From NCBI GenBank assembly GCA_030849075.1, contig JASAOO010003564.1, positions 62,001 through 126,000 of the forward strand: 64,000 bases of DNA. Reading direction: 5' to 3'. Under the pieces are notes generated by a model. It saw only the letters and a list, made by a program, of their open reading frames with translations, was not told the origin of the DNA and ran no database searches. A program made the translations under genes and the position numbers. The DNA is from Zelonia costaricensis (lineage: Eukaryota; Euglenozoa; Kinetoplastea; Trypanosomatida; Trypanosomatidae). Position 1 is the first letter of the stretch. The number at the start of each line of letters is the position of its first letter. Positions 1-64,000 of the stretch are shown here, piece after piece.

Positions 1-3000
1 TGTGCGCATCCGGCGCCTCTGCAGTGAAGACGCACCCGCTCTCTCCCGCCCTCGCCGTGACGGAGGTGCCGCGCGAGACGCTATGGACGGCGCTGAACCC
101 GCTGCGCCCGGTGGAAGCGCTCACGCCGGCGGCTCCCCCGTCGTCGTTGTCGTCATCCTCTGCCCCGTCGCACGACCCCAACCGACTGACAGCGGCGTCG
201 TACTTCATCGTGAACGCCGTGTACGGCGTGTACCGGCGCGACGTCATGACGACTGCCGAAGGTGCTGCGCAGGAGCACGTCGGTGCGGTGTGGCAGCTGT
301 CGTGGCCGGCCGGTACATCGCGGCCGGATGTCGGGGCGTGGTGCCACGCAGCAGCGGTGTCCGCTGTCACGCGAGGCGCGGAGGAAGAGGAGGAAGTGGC
401 TGCCCCGGCAAACGACGCGGAGCCCGACGTTGTGGCGGACTACGAGGCCGCCGCGACCGAGGCGGTGTGTGCCGCCTTCCCCCTGCTGCACCTCACCGCC
501 GGCGCGTTTGCGGCGCTTCGGGGGCGTCACCTGTGGTGGGGCACCCCCTACGACGACGACGCGGTGAGTCGCGCGCTACTGGAGGCCACCGGGCAGTCGT
601 GGGCCTCCAGTGTCCCGACCGCCCCCGCGACCCAGGCCGACACCCACGAGGCGGTGCTGGCGCTGTTGCCGCCGTCGGCCGCGACGGAGGAGGCGATCAG
701 CCTCGTGTGCGCCACGCTGGAAGAAAGCGGCGTGACGCTGGTGGAGTCGGCGGACCTCTTCGCGCAGGACGCCTTCGAGTACGTGAGCAGCGGCAGCACG
801 GAGCTCGCCGTGGCGCGGCGCCTGGCGCAGGAGACCGGCACGGCGCTGTGGGACCGCATGTCGGACGCCCTCCGTGTCGCCTTCACCGAGGCGGCGATGG
901 TGCTTGCCGATCGTCCGGCGCAGGCCTTCTCGCCGCTTCACCTCTACGGCGGCTGCGTCGTCTGCGCGGCCCTCCGCGTCCCGCCGTTTGTGCTGGAGGA
1001 GGGCTGGCGTGCGACGCAGCCCGTCTACGTGGCCGAGGGGTGCTGGCTCGGCTACCTGGCGGCGCTGGAGGTGTGGGTCGTGAATGGGCACATCGCGATC
1101 ATGCAGCAGCGCTACGAGGAGACCGCCGCGCGGGTGCACCTGCTGCGCCTGCGCTGGGACGCGTCGGCATCGACGTGGGACGCGATGCGGAGCGCGCTGG
1201 TCGGCCCCGAGACCACATCAGAGGCGCCGTCACGCGAGGAGCAGCTTTACGGTGCAGGCGCGCCCGCAGACTCGAGCTCCACCGCAGGCGCAGTGACACT
1301 TCTTTTCGCGCACCTGGCCGAGCGCACTGCGAAGGCGGGCACGGCTGCGGCCTTACTCGCTGGGGAACCAACGTACTTCCTCTCCCCCACCGCCTTTCAC
1401 GGTCTCGTTGACGTGCTGCGGTGGCCGGGGCGTGGCCGAAGCGGTCCGCTGAGCGCCGAGGTGGCCACGGAGGACTGGCTGCTGCGCCGCGCGCTGGTGC
1501 GACGCGTGCTGGAGCGCGGCGCGTCGTCTATGAGCCTGATTGTGCAGCAGGTTCGCGAAACCCTCGAGACGGTGCTGCCGCCATCGCTCGTGCCGCCCAC
1601 CGCTGAGCCAGCCGGAGCAGCATCGGCAGCGCTGGTATCGCAGTCCACCCCGGCGTGGACTTCTCGCTTTGCCCGCTCCCAGCGTGACGTCGCGCTTCAC
1701 CACGGTTTTCTGTGGCTGCACCCGTCGAGCAGCACCCCTGCCGTTTGTGGCGCTATTCCGGAGCTGCTGTTTGCCCACGGCGTCCGCGTCCGCGCGAGCG
1801 GTGTGGTGCAAGCTGACACGCCGGTGGGGAGTGAGCTGCTGGATGTGAAGCACGACGCCTTCTACAAGAACGCGTACGTGCGCAGCGCCGCGCAGGTGCC
1901 CATCACCGACGCCGAGGCGCAGGGCTTCGCCAAGCACTTTGACCAGAGCTGGGTGACTGCCGTGCAGCTGGGACTCGTGCTGAACGCGAGGGAGGCGGAG
2001 CAGAGGTTTGGCACTGTGCCGGTGACGCAGTGGTGGGACGGCTTGGGCCCCGCGCACCAGGTGAAGCTGTCCGACTCCCTCTACGTCGGCTACATGCCGT
2101 GCGAGGGGCTCTACGTGATGAACGCGCCGTACAGCTACCGCCGCGCGCGACTCCACGCCGGCGGGCACGAAGCGGCCTGGTTCGCCGTGGAGTGGGACGC
2201 CGCAGACCTCAGCTGGGCGGCCTTCAAGGCGAAGGTGGTTGGCGCCGCCGACCCTGCCGCGGCGGCGGACGGCTCGCTGCGCCACCACTTTGGCGTGCAC
2301 TGGACGCGCTACAGCCTGCCTGGCAAGCCGGATGCGATTGAGTGTGTGCTGCACGCATCCGAGAGTCCCATGGCGGCGCTGGCGGAGCGGTGTCGGTGGC
2401 TGAGCATCACGCCGCGCCAGGACCCATACGGCTGCCTGCTCCTTCAGTCGGGCGTGGCGCCGTCGCTCCTCACAATGCTGCTTGCCAACCCGCCCATCTA
2501 CAGCCGCGACACAGGCATCATCGCCGAGGCCTTCGACCGGCTGGAGCAGGAGGACGTGCGTGGGCTAGTGCGTCAGCTGCGCGAGGAGCAGTGCCGGTGC
2601 ACAACGCTCGTGCTGCCCGAAGGGACGCGGCTGGTGCCGCCGGCGAGCGCCGCCATGGTGGACCCCGCCCCGACGTCGACGGCCGTGACGGCGGCAACGG
2701 GTGGCGGTTGCGAGAACGCCGGCGAGGTGCCCAAGAACCTCTCCGTCCTCGAGCAGCTGTGCGCGTACCGCCACGTGGCTCTCGGCTGCGCGGTTGACCC
2801 GTTCGAGCACTGCCGCTTTGCGACGGCGCACCGAGAGGGCCACGCCCCGAGCGCGTCCTCTGCGGTGCTCTACCTCGACCCCACGAGCGTTGCCGCCATG
2901 GCCGCCGACGCGCCGGCTGGCCTGCGCGCGCTGCGCGGCATGCTGGTCGAACAGCTGAGCCGCCGTGGGGTGCGCGTGGTGCAGGAGCGCGTCGTGCAGT

Positions 3001-6000
3001 GTGCCACTGCCGCAGAGGCGGCGGTGCTCTACCGCGCCCAGCACCACCGCCAGTACCGCTACGGCGTTGCCGTGCCTGCCATGGAAACTCTCGGTGACTC
3101 GCTGCTGTGGCAGTCCCGCTTCAAGCAGCGCTTCGGTGTGTCGTACCAGCACGACTCTGTCGCCCTCTACAACTCGGCTGAGATGGCGCAGGTGATGCGG
3201 ATTGCCGACGCCGAGGTGGCCGCGCTGTGGCACCGCAGTCAGAGCCGCTACCCCAGCGACTTCCTCGTCCTCGGCGAGGGCTGCGTCGTGCAGCGGCTGC
3301 AGCCGGGCAAGCCTTTCTACCTCATGAACGGCGCCGTCACCGAGTCGGAGCAGCAGTTTGTGACGAACGCGACGGCTAGCGCGGGGGTGCATGCGTGGCT
3401 GCTCGCGTGGGACAGCGCGCGGACTGACATGAGCCACACGAAGCTGCAGCAGCTCCTGGCAGAGCTGCAGTCCAGCGCCGGGGTGCTGCGGCGGTGCTTG
3501 ACGGAGGCCCAGACCGGCGACGACGCGGCCGGGCGCGTTGTTGCGCCGACCTCGCGTGACAGCGCGGCACCGTTTCTCTTCGTGTCTGAGAGCGCGCTGG
3601 CAGCCGTGCGGCAGAGGCAGATATGGTGGCAGCTCCCGCTCTGGTCGGACCCAACCGTCGCGGCGTGGCTGGCTGGCGACGCCGCCACTAGCGCAGACCG
3701 CCTAGCGCCGTGCGCCGTGACGTGGGCGCTGCAGGACCCGCTGATCGCCGCCGCAGCCCGGGCGGAGGGGGAGCCCGTCCACCTCTGGGACGTCGTCATC
3801 GGCATGGACGCCACCCGTGTGGCAGCGCGTGTGCGACGCTACTATGACGCAGCTGTAGCAGCCGACGCCGCAGCCGACGCGTGCCGCGCGAAGGCGGCAG
3901 GTGTGGCCCTCACGCGGAACACCGCCGTGATCGCCGTGTCGCCGCAGCTCGCCGCAAACAGCGCCGTGCACCAGCTCGTGCACGCTGTCCTGCAGGGGAG
4001 CGGCGTTCGCGTGGAGACGCAGGGCTTTATAGCCGATCACGGCCTCGGCGCAGCACCGTCCAAGTCGCTGGTGCGGTACCTCTACCCCGAGGACTGGAGC
4101 TACGCCACAGAGGAGCCGGCAGACCTCACGCTAAGTGACGCGGAGGCGCAGGCCGTGGCGGACGTCTTCGGTGCGCCCTGGTCGACTCTGCTGGCGAGTG
4201 GCCGCCTGCTGCCGGCCTCCCGCGCCACGAAGCGGCTAGGCGGCATGACGGCGCCGCAGCTGCGGCTCTTCGTGAAGGGGGCGAAGAAGGCGCTGTGGGT
4301 GCGGCCACACCTGCACATCGCCGAGCTGGAGGAATACGGTGTCTATGTCATCAACGCGCACGTGCCGCTCACGGCGCACGCCATCGCCAGCACGGCGGTG
4401 CAGACGCCGATCCCGTACTACATTGTCTCGTTCAGCCCGAGTACGTGGACGTGGGAGGCGTGGCAAGAGCAGGTCATTGGGTCCGCGGAGCCGGCGCTGG
4501 CCGTCCCGAGCAGCATTCGCGGCCGCCTTGCGGCGTCGTGGTCTGCGCTGGGCATCCATGCGGCACCGGAGCGGGCTGAAGGGGGCGGTGGTGGGGTGTG
4601 TGTAAGCGAGGGCCCGCTGCAGAGTCTGCTGTGTCGCCTGCACGTCCACTGGCCGCCGCTCGACTCTTTCGACGGCGACGTCGTTGGCAGCCTCGTGCCG
4701 GACGACGCCACGGTGGCGGTGCTGCAGGCGTGGCTGCGCAACCCAACCGTGGCGTGCGACGATACGCGCGTTGGCGTGCTGACCCACCTCGCCGGGTGGG
4801 ACACCCGCGAGGTGCTGCATCTTGCCGAGACCCTCGCGGCGTTCTCAACTCCGTCTGCGCCGCTCCTGCCGCTCCAGCTCGCTGCTGCACGGCACGCGGA
4901 GCAGGAGGCGGTGGCGTGGCGCGCGGCAGAAGCGACCTGGGCAGCCACGTTCGCCCAGCGCTTCCAGCTGCCGCGCCTCCTCTCTGCTGACGCCGCCGAC
5001 GCTGGCGTGCTCAAGGGCAGCGACCCGGCGGACGCGGACCGGGCACTGCTGCAGCGCAACGTCGGCACGCTGCTCTTCTTCAGCCACCAGCTCGACGCGG
5101 CGCTGCATGCGCGGCTCCGCCAACACCTCGAGGCCTACGGTGTGGCCGTGACGGCGACCGCGAAGTACGAGGAAGGCGAGCAGGAATGCACCGCCGCTCT
5201 GCTGGACCGGCTGTACGCCCCGGACGCCTTCTACGCTGACCGACACCACATCGCCACCGCGCTTCTCGGTGACGGTGAAATCGCGGCCGAGGACCAGGCA
5301 CGCTTCAACACGATCTTCCGCGACGACGTGCCGTGGCAAGAGCTGCTCGAGCACGCGGCGCAGGAGGAGAAGCTCGACCACCGCCATGCAGGTGCAGGTC
5401 GGGGGACACACCCCGGCGACGCAGGCGTCGGCGGTCGGTGCATTTACAGCGCCGCCGACGCGGTGAAGCGCTGGAGACTGACCCCACGCGCGTTGTGGCA
5501 CGAGGCGCGGCGCGGCGTGTCGATGCAGCTCGCGGAGGGGCTCGTGGTGACCCGGCTCTCCCCTGTCGTACCAAGCGCCCGCACTGACAGCGGCGGTGCG
5601 CCGGCTGCCGCGTCGTCGTGTGAAGAGGAGGGGGCGGCAGCAGTGCCGTGGGAGGGGCACTACGTCGTCAACGCCTTCTACGCCGCTCTGCGAGACGCCT
5701 TGTGCCCGGCCGCGGCGCCGTCCGACAGCGACGTCGACAACGACGAGGAGGTGCAGCCCGAGGGGGGCCCCGTCGCGGGCAGTGGGGATTTAGCGCTGCC
5801 CTCGCTGACGAAGTGGAACATCGCCTGGGAGGCCGGCACGCTTTCGTGGCAGGACCTCTGCCAGCGCGTGGTCGGCTGTGCGGACTACAGCCACGCCGGC
5901 GCAGCCGCCACCACCGAATCCTTCAATGCTACCCTCGCCGCTGCGGCGGCACAGGAGCCGCGACCGCTGCCGTCGCCGCTCTCGTCTGTTGGCGTCATGG

Positions 6001-6836
6001 CGTCGTCCGGGCCGCTGGCCGCCTTCGCGGTGCGGCGTGCATGGTGCTGGAACGCCGATCACCACGACGTGTACCTCCCCGACCCGTTCCTGCGCGCCGT
6101 CGCCGTCGCCGGGCTGGACGGCACAGTGATCCAGGAGGACGGCTGGCTCGGCAACCCGATCATTGCCGCCACCGCACAGCAGCATTCGGCGCAGCCTCGT
6201 CTGCGCGTGTTTGACTGGACGCGCGGCTGCGACACGCCGGCAGTGCTGGCGTGGATGCGGTGGCGTGACCAGCCGCCACTCCCGGCGGCAACCGGTGAAG
6301 CCTCCGACTTCGCCGCTGCGACCGCTCCCGTGCCCGCGCACGCCACGCAGGACGCTGCGGAGAAGACGCAAGGCGCTTCGTCCGTTGCAGCCTCGTCCGT
6401 GCCGGCAGGAGAGGCGGGGTCGGAGGTGCCGGAGGACCGCCCGCCGACGCCGCCGCCGCGCATGAAGACGCAGCTGCAGGTGGCACGCGTCCGCGACGCT
6501 CTGCTGGGCGCACGCACAGAGGAGGACTGGCAGCAGCTGTGGCGCCACTACCGCGCCCTCAGCGGCGCCACCACCTCCTCCGCCACTGACGCCGCCGACG
6601 CGGCTGCCGCAGCGGCGCCGACTCCCTCCACCGTCAATGCTGCGGAGCCACCCCGCGAGGAAGAGACGATTCCGTTTGCGCTCTTCCACCGAGACTTCAC
6701 ATCACTCGACAGCTTCGGTGTGCCGTGCACAAGCCTCAAGCTCAAGCGTCTCTTCCTCGATATTGAGATCAAGAAGGGCGGCCGCATGAGCTACGCCGAC
6801 TTGACGCGCGCCCTCGCTCTCTACCACGCCCTGTAG
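1..6836 (+). CDS. Giant protein of ~6 degenerate NDK-like repeats, 5'-truncated
   Basis: The frame is open to the window edge, so the true start lies upstream; about 2277 codons are visible. Counting from the GTG at 24, a repeated unit carries an aromatic-x-[VILM]-[VIM]-N-[AG] core near residues 60, 351, 696, 1098, 1440 and 1879. Each unit resembles nucleoside diphosphate kinase (NDK): an N-terminal strand-helix-strand, then this core, then a W-D/E...LSW...VVGAADPA...SLR segment like the NDK G-x-x-P...GTIRGDF region. After repeat 3, residues 775-781 (VLHASES) align with the NDK active-site motif IIHGSDS, putting the phospho-His at H777. In the other units the matching spot lacks His (VCVSEGP, VMASSGP, LFVSESA). 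The nucleotide-binding Lys of the first strand is not seen. The last ~35 residues (LFLDIEIKKGGRMSYADL) look like a degenerate EF-hand. Catalysis is therefore doubtful; a structural or flagellar role is only a guess. The NDK relationship is my inference from motif order. Confidence 0.85.
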   Translation, partial: CASGASAVKTHPLSPALAVTEVPRETLWTALNPLRPVEALTPAAPPSSLSSSSAPSHDPNRLTAASYFIVNAVYGVYRRDVMTTAEGAAQEHVGAVWQLSWPAGTSRPDVGAWCHAAAVSAVTRGAEEEEEVAAPANDAEPDVVADYEAAATEAVCAAFPLLHLTAGAFAALRGRHLWWGTPYDDDAVSRALLEATGQSWASSVPTAPATQADTHEAVLALLPPSAATEEAISLVCATLEESGVTLVESADLFAQDAFEYVSSGSTELAVARRLAQETGTALWDRMSDALRVAFTEAAMVLADRPAQAFSPLHLYGGCVVCAALRVPPFVLEEGWRATQPVYVAEGCWLGYLAALEVWVVNGHIAIMQQRYEETAARVHLLRLRWDASASTWDAMRSALVGPETTSEAPSREEQLYGAGAPADSSSTAGAVTLLFAHLAERTAKAGTAAALLAGEPTYFLSPTAFHGLVDVLRWPGRGRSGPLSAEVATEDWLLRRALVRRVLERGASSMSLIVQQVRETLETVLPPSLVPPTAEPAGAASAALVSQSTPAWTSRFARSQRDVALHHGFLWLHPSSSTPAVCGAIPELLFAHGVRVRASGVVQADTPVGSELLDVKHDAFYKNAYVRSAAQVPITDAEAQGFAKHFDQSWVTAVQLGLVLNAREAEQRFGTVPVTQWWDGLGPAHQVKLSDSLYVGYMPCEGLYVMNAPYSYRRARLHAGGHEAAWFAVEWDAADLSWAAFKAKVVGAADPAAAADGSLRHHFGVHWTRYSLPGKPDAIECVLHASESPMAALAERCRWLSITPRQDPYGCLLLQSGVAPSLLTMLLANPPIYSRDTGIIAEAFDRLEQEDVRGLVRQLREEQCRCTTLVLPEGTRLVPPASAAMVDPAPTSTAVTAATGGGCENAGEVPKNLSVLEQLCAYRHVALGCAVDPFEHCRFATAHREGHAPSASSAVLYLDPTSVAAMAADAPAGLRALRGMLVEQLSRRGVRVVQERVVQCATAAEAAVLYRAQHHRQYRYGVAVPAMETLGDSLLWQSRFKQRFGVSYQHDSVALYNSAEMAQVMRIADAEVAALWHRSQSRYPSDFLVLGEGCVVQRLQPGKPFYLMNGAVTESEQQFVTNATASAGVHAWLLAWDSARTDMSHTKLQQLLAELQSSAGVLRRCLTEAQTGDDAAGRVVAPTSRDSAAPFLFVSESALAAVRQRQIWWQLPLWSDPTVAAWLAGDAATSADRLAPCAVTWALQDPLIAAAARAEGEPVHLWDVVIGMDATRVAARVRRYYDAAVAADAAADACRAKAAGVALTRNTAVIAVSPQLAANSAVHQLVHAVLQGSGVRVETQGFIADHGLGAAPSKSLVRYLYPEDWSYATEEPADLTLSDAEAQAVADVFGAPWSTLLASGRLLPASRATKRLGGMTAPQLRLFVKGAKKALWVRPHLHIAELEEYGVYVINAHVPLTAHAIASTAVQTPIPYYIVSFSPSTWTWEAWQEQVIGSAEPALAVPSSIRGRLAASWSALGIHAAPERAEGGGGGVCVSEGPLQSLLCRLHVHWPPLDSFDGDVVGSLVPDDATVAVLQAWLRNPTVACDDTRVGVLTHLAGWDTREVLHLAETLAAFSTPSAPLLPLQLAAARHAEQEAVAWRAAEATWAATFAQRFQLPRLLSADAADAGVLKGSDPADADRALLQRNVGTLLFFSHQLDAALHARLRQHLEAYGVAVTATAKYEEGEQECTAALLDRLYAPDAFYADRHHIATALLGDGEIAAEDQARFNTIFRDDVPWQELLEHAAQEEKLDHRHAGAGRGTHPGDAGVGGRCIYSAADAVKRWRLTPRALWHEARRGVSMQLAEGLVVTRLSPVVPSARTDSGGAPAAASSCEEEGAAAVPWEGHYVVNAFYAALRDALCPAAAPSDSDVDNDEEVQPEGGPVAGSGDLALPSLTKWNIAWEAGTLSWQDLCQRVVGCADYSHAGAAATTESFNATLAAAAAQEPRPLPSPLSSVGVMASSGPLAAFAVRRAWCWNADHHDVYLPDPFLRAVAVAGLDGTVIQEDGWLGNPIIAATAQQHSAQPRLRVFDWTRGCDTPAVLAWMRWRDQPPLPAATGEASDFAAATAPVPAHATQDAAEKTQGASSVAASSVPAGEAGSEVPEDRPPTPPPRMKTQLQVARVRDALLGARTEEDWQQLWRHYRALSGATTSSATDAADAAAAAAPTPSTVNAAEPPREEETIPFALFHRDFTSLDSFGVPCTSLKLKRLFLDIEIKKGGRMSYADLTRALALYHAL

Positions 6837-7590
6837 TGGAGAGGCGCAGCCAAACGTCCCCTGCGCCTCCCTCCCCCCCCCAAAGCTCAGCTGTGTTTTT
6901 CTTCTGTGTGATCCCTGGTCGTCGTTGTTGTTGAAAGAGCTACTGCGCACCGCATAGCTTTTTGCGCGTTCCCGACGCGCTCCTGTACATACCTCCTCTC
7001 CCCTCCCCTCCCCCCCACCTCTTCTCCCGTTTCTCATGTTTTCTCCTGGCGCTGCACCGCCACGGCAACGGCGTGGCGGTGCAGAGAGGCCGACGTGACC
7101 CGTGCCCTGCAACGCGCTTCCATTCGCACAAGGCGGCTCGACAGCGTCTCCGTTGACCCGCCCCCCCCCTCATGTATCTGTTCGGGCTTTGCACTTTGAT
7201 GCACGTATGCCCTTCCCTTCTGTTTGCCCCAAAAACAAACACGGTCTCACCGGCTCATCCATCTCCTGTCGACGTTGCGTGCGTTGTCGCTTGGCGTCTC
7301 GCTCCGTCGAAGAAGTTCGCTGATGGTGACGGAGAGTGCTGGAAACGCGTCTTTCCCCGGCATTTTCATCAACGTGAACAATGCCCGTGTCGTTGCGTGT
7401 TGTGTGTGTGTCACGGAGCGCGGACGCACGAGGCACCTTGCGCGCCTCGGTCGCCCGCCCCCCCCCCCACGGGCCACCCTCTCTTCCACTGCACGTAGCC
7501 CCTCTCCCCCTCCGATGCTCCATTGTTATCCCCCTCCCTCGTTGTTATCTCCTTGTACCCCCTCAACTATACACACGCCGTACAGACACC
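6837..7590. other. Intergenic spacer, repeat-protein gene to SPO11
   Basis: Pyrimidine-rich 3'UTR and 5'UTR sequence with a C-run near 7458-7468. No credible CDS. It holds the presumed poly(A) region of the upstream gene and the splice acceptor of SPO11. Confidence 0.7.
7584..7585 (+). promoter_or_regulatory. Predicted trans-splice acceptor AG for SPO11
   Basis: AG just 5 bases before the ATG at 7591, preceded by T/C-rich sequence from about 7500. An upstream AG near 7498 is an alternative and would give a longer leader. Confidence 0.4.
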
Positions 7591-9003
7591 ATGGCGGACA
7601 GCAGCATCGCCGTCTCCCGCCCTCACAGCGCTGCGCAGCGGCAGCACCACATCGAGACCCTTCTACTTTTCTTCCTGCACCACTTCTGTGCAAGCGACGC
7701 GCAGCCAGCACGGAGCGGCTACCGCGCCGCGCACCTGCAGCCGATCGCACAGGCCCTGTACACGCTTCGAGTGATCGCTCAAGCTGGCACCACCGCTGTC
7801 GCGCTAGACATCTGCACCGAGAGGGACCTGCTCTACCGCAACCCCCCGCTTTTCGGTCCGCAGAAGCAGCAAGCGGCTCACGCAGCCGTGGAGCGCCTGT
7901 GCGGCTGGCTCAACGTCGTCGCGTGCCACTGCGCAGCCACAGCACGACATCTCGAACACCAGCAACGGCGGCAGCAGCAGTCGCTGCGTCTGATGCTCAC
8001 CCAGCCAGAGCTCGCATCGCTCTTCCGTCGGTCAAGTGCTGCGTGTGCCGGCTTGGTGAGAGGCACGAGTGCCGGGGAAGCAGCAGCGCCGGTGTACACG
8101 CGCGAGGCCGTCGGCATCACTGCGGCGGGAAAGAGCCTGCTGTCCGGCGCCCTGTGCCTCGAACTGTGCGGTCCGGCGGAGGTACTGGACGTGGCGGCTC
8201 GTGGGACGGCTGGCGTCACGCTGAGCCACGCCCTGGTCACCCGCGTGGTGGGGTGTCGCCCCAGAAACGCGAGCGGCGCACACGGACTGGCGCTGAGACT
8301 TGTGGTTGTCGAGAAGGAGTCGCTTTATCACGCTCTTCAGCAGGACTTAGCAACGACCGGCGCAGCGTTGAGGTCGTGCCACGCGCTGGTGTGCACGAAG
8401 GGCTATCCATGTGTCGCGGCGCGGCACTTCCTTCGCCGCGTGCAGGCACAGTGCCCTGAAATCCCCGTGTACGTGCTGGTGGATGGCGACCCACACGGGC
8501 TCTGCATCGCGCTGACGGCGATGGGCCTGCTCGGCTCGCAGGGCCCATCGCAGCCCGTCGCGGTGACGCCAGCCTGTGCGGCGGCCCTTGTGCCACTGCG
8601 CTTTGTCGGCGTGCGTCCGTCCCTCGTCCTGCAACACCGCGCAACGCAGCAGGACTGCAGCTCGTTGAAGCCGAGCCACGCGTGCCTCTCACAAGGCTCG
8701 CCCATCACCGACGACGATGAGCGCGTCTTGTGCCGCGTGGTCGCGGCGCTTCAGGCGGTGTTGCCGGAGGCACTGGAGAACTCGCCCGCGCATCTCACTG
8801 CAGCGTCTACGTCTGAGCTAACGACGGCCGCGGTGGTGCGCCACACCCTGCACGGCATTCTCGCAGAGGCGCGCTGGATGCAGCGGTCACACGTCAAGTG
8901 TGAGCTGCAGCTCGTCTGCGCCGCCGTCGGACCGCTCACGTTTTTGGAGAAGCACGTGGAGCGCGTCGATGCCGAGCTGCGCCGGATTGGCCCTCCTTCC
9001 TGA
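7591..9003 (+). CDS. SPO11: SPO11 / topoisomerase VI subunit A-like
   Basis: 470 residues. SPO11 makes programmed meiotic double-strand breaks through a tyrosyl-DNA phosphodiester, using a winged-helix catalytic Tyr and a Toprim metal site. The catalytic region RDLLYRNPPLFG places the nucleophile at Y82, matching RD-x-x-Y-x-x-x-x-LF of the family. The Toprim acid is E241 in VVVEKESLY. The family block KGYP is followed by a run matching x-A-x-x-FLRR-V at about residues 268-281. The second metal motif is D298-G-D300-P-H-G. Length is in the range of eukaryotic SPO11 (about 400 residues). A further in-frame ATG at 7381 is rejected: the intervening 210 bases are C-tract spacer sequence with low-complexity translation. 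It sits alone in the polycistron with no meiotic neighbour. Confidence 0.93.
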   Translation: MADSSIAVSRPHSAAQRQHHIETLLLFFLHHFCASDAQPARSGYRAAHLQPIAQALYTLRVIAQAGTTAVALDICTERDLLYRNPPLFGPQKQQAAHAAVERLCGWLNVVACHCAATARHLEHQQRRQQQSLRLMLTQPELASLFRRSSAACAGLVRGTSAGEAAAPVYTREAVGITAAGKSLLSGALCLELCGPAEVLDVAARGTAGVTLSHALVTRVVGCRPRNASGAHGLALRLVVVEKESLYHALQQDLATTGAALRSCHALVCTKGYPCVAARHFLRRVQAQCPEIPVYVLVDGDPHGLCIALTAMGLLGSQGPSQPVAVTPACAAALVPLRFVGVRPSLVLQHRATQQDCSSLKPSHACLSQGSPITDDDERVLCRVVAALQAVLPEALENSPAHLTAASTSELTTAAVVRHTLHGILAEARWMQRSHVKCELQLVCAAVGPLTFLEKHVERVDAELRRIGPPS

Positions 9004-10205
9004 CAGGGGTATCCACCTCTCAAACGCAAAGCCGACAAAAGGAAGAGCACGAAGGGGCGTCTGTCGCAGTGCGTCACGCGGATGTGCGTTTTCATGCTCA
9101 GCCGAGTTCGCGCGCGTCTTCGACGGCTTCTGAAGACGCCTGTCCGCTTTTTTTTTCTTCCTCTTCTCTTTTGTCTTCACCCACCCCTCTGCTCTACAGA
9201 TCATTCCTTGCCCTTCTCTGCTACACGACGCTCACCCCTATCCCTTCTCCTCTTCCTCGGTTTGCACGGGCACCTCGCAGCAACACACGCTGCCTCAAAA
9301 AATGCGGCCGTGCGGCAGGCCTGAAATTGGAGCTGCGCTGTGCGGCAGGCGCACCCAGCCCTGTTCCAGTCACCCCCACGGTGGCCCGACTGAAGAGCTC
9401 TGTGTGCACGTGCACGTTCACGGTTTCCTTGACATCGAGCCGCAGTGAAGCGCGGGTCATGCGACGTCGCCTCACTTCCCTCCATCCTACCCCCCTCGCA
9501 CCTCTTCCTTGGCCTCGCTCTGCCCTACACACATCTCGTCCACATCGCCAAGTACCACCACCTGAGTGCGTGCGCCGCCCCCCCCCCCCGTGGTGGTGAC
9601 TGGCTTCTCACATTTGCACCCAGTCGACATATCTCTTCTTCCGCCTCTGCCCCTGTCGCGAAGCAAAAGCAAAACTGAAGAACACGCACTGCGGAGCGCC
9701 TGCGAGCGTATCGGCTTCCATCACGACAGGGCGCGCAACACCCTCCCTACTTGTGTTCCCCCATCCCCCCCTCCCCCAGTGGGCAGGTCTCTGTTTGCGT
9801 CCAGCGACAGTCCTTGGATTTGCAGTGCCGTGTGCAATCCACACAGACATTTGCACCCGGTCTGCCGGCGGTGCCGACGTAGGAGAGCAACGGCGGCGAC
9901 ACGCCTCCTTCAGAGCCTCGCTCCTCCCAGGCTCGTACACGGCTACGCGTCTGGCGCAGTTTTTCGACACCGTTACGCACTCCTCCTCCACTTCTTTTTC
10001 CTTTGCGCTGCCAACTGGCATCTCGATACGTGCGCGTTGTGGTGCCACAATCTCAGAGCGTACGCAACTCAGCCCGCGTTTGTGCCTCTCATCCACCCTG
10101 CCCCCCCCCTCTCTCTCCACCCTTCCTTCATCTCCTTCCGCGCACCGTCGCCGCGGCGGTGGTGTTGACTGTTGCTTTGCATCTTGCCGTCTAGTACTGC
10201 TCTTC

Positions 10206-10240
10206 TGTGTGTGGGTGTGTGTGTGTGTGTGCGTGTGTGT
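10206..10240 (+). repeat. (TG)n microsatellite
   Basis: Imperfect TG/GTG tract on the plus strand in the spacer before the Arg/Ser/His-rich protein gene. Confidence 0.9.
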
Positions 10241-10518
10241 CTGCCTCGCCCATCGGCGTGTCTGTGCTGTCGCCCTTCCCTCTTCCTCGGTGTCCTTCTC
10301 CTTTCAACACGTCTCCAACCCGCACCTCCCCCACCCCTTTCAGCGCACCTTACCGAGTTTGTACCATTCATAGTCACGCATCTTTCCTCTTCTCTTCCTC
10401 TTCCCAGCATTTCTGTCTTCTCCTCTCCCTCTACAGTCCGCTTTGGCGCATCGGCTGCTCTCTGCGTTTCCCCACTTCCCCCACCCCCACCCCATCGTCT
10501 CTCTCTTTCCCTTTGCTC

Positions 10519-10523
10519 TTCGT

Positions 10524-10557
<34 letters not shown>

Positions 10558-10567
10558 ATGGGTGTGC
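10519..10567 (+). repeat. (TG)n microsatellite
   Basis: Second TG tract, nearly pure over about 30 bases, about 300 bases after the first. Confidence 0.9.
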
Positions 10568-10881
10568 GTACGTGTGGTGTTCTTGCTGAGCCGCCGCGTC
10601 TCTTGCCAACCTCTGCGCCCTCCTCCTTTTTTACGCACATCGACCTCTCCCCTCCTCCCTCCCCACCTGTAACGCTGATCTTCCGCGCGCGCCCGTCTCA
10701 ACCGTGGTCCGCACCGTCGACGCACACCCGGCCTCTTGGTGCTTTTAGGCCCTTCTTTCTTAGACACACTCTTTCTCGCACTTAAAGCTCCCTGCACTGC
10801 ACCCTCGCCTCCCCTCCATATCACTCCACCCTCCCTCTCTCATAGGTATTGCCTGCCTCCCCAATTAGCAGTCGGGTTCTC

Positions 10882-13338
10882 ATGTCCGCCGTCCGCCGCA
10901 GCTCGCGGCACCACGACCGGCCCTCCTCGTCGCCACGGCGGCGCTACTTTTACGATGAGGACGAGGCAGACTACGCGCGGCCGTCGTACGCAGACGAGCG
11001 CCCCTCCCGTGCCACGCCGCACCGCCGCCACTCGTCCCCGCAGCCGGTGTCACGGCCGCACCGCAGCAGTAGCAGCGCATGCAGCCCTCGCAAGCACTCA
11101 GACCGCGCGGATCACGAGCGCAACGGCCGCGAGGACTACGCGGTCGAGGATGGCGTGCCCCCACTGCGTCGCCAGAGCACGCAGCCGCCGCGCCGCCACA
11201 GCTCCCCCACCGTGACGCACCACGGCAACGACCGCAACGGCACCGAGACGTACCACCGCCGTGCGGTCGAGCCGACAAGCCCTAGACGGCGCAGCACCTC
11301 AAGCCGGCGCCCCTCATCCGGCGCCTACGACCGCACCGACGCCGCAGCAGTGGCCCCCACGAGCACAGCCCTCGTCGTGGTGGAAAACGGACACGGCGCC
11401 TCGCCACGCCGCAGCCGCCACGGCACTCCAGACGGGGCGCCCATGCGAGACGGCGGCACCGTGCGCAGCCCGCGCCAGCACCACCAGCAGCCTCGCGACG
11501 CCATCAGCCCGCGTCGCGCACACCGGCAGATGGGCTCGCCGATTCGGCCAGAGCGCCGCGCCTCCTCTGCCTCGCACCGGCCGCGCCACGCCTCGGCTGA
11601 GCCCACCGGCCGCGACTCGCACGGCAGCGCGCGGCGTCACCGCTCCTCTGAGGCGGGCAGCCCACACAAGCGGGTAGCAGCCCCTGAGGCGACGCACCGG
11701 CAGGACACACTGCGCTACCGGAGCCCCCCGCACGTCGAGGCAGAGCCGCCGGCGCGGCGCGCGGCCACCCCGCACCGCTCGCGTCGCCACAGCCACGCCG
11801 CGGAGAACGGAACGCCGGAGAGGGCGGCGCACACCCCACGGCGGCACTCCAGCGCGCACCGCAGCCGCAGCGCGAGGCCAGAGTCCGGTCACGACTCGGA
11901 GCCGCGTCACCGCCGCCACGAGCGCACCTCCACCCCAGCCTCCGTGGCATACGAAGGCAGCCGCCGCACTCGCCACGCCTCGCGGCACCGGCACGCGTCG
12001 ACGGAGCCGTCCGCCGCCGTCTCGCTGCCCGTGCCAATCGCACCGCAGCGGCCGCCCCCGATGACGGAGGCCGCTGTGACGTCCGTCGGCGGCTCAACTT
12101 ACGTGCGCCCGATGCAGAACGGCACGAGCATGTCCGGCCGCGGCCGCTCCGGCTCGCACATCGAGGTCATCAGCGTGCACTCTGGTCGCCCTGGCTCCTC
12201 AAACGGACTGATAGTGTCACGCTCGAGCGGCGCCAACTCCCCACGACGCCCCCACGACGTCGGCCCGCCAGTGGTCGTCCCAAGCGCGCGCGGACAGCAG
12301 ATCCTGCAGCGCATCGACTCGACCCGCCACTGGATCGAGAACATGAAGGAGGAGGTCAACAAGAACCGCGTGCTGGAGGCAAAGGCAGCGGCACGTGAGG
12401 CGCTCGAGGCACAAGAAGCGTCAACGGCAGCAGCGGCGGCGCGGGAGCGGGAGCGGGAGCGGGAGCGGGAGCGGGAGAAGGCGCGGCAGCGGGAACGGGC
12501 AGCGGAGCACAGCGCACGGCGGCACCGCACTTCCTCGAACGGCTCACGCCGGCACGCCTCGCGCGAGGCGCCACCACCGGCGGTGGCAGACGCGCCGGTG
12601 ACAAGCCGCCGCCACGCACGCGAGCCCGTTGCGCCGGCAGCGGCACCGTCGAACGGCACGCATCACCCCGATTCGGCGGTGAAGCCGGAGAAGCGCCGGC
12701 ACCGCAGCAGTTACCCATCGCCCTCCGCTGCCCCGCCAAGCGCTCACAGCGTCGCTGAGCTGGGCAGGGGAGGCAACGGCCACCGCTCTGGCCGGACAAC
12801 GCCACCGCCACCGCCGCCACAACAGCCGCAAGCTCGTCGCAGCCCCACTCCAGACCAGCCCATCCAAGTGGTGCTCATGGACACGGTGAACAGCTCTCGC
12901 CAGGGCGGCGGCTTCGACTACCCCATCTTCTCCTTCACCTCATTCCTCGACGGCAACACGTTCGACAGCACGACGGGCCTCTGTCAGTACAACGTAAACC
13001 TCGCCGAGAGCCTCACCGACGAGCACCTGGAGCACCTGCGCGCCGTCGTCTTTAACAACAACGAGGAGGCATTTGCGGAGCTGCTGTATGGTGACGACGT
13101 ACAGGCGGAGATCGACGTGGTAGCCGCGACACTGGGTCACAGCGAGGATGCGGCGGTGCAGCAGGAGATCATCGTCCTTCAGCGCGCAGCGGTCCGCCGC
13201 TTCAATGAGAAGTGTACCAAGGCGCTGAAGGTGCTGCTGGCCGCGGAGGGCGGGCTGGCTGACGCGGTGCAGGCGGCTGCTTCTCATCTGGAGCACCAAG
13301 CCTACCAGGCGGACGGCTCCGCCATCAGCGCCCCGTGA
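10882..13338 (+). CDS. Arg/Ser/His-rich low-complexity protein with coiled coil and C-terminal domain
   Basis: 818 residues from the first in-frame ATG; the frame is open slightly upstream but only with non-ATG codons. Not recognised as a known family. Residues 1 to about 460 are strongly enriched in Arg, Ser, His and Pro, with recurrent SPRR, RRHS and RHAS peptides, and would be disordered and very basic. About residues 474-560 form a predicted helical, charged segment. Within it, six tandem GCGGGA hexamers encode an Arg-Glu run at about residues 521-533. About residues 661-818 look globular (QVVLMDTVNSS..., FDYPIFSFTSFLDG, then helices). The design is that of a scaffold binding RNA, tubulin or membranes, but I cannot say which. 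The basic Ser-rich tail could be a phosphorylation target. Confidence 0.85.
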   Translation: MSAVRRSSRHHDRPSSSPRRRYFYDEDEADYARPSYADERPSRATPHRRHSSPQPVSRPHRSSSSACSPRKHSDRADHERNGREDYAVEDGVPPLRRQSTQPPRRHSSPTVTHHGNDRNGTETYHRRAVEPTSPRRRSTSSRRPSSGAYDRTDAAAVAPTSTALVVVENGHGASPRRSRHGTPDGAPMRDGGTVRSPRQHHQQPRDAISPRRAHRQMGSPIRPERRASSASHRPRHASAEPTGRDSHGSARRHRSSEAGSPHKRVAAPEATHRQDTLRYRSPPHVEAEPPARRAATPHRSRRHSHAAENGTPERAAHTPRRHSSAHRSRSARPESGHDSEPRHRRHERTSTPASVAYEGSRRTRHASRHRHASTEPSAAVSLPVPIAPQRPPPMTEAAVTSVGGSTYVRPMQNGTSMSGRGRSGSHIEVISVHSGRPGSSNGLIVSRSSGANSPRRPHDVGPPVVVPSARGQQILQRIDSTRHWIENMKEEVNKNRVLEAKAAAREALEAQEASTAAAAAREREREREREREKARQRERAAEHSARRHRTSSNGSRRHASREAPPPAVADAPVTSRRHAREPVAPAAAPSNGTHHPDSAVKPEKRRHRSSYPSPSAAPPSAHSVAELGRGGNGHRSGRTTPPPPPPQQPQARRSPTPDQPIQVVLMDTVNSSRQGGGFDYPIFSFTSFLDGNTFDSTTGLCQYNVNLAESLTDEHLEHLRAVVFNNNEEAFAELLYGDDVQAEIDVVAATLGHSEDAAVQQEIIVLQRAAVRRFNEKCTKALKVLLAAEGGLADAVQAAASHLEHQAYQADGSAISAP
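12441..12476 (+). repeat. Six tandem GCGGGA hexamers inside a CDS
   Basis: Perfect (GCGGGA)x6 encoding alternating Arg and Glu in the coiled-coil part of the low-complexity protein. Unit changes would stay in frame, so copy number may vary between strains. Confidence 0.95.
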
Positions 13339-14667
13339 GAAGAGGAAGGATGAAGAGAGAGGCGGTCGGAAGGCAAGGGAAGGCACTGCTGGTGCGACAT
13401 CTGCTAGTGTTGCTACAACTACGTCACCCCACCCCACCCAGTTGCTGCGCTGATCATGTGTTGCTCTATGGCCTTTGCGCGTTCGTTTTCTTCTTGTTGT
13501 TTGGTATCACCCGCTCCTGCACCTGTGCGTAGATGCGTGGGGGGGTGCGGGGGCCGCTGCTCGTTGGTGTCCTTGTCCCTCCATCCCTCCCCTCTTTGCT
13601 TCCCTCTCCCTCTCCCTCCGCGTTGGTCAGCTCCTCGCGTCTCTAGGCTCCTTTTTCGTGTGGTACCCCTTCTGCCTCTGCATTAGATGCCGTGTTGTCG
13701 TGCGAGAGGTGTTCGTTGCGCGTGCGCGGCGGGACACGTTGGTGTCGTCGCCGGTGAATTCAAGCGCCCAGAAGCTACTCGCGTCCACTGTCACTTCCCC
13801 TCACTCGTCCGCCCCGCGGCGGCGCCGAGCTGCTCTTTCATTGTGGCTCTACTCCTCCCTCCCTCCCTCCCTCTTCTCGGTGCGGTGGACGCGCTGCGAC
13901 TCGTTTTCCCCATTCAACACCCTCGTCAGTGGACGCGCGCTACGTCGCGTTGGCGTCTTGGGTAGAAGTTGCAGGGGCGTGTGCGCACTCACCCAAACGT
14001 GCGTGTAGGGGTTGTTGGTGTGTGTGTGTTTGTGTGGGTGTTCGTGTGTGTGTGTGTGTGTGGTCGTGTATTCGTCCCTCTTCGGTCTCGTGGCCTTCTC
14101 ATCCTTCTGCCCGTGTTGGCGTCAGGGCTTTGTGACGACACGTCAGTCAGCAACAGCAAAGCTAATCCGTTCCAGTGACAGCGGCGTACCGCCAGAGCGC
14201 GCGCGTATCAAGACGCATGCAGCTGCCCCTAGTGCGTCGCCGCCGTGATGCGGTGCCCGTACGTCAGGGTTGACGACAGGCAGAGCCACTATCAAAGACA
14301 GTGTGCGTTTTCTTCCCTCAATGGCCTGTGTGCATGATGCGAGAGTGAGTGAGCCTTGTCACGTCGCCCGGTGTTCCAGTGCCTCCGTCGCCTCGGCTGT
14401 GATGTAAGGGGCTCCTTTTTCGCTCTCTCTCCATCAGCGTGACTTGACCTCTCAACTCTTCTCCGTAGCCTCATCCCTTGATTCGTGTACATCAACCCAC
14501 TTGTGCGCGGTATTCCCGATGCCCCCGCACCCGTGACTCCCCCTTGCGTATCCTCTCCACCCCCGCAAAGGCCTCTCACCTACATCCACGCGCGACGGTC
14601 TTCATCCGGCTCTCTCTCCTCATCTACAGCCCGCCGCCACAAGTACCGCTCCGCAGCGAGTCGTCCG
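13339..14667. other. Intergenic spacer
   Basis: 1.3 kb of T/C-rich spacer with a TG-rich tract near 14017-14063. No credible CDS seen. Confidence 0.7.
14017..14063 (+). repeat. TG-rich microsatellite
   Basis: Interrupted TG/TTG tract on the plus strand upstream of the cysteine-rich protein gene. Confidence 0.85.
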
Positions 14668-15033
14668 ATGGCGTCTCCTCACGCCCCGACGATGTACTGG
14701 GGTGTCAGGAGTGCGGCCCGGGCTCCCACTGCCACGCTCCTGGGCAGCCTCCTCCTCCTCGCCCTCCTCATGAGCCTCGCCTGCTCGCCGCCCGTCGCGG
14801 CAGACGCGGCGAACGCGGAGGCCATCACGTGCTCGTACTGCCAGAAGCGCGGCTTCCCGTACGTGTGCCAGGCGCCGCTGCAGAGCGGGCTATGCTTCAC
14901 CAACTCGGGGGACGTTCGGTGCGACGGGGATAAGGGTTGCACGTGCTGCCGCACCGCTGATGCCAATGGATGCACTTTCTGCAGTATGGAGGCGGACTGG
15001 GACGCCTACGACGACGGTGAGGACGACCTCTGA
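14668..15033 (+). CDS. Small secreted cysteine-rich protein
   Basis: 121 residues. Residues 21-39 form a hydrophobic core (LLGSLLLLALLMSLAC), followed by small residues (VAADAANA), so a cleavable signal peptide ending near 46-50 is likely. The mature part has ten cysteines at about 55, 58, 67, 76, 85, 91, 93, 94, 102 and 105. The first two form a C-x-x-C pair, and there is a C-x-C-C cluster. The protein ends in an acidic Asp-rich tail (DDGEDDL). No transmembrane anchor follows, so it is probably soluble in the secretory pathway, flagellar pocket or medium. The frame is open further upstream, but that part translates to Ser/Pro/Arg-rich spacer sequence, so the ATG at 14668 is preferred; the ATG at 14692 is an alternative. 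I do not recognise the family. It could be a disulfide-stabilised ligand-binding or inhibitor-like module. Confidence 0.75.
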   Translation: MASPHAPTMYWGVRSAARAPTATLLGSLLLLALLMSLACSPPVAADAANAEAITCSYCQKRGFPYVCQAPLQSGLCFTNSGDVRCDGDKGCTCCRTADANGCTFCSMEADWDAYDDGEDDL

Positions 15034-15955
15034 GACGAGCAATGAAGGCGGGGGAGGCCCTGCCGCCGATGTCCGTGGTGCAAGCGGGTTGCGCTGATGA
15101 ATGCAGCTCCCCTTGCCCCACCCCCACCCCCACCTCCCACCTCACAGCGTTTTCTGCTTCGGCGCCGATACCGCCCTGCGGATCGACCGAAATGGTGTGG
15201 GTGTCTGTCCGTGTCTGTGTTTGTGTGTATGTGTGTCTGTGTCTGTGTGTGTCACGCCGATTCCTACCCTGCCCCCGCCCCATCCTCCTCCGGTGCGTCC
15301 TGCGTACGTCATACCTGCATGCACACATCACCGTCTCGTCACCCCGCCGAGTCGCCTCAGCGGCAACCCGTGGGCTCTTCTTGTTCCAAACTCGCTGGGC
15401 GCTTCGCTTTTTGTTTGTCCCCTTCACGAGGAGGTGCGCCGACCCCTGAGCGGGAGGGAAGGAGTTGCAGCCCACCGGTGTCGCTTTCGGAAGTTTTTTC
15501 GGCAGCTCCCGCTCCGTGTCCAGAAGAGCTGAGCCGAACTCCTTTGCTTCCTTGCTTTTGGTGACATCAACGTGACAAGGACGCTAGAAGCCTTGCTGGC
15601 CTTGGTGCAAACGCAAATCGTCTTTCGTCATGACCTCTCCGAACTGACAAGGGGCTCCGGCGCTCTCCGCCTGCGACGGAGGTGCGCGCACGTGTCCGCC
15701 ACAAGCACCACTGACGACGCAGCGTGTGTGCTTCGGCTCTCACCGTCACACCAGACATCCGCTACACCGACTTCCCCTCGATCACTACCAATCCTGTTTT
15801 CCATCTTTCCCTTCCCCCTTCCCGTCCCCCTTGCCGCGGCCCTCCCTCGGGTTGTGCGCCTGCACGCAGCACTGCCACGAACGAGGCACAGCTCACCGCG
15901 CCGCACTACGTGCCCTCCCCCCCCCATCCCCGTCTACATCGCCTCTACCCCTATC
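15034..15955. other. Intergenic spacer
   Basis: 0.9 kb of C/T-rich spacer with a TG-rich stretch at about 15200-15251. No credible CDS. Confidence 0.65.
15200..15251 (+). repeat. TG-rich microsatellite
   Basis: Interrupted TG/TGTC tract on the plus strand in the spacer. Confidence 0.8.
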
Positions 15956-16192
15956 ATGGAAGCGGCAGCCTCGCCCACCGACGCCGGCACTGTGACGGGG
16001 CAGCGCATCACCCTCGATGCAAAGCAGGCTGCAGCCGGCAGCGCCGCAGACCCGCGTAGGGCCGAGGTCGTGCGCGTCTCCCCTTTCCCAGAACGCGTTG
16101 TGACGCTGCGCTGCGACGGCGACGCCGCGCCGGGGTGGAACGATGTTGTCGCGCAAGCCCGCCGCCCCCGCCGCCTGGGCGAGGACAGTTGA
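15956..16192 (+). CDS. Hypothetical 78-residue protein
   Basis: Short ORF with high third-position G/C, preceded by a pyrimidine-rich leader. The product is soluble and mixed-charge, with the central stretch RVSPFPERVVTLRCDGD and no signal peptide, membrane span or recognised domain. The composition (balanced Ala, Val, Asp, Arg) differs from the Pro/Ser/Leu-rich translation of true spacer, which is why I list it. It may be a real small conserved gene or a chance ORF. Confidence 0.45.
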   Translation: MEAAASPTDAGTVTGQRITLDAKQAAAGSAADPRRAEVVRVSPFPERVVTLRCDGDAAPGWNDVVAQARRPRRLGEDS

Positions 16193-17083
16193 AGACAGGG
16201 CTGGTGTGCCCGGCACCATCATGTGTGGTTGGGGTCCACCACCCTCTGCTGCTGCGACGGTGCCCCGAGACAGGAACAAAAACAACTCGTCAGCGCAACG
16301 CTCATGTGGGCAATAAGACAGCTCGAGTGTGCAAGTGCGCTCTCGTCGTCCGGCCAGTACACGCGATCTAGTGCGTGAGTAGGGCTTGTATGTCCATCGT
16401 CGCTGCTTCACTCTCACCCTCCCCCCTTCCTTCTCCCTCTTCCCCTCGCACCACCTCTGCCTCGCCGACCATTCGGCCGCACCACCACAACGCACCCGCT
16501 ACTCACCGCCCACCATCACACCAGATATTCCCTCCCCGCGTCCCGTCTTCTTCTTCGTGTCACCTCCCACACACGCTAAAGAGTCGCCTCGCACACGCAC
16601 CCGCCCTCCGCTTCCCTCCCTCCACCTCCAGTCTCCGCCTTCCGTGTCTATTATTGCTTTTGTTCTCCCCCCCCCCCCTCTCTCGTCTCTCTTTAGCCTG
16701 TTTGGATTCGTAAGAGGAGGAACAAGAGCTCAGCGTTTGTGTGCTCGTATCTCGTCGCTTCCGTTTTCGAGTTGCTGTTGCTTCTCTCTCTCCCCTTTTC
16801 TTCTCTGAGGTCTAAAGCTGATTCTTTTTCCCTTTATTTCGCTTCTGATTTCATCGTGCGTTTGTGTCTGTGCTTCTTTTGTGTGCTTTATCGCTGAGTG
16901 GCTCAGCTCTCTCTCTCCTCCGTTTTCTTCGGTGCTTCTGTGAGCGCAGCAACGCAGGTGCCGTTCTGCGCTACTTCTAAAAAACAGACGCCACGCGTGT
17001 GTCTTGCCTTCCCCTTTTTGCTTCCGCTTCCGCACACACTCTCTCGCCCGTCCCCCATAAACACCCCCCCCTCCCTTGTCGCA
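16193..17083. other. Intergenic spacer before MFS transporter
   Basis: 0.9 kb, strongly C/T-rich, containing a T/C tract rich in CTCT and TTTT from about 16640 to 16860. No credible CDS on the plus strand. Confidence 0.7.
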
Positions 17084-18913
17084 ATGTACGACGGAGTGAT
17101 TCACACCTTCAGCCAAACAAAGTACGTTGCCCATCGGGCAGCGTTGGGGCTGCATGTGATTGACGAGGTCCGTCGCTTTCGGACGCTGGTGTGCGCCCTC
17201 TTCTGCAGCATCTGCGTGTCGCTTGTTTTCGCCTTCGACCTCTTCAGCGACGAGTTCCAGAGTCGCTTCGACCTCTCCGATGGCGATCTCTCGACGATCA
17301 GCACGGTCGGTGTGGTGTTCTGCTACTTTGTCGTCCCGTACGGCGTGCTTTATGACTACATGGGTCCGCTGCCACTCATCATCATCGCCGGCGTGACGGG
17401 TTTCATCGGCTGCCTCGGTCTCGGCCTCGTCTTCGACGGCAAGATCAAGGGCAACACGGCCACCATCTCCGTCTTCTACGCCTTCATGAACACGTGCAGC
17501 GGCCTCTTCGACGCCGCCTCCATCGTCACCCTCGCCGAGCTGTTTCCGCGTAACCGCGGCCCTGTCGTCGGCCTCGCCAAGGTGATGACGGGCCTCGGTA
17601 GCTCCGTCCTTTCCTCCATGAACCGCGGCTTCTTCAGCAACAACATCAGCGGCTTCATCTACTTCATCATGGCCCTCACCATCGTAGTCGCCTGCGTTGC
17701 CAGCTTCCTCATTGTGCACCCGCCATACTTTGTGAACTGGTGGCGCGCGCGCAACAAGACGCCGGAGCATATCGCCGCGCTGACCTCGCTCAAGAAGATC
17801 TACTCTGAGAAGTTTGTGCCGGTGCGTCGCATCGCGTACGGCTACGTCATCGTCATCTGCCTCGTCGTCTTCTTCGCCATCACGGCCCCGGTGCTGGCGT
17901 ACACGAGCGTGTCGCAGGGGGGCAAGGCGGTGGTGGGCAGCATCACGGTGCTGCTGTGCATGCTCTTCTGGGTCATGGGTCTGCCGATCGCCTGGCTCGG
18001 TGGTGTGAACGAGCTGGCCGCGTCGTCGCAGAGCAGCGTCTCGGGTGACGTGTGCGGCGAGATGATGGCGCTCGAGGACGAGTCGCCGAAGAAGGTAAGC
18101 CTCGGCGGCGCCGTGGACGACAGCAACGAGCCGATCGGCGCCGGTGCCATCGCGCCGGCGCCGCTGGGCGAGGAGGCCGTCATCGAGGAGGGTCCGCAGG
18201 ACCCGCGCTACGGTGGGTCGATTTGGGACATCCTGCTGTGCCCGGATATCTGGCTGCTGCTTGTCGCCTTTGTGTGTCAGGGCGCCATCGGCACGATCGT
18301 CGTGTACAACGGCAGCACCATTTACGTCGCCCGCACCGGCCGCCCGCGCACCGCGCAGACGGGCTCCCTGTACACCGCCTTCCTCGGCGTGGGGAGCGCC
18401 ATCGGCCGCATTGGTATGGGCCTCTTCGAGGCGTACGTGCAGCACCAGAGCCCGGACAAGCGCAAGGTGCTCGTGACGATTGCCCTGCCGGTGGCACCCA
18501 TCATCGCCACGATCGCAGGTGTGCTGATTCTGGTGCTGCCCGGTGACGCGCTTCTGCTGCCCTACATCCTCATCTACCTCGAGGAGGGCATCTTCAATGG
18601 CGTGCGCGCGCTCATCTTCCCGTGCATCTTCGCCAAGCACCACGGCATCCTGTACAACATGAGCTTCTGCACGAACGTGATCGGCGTCATCTGCTTCAAC
18701 CGCTTTCTCTTCGGCCTCACCGTCGACAATGAGCGCGAGAAGATGGGCCACACTGTTGCACAGGGCTGCACCGCGCGCATCTGCGTCCAGACGCCGATCA
18801 TCGTCGTCACGTGCACGGCGGCATTCGCAGCGGTGCTGGCTACCATCGTCCACGTCCGCTACGCTCGCTTTGTGGCGCGCTGCCGTGAGGCGGTGAACCA
18901 GGTCGCCAAGTAA
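17084..18913 (+). CDS. Nodulin-like major facilitator superfamily transporter
   Basis: 609 residues, an integral membrane protein. About 12-14 hydrophobic segments can be picked out. The first six lie between about residues 33 and 215, two more between about 250 and 310, and the rest between about 385 and 595. A hydrophilic, acidic loop of roughly 70 residues (about 310-380, containing ASSQSSVSGDVCGEMMALED) separates the two blocks. The N-terminal half has the YGVLYDYMGPLPL and LAELFPRNRGPVVGLAK blocks typical of the nodulin-like MFS group, which is expanded in plants and kinetoplastids. The substrate cannot be read from sequence; small metabolites or organic anions are possible. The ATG chosen is the first Met before conserved sequence. 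Upstream frame is C/T-rich spacer. Confidence 0.9.
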   Translation: MYDGVIHTFSQTKYVAHRAALGLHVIDEVRRFRTLVCALFCSICVSLVFAFDLFSDEFQSRFDLSDGDLSTISTVGVVFCYFVVPYGVLYDYMGPLPLIIIAGVTGFIGCLGLGLVFDGKIKGNTATISVFYAFMNTCSGLFDAASIVTLAELFPRNRGPVVGLAKVMTGLGSSVLSSMNRGFFSNNISGFIYFIMALTIVVACVASFLIVHPPYFVNWWRARNKTPEHIAALTSLKKIYSEKFVPVRRIAYGYVIVICLVVFFAITAPVLAYTSVSQGGKAVVGSITVLLCMLFWVMGLPIAWLGGVNELAASSQSSVSGDVCGEMMALEDESPKKVSLGGAVDDSNEPIGAGAIAPAPLGEEAVIEEGPQDPRYGGSIWDILLCPDIWLLLVAFVCQGAIGTIVVYNGSTIYVARTGRPRTAQTGSLYTAFLGVGSAIGRIGMGLFEAYVQHQSPDKRKVLVTIALPVAPIIATIAGVLILVLPGDALLLPYILIYLEEGIFNGVRALIFPCIFAKHHGILYNMSFCTNVIGVICFNRFLFGLTVDNEREKMGHTVAQGCTARICVQTPIIVVTCTAAFAAVLATIVHVRYARFVARCREAVNQVAK

Positions 18914-19705
18914 GCGCAAGCACGAGAGTGCGTAGGAGTGTCAAGACGCGCAGACGTGCTCCTCGTTCTTCTCACGTTTGCCTCTTCTTCTTTGTTTTCG
19001 CTTTTTTGCACCTGCAAATCCAATCGCTTGCCCAGCGCCTGCGCGAGTAGCGGTCCCCTCCCTCTCCCTGCCTCCCCTTCTTCTCTACCCCACCTCACCT
19101 CACCTCCCTCGCCCTCCCCCCTCCCCCACACCTCCGACGCTCGGCAAGTGTGCATCGCGCGACGAGGTGCAACAGCTCTGACGACGACCGTGGAGGGTGG
19201 CGGCAAAAGGAAGGGACAAGAGGGAAAGGGGCGACGCGCCTGAGCTTGCTGACTTTATCGGTGCCTTTTTGATACCCACGGCCACGCTCCCCACCCATAC
19301 GCGCACAAACACGTCCCCCGACGGTGTACGAGCACGTGTTATTCTGTGTGAGTGTGTTTGTGCGACGCCGGCCGCGATAGACTCTCAACCAGTGACTCCG
19401 CATAGGAGAGACGAAGGGCACATCCCCCCCCCTTTCCTCTACTTTTCTCCTCTAACAATACACCAAAGAAGAAAATGGGAGACCACATCAAGAAAGGGGC
19501 TCACCCTGGCCAATTCTAAACGCCCTCTATGTCCTCCTCTCGTTGTGTGTGTCTGTGTACCTTTTGTTCCTTCTTCATCGACAAGGCTTTAGCTCGCTTC
19601 TTCCTGCCCATTTTTCTTCTTTATTTCCTCCTTTGCCAGAGCAGCTCCTCCTGTCTCACGTGCTCCCTCGCCCCCCTCTTCCCTCCCCCCCCCCCCCCCC
19701 CACCC

Positions 19706-19706
19706 N
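19706..19706. other. Ambiguous base N beside a C homopolymer
   Basis: Single N directly after a run of about 15 C interrupted by CA. It marks an unresolved homopolymer or contig join, so the local length of the spacer is uncertain. Confidence 0.95.
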
Positions 19707-22700
19707 AAGGACGCACACAGAAGTAGCGGCTGACTGCGTCACGTAAAGTGACGAAGGCAGGCGCAAGTAGCAGCAGTTCTTTTCCGTTGTGTAAGCGCGC
19801 TCTCGTACGGAGCGCGCCCGGTCTCAGTTGTGGTGTTGTGCTCTTCTTATGTTTGGTGACTTCCCTCCCAGCGCGGAAGCTGTCGTTTCTTTTATTTCTT
19901 GTTGTTTCTCCCTGCGGCTTCCCTCTTCGTCTCCACGTGCCTCTCGTTCTCTTTTCCCTCCACCCAGCCTTCCCCGACTCTTCTCGACCCTCAGCGAGCA
20001 TTTTTGTGTGTATTTGTGCGCGTGAGTGGAGCATGAGCGGAGCAGCACTGGAGACACCCGCGTCGTGCTTGGGTGGGCACTCCTCCTCCTCTCTCTCCCT
20101 CGATGTCAGGCGCAGACGGGTTGATGGGGCAAGGGTGAGAGCACTGAAAACGCCAACGCCTTTTCCTCTAACGCCCTTTGGTCTTCCGAGAAACAAAAAT
20201 GAAAAAGGAAGCACAACGGTAAAGCAGACCCGGGGAGCAGACAGGAGCGTTGTCGTCCCCCTTGTGCCTCCAACTGCGCACCAGACATCCTCAGCGAGGG
20301 CGTCCGGTGTCCTCTCTCCCTTTCCCTCTTCCTCCTTTTTCCTCCCACCCCATCGCCCAGTCTGTGAGAGGGCGTGTTTGGGAGGGCATCGGTGTTCGTT
20401 TTTTCTTCTTCTCGCCTCATGGCAGCTGTTTGCGTCGCTTCCCCGAACCCTCCCCCACCCCTCTGCACAGACCACAAGTATCTCTCTCGCGTCGATATTG
20501 CTGCCGCGCCGCAGTGCTGATCTAGGGTGAGGGGGAGGGTCCCACGGCAGCAAGGTGAATGCCTGCATGCAAGCGCTTCTCTGGTCGTGAGCGTGTTTGT
20601 GTGTATATGGGGGGGTGCCAGGGTGTGTGTACTTAGAGACACGTGCACACGAGATCGTTTCCCCCCCCCCCCGCTCTCCGTTCCCTGCTTCCTGCTCTCT
20701 TGTCATCCCCCTGCCTCGGTTGGCCTGTTCTGGTAGGTGTGTACGTGTCGCTCGCCCTTATTCCCATGCGGCGGGCCGCACGCCTGTTCGCTGAGCCTGC
20801 GTGAACTCACCGATGCGACTCGTGACGGCTTTGTTTTCCCATCCACGCACACGCACACAAAAGCCCCCATGCGAAAGGGCAAGTCCACATGCATCCCAGG
20901 CAACGACGAGAAGAAAGAAAAAAAACCACGTGCGCGCCGCATCGCCGAGACACGGAGCTGGGAGAGGGCCGCTGGTAAAGGAATGGGTTGAGGATGGAGT
21001 GTTGAAACACGGTGAGCCGCTCGACTCCTCTTTCTGCAAACGATCTCTGCTTACCCCCTTCTCCCTGTCCCCTCTACCGGGGTCGCGTTTTTCTTCTCCC
21101 TCCAACCCCCGACCCGCTATAAGCGCTCCTCCTTCCTGCCCCCAGACAGCTCCCCCTACTTCCCCCCTCATCACTTCCTCGCCTTCTCGCCACTCTGGAC
21201 ACAGTGCGCCACTCCAGTACGGCATAGAGCGCTCGAGGTGACGCGGCCTCGTGCGCTCCTCCTCACCTTTTCGTTTTTCGCTTTTTTTCTCTCTCACACC
21301 CACGCTCTCTCTCCTTTTCAGTTTCCCGTCACTCTCTGTGTTTCGACCGACTCTGTCTCCCTCTTTCTCGCCCCTCAGCGTGCGGCTGCGGGTGCGTATG
21401 TGTTGGTACTGGCGTGAATCTGCATGTGCACCCCCACCCCACCCCACCCCACCCCTGCTGTCCTACCATCGCCCACCGCCACCGCCACCGTCACCGCCTT
21501 TCACTCACCGACTCGACCTTGTTGTGTATCTGTTTCTCGAGGCTCTTTTTGTGGTGAGCTGAAGCGTGTGTGCGTCTGCGCGTCTCGCCGTCGTCGTTTT
21601 GCCGCCCTTCCCCCCCCCCTCCCTTCCTTCCTCCAAGCGGAAGCCTGTCTTTTCCCCCTGTCGCTGGTTGGACCACTCTACGTCCTCGCCCACTGCCGTC
21701 GTCCCCCTTCCCCCCCCTCCCCTCGACCCTGCGCCGTTCCTCCTCCCTTTCCTATCTGCCCTCCCAACCTTCCCTACCGCGTATCTGGTTTTTCAAGGAA
21801 AGGTGGCCAGGGGAAGGGCGTGTAGCGCTCTCTCCTCCCCTCCTTGGAGGGAAGGTTTGTTTGCCTACCTCCTGGCTGGCATGTCTGCGCACCCCAACGA
21901 CGCACTCTGATTTCTCTGTCTTGTGGCACTGCCCTCTCTTTCCACCAAGTGACCTCCTCTCTTTTCTGTCCTGTGCTGGTGCACGTTCCACTGTGGCCTC
22001 CCCGCCCGTTTCCAACCTTTCCCCCGCCCCCGTCATCTCTGCTCGACCCCAAGCGGTGGGCACCGTTATTGCGCTTCCCGCGCCCACTGAAGCAGTAAGT
22101 ACTGAACCCCGTCGTCTTTGTGACGACATGCGCGTGGGTGCAGGTGTATGTGTGTGTATGTGGCCGTGGGTCGTGGCGCCAGCTGATGCGAGCGACCAAT
22201 CCATCTCCTGCCCCGGAGGAAAGCGGCAGTCGGTGCGCATTTTCTTTCCCTGCTGCGGATGCTGCTCACTGAGTATCTGCGGCTGCATTCAGGATCGCTC
22301 ACGCACAAACGCACGCGTGTCTGTCATCGGTGAAGAACGCGAAGAGAAAGCACAAAACACAAATGGAGTGCGGCTGCGTGGCACGCGGGCGCTGCCTCTC
22401 CGGCCAGTGCTGGAGAAGGCTTCTTGGTTCGTCGTGGCTCCGGCGACGCGTTCCGCTTCGCTGTCGAGCAGGAGACCGCAAGACTGCCCAGCACCATGAC
22501 CTGGCGGCTACACCTTTGCACAGAGCTAGGTTTTCGCCCCACCGTTGCTGCCAGTCTGTCCGACCTGGATCTCCCTGTCTCGTCCGCTTCAGCCTCCTCT
22601 CTCTCACATGCCCCCGTGTTTTCCCCCACCCCATCATCTCCCATGTCCGGCTGACGAAGCCACGCACACACCGCACTCCACGCATTGCAACTGTCTTTTG

Positions 22701-22719
22701 GCTTGTCGCTCGCACGCAT

Positions 22720-22721
22720 AG
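22720..22721 (+). promoter_or_regulatory. Predicted trans-splice acceptor AG, acetyltransferase
   Basis: AG after a T/C/G tract (about 22690-22716), 64 bases before the ATG at 22786. A second AG lies 5 bases downstream. Confidence 0.4.
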
Positions 22722-22785
22722 GCGCAGAAGAACTCAACTCGTACCCCTGTTGCTGCCATTCTACCGCACCATCATCCCTGCACTC

Positions 22786-23262
22786 ATGTCCGCCCCGATC
22801 GTCACGGTTCGCCGCGCCGAGCGCGCGGACTGCCGGCGCATGTACGAGCTAATCATGGAGCTCGCCATCTACGAGCGCTTGCCGGAGCAGATGATCGTGT
22901 CACTCGAAGAGATGGAGAAGGAAGGCTTCGGCGAGACGCCGCTGTGGCGTGCCTTTGTGGCGGAGCTACAGGAGACCCCTGACGCCGCCCCCGTCGTGAT
23001 CGGCATGGCGCTGTACTATTATCGCTACTCTACGTGGCGCGGGCGGATGCTGTACCTTGAGGACTTCGTCGTCACGGAGTCGCGCCGCGGCGTCGGGGCT
23101 GGCAAGCTCCTGTTTGAGCGTGTGCTGCAGCAGGCGAAGGACGAGGGCTGCCACGGCATGGTGTGGCAGGCGCTGGACTGGAACAAGACGGCTCTGGACT
23201 TCTACAGGCGCTACGACGCCACGCTCGACGCCGGCTGGGTGAACTGCATGCTGAAGTTATAG
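22786..23262 (+). CDS. Diamine/thialysine N-acetyltransferase-like GNAT
   Basis: 158 residues, full length for the SSAT family (about 170). GNAT enzymes move acetyl from acetyl-CoA to an amine; this subgroup acts on spermidine/spermine or thialysine-like diamines. Visible blocks in family order are: RRAERADC...LIMELAIYE (about 9-30), the GFG-x-x-P-L segment (47-53), ALYYYRYSTWRGRMLYLEDF (75-94), the acetyl-CoA loop RRGVGAGKLL (100-109), and the WQALDWNKTALDFYRRY run typical of SSAT. The acceptor could be a polyamine, relevant to trypanothione metabolism, but substrate cannot be assigned. It is flanked by long spacers. Confidence 0.88.
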   Translation: MSAPIVTVRRAERADCRRMYELIMELAIYERLPEQMIVSLEEMEKEGFGETPLWRAFVAELQETPDAAPVVIGMALYYYRYSTWRGRMLYLEDFVVTESRRGVGAGKLLFERVLQQAKDEGCHGMVWQALDWNKTALDFYRRYDATLDAGWVNCMLKL

Positions 23263-24322
23263 ACTGGGGGGTGTGACGTGAAAATGGGGTCATCAGTCTC
23301 TCGCCATCCTTCTTCCTGCTCTTCTCCCCGCCAAATCGGCGCTGTTGTCATTTTCCGGGGGCATTCATTGGAGCCTTTTCTTGTGCTCGGTGCTCTCGCA
23401 GCTTTGCGCAAGCCGTCGATGGCGCTCCTGGATGCTCGGCACTCCTCGAAAGCGCACCCCGATCTTCATTTTCCTCTCACAGCCTCGCTGATGCGCTATT
23501 TTTTTTTTCTTGCCTTGATCAAAGGCTCACGACGGACTCTGGCACCCGCCGACAGGAGTCCTGTTTTGCATTCGCAGGGGAGGGGAGGGGGAGACCGCAC
23601 CGCGAAGGTGGACGCAGAGGCACGCGCTCGCAGTAATGCGCGCGTTTGCGAGACGAGATTTCAGCTGTGTCCTTGTGCGCGCATGCGTACCTGCGTGACA
23701 TCCCTCTCCCCCTCCCTCCTCGGTGGGTGCACTGTTGTACAATCCCATGGCTGTTGTGACCGGTAAAAGCCGAGCGTGTGCTTTTTCCTCCTAACCCCGC
23801 CGCCTATGTGGAGGGGCGGTTGTGCCTTCGCGAGCGCCATTCCACAATTGTGTTTTGCTTCCGTGCTCGGGCCACCCGGGCCGCTTTAGCAGAACCGTAA
23901 CGAGGACGAAACGTGGGAGTCACGGCTCCTCTCAACTCTTGGCGGAGCGCTGTTGCAGACGCGGCGCCGCTGAGGAACTCCCATTTTCACGCTTGACATC
24001 ACCACGTCTTGTCAGAAACATCGACAGAGGCCACGTCTTCGGCCAAGAGCGCACCGTGACAAGGCCGCGCTGCAAAAAAAAAAAAAAAGCCCTCGGATCC
24101 TCAGGCAACGCTGCGCTTCCAGCGTCGCGACGGTCGCGGAGGGCCGCCACGACCTGCATCCCACATATCCTCTTCACTGTCCCACCGCCCCTCTTTTCTC
24201 CCATCCCCCCCCGCCTCACGCCACATAACGCAAGGAAACGCGAGGACTTGCGAAGACGCCAGCACGCGCGTTCTGCGCCCCACTTCCCTGCGCCGTCGTC
24301 CCTTTCTGTAATCGTCGTGCAA
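23263..24322. other. Intergenic spacer with poly(A) tract
   Basis: 1.06 kb spacer without a credible CDS. It is less pyrimidine-biased than other spacers and contains an A15 run at 24074-24088. Sequence from about 24160 becomes C/T-rich towards the next gene. Confidence 0.6.
24074..24088 (+). repeat. A15 homopolymer
   Basis: Fifteen consecutive A on the plus strand, unusual in this C/T-dominated spacer set. It could be the tail of a degenerate retroposon of SIDER type, which lies in 3'UTRs in Leishmania, or simply a homopolymer. Confidence 0.6.
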
Positions 24323-27300
24323 ATGCAGCGAGCCTCTGTGTCAGGCGCACTGCTGCGACGGGGTGCCTTGGTGCCGCTGTGGGTCACGACGGCGCCACGG
24401 CACCGGGAGCTTACACAACGGCGCGGCGCTCACACGGGTCGTCGCGCCGATGTGCCGCCTCCGTTGGCGACCGTCGCGGCACCCACGCGTCGGCGCCGCA
24501 GCGTTTTGGACGGCAAGCCATCTGCCGTGCCTGCGACGAGCACCAGCTCGGCATACTCGTGGCACGACATGCTCACGCTCGGCCCGGCGTGCCCGGGCAG
24601 CAGCTCCCGAGTTGCGCTGCGCGAAGTCGCGGCGCGCTGCCTAGCCACGGAGGCGCCCAAGCGCTACGCGGTCTACCGACCTAGCCGCCCTGTCGCGAGT
24701 CGGCTGAGCGACCCTCACGCCACGGCAGCGCCGGCAGCACCGATGTCAACCCCGCAGCATTTCTTGGAGCTTCTTCTCCGCCTCCGTGGTGCCCACGGCC
24801 TCTCCGCGGAGGCGGCGCGTGTCGCCGAGGTGCTCGTCGACCTCCTCAGCAAGCCGCCGCACCCGCATTTGCCCGGCCCGTGGGACCTCACGCCGGCCGA
24901 GGTGCGCGCGGTCAAGGCGCGCGCTATACAGCACGCCATGGACAGCATGCCTGCTGGCAACGACGCGCTGGCGTGGCTTGCACGGCTGCTTCGGCTGGCA
25001 GACACGCAAGAGGTGGTAAGGAGCGAGCAGGAGGAAGGTGCCTCCCTTGTGTGGACGGCTGCTGCAGAGCGCTACCGCCTGGGTGGTGGTGAGGCAGCGC
25101 CGGCGGCGTGCCGGGTGCGCGTGAACGACCCCGATGGAGCGTGGCTGCTCACGCGCTCGTCTGCGGTGCTGGCGGCCACCGCAGCGGCGATGCTGCGCAG
25201 CCCGGGTGCGACGCAACGGACGCGTGCGCTGGACCTGCTGGAGGCGGCGGCCCTGTCGCGGCTCCGTCGCGGCGGCGCGGAAGGGGCCTCTGTCTTGCTC
25301 GACGACGGCGTGGCGGGCATGCAAGCCGTTTCGTCGCCGGCGGTCTTCGACGAGGCGGTCGCGGTGCACTGCGCCGAGGCGGCGGCGATGCAGGGCGACA
25401 CCGAGACGGTGACGCGGCTCATCTTTCTGCTCTACCGTGTGCGCGGCGCGCTTGGCTTTGCGACGCTGGTAGAGCACCGCCAGCAGCGCCACACCGGTCG
25501 CGGCAGCAGTGGCGGCTGTGGTGGCGAGGATGGCACGCTGCTGCCGCGTTCCCCTGCGTGGCTCAGCGCGCAGTGGTGGCGGTGGCGCGGCGCAGGGGCC
25601 GCGGCGCAGGACACGAACACGCCAGCCCCGGTGGCGACCGAGGACGCGGCGGATGTGCGCTTTGAGCAGGCTGTGGTGCGCCTCCTACGGAGTGCGATGC
25701 GCGCCGTTCTTTTCAACCCACAGCGACAAAGCGACGCGGTAGCGGGCACCGTGGAGGACGCGCTGTCGCTCTGGAACGGGCTGCGGGGCACCACGAGCTG
25801 GCCGGGCCTTGCCGCCACCGGCACGGAGCTGCTGCGCTACCTCGCCGACCAGCGCCCCCGCTTCGCCGCGGCCGAGGCGGCGCGCCTGCAGCACGTGGCG
25901 GTGTCGCTGTACGAGCACCTCTGCCGCGCGGCACCGCCCCGGCACCGCACGGAGCCGCAGCGCGAGGTCGTGGACCACGCCGCGGCGCTCGTGCTGCGCA
26001 CACTCGCGACAGACCTCGTCTTGACCGGGGCAGAGTACGCCGTCCCGGTGCTCGGCAGCACGGAGGCCGCGGAGCAGGCGCTGCGCGTCTTCGCGAACCT
26101 GTCGGGGTCGCCCGCGCGAGAGGCGGCGCTGCCCTATGCACTCGCCGCCTCCCTCACCGTCTTGGCCACGGCCGCGACTCAGAGAGACTACTGCGCGCCG
26201 CCGACCCTCCTCACAGACTTGGCGGCGTACTTTGGTGCAGTGCAGTCGATGCACTACTACTGCGTCGCGGCGGCCTCGGCTGAGGTGCCGCCGCACGTCG
26301 CCGTCAGCGGCAGCCTTGTACTGCTCCATGTCCTATTGGTGGACAGCATGCCACGCGGTGTTTGGGCGCACGAGGGCGGCGGGCTGCTCCCGCTGCTGCG
26401 CCGCCTCCAACACACGGATGCGAGCCTGCACGCGCCACCATCGGCCACGCATCGCAGCGTTGCCGGTTCGCTGAGCGTCGCTGGAGAGATGCAGCGGTTG
26501 CTCCTGTGGCGCCTACTGCTGTCCGCCAAGCAGCGTGACTCGTCGTGGTGCGCAGCCGTGCCGGCGGCGCTCGCCAGTCCTGCCGTGTCAACAGCCGTGC
26601 ATGTGGCCGTGGGTGCCGTGGGTGTGCGGCAGACCGTGGCGGAGCTGGCCAGCATCACGGCGCTACTGTACGCGTGCGGCCACTGCGATGACCCCGTGTG
26701 CGCGAGCCAGACGCTGGACAAGATTCTCAGCGCATCGGTGCAGACGCCGATTCGCACCCTCACCCTCGAGGTCCTCGCTACGCGACTGCGGAACTTCACG
26801 GCCGCCGCCCGTCAAGCGAGCGCAGTGGTGCTCGTCCTCGGCGTGGCCACGCTGCGTGCGCTCGCACAGCGCAGCAGCGATGCGGCGCATGGGCCGCTGA
26901 CCCTGGAGGCCGCGCTGCGCGCTCTGCAGCCGCTCCTGGTGTCGCCAGCGCCGGCCGCGCCGCCAGGCCTCACAATGTTGGTGTTGACCGCCGCTGCAGT
27001 TGTTGAGCTGCGCCGCCTGCACGCCAGTCCCGGCGCCGGTGGCGACGGCGCTCCCATCGTGCAGGCCCTCCACGACGCGCTTGTCGGCAGCGAGGCCGCA
27101 GCGGCCTTCCAACTCTGCACGGCAGCAGCCTGGCCGCTGCCGACGGCCATGTCGGCAGCGCTGGTGACGCACCGGGACCTGCGCGAGGTCGACGGGCTGC
27201 GTGAGGCGACGGCGGCGGCGCGGTACCTCGAGCAGGCCTTGCCGGCGGAGGCTCGTCCCGTGGTGTGTCTGTGGGCTGAAGGCGACGAGCTGCGCGACAC

Positions 27301-27559
27301 ACCCGACGCCGCGGGGGCCTACGCAGAGGTGCTACGCCACTACGGCGTGCGCGAAGTCAGCGCCCACCGTGCGCATGCCGCGAGGGCGAAGCGGGACATC
27401 CTCTCGTTGATGCGCAACGACGTAGTGACCGCAGCCGCCCCTGGCGCCTCTGCATCGGCAACCGCCGCCGCCGCAGAGTCCCTCGCGGAGCGCCGTACGC
27501 GCCACAGCTCGCTTTTGAGCGCCGTCACACCACGCGCTCGGCCGCATCGCACCGCCTAG
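24323..27559 (+). CDS. Large Ala-rich helical protein, probably mitochondrial, unknown function
   Basis: 1078 residues from the ATG at 24323; sequence upstream in frame reads as spacer. The N-terminus (MQRASVSGALLRRGALVPLW) is Arg-rich, amphipathic and acid-free, like a mitochondrial presequence. The rest is Ala/Leu-rich and predicted almost wholly helical, compatible with a helical-repeat solenoid of TPR/PPR or ARM type, but no repeat signature is clear. The C-terminal ~100 residues contain a more ordered block (VCLWAEGDELRDTP, then YAEVLRHYGVREVSAHRAH). Glycine-rich and low-complexity inserts occur near residue 395. Large proteins of this kind in trypanosomatid mitochondria often belong to the mitoribosome or RNA-processing complexes, which is only a guess here. 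Confidence 0.82.
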   Translation: MQRASVSGALLRRGALVPLWVTTAPRHRELTQRRGAHTGRRADVPPPLATVAAPTRRRRSVLDGKPSAVPATSTSSAYSWHDMLTLGPACPGSSSRVALREVAARCLATEAPKRYAVYRPSRPVASRLSDPHATAAPAAPMSTPQHFLELLLRLRGAHGLSAEAARVAEVLVDLLSKPPHPHLPGPWDLTPAEVRAVKARAIQHAMDSMPAGNDALAWLARLLRLADTQEVVRSEQEEGASLVWTAAAERYRLGGGEAAPAACRVRVNDPDGAWLLTRSSAVLAATAAAMLRSPGATQRTRALDLLEAAALSRLRRGGAEGASVLLDDGVAGMQAVSSPAVFDEAVAVHCAEAAAMQGDTETVTRLIFLLYRVRGALGFATLVEHRQQRHTGRGSSGGCGGEDGTLLPRSPAWLSAQWWRWRGAGAAAQDTNTPAPVATEDAADVRFEQAVVRLLRSAMRAVLFNPQRQSDAVAGTVEDALSLWNGLRGTTSWPGLAATGTELLRYLADQRPRFAAAEAARLQHVAVSLYEHLCRAAPPRHRTEPQREVVDHAAALVLRTLATDLVLTGAEYAVPVLGSTEAAEQALRVFANLSGSPAREAALPYALAASLTVLATAATQRDYCAPPTLLTDLAAYFGAVQSMHYYCVAAASAEVPPHVAVSGSLVLLHVLLVDSMPRGVWAHEGGGLLPLLRRLQHTDASLHAPPSATHRSVAGSLSVAGEMQRLLLWRLLLSAKQRDSSWCAAVPAALASPAVSTAVHVAVGAVGVRQTVAELASITALLYACGHCDDPVCASQTLDKILSASVQTPIRTLTLEVLATRLRNFTAAARQASAVVLVLGVATLRALAQRSSDAAHGPLTLEAALRALQPLLVSPAPAAPPGLTMLVLTAAAVVELRRLHASPGAGGDGAPIVQALHDALVGSEAAAAFQLCTAAAWPLPTAMSAALVTHRDLREVDGLREATAAARYLEQALPAEARPVVCLWAEGDELRDTPDAAGAYAEVLRHYGVREVSAHRAHAARAKRDILSLMRNDVVTAAAPGASASATAAAAESLAERRTRHSSLLSAVTPRARPHRTA

Positions 27560-27942
27560 CCGCACGGCGGCAATAAGGATGCACTTTTCCACTGCGCGGC
27601 GCTGCTTCACCTTCCCTCAGTTTGCTTTTCTGTGCGCTGAACGTCTTCCCCCGAGCACAACCCCCACCGCCCACAGCTTCTGACGACGCGTCGCTGCGAC
27701 ACCGACGGCGGGTGTTTCTGCCAGCCATCTTTGATGCCCCCCGCCCCCACCCCCTCCTTCCCCTCGGGTGCCCACTCCGTCTCGATAACTCTCCGCTTCT
27801 CGGCTCCCTCCTCCCCCGCTTCCCTCTTATCTTCGCTTCTGGTTCACCACAGCGAGAGACGCCCTCGCACACAGTCGTCGTGATTTGCCTGCACATATCG
27901 CTTTTTTGCTTCACGCACACTTACACGCACGCACGTCATCCC
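27560..27942. other. Intergenic spacer, 383 bases
   Basis: Short spacer with a clear polypyrimidine tract at about 27770-27842 and an AG at 27851-27852. No CDS. Confidence 0.75.
27851..27852 (+). promoter_or_regulatory. Predicted trans-splice acceptor AG, DTD
   Basis: First strong AG after a T/C tract of about 70 bases; 90 bases before the ATG. No later AG precedes the start, which makes this the best candidate. Confidence 0.5.
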
Positions 27943-28401
27943 ATGAAGGCCGTTATTCAACGCGTGTTGAGCGGGTCCGTGACTTCGGAAGGCGAGGTCG
28001 TCGGCTCGATCGGGAAGGGCCTCGCCGTCCTCGTGGGCATCGCCCGCGGCGACACGGCGGACGACATGGACTACATCTTCCGCAAGATCCTCGGCGTGCG
28101 GGTGTGGAGCAACGAGGACGGCTCTAAGATGTGGTGTCGCAACGTGAAGGAGATTGACGGCGGCGTGTTGCTCATCTCGCAGTTCACGCTGATGCACGTC
28201 ATGAAGGGCAACAAGCCCGACTTCCACCACGCCATGCCGCCCGAGGAGGCCCTCGCTATGTTCAACACGCTGCGCGACAAGCTACGCGCCGAGTACGCGC
28301 CGGACAAGATCGCGACCGGCAAGTTCCAGCACTACATGAACATCCAACTCACCAACGACGGACCGGTGACGTTGGTGCTCGACAGCAAGGACCGCGGCTG
28401 A
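27943..28401 (+). CDS. DTD: D-aminoacyl-tRNA deacylase (DTD)
   Basis: 152 residues, the normal size of DTD (about 145-150). The enzyme removes D-amino acids, and in many organisms glycine, mischarged on tRNA, acting as a homodimer with cross-subunit active sites. Both catalytic blocks are present: SQFT at 79-82 (in LLISQFTLMH) and the Gly-cisPro motif G140-P141 in LTNDGPVTL. The N-terminus MKAVIQRVLSGSVTSEGE is typical. The second block reads SQFTLMHVMKGNKPDF, where bacterial enzymes have YADTRKGRRPSF, a modest divergence. It is the last gene before the gene-free region. Confidence 0.96.
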   Translation: MKAVIQRVLSGSVTSEGEVVGSIGKGLAVLVGIARGDTADDMDYIFRKILGVRVWSNEDGSKMWCRNVKEIDGGVLLISQFTLMHVMKGNKPDFHHAMPPEEALAMFNTLRDKLRAEYAPDKIATGKFQHYMNIQLTNDGPVTLVLDSKDRG

Positions 28402-31400
28402 GCGGCCACCACCACTCCTATTTTCAGACCCGTGACGCACATGCGAGTGACTTACGACAAAAGAGAACCGCCACAAAAATGACACGGCGGCCGCAGCCCA
28501 CCCCACGAAAAAAAGCGCGCCGCGGCATCTCGAGACCGCCGCCCCCATTTTGACCCGCAGCAAACCACCCGCCCGCCCCGCAAACCCGAACCAGACCGCT
28601 CCACCCACCCCCAGGCCCCTCGCCGGGCGTCCAGGCCGCCCCTCCGGCCCCGGTCAGGTGGCCCCACCCCGCGGCGGGCTGGTTTCCGAGGCCCACCAGC
28701 CCCGCGGGGGAACCCCGCCCCGCCCGCCGGAAAAGCCGGGCCCGGCCGCGGGCCCCCCGGGTGCCCTAACCCGCCGCCCCACGGGGGGCTGGTCCCTGGG
28801 GAGGCGAGCACCACCTGCCTCCCCCCCCACAAACGGCGCCCCGCAAACCGCGAAGCCACGGCAGGACGGCCACCGTTTCCCAGGCCGACACCGGTGGCGG
28901 CGGAAAAGACACCGAGGCCGCCAACCTTCGCCGGCGTACCAGGTGTCACCCGCTTGAAAGCGTTACGAAACCCGTCGCCACTGCCCGGCCTAGCAAAAGC
29001 CCACCGCAAGGGCGCCCCCGTCCCCCACAAAGAGGGGGTGGCGGGGGAGCGCTGGGCGGCGGCGTGCTCATTTTTTCTGCCCCAAGACCCGCCTTCTTTG
29101 ACAGCGAACGGTCGAAGAGCCCACGAAACAAGCCACGGCACTGGAATCGTTCGGGCTTGGTAAAAAGCGAAGGCGGAGTCTCTGCCGTGAAATTCCCGAG
29201 TGCCCCACTCAGGCAAAAAGCACCTACTTGATCCGCGCCGGAAAGGACCATGAGGTAAGCCCACGGAGGCAGAGCCCGGCGCCGCCAGCGCCGCCACGCC
29301 GAGTGTGACTGTTCGGCCACTCGGTGGCGGGGTCGCTCGGGGAAAAGATACCCTCCCAAAAGCGAAGTCTGTTTTGTCAGAACCAACAAGAGAAGGTAGG
29401 CGCTGAAACGCAGAGGAGAAGCAGCCTCGTCGGACTCGTCCGGAAAGGTACTGAAAACAACAACGCGGCGCATGACTGAAAAGAGAACGCCGAGACAGGA
29501 ATAAACGCGAAACCAAGGCCACCCCCAAAAGCGCGCCAGCCCCCCCCCCCGAAAGGGTGCAAAACTGCGCAGGCAAGAACCACGGTTTTCCCCGGCGCCG
29601 AACGCGGTCTCCCCGCCCGGGAGCGGGGCAACACGAGGTGGCACGTGCCTGTGGTGGCGTGCGTTCGTGGCGGCGCGCGGATACCGCGGGGCTTGCGCTT
29701 GGGGGAGGAGGGGGGGGGCGAATCGGCCCTCTTTGGAGGAACAAACCCTCGGAAAACAGCCGGACGCGCGCAGGTCCTTTTCGCAGGTGGGACCTCTAGC
29801 CTGGGCAAGCGGGGTCCCGCGGCACGGAGAAGCATGGCGCCTGGCAAACCCGAACCGCGGAAGCACACGTCCCCACACCGCAAACGGCAGCAAATCCCCC
29901 CCCCCCAAACCAAGCGGCCCAACAAGAGGCCGTCAGGTTTGCGAAAAAGCGCCAGCGGAAAACGAGCGCCGGGCTTCTTTCCGTAAAGAAATCCGGTTCT
30001 TCGGGGCCGGACGGCTCCGTGAACCCGCGGGGGAGTTCGCACACTTGGTGGGCCCCCGGCCGCGCCTTTCCCCCCTGGGCCGGCGCCCAGGGGACGGCCC
30101 CACGGCCCCCCGGACCCGTGTGTTCCAGCGAAGCGCACCCCTACCCCCCACCCCGCAACGTTTTTCTTCGGGGAAGGGGACGCTTTTGCTGCACACCGAG
30201 GGGGGTTGAGATCAGTCAAAAAAGAAGCAAACCCGCCGAAACAACAGGCAAATGCTCCTTTCTGGGTTTTTCGAGGGGCGCTGCGCTCTGCGGGGTCCGC
30301 TTCGTGGGGTCAGGGGGCCGGCCCCGCAGCCGAACGAAAGCCAGGGCGATCTCGAAAAGGGGGGGTCGCCCCCCACCGCCGGCCCCTGGCGCAGGACAGC
30401 TTGGGGGGGGGGGCCTGCTTTGGCGCCAGGGCCCGTTGCCCCGATGCCCGCCTGCTCCGCGTGTTTGCACAACCCGCCTGCTTGTTGAGGAAACGAGTAA
30501 TACACAAGGGGGGGGGGTTAATGGAGAAACACAGGAAAGCACGCGCACAGCACAGGGGTTGCCTCGAAGTAAAAGAAAAACCCCCGATGGCCTGGAAAAA
30601 GCCCCACCCTGGCGCACCATCTGACGCGGGCGAGGTGGGGATAAAACCGAAGCAACGAAAGACAAGAGAGAGATATCAATAGAGTTGCACCACTTGATGC
30701 GCGCAGCGGATATGAAAGTGGAAACAGAAGGGGAAAACAAGGGACTGTTAGGATGAAGCGCAGGGGGGGGGAAAGAGGCAGAGGGGAATGAGAGAGACAT
30801 ACAACGCGAGGCACAACGGATTACGCGTTTGTTTGCCCTGGCCTCCCTGAAAGGTGGGCCGGGGCGTGGCAAACGTAAAGCGCGAGCGCGTAGGCGCCTC
30901 TTCCGCTTCGGGTGCCGCCTCCTCGCGCATAAAGGGGGGGAAAGGGAAAGTGAAAGGGAGAACCGAAGGATTACTGCCTCAGTGACCCGAAAGTTGCGTA
31001 CAAAAGGGGGGCTTATGTGGTGGTCAGTGCGGTCCAGCTGGGGACCAAACAGGGCCGTTCCGGCACCAGATGCGCCACACCAGCACACTGGCCGCGGGGC
31101 CGGGGTGTTCGCGTGAGGGGCGTGGCGGGCCCTAAGATGCACCCCGCTGTGCGCCCGGGCTATTGCGACGCTCGGGCCCAGGTGGTCAAGTTGTGTTTCC
31201 CGTTGGCGACTCTCACGGTTTTCTTGACACGCCCCCGCTGATATGCACGGCCATTCGGCGCAGAAGAAAGCTACCGACGTTTATGGAAAGGGAGGATGGC
31301 GAGGGGATGGCCACCTCCCCCAAGAAGCTCTTGGCAGGGGGCGCGCTCTTTTTTGCACAAAGCGCACCCCTGAGGGGGGCCAGCGCCCCCGCGCAGCTGG

Positions 31401-31854
31401 GTTTCTACTTTTTCCCGCCCGGTCTGGGTTGGGAGGCGTTGAAAGCAGGAGCCTCATCGGCACGGTTTCTGGGTTTGGGGACCGCCTCTGTTGGGGGATC
31501 TCGGGGTTCTTTTCACCGCCGCAGTCAACCGGCCCCGGGTGGTGGGCCCAGGGCCTGGGGCGGGACAGGGGCTCTGTTGAGGCGTTGGGTGGCATGGGGC
31601 GCTGTTAAAGAAAAACAGGTCTCAAATCGCTGCGATCTTCCCACGCACTGTGCGGGGAGGGGGCTGGGCCGGCTCATAGTTAAACAGATGTCACGTAGCA
31701 TTCCACGTGTTTGGGAGCAAGTGGGGCTTTGACGCCGCGCTGGTTCCGGGTGGGGGGCTGGGGACTGGGGGTTTTCGGGGGTTGTTCTCCCGGGAGTGGG
31801 AAAGGAAGCGTGGTGCCACGGTAACGGCGGCTACCTGAAAGCGTCGGGTCAGGA

Positions 31855-31867
31855 GGGGGGGGGGGGG
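31855..31867 (+). repeat. G13 homopolymer
   Basis: Plus-strand G-run inside the gene-free region. Together with other G-runs nearby it could support G-quadruplex formation. Confidence 0.9.
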
Positions 31868-32196
31868 CATGCGTGAGTTTTGATCGATGCCGGCCATCCC
31901 TTACTCTACACGGCAAGCCTTGGGTGTCCCCAGCTCGTGGTGGGGGTTGCCTCGGCGCTGGTTTACGTGGGGAAAGGGGCAAAAGAGAGAGTGGGCAAAA
32001 AGGGGGGTCCCGTGGGCGAAGGGGGGCGTCGGCGCGGGCGTTTCGAGGGGTGGCTGAGGGCTGGACTCATGGGGGCGCGCTTTTCAAAAGGATGCCACCT
32101 GGGCGCTTGCCCATGTGTGACGGCGCTCCCGCTGAGCCGGTCACCGTGCAGGTGGGACCTCGTTTCCTACCCGCTCTTTGGGCCTCCTCAGAGGGA

Positions 32197-32211
32197 GGGG
32201 GGGGGGGGGGG
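32197..32211 (+). repeat. G15 homopolymer
   Basis: Longest plus-strand G-run in the window, inside the gene-free region; other spacers mostly carry C-runs on this strand. Confidence 0.9.
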
Positions 32212-33202
32212 AAGAGGCTCCCGGGATTCTGACGCTGTGCTTCGTGCACGCGGCTTGCTGCACGGGGGTCAGGTTCTTCGCTGCGTGGCGAGAAAGGCAG
32301 TTGGGCAAGGTGGTCGATCACAGGTTTCGTTTCCGTCTTCCCTATGGGGAGAACGGGAAGAAGGCCCGCTCACGTGGCGGAGAGGGCTAGGACGAAGGCA
32401 ACGTCGGCTCTCCAGCATCGGACCTCGGCTGTTTGCTCAGGGAATTCCCGACACGCCACCCGCAGCGGAGGGTGTTACTTCCAAACGTTGCCTTTTTTCC
32501 ACACGGGCGGCCTGTGTTTGGGTCGCTCAAAAACACTTATTGCACCTTGCGCGGCTCGTGGCCCTGCAGGTGAGGCACAGTTGCGGCGGCTTTATGGGTA
32601 GTAGAGGCAAACGCTCGTTGCGCTGCTTCAGGGGACGTGCTGCCTACTCATTTTGTGGTGCGGCTTCTTCCGCCTCGGAGCTCCCTGCGGTAGAGCAGGT
32701 GATTGACAAAGAGCAGGGTAAATAGGATGTGGACCATGGAGCATCACTTCCTGTGTTTGCTCCCGTGATCGCGGTGGACTTTTCCTTGCGGAGTCGTTCC
32801 AGTGTTTGCGACCGCTGTCTTCCTGAGGTGCTAAACGCCTATCTCTAGCGGCGCTAATCCAACCGTTGGGGCAAAACAACTGAGAGAGCGACTCATGCGT
32901 GGTTGGGGTTGAGCAGCCTACGCACTGCTTTCAACCGCGAGTCTCTATTACCACGGAACGCAACCATGAAAATTAATCTACCCAGACTGCTGCTGGCGTT
33001 AGCCTTTAAAACGCCTTGTATGGTCCATTTGGCAAAAAAAGGTGCGTCAGATGCGTGTGCTGGACGCACCAAGGCGATGCGTTTCGGTGATCGCACGAAA
33101 CACCTGCTTAGCAAGACTAACGCGCATGCACCCGCTCCGCTCTCGAAATTCACGCTCTCTCCAAACCAACCTCTTATTTTTCCAAATTGTTTGGACGCAC
33201 TC

Positions 33203-33204
33203 AG
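33203..33204 (+). promoter_or_regulatory. Predicted trans-splice acceptor AG, transportin
   Basis: AG after a T/C stretch at about 33165-33183, 72 bases before the ATG. This is the first spacer-type signal after the gene-free region. Confidence 0.4.
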
Positions 33205-33276
33205 GTCTTCTGTGCTAGCTGTTTTTCCGCTAGTTTGAACGCCCGACTTCCGTGTTGGGCCAGACGTCCGTCTGCG

Positions 33277-36093
33277 ATGTACACGCCGACTCGAGATGAC
33301 TTGGTGAGCGTGGTGCAGCTTCTCCACAACAATGGGGTCGAAGTATCCAACTCAAAGGCAGCGTATGCGGAACTGAAAAGGTACGAGTCGAATCCCGCTT
33401 TCTGTATTCTTCTCTCCACCGTCTTCGGCGCCGACGCGAGCCCGATCACTGATGTAGCACTTCCTGTTCCGTGGCCGCAGTACCGCCAGCTCGCCGGCAT
33501 TACGCTCAAGAACAACCTGGCGGCGGCGCGTCACGCGCTTGGCGAGGATGCTGTGAAGGAGGCCGCGCGCCACGCGCTGAAGGCGCTGAGGAACCCGCCC
33601 GACGCCCGCATCGCACGAACCTCTGCCCAGGTCGTAGTGAAGGTGACCGCCCTCACATCCTTTGAGTGGTGGTCAAGCCTGGGCCTCGGCGACTTGTCTA
33701 GCATTCTGCTGGGCGAGATGGTGCCGAGTGGGGAGCTGAAAACTCTCGCTGCGCTGTACTGCCTTCAGTACATGATGGAGGATTTGCCCAAGCAAATCGG
33801 TGCGTCAAGCGAGCACATCATTCTCCGCGTCTCGGAGTTGGCGTTGTCACAAGGATCGCCGATGCACATCCGCAAGGCTGCGTTCCGCATGTGCTTCAAC
33901 ATCTACGAGCAGGCTGCGCTTCTTGACTGGAACGTCACGACTTTTTCGCCGCTGCAGGAGGGGTTGTCTAAGGGGAGCTACGGCTTTGCCAACGCGTGCA
34001 CGTCACTGCTTGAGAGCGCGTGCGGCGGGGACACCGCGTTTATGATCCTCGTGCTCCGCTCCTGTTTTCTGCTGCTGGACTACTTCGACTTTTTCTGTCC
34101 GATGGGGGCAAGCGAGATGGAGCGGTACTCGAACGCCTGGATCGCGAATTCCGCGCAGATCGTGTGCAGCAACCAGAGCGGTCCCAACCGAAACCAGGAG
34201 CTAGTGGCTGCGGCGATCGACTTGATCTCACAAACTGTCGACTTGAACGACCGCAACGGCGGCGAAACTGGCATCGCCTTCCTCACGATCTGCATTCCGC
34301 AGCTTATCTCTTCCCTGGCACCAGCACTCGTCCGGTACTCCTTGCTCTCGGATGAGGAGGTCGCGAACATCATGGACACGGACGACTACCGCATCCGCGA
34401 CAGCACGGCGGTCAGCTTTGAGGTTCAGGGCGGCACCAAGGACATCTCGGAGGACGACATGATGGACGAAGACGCCGCGGCCATGACGCTGCGGAGCGCA
34501 GCGCTAAAGTGCGTCGACAAGCTCGGCAGCTTCTCTAGCGAGGCAACCTACCAGGCCTTGATTGGGCAGATTCAGCAGCTGTGGAACAGCAACGAGTGGC
34601 GGGAGCGGGAGGCAGGCATCGCGCTGATCGGGACGCTAGCCGGCGGATGCGTCCGCGAGTTGAGTGGGGTCTTGCCTTCGCTGGTGGCGCAATTTGTGCA
34701 GTTTATCAGCAACCAGTCGGAGCATGTGTGCGTTGTCAGCATCGCCGCGTGGGCTCTCTCGCGGCTGAGTGAGAGCATTTTGACCTCGTCGCCTGCAACC
34801 ATGGAGTCTGTTTTTCCTCTTCTCAGTGGAAGGCTGCAGAGCACCAGCAAGCGGGTACAGTGGTCGTGCATCACAGCTCTGAACGTCATCTACGGCGTGC
34901 TGGAGAACTTCGGCAGCACCGCCACGATTGTGCCACACCTCCCAGCGCTTCTCGAGTCGGCGTGCACGTGTCTTCCTGTGTACTCGACTGCCAACCTTTC
35001 CCTCCTAGTCGACTTTGTGTGCAAGCTCATTCCTCTCCTCGGCGACAAGACCACGGCAGAGCGGCTCTCTTCGATTCTGCAAGCAGAACGTAGCGGCCGC
35101 GCGGCCTCTTTTGAGCAGTCGTACGCTGCCATGTACGTCCGCGAGGAGCCAAATGTGCTGCTGGACAAGGACGTCTTTGCGCTGGATCGCGCCATTCTCG
35201 CGTTCATCTCCGTGTACCCAAACAACGAAGTGGCGGTGGTGAACTTGAACACATGGAACGCCGTGCTGCACGACATCCAGAGCCGCGGCGTCACGGACGA
35301 CGCGGACCTCGTCGCGAACGCGCTGCTCATCTGCGGCACCTACGCCACATCGGTCTCGACGGCCACACTGGAGGAGTGGCTGCGGTCGACTTCGTGGGCC
35401 ATGCCAACGGCGGCAGCCACTTTCTTGAGGACGTCAAGCTCGGCAACCGTGAAGATGGCGTGCGGCGCGATTCTGTGCTCTCTTTTGCGCGCTCTCGGGC
35501 CGACCGCGCTGCCTTCCGGCCTCCACGATTCGCTGCTCAAGTGGGCCACAGCCGAGATCGCCGACATTGATGATCCGCAGTACAAGGAAAGTGTTGTGCG
35601 TCTCATTGGGCAGGTGGCATCCAACTACCCGGGCCCGCTGTCGGCCGACGCGGCCGCGGCATTGGGGGCTACGAACGCTGCGCTGCGCAGTGACGTGTTT
35701 GGCGACTCGGCGTACTTCTTCACGGAGATGGCGTTCGACCTGTGTGGGGTGCTAGCGGTGCACCCAGACTGCGTGGTGCACTTTCGCATCGAAACGATAT
35801 CGCAGCTCATGGCGCGGGCGGAGAACTCCATCGTCAAGTCGGAGGCAACAGCGAGTCTTTTCGAGGCCATGGTGCGGCTCTCACCGGAAGCATTCGCTGC
35901 GGCATTTCCGGCAGCCATAAAAGTCGTGTACAGCTGGCAGCAGGCAGCGATCAACTACCCCGGAACGAAGGAGGCGATCCAGGGCTTCCTGTTTCACACA
36001 ATGAGAACCTGCCCCGGTATCCTCCAATCGACCTTGCAGGGGCTTCAACCATCATTTAGCAGCATGCTCGTTGGGTTCTACGGGCTTCAGTGA
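33277..36093 (+). CDS. Transportin-like karyopherin beta (importin beta-2)
   Basis: 938 residues, HEAT-repeat solenoid, near the usual 850-900 for transportin. Transportins carry cargo with PY-NLS signals through the nuclear pore under control of Ran-GTP. The N-terminal ~120 residues fit the importin-beta N-terminal domain (LPVPWPQYRQLAGITLKNNL). An acidic loop begins near residue 391 (SEDDMMDEDAAAM), where transportin has its long acidic H8 loop; here it is much shorter. It is followed by a WNSNEWREREAGIALIGTLAGGC block. Near residue 520 the run LQSTSKRVQWSCITALNVIY matches the transportin RILDSNKRVQEAAC region well. The first ATG in frame is used. Cargo specificity cannot be predicted. Confidence 0.88.
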   Translation: MYTPTRDDLVSVVQLLHNNGVEVSNSKAAYAELKRYESNPAFCILLSTVFGADASPITDVALPVPWPQYRQLAGITLKNNLAAARHALGEDAVKEAARHALKALRNPPDARIARTSAQVVVKVTALTSFEWWSSLGLGDLSSILLGEMVPSGELKTLAALYCLQYMMEDLPKQIGASSEHIILRVSELALSQGSPMHIRKAAFRMCFNIYEQAALLDWNVTTFSPLQEGLSKGSYGFANACTSLLESACGGDTAFMILVLRSCFLLLDYFDFFCPMGASEMERYSNAWIANSAQIVCSNQSGPNRNQELVAAAIDLISQTVDLNDRNGGETGIAFLTICIPQLISSLAPALVRYSLLSDEEVANIMDTDDYRIRDSTAVSFEVQGGTKDISEDDMMDEDAAAMTLRSAALKCVDKLGSFSSEATYQALIGQIQQLWNSNEWREREAGIALIGTLAGGCVRELSGVLPSLVAQFVQFISNQSEHVCVVSIAAWALSRLSESILTSSPATMESVFPLLSGRLQSTSKRVQWSCITALNVIYGVLENFGSTATIVPHLPALLESACTCLPVYSTANLSLLVDFVCKLIPLLGDKTTAERLSSILQAERSGRAASFEQSYAAMYVREEPNVLLDKDVFALDRAILAFISVYPNNEVAVVNLNTWNAVLHDIQSRGVTDDADLVANALLICGTYATSVSTATLEEWLRSTSWAMPTAAATFLRTSSSATVKMACGAILCSLLRALGPTALPSGLHDSLLKWATAEIADIDDPQYKESVVRLIGQVASNYPGPLSADAAAALGATNAALRSDVFGDSAYFFTEMAFDLCGVLAVHPDCVVHFRIETISQLMARAENSIVKSEATASLFEAMVRLSPEAFAAAFPAAIKVVYSWQQAAINYPGTKEAIQGFLFHTMRTCPGILQSTLQGLQPSFSSMLVGFYGLQ

Positions 36094-36721
36094 GCGAGGG
36101 GCGCGGTGCGGCGGGAAACAAATCGAAAAGCTGGTTGCTGCATCATTTTTGTTGTGCCGCGGTTTTGGGCTACCGTAAGTAAGCAGGCTTTCTATTTTCT
36201 TTTTTTTAGTCTACGCTCGGGGGGAAGGATTCAGCAACTCTCAAGACGAACTGGAAACCAACCCAGGGCATTCAAAAAGGAAATAAAGAACTATATGCCT
36301 AATGCGCTGGCAGCCCTCTAGCTGCTGGATTTTCAACACTTGTGAGCGAAGCAGTCTTCTCGGAGTCACTCACATTCCGGTCATGTCCTCCGGCTCAAAG
36401 TCCAGAAAAGGGTGCCTGCACGACAGCGACTTTTGTTTACTGCTGAGGTTGCCGCTGTAGGCGCATCCACAGGAACCGTAAATGCGGCGTCCGTTGCTGG
36501 ACTCAACGGGGCCCGGAGGAGCACTCTGCGTCTCAGAGGCACAGGCGGTCGCACTCTCTGTGAAATCAACTTACCCACAATGCGCTCCCCTGTTTTCGCT
36601 CTCCTCTTTGCCCATCCTGTGAAAACTCGGCAACCTGACAGCTGTCTTGCCCCACAACGTTGTTTTTTTCCAGAGTGGCGTGTTTCGCTGACGGTGAACT
36701 TTCTTTGCTCCAGCGCTCGCC
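36094..36721. other. Intergenic spacer
   Basis: 628 bases, no CDS. The 5' half is AT-richer and purine-rich (about 36195-36300); the final part has T-runs ending at an AG. Confidence 0.7.
36672..36673 (+). promoter_or_regulatory. Predicted trans-splice acceptor AG, i-AAA protease
   Basis: T-run at about 36659-36670 directly followed by CAG, 48 bases before the ATG at 36722. Textbook arrangement. Confidence 0.55.
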
Positions 36722-38695
36722 ATGCGACACTTTTTTCGCAACGCGGCGCTCGTCGTCAATCGCCGCACGACAGTGCTGCACGTGTGTGCCGGCCACCCAT
36801 CCCAACGCAGCGCCACCCTGATCGTAGCGCCCGAGTTCCTGCAGAGGCGGACGTACTACCCCAGCCCAGGCGGGTACCCGCCGCCGCCGCCGCCGCCGCC
36901 GTCCTACTATGGGCAGCCGGCGTGGAACCCTTACGGCGGCGGTGTCTACGGTGCCCCGCCGCCGTCGCAGGGTGGCATGGCGTACGGCCCGACATCACAG
37001 CCCCCGTTTCCCAGCGACCTGGGCACCAACGAGCGCCCTATTGTGGTGGTGTCGGCGCCACAGAAGGCCTCCTGGGCGACACGCTTCTGGATGTTCTTGC
37101 TCTTCGGCATTGGCCTCAGCTGCTTTATTAGCCTCATAGAAGAGTTCAACGATCGCTTCCAGGAAGGCACGCCTGTGAACCGCAGTGGCTTTCCGCGCTC
37201 TGGCATCGCTGGCATGTTTGGCGCAGGTGAGGTGAAGCCGGTCAGTTTGGACAACCTTGAGGTGACTTTTGACAGCATTCGCGGCTGCGATGAGGCAAAG
37301 AAGGAACTCGAGGAGATTGTCGAGTTTCTCAAGGACCCCGAGAAGTTTCACAACCTCGGCGGGCGACTGCCAAAGGGGGCGCTGCTTGCTGGCCCACCAG
37401 GGTGCGGCAAGACGATGCTTGCGAAGGCGATTGCTAAGGAGGCCGGCGTGAGCTTCTTCTACGCCACGGGAAGCGAGTTTGACGAGATGTTCGTCGGCGT
37501 CGGCGCTCGCCGAGTCCGTGAGCTGTTCGCAGCCGCCAAGGCGCATGCGCCGGCGCTGATCTTTATTGACGAGGTGGACGCCCTCGGGGGCCGCCGTTCC
37601 CACTCCGACCACAGCACCTCACGCATGACGCTGAATCAGCTTCTGGCCGAGATGGACGGCTTTGACTCCGACGAGGCCGTGATCGTGCTGGCAGCCACCA
37701 ACACGCCGGATACGCTGGACAAGGCGCTCACACGGCCGGGTCGGCTGGACACGACGATCACGGTCGATCCTCCCGACATGAAGGGCCGGGCGGAGGTGGT
37801 GCAAGTGTACCTTGAGAAGATCAAGGCTGACAGCTCGGTCAGTGCGATCGAGATTGCGCGTGGCACGACGGGGTTCACCGGCGCGGAGCTCAGCAACCTC
37901 GTCAACCTGGCGGCAATCCGAGCCGCGGTGCTCAACAAGGCCAAGGTGACAAACGACGAGATCGAGTACGCGAAGGACCGCGTGATGATGGGCGCCGAAA
38001 GCAAAAAGGTCATTCCAGAGGAGGAGCGTCGCGTGACGGCGTTCCACGAGGGCGGCCACGCGCTCAGCGCGATTCTGCTGAAGGACGACGGCGCCGACCC
38101 GGTGCACAAGGCGACCATTGTGCCGCGTGGCAACGGCATCATGGGTCTTGTCCAGCAGCAGCCGGAGAAGGACAAATACAGCCAGAGCAAACGGCAGTGC
38201 CTGGCTCGCCTGAAGGTATGCGTGGCTGGCCGAGTCGGCGAGGAGATTTTGCTCGGGCCGGACGACATCACGACCGGCGCCGGTTCGGACTTCCAGCAGG
38301 CGACAAATATGGCACGCCACATGGTCCGCCAGTTCGGCTTCAGCGACACGATGGGGTTTGTCGACTACAGCACTGCTAACACCGCAGAGGGTGCCTATAT
38401 CTCGGACGAGACGAAGGTCAAGATCGAGAAGGAGGTGCACCGCCTCGTCGACCAGGCCTACGTCGAGACGAAGGCGCTGCTGCTGAGCCATCGGCCAGAG
38501 CTGGAGACGATCGCGAACAACCTGCTCAAGTATGAGACTCTCAGCGGCAAGGACCTCGAGAAGATCCTCAAGGGTGAGCCGATTCCAGAGCGACCGCCAC
38601 GCCTGTCGTCCACGACCGAAAGCAAGTCTGCGCCGCCGCTCAGCGGCAACGCGGCGCAGGCTAGCGGCGGCCCGCGCACTGTCCCCATCTCCTAG
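36722..38695 (+). CDS. Mitochondrial i-AAA / FtsH-family ATP-dependent zinc metalloprotease
   Basis: 657 residues. Membrane-bound hexameric quality-control protease, resembling YME1. The N-terminus is Arg-rich (presequence-like) and is followed by a Pro/Tyr/Gly-rich stretch (45-85) with eight consecutive Pro. One membrane span lies at about 120-138 (single-span topology, i-AAA type). The AAA module has Walker A GPPGCGKT (224-231), Walker B LIFIDEVDALGG (279-290) and a second region of homology with ATNTPDTLDKALTRPGRLD. The zinc site is H442-E-G-G-H446 with third ligand D523 (in TTGAGSDFQQAT). HEGGH replaces the more common HEAGH but keeps all ligands. The C-terminus is Ser/Pro-rich. It is expected to degrade unfolded inner-membrane proteins on the intermembrane-space side. 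Confidence 0.95.
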   Translation: MRHFFRNAALVVNRRTTVLHVCAGHPSQRSATLIVAPEFLQRRTYYPSPGGYPPPPPPPPSYYGQPAWNPYGGGVYGAPPPSQGGMAYGPTSQPPFPSDLGTNERPIVVVSAPQKASWATRFWMFLLFGIGLSCFISLIEEFNDRFQEGTPVNRSGFPRSGIAGMFGAGEVKPVSLDNLEVTFDSIRGCDEAKKELEEIVEFLKDPEKFHNLGGRLPKGALLAGPPGCGKTMLAKAIAKEAGVSFFYATGSEFDEMFVGVGARRVRELFAAAKAHAPALIFIDEVDALGGRRSHSDHSTSRMTLNQLLAEMDGFDSDEAVIVLAATNTPDTLDKALTRPGRLDTTITVDPPDMKGRAEVVQVYLEKIKADSSVSAIEIARGTTGFTGAELSNLVNLAAIRAAVLNKAKVTNDEIEYAKDRVMMGAESKKVIPEEERRVTAFHEGGHALSAILLKDDGADPVHKATIVPRGNGIMGLVQQQPEKDKYSQSKRQCLARLKVCVAGRVGEEILLGPDDITTGAGSDFQQATNMARHMVRQFGFSDTMGFVDYSTANTAEGAYISDETKVKIEKEVHRLVDQAYVETKALLLSHRPELETIANNLLKYETLSGKDLEKILKGEPIPERPPRLSSTTESKSAPPLSGNAAQASGGPRTVPIS

Positions 38696-40091
38696 CAGCA
38701 GGGGCCCGGTTGACCGCCCACCACGCCACTTCCACAGGCTTTCTTCCATCTTTCACAGAGCACACTCACAACAGCCCCCGTCACCCCACCCCGTTTTTTT
38801 GTCTCTCGTTCGTGGGTGTGTGAGCGTTTCCTTCTTTTTCTTTAAGCCATCCCTTGAGGTGGCTGGGGGTCTCTCCAACTTCTTCCCCGTCTCACTCCCT
38901 CGCCGTTGTCGTTTCTTTTGTTTGTGTGGCGTGGTCAGTTCACTCCCCCTTTACGATCTTCGCTGAGGGCCAAGCCAGGTTCTATTCGGCCGACACACCC
39001 CACCGCTGCGGCGCTTGTCGTCAGCCTGTTCTCATATTTGCCGCGAGTGTTTCTCTCCGTCACGCGGCGGTCTCCTTTCCGCAGCTGCGCTCTTTCCCCT
39101 CCCCACCGCCGCATCGCCTCGCTGCGCGCGCCCTCGAACGAGTTCCGTCTCCTTCACTGCGGTGGCGATGCGGAAGAAGAAACAAAGAAGAGCGGGTCAC
39201 GCAGCGGGCTGAGAGCTTGCGCGCCGGTGCGTCCTTGAGCCCACTGTGGCGTACAATAAGGAGAGGCAGCTTCCAGCGCCGCAAAACGGGACGGAGAGTG
39301 GGGGTCGTCACGGGGTGGCTGGTGTGCGTGGAAAGAGGCTTCGTATACAACGGCCACGCGAAAGGGATAGGGGGGGGGGGCGAGTGGGGAAATACTGCCT
39401 TCTCCTCCACTCTCTCTCCTCTTCTTCTTGCAGTACTCGCCAACACCTGTCGCACCCGCACCGTAGCGCGGCACGCTCGCGTTCTTTTCTTCACTTGCTG
39501 CGGTGCCTGTTGCTCTCGCACGCCTCCCCTCGGCTACGGGGAGCCAAGAAAAAACAAAAGCGATAGGACGAAAAATCCCTGCCAAGACATGCCCGGAGTG
39601 AGGCTCACGTGAGGGGCGACGCGGCGCGGCCGCCGGCTTTCGTTGCGCGAGGCGACATCGCCACGAGTCATCGTTTCAACACAGTGGGGGGGGGGTGGGG
39701 CGAGAGGGAAGGCGAGGTGGCAGGCCAGCAGGCAATGTCCCTCTGTACTGCAGTTTTCTATGCTCTGCATTTTCCCTTCGTGCCTTGCTGCTGGACTTTT
39801 GGGCAATTTGTGGCGCTCGCGCGTTTCTTAGAGCCCCCTCTCTTTCTTCAATGCCACGAACAACTTCCGCTCATCTTCACCGTGTCGTGCTGCCGCTGTT
39901 GTCTGCAGCGCTTGCTTGTTAGGTACTCATAGAGATAGGACAGGACGAGCTTCGTGGTTTGCGCGGCCACTGCTGCTCCCTTCACATACGCAAAAACACA
40001 CACACACACACACACACAGACACGGAAATCGACACACACTCACGTTTACACTTGTATTTGCACATCCACACTAGCGGATAGGTTCGTAAGA
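38696..40091. other. Intergenic spacer with CA microsatellite
   Basis: 1.4 kb, T/C-rich at first, with a G-run at about 39686-39695 and a CA tract close to the next gene. No credible CDS. Confidence 0.7.
39996..40018 (+). repeat. (CA)n microsatellite
   Basis: About 11 CA units on the plus strand, 73 bases upstream of the next ATG and probably inside its 5'UTR. Confidence 0.95.
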
Positions 40092-43000
40092 ATGATGCGA
40101 CGGACTCGGAGCGGCCCCTCGGCGCGGTGTCTGGCACACACGTGCGGGTGGTCCGGCGCGCAAGCGGCGCAGTGGGGCAGCCTTCGCTACCAGTCGCAGA
40201 GCGCACTCGGGGGGTCGCGTGACAAGCAGCGTGGCCAGCCAAACGCCGATCCGAACAGCGGCTCCCAAGTCTCGATTTTGGAGTCGCCTGATCTGACCTC
40301 GCATCTGCTTTTCGGCTCCAACAACCTCGAGCATGTCAAGCTCCCCGACGTCTCTGATGCGTCTCGGCAGCGCAGCGACATCGAGAAGGACCGCGAGATG
40401 CGCGCCAAGTTCGGCGAGCACGGCCCAGGCGAGCGCCTCACGAAGAGTTCCCCGCAGACGCGGCGCGACATGCTTCAGGAGCAGCAGGACGTCGACGGCC
40501 TGCCGTGGGAGGTGCGGTGGCGCAGGGCGCTCATTCCCACCTCGGAGGAGGTCATCCAGGACATCCGCGACCGCTTCGACCTCTTCATCCAGGACCCTAT
40601 CGAGCGGGAGCAGGAGTGGTACCTGCACTGGAAGGACCGCGGCTTCAAAGTCCAGAAAGACCGCATGATCTGGCCGCAGGGCTACACGGACTACCTCGAC
40701 CACTACGACGAGAACGGGCGGCGGCGCGTGCTGCCGTCGGAGCAGCGCTGGTCTGACTCGTCGTGGAAGCACCTTGCGGACACCCGGTACAAGGACCGCA
40801 TGTGGCTCATCGAGGGCGAAGAGCGCAAGGCTGTGCACCAGAGCCTGCAGACGGACCGGACGCTACTGGAGGAGGAGGAGCAGCGACAGTCGGAGATGGG
40901 CGACGTGTACAACGGCCTCCTGGCCGGCGTCGTCGATCTCGACCCGGACCAGACGTACCAGGCGCTCTCCGGCACCGCCGACCCGCTTGAAGTAGCAAAG
41001 ACGAAGCTGAAGCTGCAGGCCTACGGTGCGCACCAGACCGTGATGGCGGGCAAGCGGGAGCTGTTGCCGTCGCAGATCGACCCCATCTCAGGCTTTCCCA
41101 AGGCGGACATGGAGCCGCTGCCGACCGGCATTACCGTCGAGCAGGGCGCCGCCATTGCGACGCAGGCCAACATCCAGAACGAGATGCTGGAGCAGACGGC
41201 TGAGGCGGCGCGACTAGCGGGTCACGATCCCACCGTGGCGCTGATGAAGGGCCATCACACCACCGCTAAGCGATACGACGACCGCCCCATGCTGCGCACG
41301 CAGGTCGAGGCGAACATCAGCCGCTTCAAAGAGCTCGCGGCGGATCAGCGGGTGCTCGAGGACGGCGCGGCGCCGCGTGCCTCGACCGGCGCCGAGAGTG
41401 CGGTGGCAAAGATCGAGGCTTCGTTGCTGGTGGAGACAGCCCCCGCCACTGCGTCGGGCACCGCAGTCACCTCGGCCGACGTCACGGTTTCCTCTACGGT
41501 GTCGGGCTTCATCCACGTAGCAGAGCGGCCGCCCGACGCGGAGCCGGATGTCGCCAACGAGCTTTTTCGTACCCCACAAAGCAAAGAGCTCAGCGAGATG
41601 CCCGCGTGGTACCGCGAGACGCTTGTCGAGACGGAGCCGATGATTCGCGAGTACGGCCTGGTGCACGACCCGCTTGAGGAGAGGAGGCCGGAGAAGGAGT
41701 ACTACGTCCCACCGCCTCTCCGCGACGACGAGCGCGTGACGCTCGACGACGCCCCGGGCGGCGCGTCCGCCTTTGACGAGGTGAAGATGCACAAGCTGAC
41801 GTCGCTGCCTGAGCTGGTGGCTGGCTTCAAGCCTCTACCGCTCTTCCACGAGGTGTCCAACGGGTCCGGCTCGGTGGAGGAGGCGGGGCAGGCGCAGGAG
41901 GCCGCGGCGAGCGACAAAAAGTACGTGGACAAGGATGGCAAGCCGCTGAAGCGGTCGGAGCGGCTGCGGCTGGAGCGGCAGGAGCGGCTGCGCAAGTCGA
42001 AGCTGTCGTACGACGCTGACATTCTCTTGCCGAACCTGCCCTGGGAGACGGACTCGATTGTCGACCCGTACCGTGGTGTCGCCGCGAGTGACGCCGTCGC
42101 TTTTGACAAGGAGAAGCTCGAGAAGACGTGGCGGGCCTACCGCGAGACGTTCCAGCAGGCCTTGACCGAGTTTGGCAACCTTACGCAGGTGACGACGGAG
42201 GACAAGTCCGAGAAGATGCTCTTTGACACGATGGAGCGCTTCCGCGCCGGCAGTGTCGGCGAGCACCCCGAGGTGCCGTGGGAGCAGGAGGAGGTGCTTC
42301 GTCTCATCTTCGAGGCCCACACAAAGCACTTCTTGGCGGACTTTTACAAGTTCAAAGGGAACCGCACGACGGAGTGCAACACCGTGAAGGCCGAGGCAGA
42401 CGAGATGCTGCGGCGCGCTTCGGCCAAGAGCAAGCTGCTCGGCCAGAACTTCATGAACTTTGTGCAGGAGATGACCTCCCTGGAGCTCGACACCGTCAGG
42501 AAGAACCCGGTGCAACGCTATGCCGTGATGGTGCGCGACCGCAAGTACGAGCCGATTGCGAAGCCGTTCATGAAGTGGATTGGCGGCGAGCTGGGCGAGT
42601 TCCTGCTCACGGAGTTCCAATCAATGGAGCAGCTCGAGACGCACCGCGAATTTCTGCTGCGCCACCTGAAGGACGCGCGCGCCAACTGCCCGCTGCGCAT
42701 TGAGGGCATCAGTGACGCCTCGCGCGACGCAGCCGTCGAGGCGTTTTTTCAGTGGAGCCGCGGCGCCCTGTCCTTCTACTCGGGCAAAAAGTTCCACCGG
42801 CTGTACATCGACCTCGCCGAGACGCGCTTCCGCTCGCGCGCCGAGGAGCTGTTCGAGGACTCTGTGGAACTCTTCACCAACTACGCCAAGGCGAGCAAGG
42901 ACATTGTTCACATTCCTATCCCTGAAGCTGACCCCTTCTACGAGTACGACGAGAAGGAGTTTCTCGACGGCGAAAACGCCGTCTTCGCCGAGATCAGCGG

Positions 43001-44396
43001 CAACATGGACAAGGCCGAGGCGCTGTGGCACTCGGGCACCAGCAAGCGGTGGTACCCCATGACGGACGAGACCGAGTACATGTGGTTCAACGAGCGCCGC
43101 GGCCGCCTCACTCTAGCGACGGACATCTCAGACCGCTGCCTCGAGAACGTGAACAAGAAAACGCACCCCTCGATTCACCCCTTTCCGGAGCGTGCCCGCG
43201 TGTTTCTTGAAGGCGCGCCGCTGACGCAGGAGACGGCCGAGCACCTGTGGCTGCGTTACATGGGCGACCTCTACTGGGAGCACTCGGAGTTCATGCTGCG
43301 CCAGGGTCGCTTCCAGACAAGCCGCTCGTACCGCGAGAAGTGCCTCAACCTGTACCACCTGGCGATCCGCACGGCGCACGAGCGTCTTCCTGGCTCGTGG
43401 AAAGCGCCCCTGCTCACGGAGGCCAAGTACATGCTCCGCGTGTACGAGCCAAGCGACCACGTGCTGCGTCACCTGCAAGATGTTGAGACGGTGGTGGACA
43501 AGCTCTTTGCGCACGGGGAGCCGCGGCACTGGATCGAGCCCTTCAGCGAGCTCCCTTTTCGCCTCGCCGTGGTCCACGCCAATCTGGCAGCATACAGCGA
43601 GGCCATCACGAAGGAGGTGCATCGCCGACTGCGGTGGCAGCCGCCGAATGAGCTGCTGCTCAAGGACATGGAGCACCGTGCGCGCGGCGGGGCCGTGACG
43701 CCGCAGCTTGTGCCGTACTACCACACCCTCAACGAGGTCGCCGAGACGCTTTTCCGACGCAAGATTCTGCAGTGGCGTGCACGGGAGCACGCCGGCTCAG
43801 ACCCGTTCCTCTTCTGGACACACTTGTACTTTGCTTTCCGCGTTCATCCCAAGGACCGCGACGAGGTGCAGCGGATGTGGGACATGTACGAGCCAGCCTA
43901 CCTTTACATCTACACGCAGTGCGCGCTGGCTTCTCGGCCGCGCGGCCACCGCCTCATCAACGACGCGCTGCGGCGCATGTGTCAGATCTTACTTCCCGGC
44001 GACCGGGCCCAGAAGGAGACGTTGATGGCCGAGCTGACCAAGGTTCGTGAGAAGATGGCTCACTTGGTTGACCGCAAGGACCTCGACCGCACGATCAATG
44101 CGCTGGAAGCGCACATCGAGAACCCCTCGCAGGTGGCATATACGTACGGAACGGCGCTGCTGTACAGGGATGCCCTGCTGCACGAGCGCATTGCCCGCAA
44201 CCCGCTACTTCGCACGCAGATGGCGGCGAAGGAGTACACGGATCTGCGCAAGCGCCAGGAGGAGCTCCGAGCCAACGGCACAACACTCAGCCCCCAGCAG
44301 GCGGCCAAGGTGCAGGAGGAGCGCGGCGGTGCGGACGACGAGTATCTCGAAGCGCGGGCGGACCTCACCACAAAGGACATGTTTGCAGAGAAGTAG
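40092..44396 (+). CDS. Large probable mitochondrial protein, unknown function
   Basis: 1434 residues from the first ATG; a second ATG follows immediately. The N-terminus (MMRRTRSGPSARC...) is rich in Arg and Ser with no acidic residue for the first ~50 positions, a strong mitochondrial presequence. Residues to about 650 are hydrophilic and charged with Ala/Thr/Val-rich linkers near 430-480, and a basic helical stretch occurs near 620-640 (KRSERLRLERQERLRK). Residues about 650-1380 are a dense helical region rich in aromatic residues (WRAYRETFQQAL, FMKWIGGELGEFL, LWLRYMGDLYWEHSEFMLR). The C-terminus is charged. I do not recognise a domain. Size, presequence and helical content fit trypanosomatid-specific subunits or assembly factors of the mitoribosome or RNA-processing complexes, but this is inference. 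Confidence 0.88.
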   Translation: MMRRTRSGPSARCLAHTCGWSGAQAAQWGSLRYQSQSALGGSRDKQRGQPNADPNSGSQVSILESPDLTSHLLFGSNNLEHVKLPDVSDASRQRSDIEKDREMRAKFGEHGPGERLTKSSPQTRRDMLQEQQDVDGLPWEVRWRRALIPTSEEVIQDIRDRFDLFIQDPIEREQEWYLHWKDRGFKVQKDRMIWPQGYTDYLDHYDENGRRRVLPSEQRWSDSSWKHLADTRYKDRMWLIEGEERKAVHQSLQTDRTLLEEEEQRQSEMGDVYNGLLAGVVDLDPDQTYQALSGTADPLEVAKTKLKLQAYGAHQTVMAGKRELLPSQIDPISGFPKADMEPLPTGITVEQGAAIATQANIQNEMLEQTAEAARLAGHDPTVALMKGHHTTAKRYDDRPMLRTQVEANISRFKELAADQRVLEDGAAPRASTGAESAVAKIEASLLVETAPATASGTAVTSADVTVSSTVSGFIHVAERPPDAEPDVANELFRTPQSKELSEMPAWYRETLVETEPMIREYGLVHDPLEERRPEKEYYVPPPLRDDERVTLDDAPGGASAFDEVKMHKLTSLPELVAGFKPLPLFHEVSNGSGSVEEAGQAQEAAASDKKYVDKDGKPLKRSERLRLERQERLRKSKLSYDADILLPNLPWETDSIVDPYRGVAASDAVAFDKEKLEKTWRAYRETFQQALTEFGNLTQVTTEDKSEKMLFDTMERFRAGSVGEHPEVPWEQEEVLRLIFEAHTKHFLADFYKFKGNRTTECNTVKAEADEMLRRASAKSKLLGQNFMNFVQEMTSLELDTVRKNPVQRYAVMVRDRKYEPIAKPFMKWIGGELGEFLLTEFQSMEQLETHREFLLRHLKDARANCPLRIEGISDASRDAAVEAFFQWSRGALSFYSGKKFHRLYIDLAETRFRSRAEELFEDSVELFTNYAKASKDIVHIPIPEADPFYEYDEKEFLDGENAVFAEISGNMDKAEALWHSGTSKRWYPMTDETEYMWFNERRGRLTLATDISDRCLENVNKKTHPSIHPFPERARVFLEGAPLTQETAEHLWLRYMGDLYWEHSEFMLRQGRFQTSRSYREKCLNLYHLAIRTAHERLPGSWKAPLLTEAKYMLRVYEPSDHVLRHLQDVETVVDKLFAHGEPRHWIEPFSELPFRLAVVHANLAAYSEAITKEVHRRLRWQPPNELLLKDMEHRARGGAVTPQLVPYYHTLNEVAETLFRRKILQWRAREHAGSDPFLFWTHLYFAFRVHPKDRDEVQRMWDMYEPAYLYIYTQCALASRPRGHRLINDALRRMCQILLPGDRAQKETLMAELTKVREKMAHLVDRKDLDRTINALEAHIENPSQVAYTYGTALLYRDALLHERIARNPLLRTQMAAKEYTDLRKRQEELRANGTTLSPQQAAKVQEERGGADDEYLEARADLTTKDMFAEK

Positions 44397-45488
44397 CGGC
44401 GCCACAGCCCGGTGTTTCGTGTGGCGTCCTCCGCTTCCACAGCGCGGCAGCGTCGACAAGGTTACTGCCGCGGCGAAGATGAGGAACGAAGGCGAGAGGT
44501 GGAATGACGAGTGAGAGCACTGCACAGGCACGCACACAAGAGAAAAAAAAAACCGTCCGACCTCGTCCGTGACGTGCTTGTTCTTTCTGCGCTCGGAGCG
44601 CCTGTCACGTCGCCGCGTGCCGTGACAAGCGTGGAGGCGTGCTGGGACTTTCCTTATCGTTTTCCGTCCTGCTGCGCTCTGCCCTCCCCTCGCTTGTGAA
44701 TCCGGCGCAGCGTGGACCTGTCACATCTTCACTTCACAGTTGGCATCACCCAACAAAGGCATGAAGTCTGGAACACATCTTCGCTTCCCACCGCTCTGGC
44801 TCGTGTGGTGCAATCGGACGGAGCGCTGACGTCAATGCTGTCGATACAAAAGCTGCCGCAATCAACGCCGGCAACGTTTCCATGAGGCTGTCTGTGTTAG
44901 CTTCACCTCACGTGATGTCAGCGACAAACGCAGCGCAGCAGCGCTGCCACATGCTTTAGCTTTTTGCGTCAAGGAGCCACTCCACTTCATTGACTCCACC
45001 ACGTCCCACCCTCACCCGCTCGACGACTTTTCTCCTCACTTCGCTGCGCAGCCCGTTTCGCACTGTGCCAGCCTCCTCTAGAGACAAGAAAAAGAAGAAA
45101 AAACAGCTGCATAGGTCCTCAACGCTCTCCGCAGATCCGTCAGTGTAGCTTCGCGCGCCAGTGCGAGTCTCCTACCCTCCCTTCCCCCAAACACACACTC
45201 GTCTTACGCGTCCTGAGTTTGTCAACTCCTACTTATAACCGGCTGTGTTTCTATTCGTTGTTTCCTCACTCCTGGAGCTACGCCTCGTGCAGCCGGCACT
45301 CTGATTTACAGAAACGAGGCAGCCAAGAGTAGGTGGAGAGTCGCAATCCCTGCTGGCGTCACCCCCTTCCGCAGTCTGCCGGCTTGCTTTCTCTTCGATC
45401 TCCGAGACTGGTTATTCTATCGTGCCCTGTGCACGAGGCACTACTCTTCAGCACTCTCGGCCCGGGTCGGAGGACAGGAGAAAGTGCA
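44397..45488. other. Intergenic spacer
   Basis: 1.1 kb with no credible CDS. Less C-rich than others; an A/G patch lies near 45082-45102. T/C tracts precede the POC5-like gene. Confidence 0.7.
45450..45451 (+). promoter_or_regulatory. Predicted trans-splice acceptor AG, POC5-like gene
   Basis: AG after T/C-rich sequence at 45385-45449, 37 bases before the ATG at 45489. Confidence 0.45.
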
Positions 45489-46511
45489 ATGCCGCTTGTA
45501 AAAGCGACGTCGGATGAGGCCTTCGTGGTCGAGGTGGCAGAGGAGGTGAGCAGCGCGTGCACGCGCCTGAACACGCAGGTGTCCTCAATGATAGAGGAGT
45601 ACCTGCGCCGTCGCATCCAAGAAGTGCGCGACGCAGCCTCGCATGAGCTGAGCGCGGTGACGCAGCAGATGGAGCAGCAGGTTAGTGAGGCGAGGGCTGC
45701 TGCTGCGGCTGAGGTGGCTCGGCACGAACAGACAAAGGCGCAGCTGGCACGTGCCGCGGCTGCGTTGCAGAACTCTCGAGCGTCTCGGGACAGAGCAGAC
45801 GTACTTCATGCGTGGCTGCGCTACGCCGACGTCCGGCGTGAGCGGCGTCGATTGGCGGACGAGGCGCATGCCCACCTCAGTCGCCTGGCGCTTTCGCGTG
45901 CGTATACCCTGTGGCGGCTCTTCGCGGCGGCGCGGCGGCATCATGGCCTGGAGGCTGCTGAGCTGCACAAGCGCGACTGCCGCGAGCAGGAGCTTCTTGG
46001 ACAGATCGAAGTGTACCAAACGCAGCTGGAGGAGGAGCGGGCCAGCAACGCCAACCTTAGCGACAAGCTGAAAGAGGCCTTTGTTCGTGGTGTGTGCGCG
46101 CTGAATCGGGAGGCGGTGCAGGTGCTGCACGGGCCGGAGGAGAGTCAGGAAGAGGACGTGGAGGCGATCGCGGAGATTATTAGCCGAGAAAGCAATTCGC
46201 GCCACCGCTCCGCCCTGTCGGCGCGCGTGGACACGTCGACGCCGAGTAACTCGAATCCGTCAGGCGGGTGCCCGGTACACCACGTCGACTCCAAGGGCGT
46301 CTTTTACCATCCTTGCTATGCCCCAGGGTATTGCGAGGTGGATCGCCGCCCCGCACTGCGCGCCGCCGTTGGGCATGCTGACGCTCCGCCGTCCACGCCA
46401 GGCCCGTTTGTTGTGCGTGCCGACGTTCAAAGTGCCCGTTCTATCGACAGCGCGCCGTCTGTGCCGCTCCGTCATCTTGCCAGGCCGTCGCAGACTCGAT
46501 GGAAGCCGTAA
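45489..46511 (+). CDS. POC5: POC5-like centriolar protein
   Basis: 340 residues. POC5 is a centrin-binding protein of the centriole/basal-body lumen needed for elongation. The diagnostic POC5 box is present at about 198-209 (FVRGVCALNREA, compared with F-x-RGVCALN-x-EA in animals). Upstream are two Trp-centred helices, VLHAWLRYADVRRERRRL and AYTLWRLFAAARRHHGLE, which look like Sfi1-type centrin-binding repeats. Residues about 10-90 and 165-195 are coiled-coil. The C-terminal part, after an acidic linker, holds an unusual Cys/His cluster: C261, H264, H265, H274, C276, C282, in a segment reading SKGVFYHPCYAPGYC. That could bind zinc and is not something I recall from animal POC5. The ATG chosen is the first Met of conserved-type sequence. 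Expected location is the basal body. Confidence 0.85.
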   Translation: MPLVKATSDEAFVVEVAEEVSSACTRLNTQVSSMIEEYLRRRIQEVRDAASHELSAVTQQMEQQVSEARAAAAAEVARHEQTKAQLARAAAALQNSRASRDRADVLHAWLRYADVRRERRRLADEAHAHLSRLALSRAYTLWRLFAAARRHHGLEAAELHKRDCREQELLGQIEVYQTQLEEERASNANLSDKLKEAFVRGVCALNREAVQVLHGPEESQEEDVEAIAEIISRESNSRHRSALSARVDTSTPSNSNPSGGCPVHHVDSKGVFYHPCYAPGYCEVDRRPALRAAVGHADAPPSTPGPFVVRADVQSARSIDSAPSVPLRHLARPSQTRWKP

Positions 46512-47381
46512 CAGCTGATGGGTGACAAGCGAGGCCCGTGTGTTCGCGGTGTGCCGTGCCGGCGGGCAAGGTGGAAAAGGGCGCGTTTTGGGTGGCGAAA
46601 CACCCGTCACTCTCTTCGCGCCTGTCTGCCTTGGCCCCGTCCTGGGTGTCGCACCTCCTCTTCTTTGTATCTTTCTCCATAGAACTCCTCCACCACTGCT
46701 CCCCCCCCCATCCTCAGCCTCAGAGCAACCGCACACGGCTTGTGCGCGGCGACGAGACGAGGGCCCGAGCAAGCGCACGTTCTTGACGTGTTTCTCCGCT
46801 GCCCGCGAAGGTATTTCCATCGGTGGCCCACGGCTCCAGCGTTGATCGTCTCGCTGACGTTCGCGAGGAGCTTCGTTTTGCCCGCCCCCTTTTTTTGTCC
46901 TCAAGTTTGCCGACGGTGCCGAGTCGCTGCAAAATCTGTACACTTTTCTCATCTCCCGTATCGGCCCGTGTACCTATAGGGCCACCAGAGACCTTAGTGA
47001 ACAACTGCAACAGTTGTTGCAGTAAAGCAAGCTCCACGGTTGGGAGGCGCCGGCACGGCCCTATTCAAATGATGCCGTGCGTTGCCCTTCCCTTTCTCTT
47101 CACCCCTAGTCGGTTCTCGTCTGACTGACGCGCATTTGTGCGTGCGGCTTTCTTGCCTGAAAGCTGCACAACGGCACAGGACACCAATACTTTTTCCCAA
47201 CGGTAGCTGGCAAGGTACTCTTCCGCCTCTCAACACAGGTACATCACCTGCGGCTCGCTCTCGGACGCTTTGCTTTTTGCTGCCTTCCCGACTGCACCTC
47301 ATCACGCGCTCGCTCGCCACTGTTCTCAACAACAACAAAAAAGAAGACTGCCCGATTTACTCTGCGTGGGAGGCCACGCTA
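46512..47381. other. Intergenic spacer
   Basis: 870 bases, no credible CDS; C- and T-runs throughout. No single acceptor AG stands out before the next gene. Confidence 0.65.
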
Positions 47382-48197
47382 ATGAGCCGCCGCGTGAACG
47401 CCGCAGCTGTGGGACAGATTCTTGAGTCCCTTTTCCTCTTGCGCTCCTCTCGCTTGGCGGAGTCCGCGGTGGCAGGTCCGCTTTCGACGCCGCACAGCGC
47501 GACGGAGGAAGCAACGAGTGCCGCCCGCGGACTCTTGCGCGACTCTGTCCTTGCCGCCGTCGAGATCGCGGCCTCGGACGCAGAGGGCACGTCGGTCGCC
47601 GTGACCGGTCAGGCTGTCGCCCTCTCGAAGGCGCCGGTGCCAAGTGGCACGGCGGCGTGGGAGCCCAGGGCAGAGGTGGGCACTGTGTTGGAGGGGCGCG
47701 ACCTCCACCTAATCGACCTCTCCGGCGCACGCCTCTCCGCCAGCTTTAACCGCAGCGACCTGACGGAGGCGCTGTTTCTTGGCACGTGCGCAGGGCATTG
47801 CACCTTCAACTCATGCGAGCTGCGGCGGGCCGACCTCTCCGGCGCGCAGTTCCACTCGTGCACCTTCCTCTCCGCTGACGCGACCGGTGTGGTGGCACGG
47901 CGCGCGCACTTCTCTCACTGCGTCTTCCACCGCGCCGATCTCAGCGACTGGGACGCGAGCGGCGCCACCTTTTTCCAGTGCACCTTCACGCTGTCCGACC
48001 TGTCGCGCTGGTTGGTGGATGGGCAGACGACCGTTGTGAAGCCGACAGGCTGGGGCCGCTGCCGCCGTCTGGAGTGGCGAATGAGGCCGGGCAGCGCGGT
48101 GCGCGAGTGCCGCGTCGTGGGCGACGCCGGTGCGGTCGGTGCTCTTTCGTTGGCGCCCGCAGCAAGGTCTGCGTGCCGTCCGATGCGTATGGACTGA
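47382..48197 (+). CDS. Pentapeptide-repeat protein
   Basis: 271 residues from the only in-frame ATG. The N-terminal ~100 residues are Ala/Ser-rich and helical. Residues about 103-210 follow the A(D/N)LxX pentapeptide pattern (IDLSGARLSA, SDLTEALFLG, CELRRADLSGAQFHSCTF, AHFSHCVFHRADLSDWDASG), which folds as a right-handed four-sided beta-helix. Many faces carry Cys or Phe at the inward positions (FHSCTF, FSHCVF, FFQCTF). The last ~60 residues are Arg-rich and not repeated. Eukaryotic members are few and mostly uncharacterised. The family mediates protein interactions; bacterial ones mimic DNA. No localisation signal is clear. Confidence 0.85.
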   Translation: MSRRVNAAAVGQILESLFLLRSSRLAESAVAGPLSTPHSATEEATSAARGLLRDSVLAAVEIAASDAEGTSVAVTGQAVALSKAPVPSGTAAWEPRAEVGTVLEGRDLHLIDLSGARLSASFNRSDLTEALFLGTCAGHCTFNSCELRRADLSGAQFHSCTFLSADATGVVARRAHFSHCVFHRADLSDWDASGATFFQCTFTLSDLSRWLVDGQTTVVKPTGWGRCRRLEWRMRPGSAVRECRVVGDAGAVGALSLAPAARSACRPMRMD

Positions 48198-49285
48198 CGC
48201 AAGAGGGATGGCGTCTTTTTATCGACGTCATCACGGACTTCTCCGCTACTTCCGTCCAGATGCAGCGAGTCGAAGCCTGCTTCGCAACTTCTGGCGCTTC
48301 ACGCGTGCTGAGGGCGGGAAAAGAGGAACGCGCACAGCGCGAATGCTACGAAGACAAAAAGAAAATGATGGGTACACTCTGGTGACAACAAGGCGAAGTC
48401 ATGCGCATCGTCACGGGGAAAGGGTGTGGGCCGCTGTCCTGATACCCCACCTTTATCTTCGTTTCCGGATAGCGCTCTGCTGCCTTGTGAGCGCTCCTCT
48501 TGAGTGCATCTTCTCCACCGCTGCCTGCCTGCACCGGGCGCCTTCGCCGTGCGCCATGCGCCAAGTGCAGCCGGCCCACGCTCAACCTGTAGTGGCACTC
48601 GATGTGCACTCTATCTCGTACTTTTCACATCCCCGACTTGCTTCTCGTCGTCTTCCCAACAACCCCGCCAGTTTTCGTGTCTTTCCTCCTGGCTCGCTCG
48701 CCTTCTGTTAGCCCGGCTACCGCGGGCTTGTCTACCCCTTTCCCCACCCTCTGTGATCACCACCGCAGTGCCTCTACCACACGCCTTTTCTCTCGCGTTC
48801 TCTTTCTGTCACATTCACATTATCGGCAACACGCGTGTTTTTCTGTGTGCGCGCTTCCACACACCAGGGGGGAGACCGCAAAGAGCCCAAATTGCAGACC
48901 TGCAGCGTCATGCGCCACGGAGAGCCGGTGAAGTTGCGTTGAATCAACTCAAGAGTTTGTCGGCCCCACGGCAGGAACAGTCTCGCAAACAGGGTCACGA
49001 AGCTGGTGCGCTGGGAGTTTTTCTTGGCGACAGTTGGATTGCTTCGCGCGTAACCACATTCATTGGGGTGAGGGAGCGATACGCACGTGTACGGTTGGCG
49101 AAAAAGGGAGGACACCCACGCATACAGACGCACATCATAGAGGCGCTCTCGCTGTTGAGTTGCTGGCTCTCACCCCTTTTCACAGTCGGCGGTGTTCGTG
49201 GGCGGAGGCCCTCGTTTCCCCCTTTTTTTTCCTCAAGAGGTTGATCCTGTGCTCTCTTGGGCGCAATTGCGTGGGGCTCGGCGCA
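48198..49285. other. Intergenic spacer
   Basis: 1.1 kb, T/C-rich, no credible CDS. It ends in a strong T-tract and AG before the exportin gene. Confidence 0.7.
49236..49237 (+). promoter_or_regulatory. Predicted trans-splice acceptor AG, exportin-5-like gene
   Basis: Pyrimidine tract with eight T at about 49213-49233, then AAG; 48 bases before the ATG at 49286. Best-looking acceptor in the window together with that of E2. Confidence 0.6.
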
Positions 49286-52200
49286 ATGTCACTGCCTGCC
49301 GCTGTCAATCTGCTGCGGCGGCTCTACTGCACCCCTGACAACGAACAGCGAAGGGTGTGCACGCTGGAGCTGCTCAGCTGGGAGAAGTCGCTGCGTGCCG
49401 CGGACGCCGTGCAGGTCGGCGTTGGTCTTCTCAAGACGTCGAGCGAAGGCGTCGCGGTGCAGGCATATGGCGCCGTCCTTCTCCGCCACGCGCTGCACGC
49501 GCGCCTCATCACGCCGGCGCAGCTTCCCTTCATGGACCTTCTCACGTGGTACTGCAATGAGCCCACCCTTGGCTCACTGCTATGCGCCGACTTGATGGAG
49601 CTGCTGGTTGAGTGCCTCATCTACTCCGACGAGCGCGTCATGGACCTCGTGCTAGAGTCGCTGTGCACCGGCACCGAGACACAGCCGCGGCGGATGCTGC
49701 TGCTGAGCGAGGTCACGAGCGCTCTGCTCAACCCCAGCTTCGATCGTGTGCCACGTGAATTCATCGGAAGGCTCAAGCGCAACGTGCTCAAGCACGGCGG
49801 CAAAGTGCTTGGTGCGGCTACGCTGGCACTCTACACGTACTACATGGCCGCCGGGGGTGAGAGCTCCACGTCACTGGCAGACAACACGGAGGCGTGCGTC
49901 GAGGCGGCACTCAGCCTCATCGCCGTTACGGCCCCGCAGGTGCCCTTCACGGTGTGGCAGGAGCACAATCTTGCCGCGACGATGGAAGTTCTGCTCCGCT
50001 GGGCCCCGGCGCAGCGCCAAGTCCTGACGTGTGCCACAGGCCTGCTGCGCGCGTACTCCGCCGGGGACGCCAACAAGGCGGCGGTGCTGCGCGTACTGCT
50101 CACCATCGTGTTGCGCAAGATCCCGACGCTCGTGACCACGCGCGACATTGGCGCGCTAGACGACCTGCTGAGCTTGGCGCTAGAGCTGCCCAAGGAGTTT
50201 GTGCAGCACGAGGAGCTGCTGCTGATGCAGTGCCTCATGACTGTCTTTGCGGTGCCGAGTATTCTGTTTGCGCAGGAGGTGGTCCAGCTCATGGAGCACG
50301 CGAGTGAGGCGACGCTGCGGCAGCTGGACGCGATCGCGGTGTACGGCGGCCTCCGGCAGCTGCTACCCAAGAACCTCTGCCACCCATCGCGCGGCCGCAA
50401 CGCGGAGGGAGTGGAGCTGTCGCGCGAGCAGTTCGGCTTTGATCAGCAGTTCGACGAGGTGTTTGCCGACTTCCGCCGCGGCGCCAGCAAACTCCTGACG
50501 CAGCTGGCGCGTCTCTTCCCAGATCACACAAACCAGTACGTGCTGAGCATTCTCGGCGACCTGCCCGATCCCCGCGGCACACCGGAGGACCCCCGCACGC
50601 GCGGTCGCTTTGTGCAGCAGAGCAGCGCGACCTTTGTCACCTGGGAGGTGACACAGTTCATGATGGAGTGTCTGTCAGCTGCTTTCCAGCTCTCCTCCGT
50701 CGGCCTCGACGCCTGTGTGTCGACCTTGCTGGCACACGAGCCTTCAGACGCGGTGTTGCGCCCGGTCTTCTTCAACATGGTGTCCTACTTCTGGAAAGCA
50801 CGAGACAGTGACAGCTTGAACGTGTGGGAAGGCACCATCGGGATTCTCCTCAACTGCGTCAACGACGAGAAGATGCGGTTTTCCGAAGACATCGACGTCT
50901 TGGCGGCGCGGCGCCGCGGTCACACTCTCCTGGTGCAAATCTGCGTGGAGCACAGCTCACACTTCCTGGCGCGCATTCCGTCGCTGATCAAGCAGCTGGA
51001 GCCGATGCTGGTGCGGTCCACCGGGGCGGAGCGCTCCCTTCTCTACGAGTCACTCATCGCCCTCACGGCCAAGATGCCGCCGAGCGAGTCGGACACCTAC
51101 CTGCAGACGATTGTAAACCCCCTCGGTAACATGCTGGCCACGTCGCCGGCTCTGACGAACCAGAATTCCTTCAACCAGGTCATGTGCGGCGCCACACCCG
51201 ACGACCGCGACGCGCGCGGCGTCCTGCAGGGCTGCCTCAACACCGTCGCTGCGGTCTTCCGGCGCTGCCAGATGACGCCGTACGTTGTCGAGAAGGCGAC
51301 GCAGCTTTTCCCGATAATTGGCCAGCTCCTTCTCTTCATCCACAGCATGCAGCCCAAGGACCTGCCGGCCGAGTACCGCGGCATCATGGAGCAGGGCGCG
51401 AGCGAGCGGGATCTGTTTCTGCCCGGCAACACACGCAAGAGCGAAGCGCACCTTGTCAGCGCCGTCCGCAGCGCGCGCGCGACCCTGATGAACGTGCGCG
51501 TCGCCATGTACCAGGTGTTCGGGGCGCTAGCCCCCATTATGCCGGCGGAGCGCTTCGGCGAAGTCATCACAGCCCTCACGACCAGCACACAGATCCCGAC
51601 GCACGTGACGCGCTCGCTGACGGAGCGGTGCCTGCTGCCGATCGGCAAGGAGCACCCGACCTTGCTCATCTACATCTTCCAGCTGCTGCACCGCTTCTTT
51701 TCACAGCGGAAGGAGCAGGTGCGTCGCCAGCTCGTCGCTGAGACGAGCACGCGTGCTGTCAATAACGACGTGGCAGAGTCGAAGCAGTGGCTGTATTACG
51801 CCAAGGACGTGGTAACCTTCATGCGGAGTCACGTGCTGGATAGTCAGGCCTGGAAGCGTGACAAGACGGTCCTCATCGCCACGGCGGAGGTGGGCATGGC
51901 CATCTTCGAGAGCGGCGCCGACAACCGCACAGCGGAGCGCTTTCTCCTCTCTCTCGTCAACCTCTCTCCCGACCCGGCCGTCACAGCAGACGTGGAGGCT
52001 GCGCTGTCGGAGGTGCGCGTCGTCGTGTACGCGCGGCTCATTTCTTACGTGACGCAGTCCTCGTTGACGGAGCTGCCGCCCAGCGAGCGCGAGAACGTCG
52101 CCCACGCCGTCAGCGAGCCGTACGTGCGTCTCTTCCCAAACCTTGCCCCGGCCTTGACCATGGCTGGCCTTGGCGCGGAGCAGCTAGAGACACTCAACGC

Positions 52201-52303
52201 GCACCTGCTCATCGTGGCCAACATTGCAGGGCAGCGTCGAAAAGTGAAGGAGTTTCTGCTGAATCTGGCAAAGGAAAACCACGCGCAGTCTGGCCGCGTG
52301 TGA
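49286..52303 (+). CDS. Exportin-5-like karyopherin
   Basis: 1005 residues, all-helical HEAT-type solenoid, shorter than human exportin-5 (about 1200). Exportin-5 moves double-stranded RNA such as pre-miRNA, and some tRNA and protein cargo, out of the nucleus with Ran-GTP. Matching order of landmarks: an importin-beta-like N-terminus with LRHAL (about 65-70), then FGFDQQFDEVFADFRRGASKLL (about 381-402, like the FDSDEDFNAFFNSSRAQQ block), FVTWEVTQFMMECL (about 450-463, like FVQWEAMTLFLE), and ARRRGHTLLVQICVEHSSHFL (about 541, like VRRHACSSIIKMC). RNA cargo is known family behaviour, not visible here. Exportin-T is an alternative, but these blocks favour exportin-5. Confidence 0.8.
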   Translation: MSLPAAVNLLRRLYCTPDNEQRRVCTLELLSWEKSLRAADAVQVGVGLLKTSSEGVAVQAYGAVLLRHALHARLITPAQLPFMDLLTWYCNEPTLGSLLCADLMELLVECLIYSDERVMDLVLESLCTGTETQPRRMLLLSEVTSALLNPSFDRVPREFIGRLKRNVLKHGGKVLGAATLALYTYYMAAGGESSTSLADNTEACVEAALSLIAVTAPQVPFTVWQEHNLAATMEVLLRWAPAQRQVLTCATGLLRAYSAGDANKAAVLRVLLTIVLRKIPTLVTTRDIGALDDLLSLALELPKEFVQHEELLLMQCLMTVFAVPSILFAQEVVQLMEHASEATLRQLDAIAVYGGLRQLLPKNLCHPSRGRNAEGVELSREQFGFDQQFDEVFADFRRGASKLLTQLARLFPDHTNQYVLSILGDLPDPRGTPEDPRTRGRFVQQSSATFVTWEVTQFMMECLSAAFQLSSVGLDACVSTLLAHEPSDAVLRPVFFNMVSYFWKARDSDSLNVWEGTIGILLNCVNDEKMRFSEDIDVLAARRRGHTLLVQICVEHSSHFLARIPSLIKQLEPMLVRSTGAERSLLYESLIALTAKMPPSESDTYLQTIVNPLGNMLATSPALTNQNSFNQVMCGATPDDRDARGVLQGCLNTVAAVFRRCQMTPYVVEKATQLFPIIGQLLLFIHSMQPKDLPAEYRGIMEQGASERDLFLPGNTRKSEAHLVSAVRSARATLMNVRVAMYQVFGALAPIMPAERFGEVITALTTSTQIPTHVTRSLTERCLLPIGKEHPTLLIYIFQLLHRFFSQRKEQVRRQLVAETSTRAVNNDVAESKQWLYYAKDVVTFMRSHVLDSQAWKRDKTVLIATAEVGMAIFESGADNRTAERFLLSLVNLSPDPAVTADVEAALSEVRVVVYARLISYVTQSSLTELPPSERENVAHAVSEPYVRLFPNLAPALTMAGLGAEQLETLNAHLLIVANIAGQRRKVKEFLLNLAKENHAQSGRV

Positions 52304-53429
52304 GCTGATTGTGATTCTGGTGCATGGCTGGGGAATGAGCGCGCTTTTTCTTTCCCATGCAGTTTCCAACGCTGGCCACAGCACCTGGAAGCGCAGCTCC
52401 GCAAAAAAGAGAAAGCCACCATGCCTGCCCCGAGACCGTTAATGCCCGCGGACGTGAGAGGAACACATGAAAAGACGCACACGGAGAGCGTTCTGCGAGT
52501 AGACTGTTTCGATGAGCCTGTTCAAGTCGGAAAAAGTCTGAGGCGTGGAGCTGCGCTGGAACTCAGAGCAAGAGAGTCAAGCGGCGGTAGCGAAGGCGCT
52601 CGTCTCTTTCTCCCGTCAGGGCCTTGAGTGCTACGGGAGGGGGAGGGGGAAGGGGAAGAGCTCAAGGCTGTCTTGCATTTGTCCTACCCCTGTGCGCTTG
52701 CACCGTGGCCACGCTGCGGGCACCCACGAGCTCACGTCTGCGTTTATTTTGAACGTCAAGGAGAGTGGTGAAGAAAAAAAAGTCGTGTTTCAGAGAAGAT
52801 GGCGGCTGGGAGTACGGGAGGCCAATCGAGTTTGGGGGTGGGCGTTGAGGAAGAGGGATACCTCTCCGCCATCTGCCGCTTGCTTTTTACGCGTCCTGTC
52901 TTGCGGCTCACAACAGCGGCGAAGTGGGGGAGCAAAGCGAAAGACTGTCCTAGATACCTCGCGCTTTTTGTGGCGCATTCCGTCACCCCATCGCCGTCGC
53001 GGCTCTCTAGCTGAGCTGGCCGCTCTGCCACTCGCTTTTCCTTCCACATTTTCTCTCCTGCACCTCCTCTGCGTGAGTCTTCCCCCGTGCGCATACTCAC
53101 ACGTACACACACACACACACACAGCGTCGCCTCGTCGTCGACGCAGGCTGCACGCGCGGGCTCCCACGCCTTCGTTGACTCAAAAGCAGTGTGCATCGTC
53201 ACTGCGAGGGGGACTATCAGGACGACTTGCCAACAGAGACGTCGGGCACATCGCTGCGGGTACTGAGATCACGACGTGCTTGTCAAGTTGCTGTTCAAGC
53301 GCAGTCTCTCCCCTGCTAGCCCTTCTCTGAAGGCGCGAAGGCGGGCTGTTTGGTGGCGTTTCCCACGTTGACACGTTGCAATCGCACGCCCGCGCCCTCG
53401 TGCTTTTTTCTCCGATCTCACGTAGGCAC
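52304..53429. other. Intergenic spacer with CA microsatellite
   Basis: 1.1 kb, no credible CDS. Relatively purine-rich in its first half (about 52620-52860), then C/T-rich with a CA tract at 53105-53122. Confidence 0.65.
53105..53122 (+). repeat. (AC)n microsatellite
   Basis: Nine AC units on the plus strand. Confidence 0.9.
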
Positions 53430-54545
53430 ATGCCTGCTAACACGAAGGCCGCGGCCGCGGCAAAGTGTGACTACTACGGCTATCTGCCGCGGCTAGTCCG
53501 CCACCCCGCGCTGCTGCGAGCAGTGTGCGCCCCCCATGGCGGTGAGGACGCCACAGCGCGGCCGACAGCGCTTCACGCGTCTTTCCAGGAGGGCGGTAGT
53601 GGCTCGCTACCAAGCACGTACTCGCTGTCCAAGCCGCTCACCTACGACATTGCCAAGCTGCCTGCAAAGTCGCGGTCCTCGTTGCGACTTGTCGTCGTAA
53701 GCGACACACATGAGCGGCACCACGAGATGACGCTACCACCAGGAGACGTGTTGATGCACTGTGGTGACATTCTTGAGGGCTTCAATTTCATTCGAGACTC
53801 CAATGCCATGCTGGCCGACTTCGCAGCGTGGTTCAACGACCCAGTGTTGCACCCACACCCCGTCAAACTGATCATAGCTGGCAACCACGACAAGGCGCTG
53901 GCGGCCATGTCGAAGGAGGCGGTGTGCAAGCTGTTCGCCCCGGCCACGTACCTGTGCGAGGACAGCGTCGTGCTGGAGCCGGTGGGCGTGCGCGTCTACG
54001 GCTCCCCCCGCTCCATCTCCAACTCGCGGCTGAGTCCGAACACGGCGTTTCAAGGGAGCAAGGCATGGAGGCCGTTCATGTTTGCCGCGGCGCAAGATGA
54101 GGCAGTGGAGACGGCGACGCCTTTTGCAAGCACCTCGCACGACGGCTCCGCAGCGTTGCGTGTGCGGCTCGAGGGCCCCACGCCAGGCGGCCCCGTCGAC
54201 ATTCTCATGGTGCACCAGAGCCCTGACACACCCAAAAGTCACCACACCGTTGAGGAGCAGCCGATTTGCACCTTTGTCCAGCAGGTCGCGCCGCGCCGTG
54301 TCATGCTGTGCGGTCACCTTCACGGGGCGTACGGCATGCACCGGCTTCCGGCGCCCCTCATCGTGAAGGACTCGTTTCACGTGGAGCGGCGTGACGAGCG
54401 GGGAGAGGGTGCGGAGACGGCGGACAGCTCGGCACCTTTGTCGGAGGAGATTCCATTTCTGCCATGCATCAACGCCGCCATGATGATCAGCGGCTCTGGT
54501 CGCACAGTCCTTCTGTCCCCGAGCGTGATCGACCTCGAACTGTGA
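53430..54545 (+). CDS. MPPED-type calcineurin-like metallophosphoesterase
   Basis: 371 residues. The metal-binding motifs come in family order: VSDTH (D-x-H, about 91-95), HCGDI, GNHDKAL, ILMVHQSPDT (His ligand) and GHLHGAYGM (G-H-x-H). The spacing and short first loop resemble the MPPED1/MPPED2 (239AB) group. The His pair in GHLH is intact, whereas vertebrate MPPED2 has lost one His and has weak activity, so this enzyme is probably active. The natural substrate is unknown; family members cleave phosphodiesters including 2',3'-cyclic nucleotides. The N-terminal ~80 residues are an extension with no signal peptide. A likely splice AG lies only 4 bases before the ATG (53424-53425), so a longer leader or a downstream start is possible. 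Confidence 0.9.
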   Translation: MPANTKAAAAAKCDYYGYLPRLVRHPALLRAVCAPHGGEDATARPTALHASFQEGGSGSLPSTYSLSKPLTYDIAKLPAKSRSSLRLVVVSDTHERHHEMTLPPGDVLMHCGDILEGFNFIRDSNAMLADFAAWFNDPVLHPHPVKLIIAGNHDKALAAMSKEAVCKLFAPATYLCEDSVVLEPVGVRVYGSPRSISNSRLSPNTAFQGSKAWRPFMFAAAQDEAVETATPFASTSHDGSAALRVRLEGPTPGGPVDILMVHQSPDTPKSHHTVEEQPICTFVQQVAPRRVMLCGHLHGAYGMHRLPAPLIVKDSFHVERRDERGEGAETADSSAPLSEEIPFLPCINAAMMISGSGRTVLLSPSVIDLEL

Positions 54546-54856
54546 GCGGTCGCGCTGCTGCCACTGCCACGGCGGTTCAAGCAGTGCAGCTTCCAAAGCG
54601 CCCGTCGCACACGTTGCAACGCGCGCCAGCATCCGCGACGGGCGGAGACGCCCACAGAAGGCCTCACTTTGACGCCGGGCGGCGTGTGCATCTTTCTCCC
54701 GCTGTCGCCCTGGAGCAGTTATACGCGGCTCGTTGGCGCGACAACACTTGTGGCGCACCATGTTTTCGAAGCTGTCGTGCAGGGCGGAAAGTGGCAAACC
54801 ACACAAGGGAAACAGGTAGAAGAAATCTCCAGCTGGTGAGCTCACATGAAGCGGGG

Positions 54857-54857
54857 C

Positions 54858-54889
<32 letters not shown>
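54857..54889 (+). repeat. (CA)n microsatellite
   Basis: About 13 CA units followed by an interrupted tail. Confidence 0.95.
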
Positions 54890-55271
54890 GTGTCACGCTG
54901 TCTGGCGTCGCTCTTGCCCGCTCGCACGACGGGCAAGTCCTGTTTCACGATCCTCCCCCGCCCCGTAGCGGCCAGAGCGTGAGTGCGTTGCTTCGCCTTT
55001 TCCCTCCGCCTCCGTCTCCACAGCCCATGTTATGCTACATCACTCCTCGCCTCCTGCACCATCCCGACCCCCCTCCCCCCTCTCACTTCTCGTACCCTTG
55101 ACGTCGAAAAACTGCCCGCTGCACGGACACAGCAAGAATACTCAGAGAACATACCAGCTAACCATTTAACAATTACCTCTTCCTCTCCCCCTTGTCACGA
55201 CCTCCACTGTCTTTCCTTCACCCTCCCTCTCGTAGCCTCCCTCTCCTCCCCTTCTCGGCGCCCACCCTCCT

Positions 55272-55303
55272 CACCTCGTTTTCTTTTCTTGTGTTGCCTG
55301 CAG
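55272..55303 (+). promoter_or_regulatory. Polypyrimidine tract and trans-splice acceptor, PDH E2
   Basis: T/C tract at about 55272-55299 followed by CAG, with the AG at 55302-55303. The ATG lies 25 bases downstream at 55328. Strong canonical acceptor. Confidence 0.65.
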
Positions 55304-55327
55304 CTCTCCCGACCGCACACAGTCGCC

Positions 55328-56758
55328 ATGTTCCGCTACCGTGCTGTGCCGAAGCTGGCCGCGACGGCCGCCCTGCGTTTCCTGACGATCACCCCGATCC
55401 CGATGCCGGCGCTCTCGCCGACGATGGAGAAGGGCAAGATCACGGAGTGGTGCAAGCAGCCCGGCGACGCGGTTGCCTCCGGCGACACCTTCTGCAAGGT
55501 CGAGACGGACAAGGCCGTTGTGTCGTACGATAATGCGACGGAGGAGGGCTTCTTTGCCCGCGCGGTGGTTCCTCTTGGTGAGGAGCTGATGGTCGGCCAG
55601 ACCGTGTGCCTCCTCGTGGACGAGAAGGAGGGCGTCAACTCCGACGAGGTCAAGAACTGGAAGCCGGAGGGTGAGGATGCGCCGGCCGCCGCTGCCCCCG
55701 AGTCCGATGCCCCCGCTGCTGCTGCTGCTCCGGCTGCTGCGGCCCCTGCCGCGCCTGCTGCCGCGGGCTCCGGCGACCGCGTGAAGGCCTCTCCGTACGC
55801 GCGCAAGGTGGCGGCCGAGAAGAACGTGTCGCTGAGCGGCATCAAGGGCACTGGCGGCGGTGTGGGCCGCATCACTTCCAAGGACGTTGCGGCGGCTGTT
55901 GCGGGCGGCTCGGCTGGCTCTGCCGCGCCCGCGGCTGCGGCGCCGGCCAAGGCTGCGGCCCCGGCTGCGGCCAAGGCTGCTGCCCCGAAGCCCAAGGCGG
56001 CCCCGGCGGCCGCGGCCCCGGCCAAGGGCACCCCGCCGGCGAACCCGAACTTTACGGACATCCCGCTGACGACGATGCGCACGGTCATCGCGAAGCGCCT
56101 GCACCAGTCCAAGAACCTCGACATCCCGCACTACTACCTCTTCGACGACTGCCGCGTTGACAACATGATGGCTCTGATCAAGCAGCTCAACGCCAAGGGC
56201 AACGGCGAGTACAAGATCACCGTGAACGACTACATCATCAAGGCGGTGGCGCGCGCCAACACGCTCGTGCCGGAGGTGAACTCGTCCTGGCAGGGTGACT
56301 TCATTCGCCAGTACGCCACCGTCGACGTGTCCGTGGCTGTGGCGACGCCGACCGGCCTGATCACGCCGATCATCCGGAACGCGCAGGCGAAGGGTCTTGT
56401 CGAGATTTCGAAGGAGATGAAGGCGCTGGCCAAGAAGGCGCGCGAGGGCACGCTGCAGCCCAACGAGTTCCAGGGCGGCACGTGCTCTGTGTCGAACCTC
56501 GGCGCGACCGGCATTCCCGGCTTCACGGCGATCATCAACCCCCCGCAGGCCATGATCCTCGCCATCGGCTCCTCCAAGCCGCGCGCCGAGATCGTGAAGA
56601 ACGAGGAGACGGGCGAGTTCGAGATGACTGGCAAGGTGGAGAGCGTCGTCAACTTCGCCGCCTCCTTCGACCACCGCATTGTCGATGGCGCGCTCGGCGC
56701 AAAGTGGTTCCAGGGCTTCCACGACGCGATGGAGAACCCGCTCTCGCTCCTGCTGTGA
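55328..56758 (+). CDS. Dihydrolipoamide acetyltransferase, E2 of pyruvate dehydrogenase
   Basis: 476 residues. E2 moves the acetyl group from lipoate to CoA and forms the core of the mitochondrial PDH complex. Residues 1-18 (MFRYRAVPKLAATAALRF) are a short presequence. One lipoyl domain spans about 20-98, with lipoyl-Lys K62 in ETDKAVV. It is followed by an Ala/Pro-rich linker, a peripheral-subunit binding domain at about 150-192 (VKASPYARKVAAEKNV...GRITSKDV), a second Ala/Pro/Lys-rich linker, and the catalytic domain from about 245. The active-site motif is DHRIVDG with H449 and D453. Only one lipoyl domain is present, as in many protists and bacteria, versus two in mammals. The acetyltransferase start IPMPALSPTMEKG favours PDH over oxoglutarate or branched-chain E2. 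Codon use is strongly biased, suggesting high expression. Confidence 0.96.
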   Translation: MFRYRAVPKLAATAALRFLTITPIPMPALSPTMEKGKITEWCKQPGDAVASGDTFCKVETDKAVVSYDNATEEGFFARAVVPLGEELMVGQTVCLLVDEKEGVNSDEVKNWKPEGEDAPAAAAPESDAPAAAAAPAAAAPAAPAAAGSGDRVKASPYARKVAAEKNVSLSGIKGTGGGVGRITSKDVAAAVAGGSAGSAAPAAAAPAKAAAPAAAKAAAPKPKAAPAAAAPAKGTPPANPNFTDIPLTTMRTVIAKRLHQSKNLDIPHYYLFDDCRVDNMMALIKQLNAKGNGEYKITVNDYIIKAVARANTLVPEVNSSWQGDFIRQYATVDVSVAVATPTGLITPIIRNAQAKGLVEISKEMKALAKKAREGTLQPNEFQGGTCSVSNLGATGIPGFTAIINPPQAMILAIGSSKPRAEIVKNEETGEFEMTGKVESVVNFAASFDHRIVDGALGAKWFQGFHDAMENPLSLLL

Positions 56759-58692
56759 GAGCGTGCGCCGTCACAAGCGCAGCTGCGTCGCGGGGAGGGG
56801 GGGAGAGAGACGGATGTGAGAGGGGAGCATGTGGACGACTGAAGGGAGAGAGGAGGCGAGAAGCATCGCTAGGGGAATGCGGGGTACGCGGCTCCGAGTT
56901 GCGCAAAGATGCAGTCCGCAACTGTGAGGATGTGGCCTTGGAGGTTCATGGGAGAGGGCGGGAGCCGCAGGCTCATGTATCAGGTCGGTTGCCCCAAGCG
57001 CGTTGCGTCGATGATAGTCGCCTCTGCTCTTCTGTCGTCGACCCCACTCGTTACATCTTCTTTGCATTCGGTGCCTCGTCAGTGGCACGGTCGAGTGCGC
57101 GTCAGAACTAGGCTGGGCACACGGTGCTCTCCTCTCCTGCGCTCTCGGCTCGACGCCGCTGTGACGACCGTGCGCTCATCAGCGTCTCCCTCCTCCGCGT
57201 CCTCAATCGCTCAGCAACCGCACGCAGTGTGCCCAGCCTCAATTGCCTATTTCGAGCTTGATGTTGCGCAGACACGCGTACTCGCCGGGTGGTGAGTTTT
57301 TCCTCGATGCCACATCGCACGTCCTTTTCTCTGCATTTGTGCGTGCGTGAGCGTACCTCTGCATGCTTGGCAATGACGGAAGGCACGCGGAGTAGAACTC
57401 CACCTCTCTGTGATGGTTGGTGGTGTGCGGCGGCAGCAGCAACAACAACAAAAAGCAGCAGCAGCAGCCAAGCACGTGAACACGGAAGATGTAAAGCAAC
57501 CGAGAGCGGAACCGCCGCATCGACGCGCGTGGACAGCGCAACCCCACGGGCCCGAGAAGCAGAACAGCAAATGGCGAGTCCAGGTCGCCCTTCTCCTCCA
57601 TCGCCCCCGCCAACGCGCCCCTCCGAGAGCGCGTTGCACACCGCGCAGCATCCGTTTCCCGCGGCCGCCTCCTCCTCCCTGTGCCTATTCCCGTGCCCCC
57701 CTTTTCTCTTGCGAGGGCTGATTCGACTGCGTCGACAAAAGCGTGCGCGCGACACGGCCAGCATGGCCGAGAGAGGTGCGAGGACGGGTGGCCAGCAGAG
57801 GAGGCTGTTGACGCTGGAGGGGCGATGCCGAAGAGGGCCGGATGAGCTGCACAAAGCGCCTTCCGTCAGTGTGCATCGACGCGCACTGGCTGCGATGCCA
57901 ACTTTTCTTTCTTTTACATGCCCCTTTCTGCGTGCCTGCGTGCCTGTGTGTGTGTCTGCGTGTGTGAGCCTGCGAGACGTGCCCGTGCCGTACTCAAAAG
58001 AGCTGATGTGGCTCCTTCTCTTTTCTTCTCGCTTTACCGACACCCCCACTTTTTCGCGCCGTCGCTTCATTTTCTGCGTGAGTCATCTCCCCACCCCTTC
58101 GTTGATTCTCTTGCACCGGTGCGCGTGTGCTTCTTGTGTTGCAACGGCGGCGGCTATCGAGGGGCAGCGCTGGCGGTGGTGGTGGGCGAGGATTGGGGCT
58201 TGTGCGCTCTCCGCCTCACGTCTTCCAGCCCCGCTTGCGACCCAACTTTTTCCTCTCTGCCCTGGCGCAGAGAAGCACGTGCACGCATTGCGGGAAAAGC
58301 CGAGAAAGAGAGTAGGCCTAACGCACCACCTTCCTTCTACCGTTGTGCTCGCGGAGCTGTTGTTGAGTACCCTTGTTTGTTTTTTTCCTTTCCCTCTCCT
58401 TTTTATTGTGTCTTTTGTGTCTCCTCCGTTGACTTGGTTCTCAGCTGGCAAGTTCCGGTTTCAGCGGTCATATTGCTGCACCACTACCACCAGCACCGCC
58501 GTCTCTGCCGGCAAGCGCACGCGCGCGAGTACTCCGCTCTTAGAGCGCCGTGGCCCCTCTTTTTTTTCTCCTGTCGTCCCGTGCTCGTGTCTGACGGTGC
58601 GTGTGCGTGCGTGGTGCATGTGCGTGCTCTGATATTGCCCGTGGTTGTTTCTTTGTCTGTTTGCCCTGAGCGTAGGCGCCTGTGTTTGAGTC

Positions 58693-58721
58693 CCTGTGTG
58701 TGTGTGTGTGTGTGTGTGTGT
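58693..58721 (+). repeat. (TG)n microsatellite
   Basis: About 14 TG units on the plus strand. Confidence 0.95.
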
Positions 58722-59235
58722 TGACGTAATGGCGCGTCTCTGTCCGACTCCTTCCTGCCATCTTCCTCCGCTTGTACCCTCACGCGCAGGCGTGTGAGCA
58801 TAAAAAAAACAAGGAGGTATCGTTTTCGTAGCTGATGGGTGGAACAAAAAACAAAGAGATAAAGAGCGAGACACAACTACAAATCAAGCAGCAAAGAAAA
58901 ACAAAACTAAGCGACAGGAAAAAGAACGTTCTGCGGCATCGCCGTCACCCATCTCTCCACGCACACACAGGCCACGTGTTGCGCTCCGGCGCGACAGTGA
59001 AGAGCTGCAGCCACAAAGTGTGGAGGGGAGGAAGTACGCCCCACGCGCACTTGCGCACACGCACCAACACACATGCACACAGGAGCCCACTGCGAGGAGG
59101 ATCGGGAAGCCCCCCCCCCCTCGTAGTAACTGCAGCGTTTCCGCGTTGGGGACAGCTCAACGGCGCCCGCAGCTAGTCGCAATTCAGTAAGACAGCGATC
59201 GGAGTGCTGCATGAATGCGCTGTGCGCAGCGTGTT

Positions 59236-59257
59236 AGTGTGTGTGTGTGTGTGTGTG
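59236..59257 (+). repeat. (GT)n microsatellite
   Basis: About 11 GT units on the plus strand. Confidence 0.9.
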
Positions 59258-60222
59258 CCTTCAGATGCGCTCGCAGCGGGGAGCACGACTGCTCTCACTC
59301 TTTGCCACGGCGGTCCTGCAGTAGAGACTCGTACAGAGGCAGGGGCGAGCGTGCGGCTCAAAGGCACGAAGCGCCACACGCGACTAGCGAGGGGAAGGAG
59401 TCATTCGTACCGTTGCGCTGGTGGACGCTGTCCCTGCATGAAGCTCAAGTGCCGTCGCTTGCCGCGCGTACGTCTTTGCTGCCTCTATAGATCGAGAACC
59501 GACGCGACGCGCACGTCTGTGATTTCTCACGCCTCGCTTTCTGTTTTGCGTGCGCTTCTCTGGTTCACCGCTGCACCCTACCAACTCCTTCTTCTCGCAC
59601 ACGTCTGCACACACGCCCACTTCGTCGTGAACACACCCATGGCCACAGTACAGGGACTCAAGACGCCTCCCTGCCGGCCAGCGCCTGCGCACCGCTCTCA
59701 CCGGGGGCGTGCACGCGACAGTTCAACTGCCTCAACCACTCCGGCGCTGCTTGCGCCCTCTCCACCTTATTATTGCCCCCGCATTGAACTCACGCCTTTT
59801 TCGGTGCACACCTCAGTGCACGTGTCTACGTCTGTGCGCGCGTGTGTGGGCCCACAGTATTGCGAGTCCACGTGCCAGAGAGTAGCGCAGTGCGGCACCC
59901 ACTTACCCCTGCAAAAAAGAGGTGCATTTGCTCCCCTCTTTGCCGGTGCTGGTGCTGCTACTTCGCCTCCACTCGGACAGTCCGATCTCGGTTTCTATGT
60001 ATGCAGCGACACCTGCACGGCTTTCTTCTTCGCGTCACCAACGGCGTAGCGGCTCTTGCGACTTCACGAGCGCGGCTCCTTTTTTTCCTTTCAGCCAGTC
60101 TACTCTCCTTCCCTCTTGCGAGAAACACAGAAGGGCAAGAGACGCGACGGCCCACGAACGAGATTCAGGGGACTTATACATCGTCCCCCTTTACTCGTGT
60201 TTACTATACACCCTCCACGTCT

Positions 60223-60224
60223 AG
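60223..60224 (+). promoter_or_regulatory. Predicted trans-splice acceptor AG, TIP30-like gene
   Basis: AG after T/C-rich sequence at about 60180-60220, 37 bases before the ATG at 60262. Confidence 0.45.
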
Positions 60225-60261
60225 TTTTCGTCCGCGAGGGAGGACCGCCGCCGAGACGGTG

Positions 60262-62199
60262 ATGTCATCCAAGGGAAAGCAGATATCCGTGATCATAGCC
60301 GGTGCGACGGGGAGCACCGGGCGGGAGATCGTCTCACGACTCGTCTCGCACCCTGACGTTTCCCGCGTCGTCGCCCTCGCGCGCTACCCGATCCCGGTGA
60401 ACAGGTGGACCGCCGTCTTCCCGCACCTTCACGCCGGTGATGCCCGCCGCTACCTCTCCGTGGTGCCGGTAGACTGGGAGAAGATTCTCGCCGACGCCTC
60501 GCGCATTCCGCGGTCGTATGTGACGGACGGCGTGTGGCGCTTCGATGACGCGGAGGCGGAGTGGCGGCGGTACGAGTGGCACTGCCGCCGCACGTACCGC
60601 CTCTCGCGCGCCTACGACGATGCCGATGCGGCGTTCCGCAGCAACGCGGGCGGCGCTGCCATGGCGTCAGGGGAGTCCGCGACGTCGGCAGGGGCGTCGA
60701 CGTCCAGCTCCTCCTCGTCTGCCAACTCAAGCCTGTGGGCCTCGATGCCGGCGCAGGGGTACATTAAGGTCCCCGCCGCGTGGTCGCGAACAGAGAGCGA
60801 GGCCGCAAGCCGGCGCACCCGTAGCGACAGCTCGTCAGATATTCTCGAGGAGCTGCGCGAGAGCGACGGCAAGCGCAGCCGGTTTTCGTCCGCCCTTGAT
60901 TCGTCCCTGTCGGCCGCGTCGTCGTCGTCGAAGCTGAGCCGCAACAGCGATGCCGAGCGCCGGCGCTGGAGTCAGGAGTTCCTGCACCAGCTCGTGCAGA
61001 ACAACTTCTACCGATCTGTTTTCGCTGGGCACCAGGTCGCCATCAACTGCCTGGGCACGGCCCATGTGCTGTCCTCTGCTGAGCTGACGCTGGTTGATTA
61101 TGACCTTTCCATCGCCTTCGCAAAAATGGTGCGCCTCTTCAACAGCATGGCGCATGCGGAACCGACCGACGACGAGGAGCGCCTGCTCGTCGAGGCGACC
61201 TCGCGGGAGCTGGACAGCGTCTTGTGGAACGAGATCTACGCGGCGTGCTACGGCAAGGCGTGCAACTACGACGACCGCATCGCCGCGATACGAGACGGCG
61301 TCCGCCAGCGGGACACAGACAAGTCGAAGGGGCTGGCGGAGGGCAAGGCACCAGATGACCACGCTGCCCCTCGCGATGCAGCGGAGAAGCAGCGGACCGA
61401 CGTGCAGTGGATGAATCGCGGCCAGGTGGCGACGCTGCGGCACTTCTCGCAGGTCAGCGTGCGCGGCGCCAACGAGCGCAGCCCGTTTGCGTACCTGCGC
61501 ACGCAGGGCCGCCGCGACAGCGCCCTCCTGCGGCTCTTCAACCGGTGGGACGACCGGGCCCGCCTGATCGCCCGCGGCGCCTTCATTGGCAGGCTCCAGT
61601 CGAAGACCAGCATCAAGCTCGGCGTGCCGCCTCTCGTCTCCCCTGCCGCTGCGACGCACTCGGCGGTGGCGCGGGTGCTGCAGTGGCCGCAGCGCGTCTT
61701 TTTCGGAGCCGCGTCGTCTCACCCGTCGTACGCTGTGGCGAAGGCGGCGAAGCGAGCAGATTCCCGGGGCCGCAGTGGCGCGCCGATGAGCAAGGCGGAC
61801 ACTGAGGCAGTGGCGCGTCGACGGGCACAGATGCTGCTGCGCCGTGACGTGGTCAAGATCTGGGAGCAGGCGAACTTGACCATCTGGCGGCCTGGCGTGT
61901 TCGCGCGAAGCCGGAGGCGACGCTGGTTGGAGTGGGTCATCGCGCTCTTTGAGCGGCCCGTGGATGTCAAGTGCCTGGCCGAGTGCATTGTCGACGACAT
62001 CGTCGAGTCCTTTTATCACAGCAGCGGCAACACTGCGGAGGGCGAAAGCGGGGGCGGGAAGGACAATGGACGGCCGCCGCGCGTGGGTCGCACCAAGATC
62101 ATCAACGGCAGCAGCGTGGCGCGACGGACGTACATGAAGGCTCTGGAGGACGGCCTCGACGAGAGGGACACGCGGCGAGCGCGGCGCAGGCACAAGTGA
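60262..62199 (+). CDS. Expanded TIP30/HTATIP2-like atypical SDR protein
   Basis: 645 residues. The Rossmann start is clear: VIIAGATGSTGREIVSRL with the NAD(P) loop at G14-A-T-G-S-T-G20, then VSRVVALAR, typical of the TIP30 family. Family blocks follow in order but far apart: GHQVAINCLGTA (C263-L-G-T-A), HFSQVSVRGANERSPFAYLRTQG (394-416) and LTIWRPGVF (R543-P-G). Human TIP30 has these in about 240 residues. Here Ser/Arg-rich inserts fill about 100-250, a charged insert follows CLGTA, and about 125 residues separate YLRTQG from RPGVF instead of about 20. The SDR Tyr is Y411, but the Lys four positions on is Q415, so catalysis is doubtful; cofactor binding may serve a sensing role. The C-terminus is Arg-rich. 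Confidence 0.82.
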   Translation: MSSKGKQISVIIAGATGSTGREIVSRLVSHPDVSRVVALARYPIPVNRWTAVFPHLHAGDARRYLSVVPVDWEKILADASRIPRSYVTDGVWRFDDAEAEWRRYEWHCRRTYRLSRAYDDADAAFRSNAGGAAMASGESATSAGASTSSSSSSANSSLWASMPAQGYIKVPAAWSRTESEAASRRTRSDSSSDILEELRESDGKRSRFSSALDSSLSAASSSSKLSRNSDAERRRWSQEFLHQLVQNNFYRSVFAGHQVAINCLGTAHVLSSAELTLVDYDLSIAFAKMVRLFNSMAHAEPTDDEERLLVEATSRELDSVLWNEIYAACYGKACNYDDRIAAIRDGVRQRDTDKSKGLAEGKAPDDHAAPRDAAEKQRTDVQWMNRGQVATLRHFSQVSVRGANERSPFAYLRTQGRRDSALLRLFNRWDDRARLIARGAFIGRLQSKTSIKLGVPPLVSPAAATHSAVARVLQWPQRVFFGAASSHPSYAVAKAAKRADSRGRSGAPMSKADTEAVARRRAQMLLRRDVVKIWEQANLTIWRPGVFARSRRRRWLEWVIALFERPVDVKCLAECIVDDIVESFYHSSGNTAEGESGGGKDNGRPPRVGRTKIINGSSVARRTYMKALEDGLDERDTRRARRRHK

Positions 62200-62807
62200 A
62201 AGGCAGTACCACGTGTTGTCCGGAGCGAGTTGCGCTTCGCAATGTAGCCTATGCGGCCTGTGGGCAACTGCTCCGGAGCATCGCCGGCATGTTGAAGAGA
62301 AACCCCTGGCAACTGCTTTAATGACGCACTCGGAAACGAACTCGTGCGTGTGTGTGCGGACGGCGACTGCAGTCCCGAAAATGCGGAGTATGAACAGTGA
62401 CTCTAGCGGTGGGCATGACTCGAAAAGGAAAGAAACGCAAAGGGTATATCGAGGTACGAAAGAGGTGTGCATGTACCACACGGCAAGCACGTCCACGACA
62501 CGGCTCAACTCTTCGTCCTGCGCACTGAACCCGCGGCGCCTTTACTCCCGCTCGTCCACTTTGCCGCACATTTGCTCTTGTATCATCTTCTGCATTGCGA
62601 CTGGCGGTCCTTTACGCTTCCCTTTTTGTGTTCTAGTGTAGTTGCCTCCCGCCTCCACGGCGCATTACTGCGGTGGAGCTTTTCGTTGAGGTCCTTGCGC
62701 ACCGAGAAGCCCCTGTGCCTCCGTCACACGCGCACGGTCAGATCGCGGCTTCATCCTTTCACACCACAGCCCCCCCCGGCTCCTCGTTGTGTTTCAGGCT
62801 AGGAAGG
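62200..62807. other. Intergenic spacer
   Basis: 608 bases, no CDS; moderately T/C-rich near the end with a C-run at about 62770-62777. Confidence 0.7.
62796..62797 (+). promoter_or_regulatory. Predicted trans-splice acceptor AG, Trm9-like gene
   Basis: TTTCAG after T/G/C-rich sequence, 10 bases before the ATG. A short leader, so an upstream site is possible. Confidence 0.35.
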
Positions 62808-63857
62808 ATGAGCGCAGCAGCAAGCGGCGTGGCCCCCTCCTCCCCCTTGTCCGTAAAGCGGAACAAGCCGGAGTCGCTCCCCAGCGCCGACGCCGACGCC
62901 GCCACCGTAGAGCAGGCGCACGTGCACAGCGTGTACAGCGCCATTGCGGAGCACTTCTCAGGCACGCGGTACAAGGCATGGCCGCTCGTGGCCGCGTTCC
63001 TCGAGAGCCTCCCCGCCTTCTCCTTCGTGGCCGACGTTGGCTGCGGCAATGGCAAGTACTTCGCCGCGGCCCAGCAGCGCGCAACGGCGCTGAATGCCAC
63101 CACAGCTGCCGCTTTCGCCGCTGTGGATGGCGCGGTAGCAGTTGACACGGCTGCACTCGATTCCCCGGCGGCGGTCAGCTGGTGCCCGCCGCTCTCTTCT
63201 TCAGCTGCTCCTGCGGACCTCTCCTGCCCGGCCGCCCCAGCACACCGCTATGTTGTGGGCCTGGACTACAGCATGGAGCTGCTGCGTTGTACGCAGCGCT
63301 CGCTCGCGGACCCTAACATGCACCGCGAGCAGCCGCGCCGCCGACTTCGCGGCAAGCATGCGCGGGATGAGGCGGAAGCCGTCGCGGCGAGTCCGGTGTC
63401 TTACGCGGTGCTGCCGCGGACGGACGTGGTGCGCAGCGACGCCATGCGCTGCCCCTTCCGAGGCGGCGTCTTCGATGCGGCGATCAGCATTGCCGTTATT
63501 CACCACTACGCCAGCTCCGAGCGGCGTCGGCTGGCTGTCCGCGAGCTGCTCCGGCTCGTGCGTCCTCGTGGCGGCCGCGTGCTTATCTACGTCTGGGCCC
63601 GCGAGCAGGCGGGGCGCGCAAAGCGAGTGGTCGATCCCGACACGGGGGACAGCCTCGTGCGGTGGGAGCGGCATAGCAAGTTCGACGCGGAGCAGCAGGT
63701 CTTTCACCGCTACTACCACTTCTTCACTCAGAAGGAGCTGGAGCAGCTCTGCGCCGAGGCTGCCGCGGGCCGTGACGGGGAGGAGGCGCTGCCGTGTGTC
63801 TTGCGGGACTCCTACTTTGACAAGGAGAACTGGTGCGTAATGGTGGAGCGGTGCTGA
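62808..63857 (+). CDS. TRM9: Trm9/ALKBH8-type tRNA wobble-uridine methyltransferase
   Basis: 349 residues. Trm9 methylates 5-carboxymethyl-uridine at position 34 of tRNA (to mcm5U) using S-adenosylmethionine, with Trm112 as partner. Family landmarks: HVHSVYSAIAEHFSGTRYKAWP (about 38-59), SAM motif I VADVGCGNGKYF (74-85), GLDYSMELL, DAMRCPFRGGVFDAAISIAVIHHYAS, GGRVLIYVWAREQ, FHRYYHFFTQKELEQL and the C-terminal SYFDKENWCVMVER. Two inserts are unusual: about 55 Ala/Ser-rich residues between motif I and GLDYS, and about 35 Arg/Glu-rich residues before VVRSDAMRCPF. No AlkB domain is attached, so this is the yeast-like stand-alone form. mcm5U matters for decoding of AGA, GAA and similar codons. Confidence 0.93.
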   Translation: MSAAASGVAPSSPLSVKRNKPESLPSADADAATVEQAHVHSVYSAIAEHFSGTRYKAWPLVAAFLESLPAFSFVADVGCGNGKYFAAAQQRATALNATTAAAFAAVDGAVAVDTAALDSPAAVSWCPPLSSSAAPADLSCPAAPAHRYVVGLDYSMELLRCTQRSLADPNMHREQPRRRLRGKHARDEAEAVAASPVSYAVLPRTDVVRSDAMRCPFRGGVFDAAISIAVIHHYASSERRRLAVRELLRLVRPRGGRVLIYVWAREQAGRAKRVVDPDTGDSLVRWERHSKFDAEQQVFHRYYHFFTQKELEQLCAEAAAGRDGEEALPCVLRDSYFDKENWCVMVERC

Positions 63858-64000
63858 GAGAAAGCCCCGTTTGTGTGACTGACTCGCCCCTTGCCCTGCT
63901 AAACAAGTACTCGACACAACACGCGCTTCAGCGGGTGCCTGACCTCGCTAGCGCTGCTTCTGTCGCCGAGGCGCTCGCCGACACATATCACGGGCGGCCG

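Follow-up and report, generated by a model that had tools for sequence, protein, structure and literature searches.

Centromere and origin loci of Leishmania

In Leishmania major, transcription termination, the centromere and the main early replication origin coincide at one locus per chromosome, according to the available text of PMC11708010 and PMC7511235. Loci marked jointly by acetylated H3, base J and KKT1, which are early-S origins, are described in the available part of PMC7511235 as having a switch of skew together with G4 motifs arranged on the minus and then on the plus strand, and the switch is recorded there also where the neighbouring units run head-to-tail. For other classes of site the same text gives no related change of skew polarity at base-J sites with or without acetylated H3, a weaker change at acetylated-H3 sites near chromosome ends and a change of T skew alone at other internal acetylated-H3 sites; its motif search yielded no sequence signature specific to the strong early origin. 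Within an L. major unit, centromeres are the only places at which polymerase occupancy drops to zero (PMC11708010, available text).

Chromosome 36 of L. major has a single mapped origin at ~1.1 Mb, around which the genes LmjF.36.1900, LmjF.36.2830, LmjF.36.3000 and LmjF.36.3790 were used for qPCR, and the equivalent site in L. mexicana, in which chromosomes 20 and 36 are joined, is without a peak (PMC4612428, available text). The chromosome-36 centromere of L. major interrupts one-directional transcription. The KKT1 blocks of this species are reportedly 4 plus or minus 2 kb in size.

The gene-free block described here resembles the core origin/centromere loci of L. major, that of chromosome 36 above all, in its probable strand-switch position, the head-to-tail case included. 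It is also similar to these loci in its local negative-to-positive switch of G and T skew, in the minus-then-plus order of its predicted G4-like motifs and, taking the size that is reported, in extending over a few kilobases; the likeness to the chromosome-36 locus includes the gene-order neighbourhood. The L. major loci rest on ChIP and replication mapping, whereas the block belongs to a different organism and is known here from sequence alone.

Setting and composition of the block

The 64-kb window analysed comprises bases 62001-126000 of a 211,713-bp contig (C754) in an assembly of 28.67 Mb and 755 contigs. Calling genes by codon score and usage gave 54 spacers of at least 300 bp on the contig, the longest of which is the block, 4,875 bp at 28402..33276 (C754:90402-95276). 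It carries no strand assignment, is flanked by head-to-tail plus-strand genes and is a candidate centromere-origin with a transcription stop and restart. The altered strand composition that a preliminary description had reported for this 4.9-kb block between same-strand genes was confirmed in 250-bp bins.

Composition divides the block into three main parts. The left arm (28402..30400) is C/A-rich and, as had been described, T-poor, with a T fraction of 0.12 over the first 2 kb and of 0.07-0.16 across 28401-30650. T-poorness is not unique to the block: 13 of the 2,098 2-kb windows on the contig, the block's own counted, are equally low, and the lowest value falls inside an ORF at window position 10901. 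The centre (30401..31150) is purine-rich (0.58-0.68, with the maximum of 0.68 at 30651-30900), in agreement with the earlier placement of a purine-rich stretch at about 30480-31000. The right arm (31401..32400) is G/T-rich, with a G+T fraction of 0.60-0.65. Runs of G11 to G15 had been assigned to this part, which does hold G13 (31855) and G15 (32197), but four of the six long G runs precede it (G9 at 29710, G11 at 30403, G10 at 30508 and G9 at 30763). The first of these sits in the C-rich left arm, where C runs occur at 28821 (C8), 29540 (C11) and 29896 (C11).

The purine fraction of the whole block, 0.53, is the highest among the 40 plus/plus spacers on the contig, the runner-up having 0.51. 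The claim that all other spacers are pyrimidine-rich held for 16 of 16 within the window (at least 300 bp, genes called by codon score; purine 0.34-0.49) but not when raw ORFs were taken as genes, two short spacers then reaching 0.51 and 0.53.

Skew switch and G4-like motifs

Sliding purine and skew profiles, which had been proposed as a check, gave the purine-rich centre and a negative-to-positive switch of both G and T skew. With arms of 1.5, 2, 2.5 and 3 kb, four of the five sizes used, no other place in the 211.7-kb contig had a larger joint jump than the block centre; with 1-kb arms the centre ranked fifth, being exceeded at C754:37500 and at three other places. The best split point varied with window size between 30250 and 30700. 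G skew in 500-bp bins stays close to zero or negative up to ~30400 and is positive from there to 32900, while T skew is negative up to ~31400 and positive thereafter; within the left arm the values are -0.24 to +0.02 for G and -0.13 to -0.41 for T. With 2-kb arms, T skew rises from -0.31 to -0.03 across the block. A local switch of this direction in both G and T skew is the one that characterizes the core origin/centromere loci of L. major.

G4-like motifs were predicted on the minus strand of the left arm at 28568 and 28753 and on the plus strand of the right arm, where five lie at 31537-32193, so that there are 2 minus and 0 plus to the left of 30800 and 0 minus and 5 plus to its right. This is the order seen in L. 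major, with reverse-strand motifs upstream and forward-strand motifs downstream, in small numbers of predicted motifs. Counts of five or more on the plus strand are reached in 31 of 414 equally large contig windows, which makes the arrangement, rather than the number, telling; the two minus-strand motifs in the left half are not enriched (mean 1.5).

A broad replication-type skew along the contig was rejected because G and T skew disagree in direction. Between 18 spacers on each side of the block, G skew changed in the expected direction (-0.18 left vs -0.09 right) and T skew in the opposite one (0.17 vs 0.11). Broad replication skew is absent in L. major also (PMC7511235, available text).

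Pyrimidine-tract polarity

Pyrimidine tracts, taken as runs of at least 10 pyrimidines, were counted per strand in each spacer. Such runs on the coding strand serve trans-splicing. Tracts favoured the plus strand in 34 of the other 39 plus/plus spacers on the contig, with four ties and one reversal, and the minus strand in 12 of the 13 minus/minus spacers, with one tie. In the block they number 1.0 per kb on the plus and 5.3 per kb on the minus strand, and both halves agree. Tract polarity is a stronger sign than composition. Because minus-strand tracts dominate in both halves, the block appears to behave as DNA outside the reading of the surrounding plus-strand unit, and it is on this polarity that the proposed interruption of the unit rests. 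A pyrimidine-rich stretch ending in AG (33140..33220, plus strand), read from the sequence ahead of the ATG of the first gene after the block, a transportin2-like gene, is the likely trans-splice acceptor of that gene, and plus-strand transcription would thus have restarted by this point.

Search for genes, RNAs and satellites

The block contains four frames that start with ATG and reach 150 aa or more. Their codon scores are non-coding (-0.29 to -0.66, compared with +0.50 for the neighbouring D-Tyr-tRNA deacylase gene), their GC content is flat by codon position, and a Pfam search of all four returned one sub-threshold match (14.5 bits against a cut-off of 27). The whole 64-kb window yielded no tRNA, and the stretch 24000-37000 had no Rfam match at E values up to 0.5. 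A hidden protein gene and an RNA gene were rejected on these grounds, and the preliminary view of the block as gene-free was borne out, no convincing gene having been found. A tandem centromere satellite was likewise rejected, the sole listed array in the block being a 21-mer of 1.9 copies, and BLAST of the block against itself gave the full-length self-match only. A looser repeat search of the block listed 15 short direct and 15 short inverted pairs, 66-89% alike and mostly at C or G runs.

Flanking genes and correspondence to chromosome 36

The last gene before the block (27943..28401, plus strand) encodes a D-Tyr-tRNA deacylase (DTD; PF02580) of 152 aa and the first gene after it (33277..36093, plus strand) the transportin2-like protein, of 938 aa. 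Identity of the DTD protein was 90% to Lotmaria, 88% to Novymonas and 88% to L. mexicana among the best 120 of 416 matches; for the transportin2-like protein it was 72% to L. mexicana, 69% to Porcisia, 68% to Novymonas and 65% to Leptomonas, among 39 matches from the 7,998 best candidates scored. By its proteins the organism belongs to the Leishmaniinae. The synteny comparison suggested in the preliminary description found the two genes to be neighbours in relatives. In L. martiniquensis they have consecutive locus tags (LSCM1_00287 and LSCM1_00286) on one 2.7-Mb contig. The sizes of the contigs carrying the two genes are equal in L. mexicana, L. pyrrhocoris, T. theileri and T. vivax and unequal in Novymonas and two Phytomonas isolates. 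A 1,219-aa model joining DTD and transportin (P0018) was dropped as proof of a short outgroup spacer, since intervening sequence may have been spliced out of the model; it is a hint of adjacency only.

The L. major D-tyrosine deacylase LmjF.36.2730 has 152 aa and the other L. major DTD 211 aa (PMC3532385, available text), and by family and length the DTD gene beside the block appears to correspond to LmjF.36.2730. The qPCR primer pair published for LmjF.36.2830 could be placed at C754:47177-47231, within a helicase gene (C754:46584-49886), with 5 of its 34 bases mismatched; the best of 60 shuffled primer pairs had 7 mismatches. An open frame of 4,120 aa (C754:1605-13967) that contains a PI3/PI4-kinase domain is consistent with LmjF.36.2940, which has 4,183 aa (PMC6161909, available text). 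Gene order matches that of L. major chromosome 36 at these three anchors, and as they follow one another along the plus strand as 2940, 2830 and 2730, the orientation of C754 is the reverse of the L. major numbering. No site for the LmjF.36.3000 primers was found on C754 (best 15 mismatches in 42), and the forward primer had no match at up to 3 mismatches across the assembly.

By gene-number interpolation, with a chromosome length and gene count that we assume, LmjF.36.2730 presumably lies at ~1.0 Mb. This is compatible with the origin at ~1.1 Mb, without being decisive. It is likely, though not proved, that the block coincides with the chromosome-36 origin/centromere of L. major, which would place that centromere at the DTD-transportin gene pair; since the origin is stated only as ~1.1 Mb and LmjF.36.2730 is interpolated, another nearby site could be the real L. 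major origin.

Interpretation

A centromere/core-origin strand-switch region of the Leishmania type, in a head-to-tail setting and with RNA polymerase II stopping and restarting, is in our view the likely identity of the block, because its skew and G4 signature and its gene neighbourhood resemble those of L. major. An internal termination site and a centromere had previously been posed as alternatives. In L. major the two coincide with the main early origin at one locus per chromosome, and the signature and neighbourhood favour the joint reading; the origin and the G4 arrangement had not been raised. Polymerase II arriving from the left would stop after the DTD gene and restart just before the transportin gene, and the untranscribed DNA between them would hold the kinetochore and the main early replication origin of the chromosome. 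The switch from C/A to G/T and the minus-then-plus order of G4 motifs would be either a trace or a requirement of forks that depart in both directions, their leading strands being G-rich. The chromosome probably starts copying and attaches to the spindle at the block, where a kinetochore, an origin and base J are predicted by analogy with L. major.

A non-centromeric head-to-tail termination/initiation site, at which base J would stop polymerase II and acetylated H3 would mark the restart but which would have neither a kinetochore nor the main origin, seems to us an unlikely account, though one of some weight. Its gene arrangement and its polymerase stop and restart are those read for the block, such sites are known within Leishmania units (PMC11708010, available text), and the lack of plus-strand pyrimidine tracts would follow from an absence of transcription in that direction. 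Base-J and acetylated-H3/base-J sites of L. major are, however, described as having no related skew change (PMC7511235, available text), whereas the block has one. Polymerase stop is also incomplete at non-centromeric head-to-tail sites, which keep some occupancy (PMC11708010, available text), so a 4.9-kb gap with reversed tracts would be less expected there. The tract polarity, shared with all but one of the 13 minus/minus spacers, the exception showing a tie, could also come from a relic of a minus-strand unit or from an inverted segment, the block having been, or still being, transcribed from the minus strand while its genes decayed. This we regard as improbable. In its favour, the copy of a dispersed repeat inside the block is oriented against the flanking genes, in contrast to those on contigs C400, C638 and C574, which share the plus strand with genes in their vicinity; yet the copy on C237 is on the minus strand beside plus-strand frames, so the repeat runs against its neighbours elsewhere too. 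Minus/minus spacers moreover have positive G skew in 12 of 13 cases and negative T skew in 12 of 13, a pattern unlike that of the block, where both skews increase rightwards and T skew is positive at the end; neither codon scores nor Pfam revealed a coding remnant within the block. The consecutive position of the flanking pair in L. martiniquensis also argues against such a relic.

An ordinary long spacer or a chimeric assembly join is the explanation that we expect least and hold to be very improbable. Homopolymer runs are hard to assemble, and the block was judged from the assembly; but the single N of the window, at C754:81706, lies outside the block, the genes to its left and right are neighbours in relatives, and its composition has no match among the 40 plus/plus spacers.

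Centromere-origins of this kind are already known, and what is added here is this case and its tract polarity. A more general proposal, which we put forward as doubtful, is that trypanosomatid centromere-origins may be recognizable from their letters by the skew switch together with a blockwide reversal of tract polarity, as DNA never read on the surrounding strand and perhaps read on the other as non-coding RNA. Their position would be held by gene order across the split between Leishmania and its relatives, and species with a moved or lost origin, such as L. mexicana after its chromosome fusion, would show whether the skew decays. A gene pair that is conserved and carries the composition signature in another species would offer a fixed place at which to ask whether position, sequence or a transcription gap defines an origin. 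L. mexicana provides a natural comparison: skew kept in its DTD-transportin block would point to old history, and decayed skew would indicate that skew follows firing.

A dispersed repeat in the block

The repeat within the block is a diverged copy at 30876..31355 on the minus strand, ~63-65% identical to other copies. Repeats of this family, ~0.45-0.6 kb long, were found on at least six contigs, namely C754 and five others (C400, C638, C574, C237 and C452). Among themselves, those on C400, C638 and C574 are 89-94% alike, and as the block copy is only ~63-65% identical to these, it looks older than the others. The surroundings of the repeat were compared over the whole of C400, 16 kb of C638 and 2-3.5 kb of C574, C237 and C452. 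The repeats on C400 and C638 have no comparable skew switch (best joint jump at most 0.13 within 4 kb), and pyrimidine tracts in the C400 spacer are almost balanced between the strands (4.4 plus, 4.1 minus). A shared centromere element was therefore rejected and the sequence treated as a dispersed repeat. L. major centromeres are reportedly retroposon-rich in KKT1 mapping, and one repeat copy proves little about a centromere of that type. In size and in spacer location the repeat is similar to the SIDERs of Leishmania, whose size is close to 0.45-0.6 kb. SIDERs form large families, whereas the repeat here was found on six contigs, a lower bound (PMC2689281, available text, for SIDERs). Retroposons of the SIDER type have a 79-nt hallmark sequence and end in poly(A). 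An A12 run lies near the end of the C400 copy.

Strand composition and spacers along the contig

Among the 40 spacers of at least 300 bp between plus-strand genes on contig C754, only one besides the gene-free block (window 28402–33276) was found to have reversed pyrimidine-tract polarity. This 1.9 kb spacer (C754:153250–155151; L014:7250–9151, in a stretch outside the window) carried 5.8 pyrimidine tracts per kb on the minus strand versus 2.6 on the plus strand, with a purine fraction of 0.51, and is possibly a second internal stop or a small inversion.

The contig-wide minimum of plus-strand T (2-kb window at 10901) fell within an 818-aa frame at window 10882–13338, which had no Pfam match and in which AT skew reached +0.40. 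A 3.2-kb spacer at window 56759–60000 was full of open frames; these were non-coding by codon score (e.g. 57307–58632, 441 aa) and gave no match in a Pfam search. The highest codon scores among the 55 called genes, 0.59 and 0.60, belonged to two 137-aa frames at C754:33974–34387 and C754:35390–35803 (L008:3974–4387 and L008:5390–5803, also outside the window), which are probably a tandem gene pair.

A dispersed, low-copy repeat of approximately 0.45–0.6 kb was observed on at least six contigs, with copies at window 30876–31355 and in the stretches L002, L024, L026, L028 and L029. One copy had an A12 run close to its end.

Flanking genes in other genomes

The genes flanking the block, encoding D-Tyr-tRNA deacylase (DTD) and a transportin2-like protein, were assigned to contigs of unequal length in Phytomonas EM1, Phytomonas Hart1 and Novymonas, as if a chromosome or assembly break lay between them in these three. 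Among the DTD matches listed (best 120 of 416), a D-aminoacyl-tRNA deacylase (P0050) recorded under a Providencia heimbachae metagenome-assembled genome shared 75% identity with the Zelonia costaricensis protein, ranking above the Trypanosoma and Phytomonas proteins. P0050 probably represents contamination of that metagenome-assembled genome.
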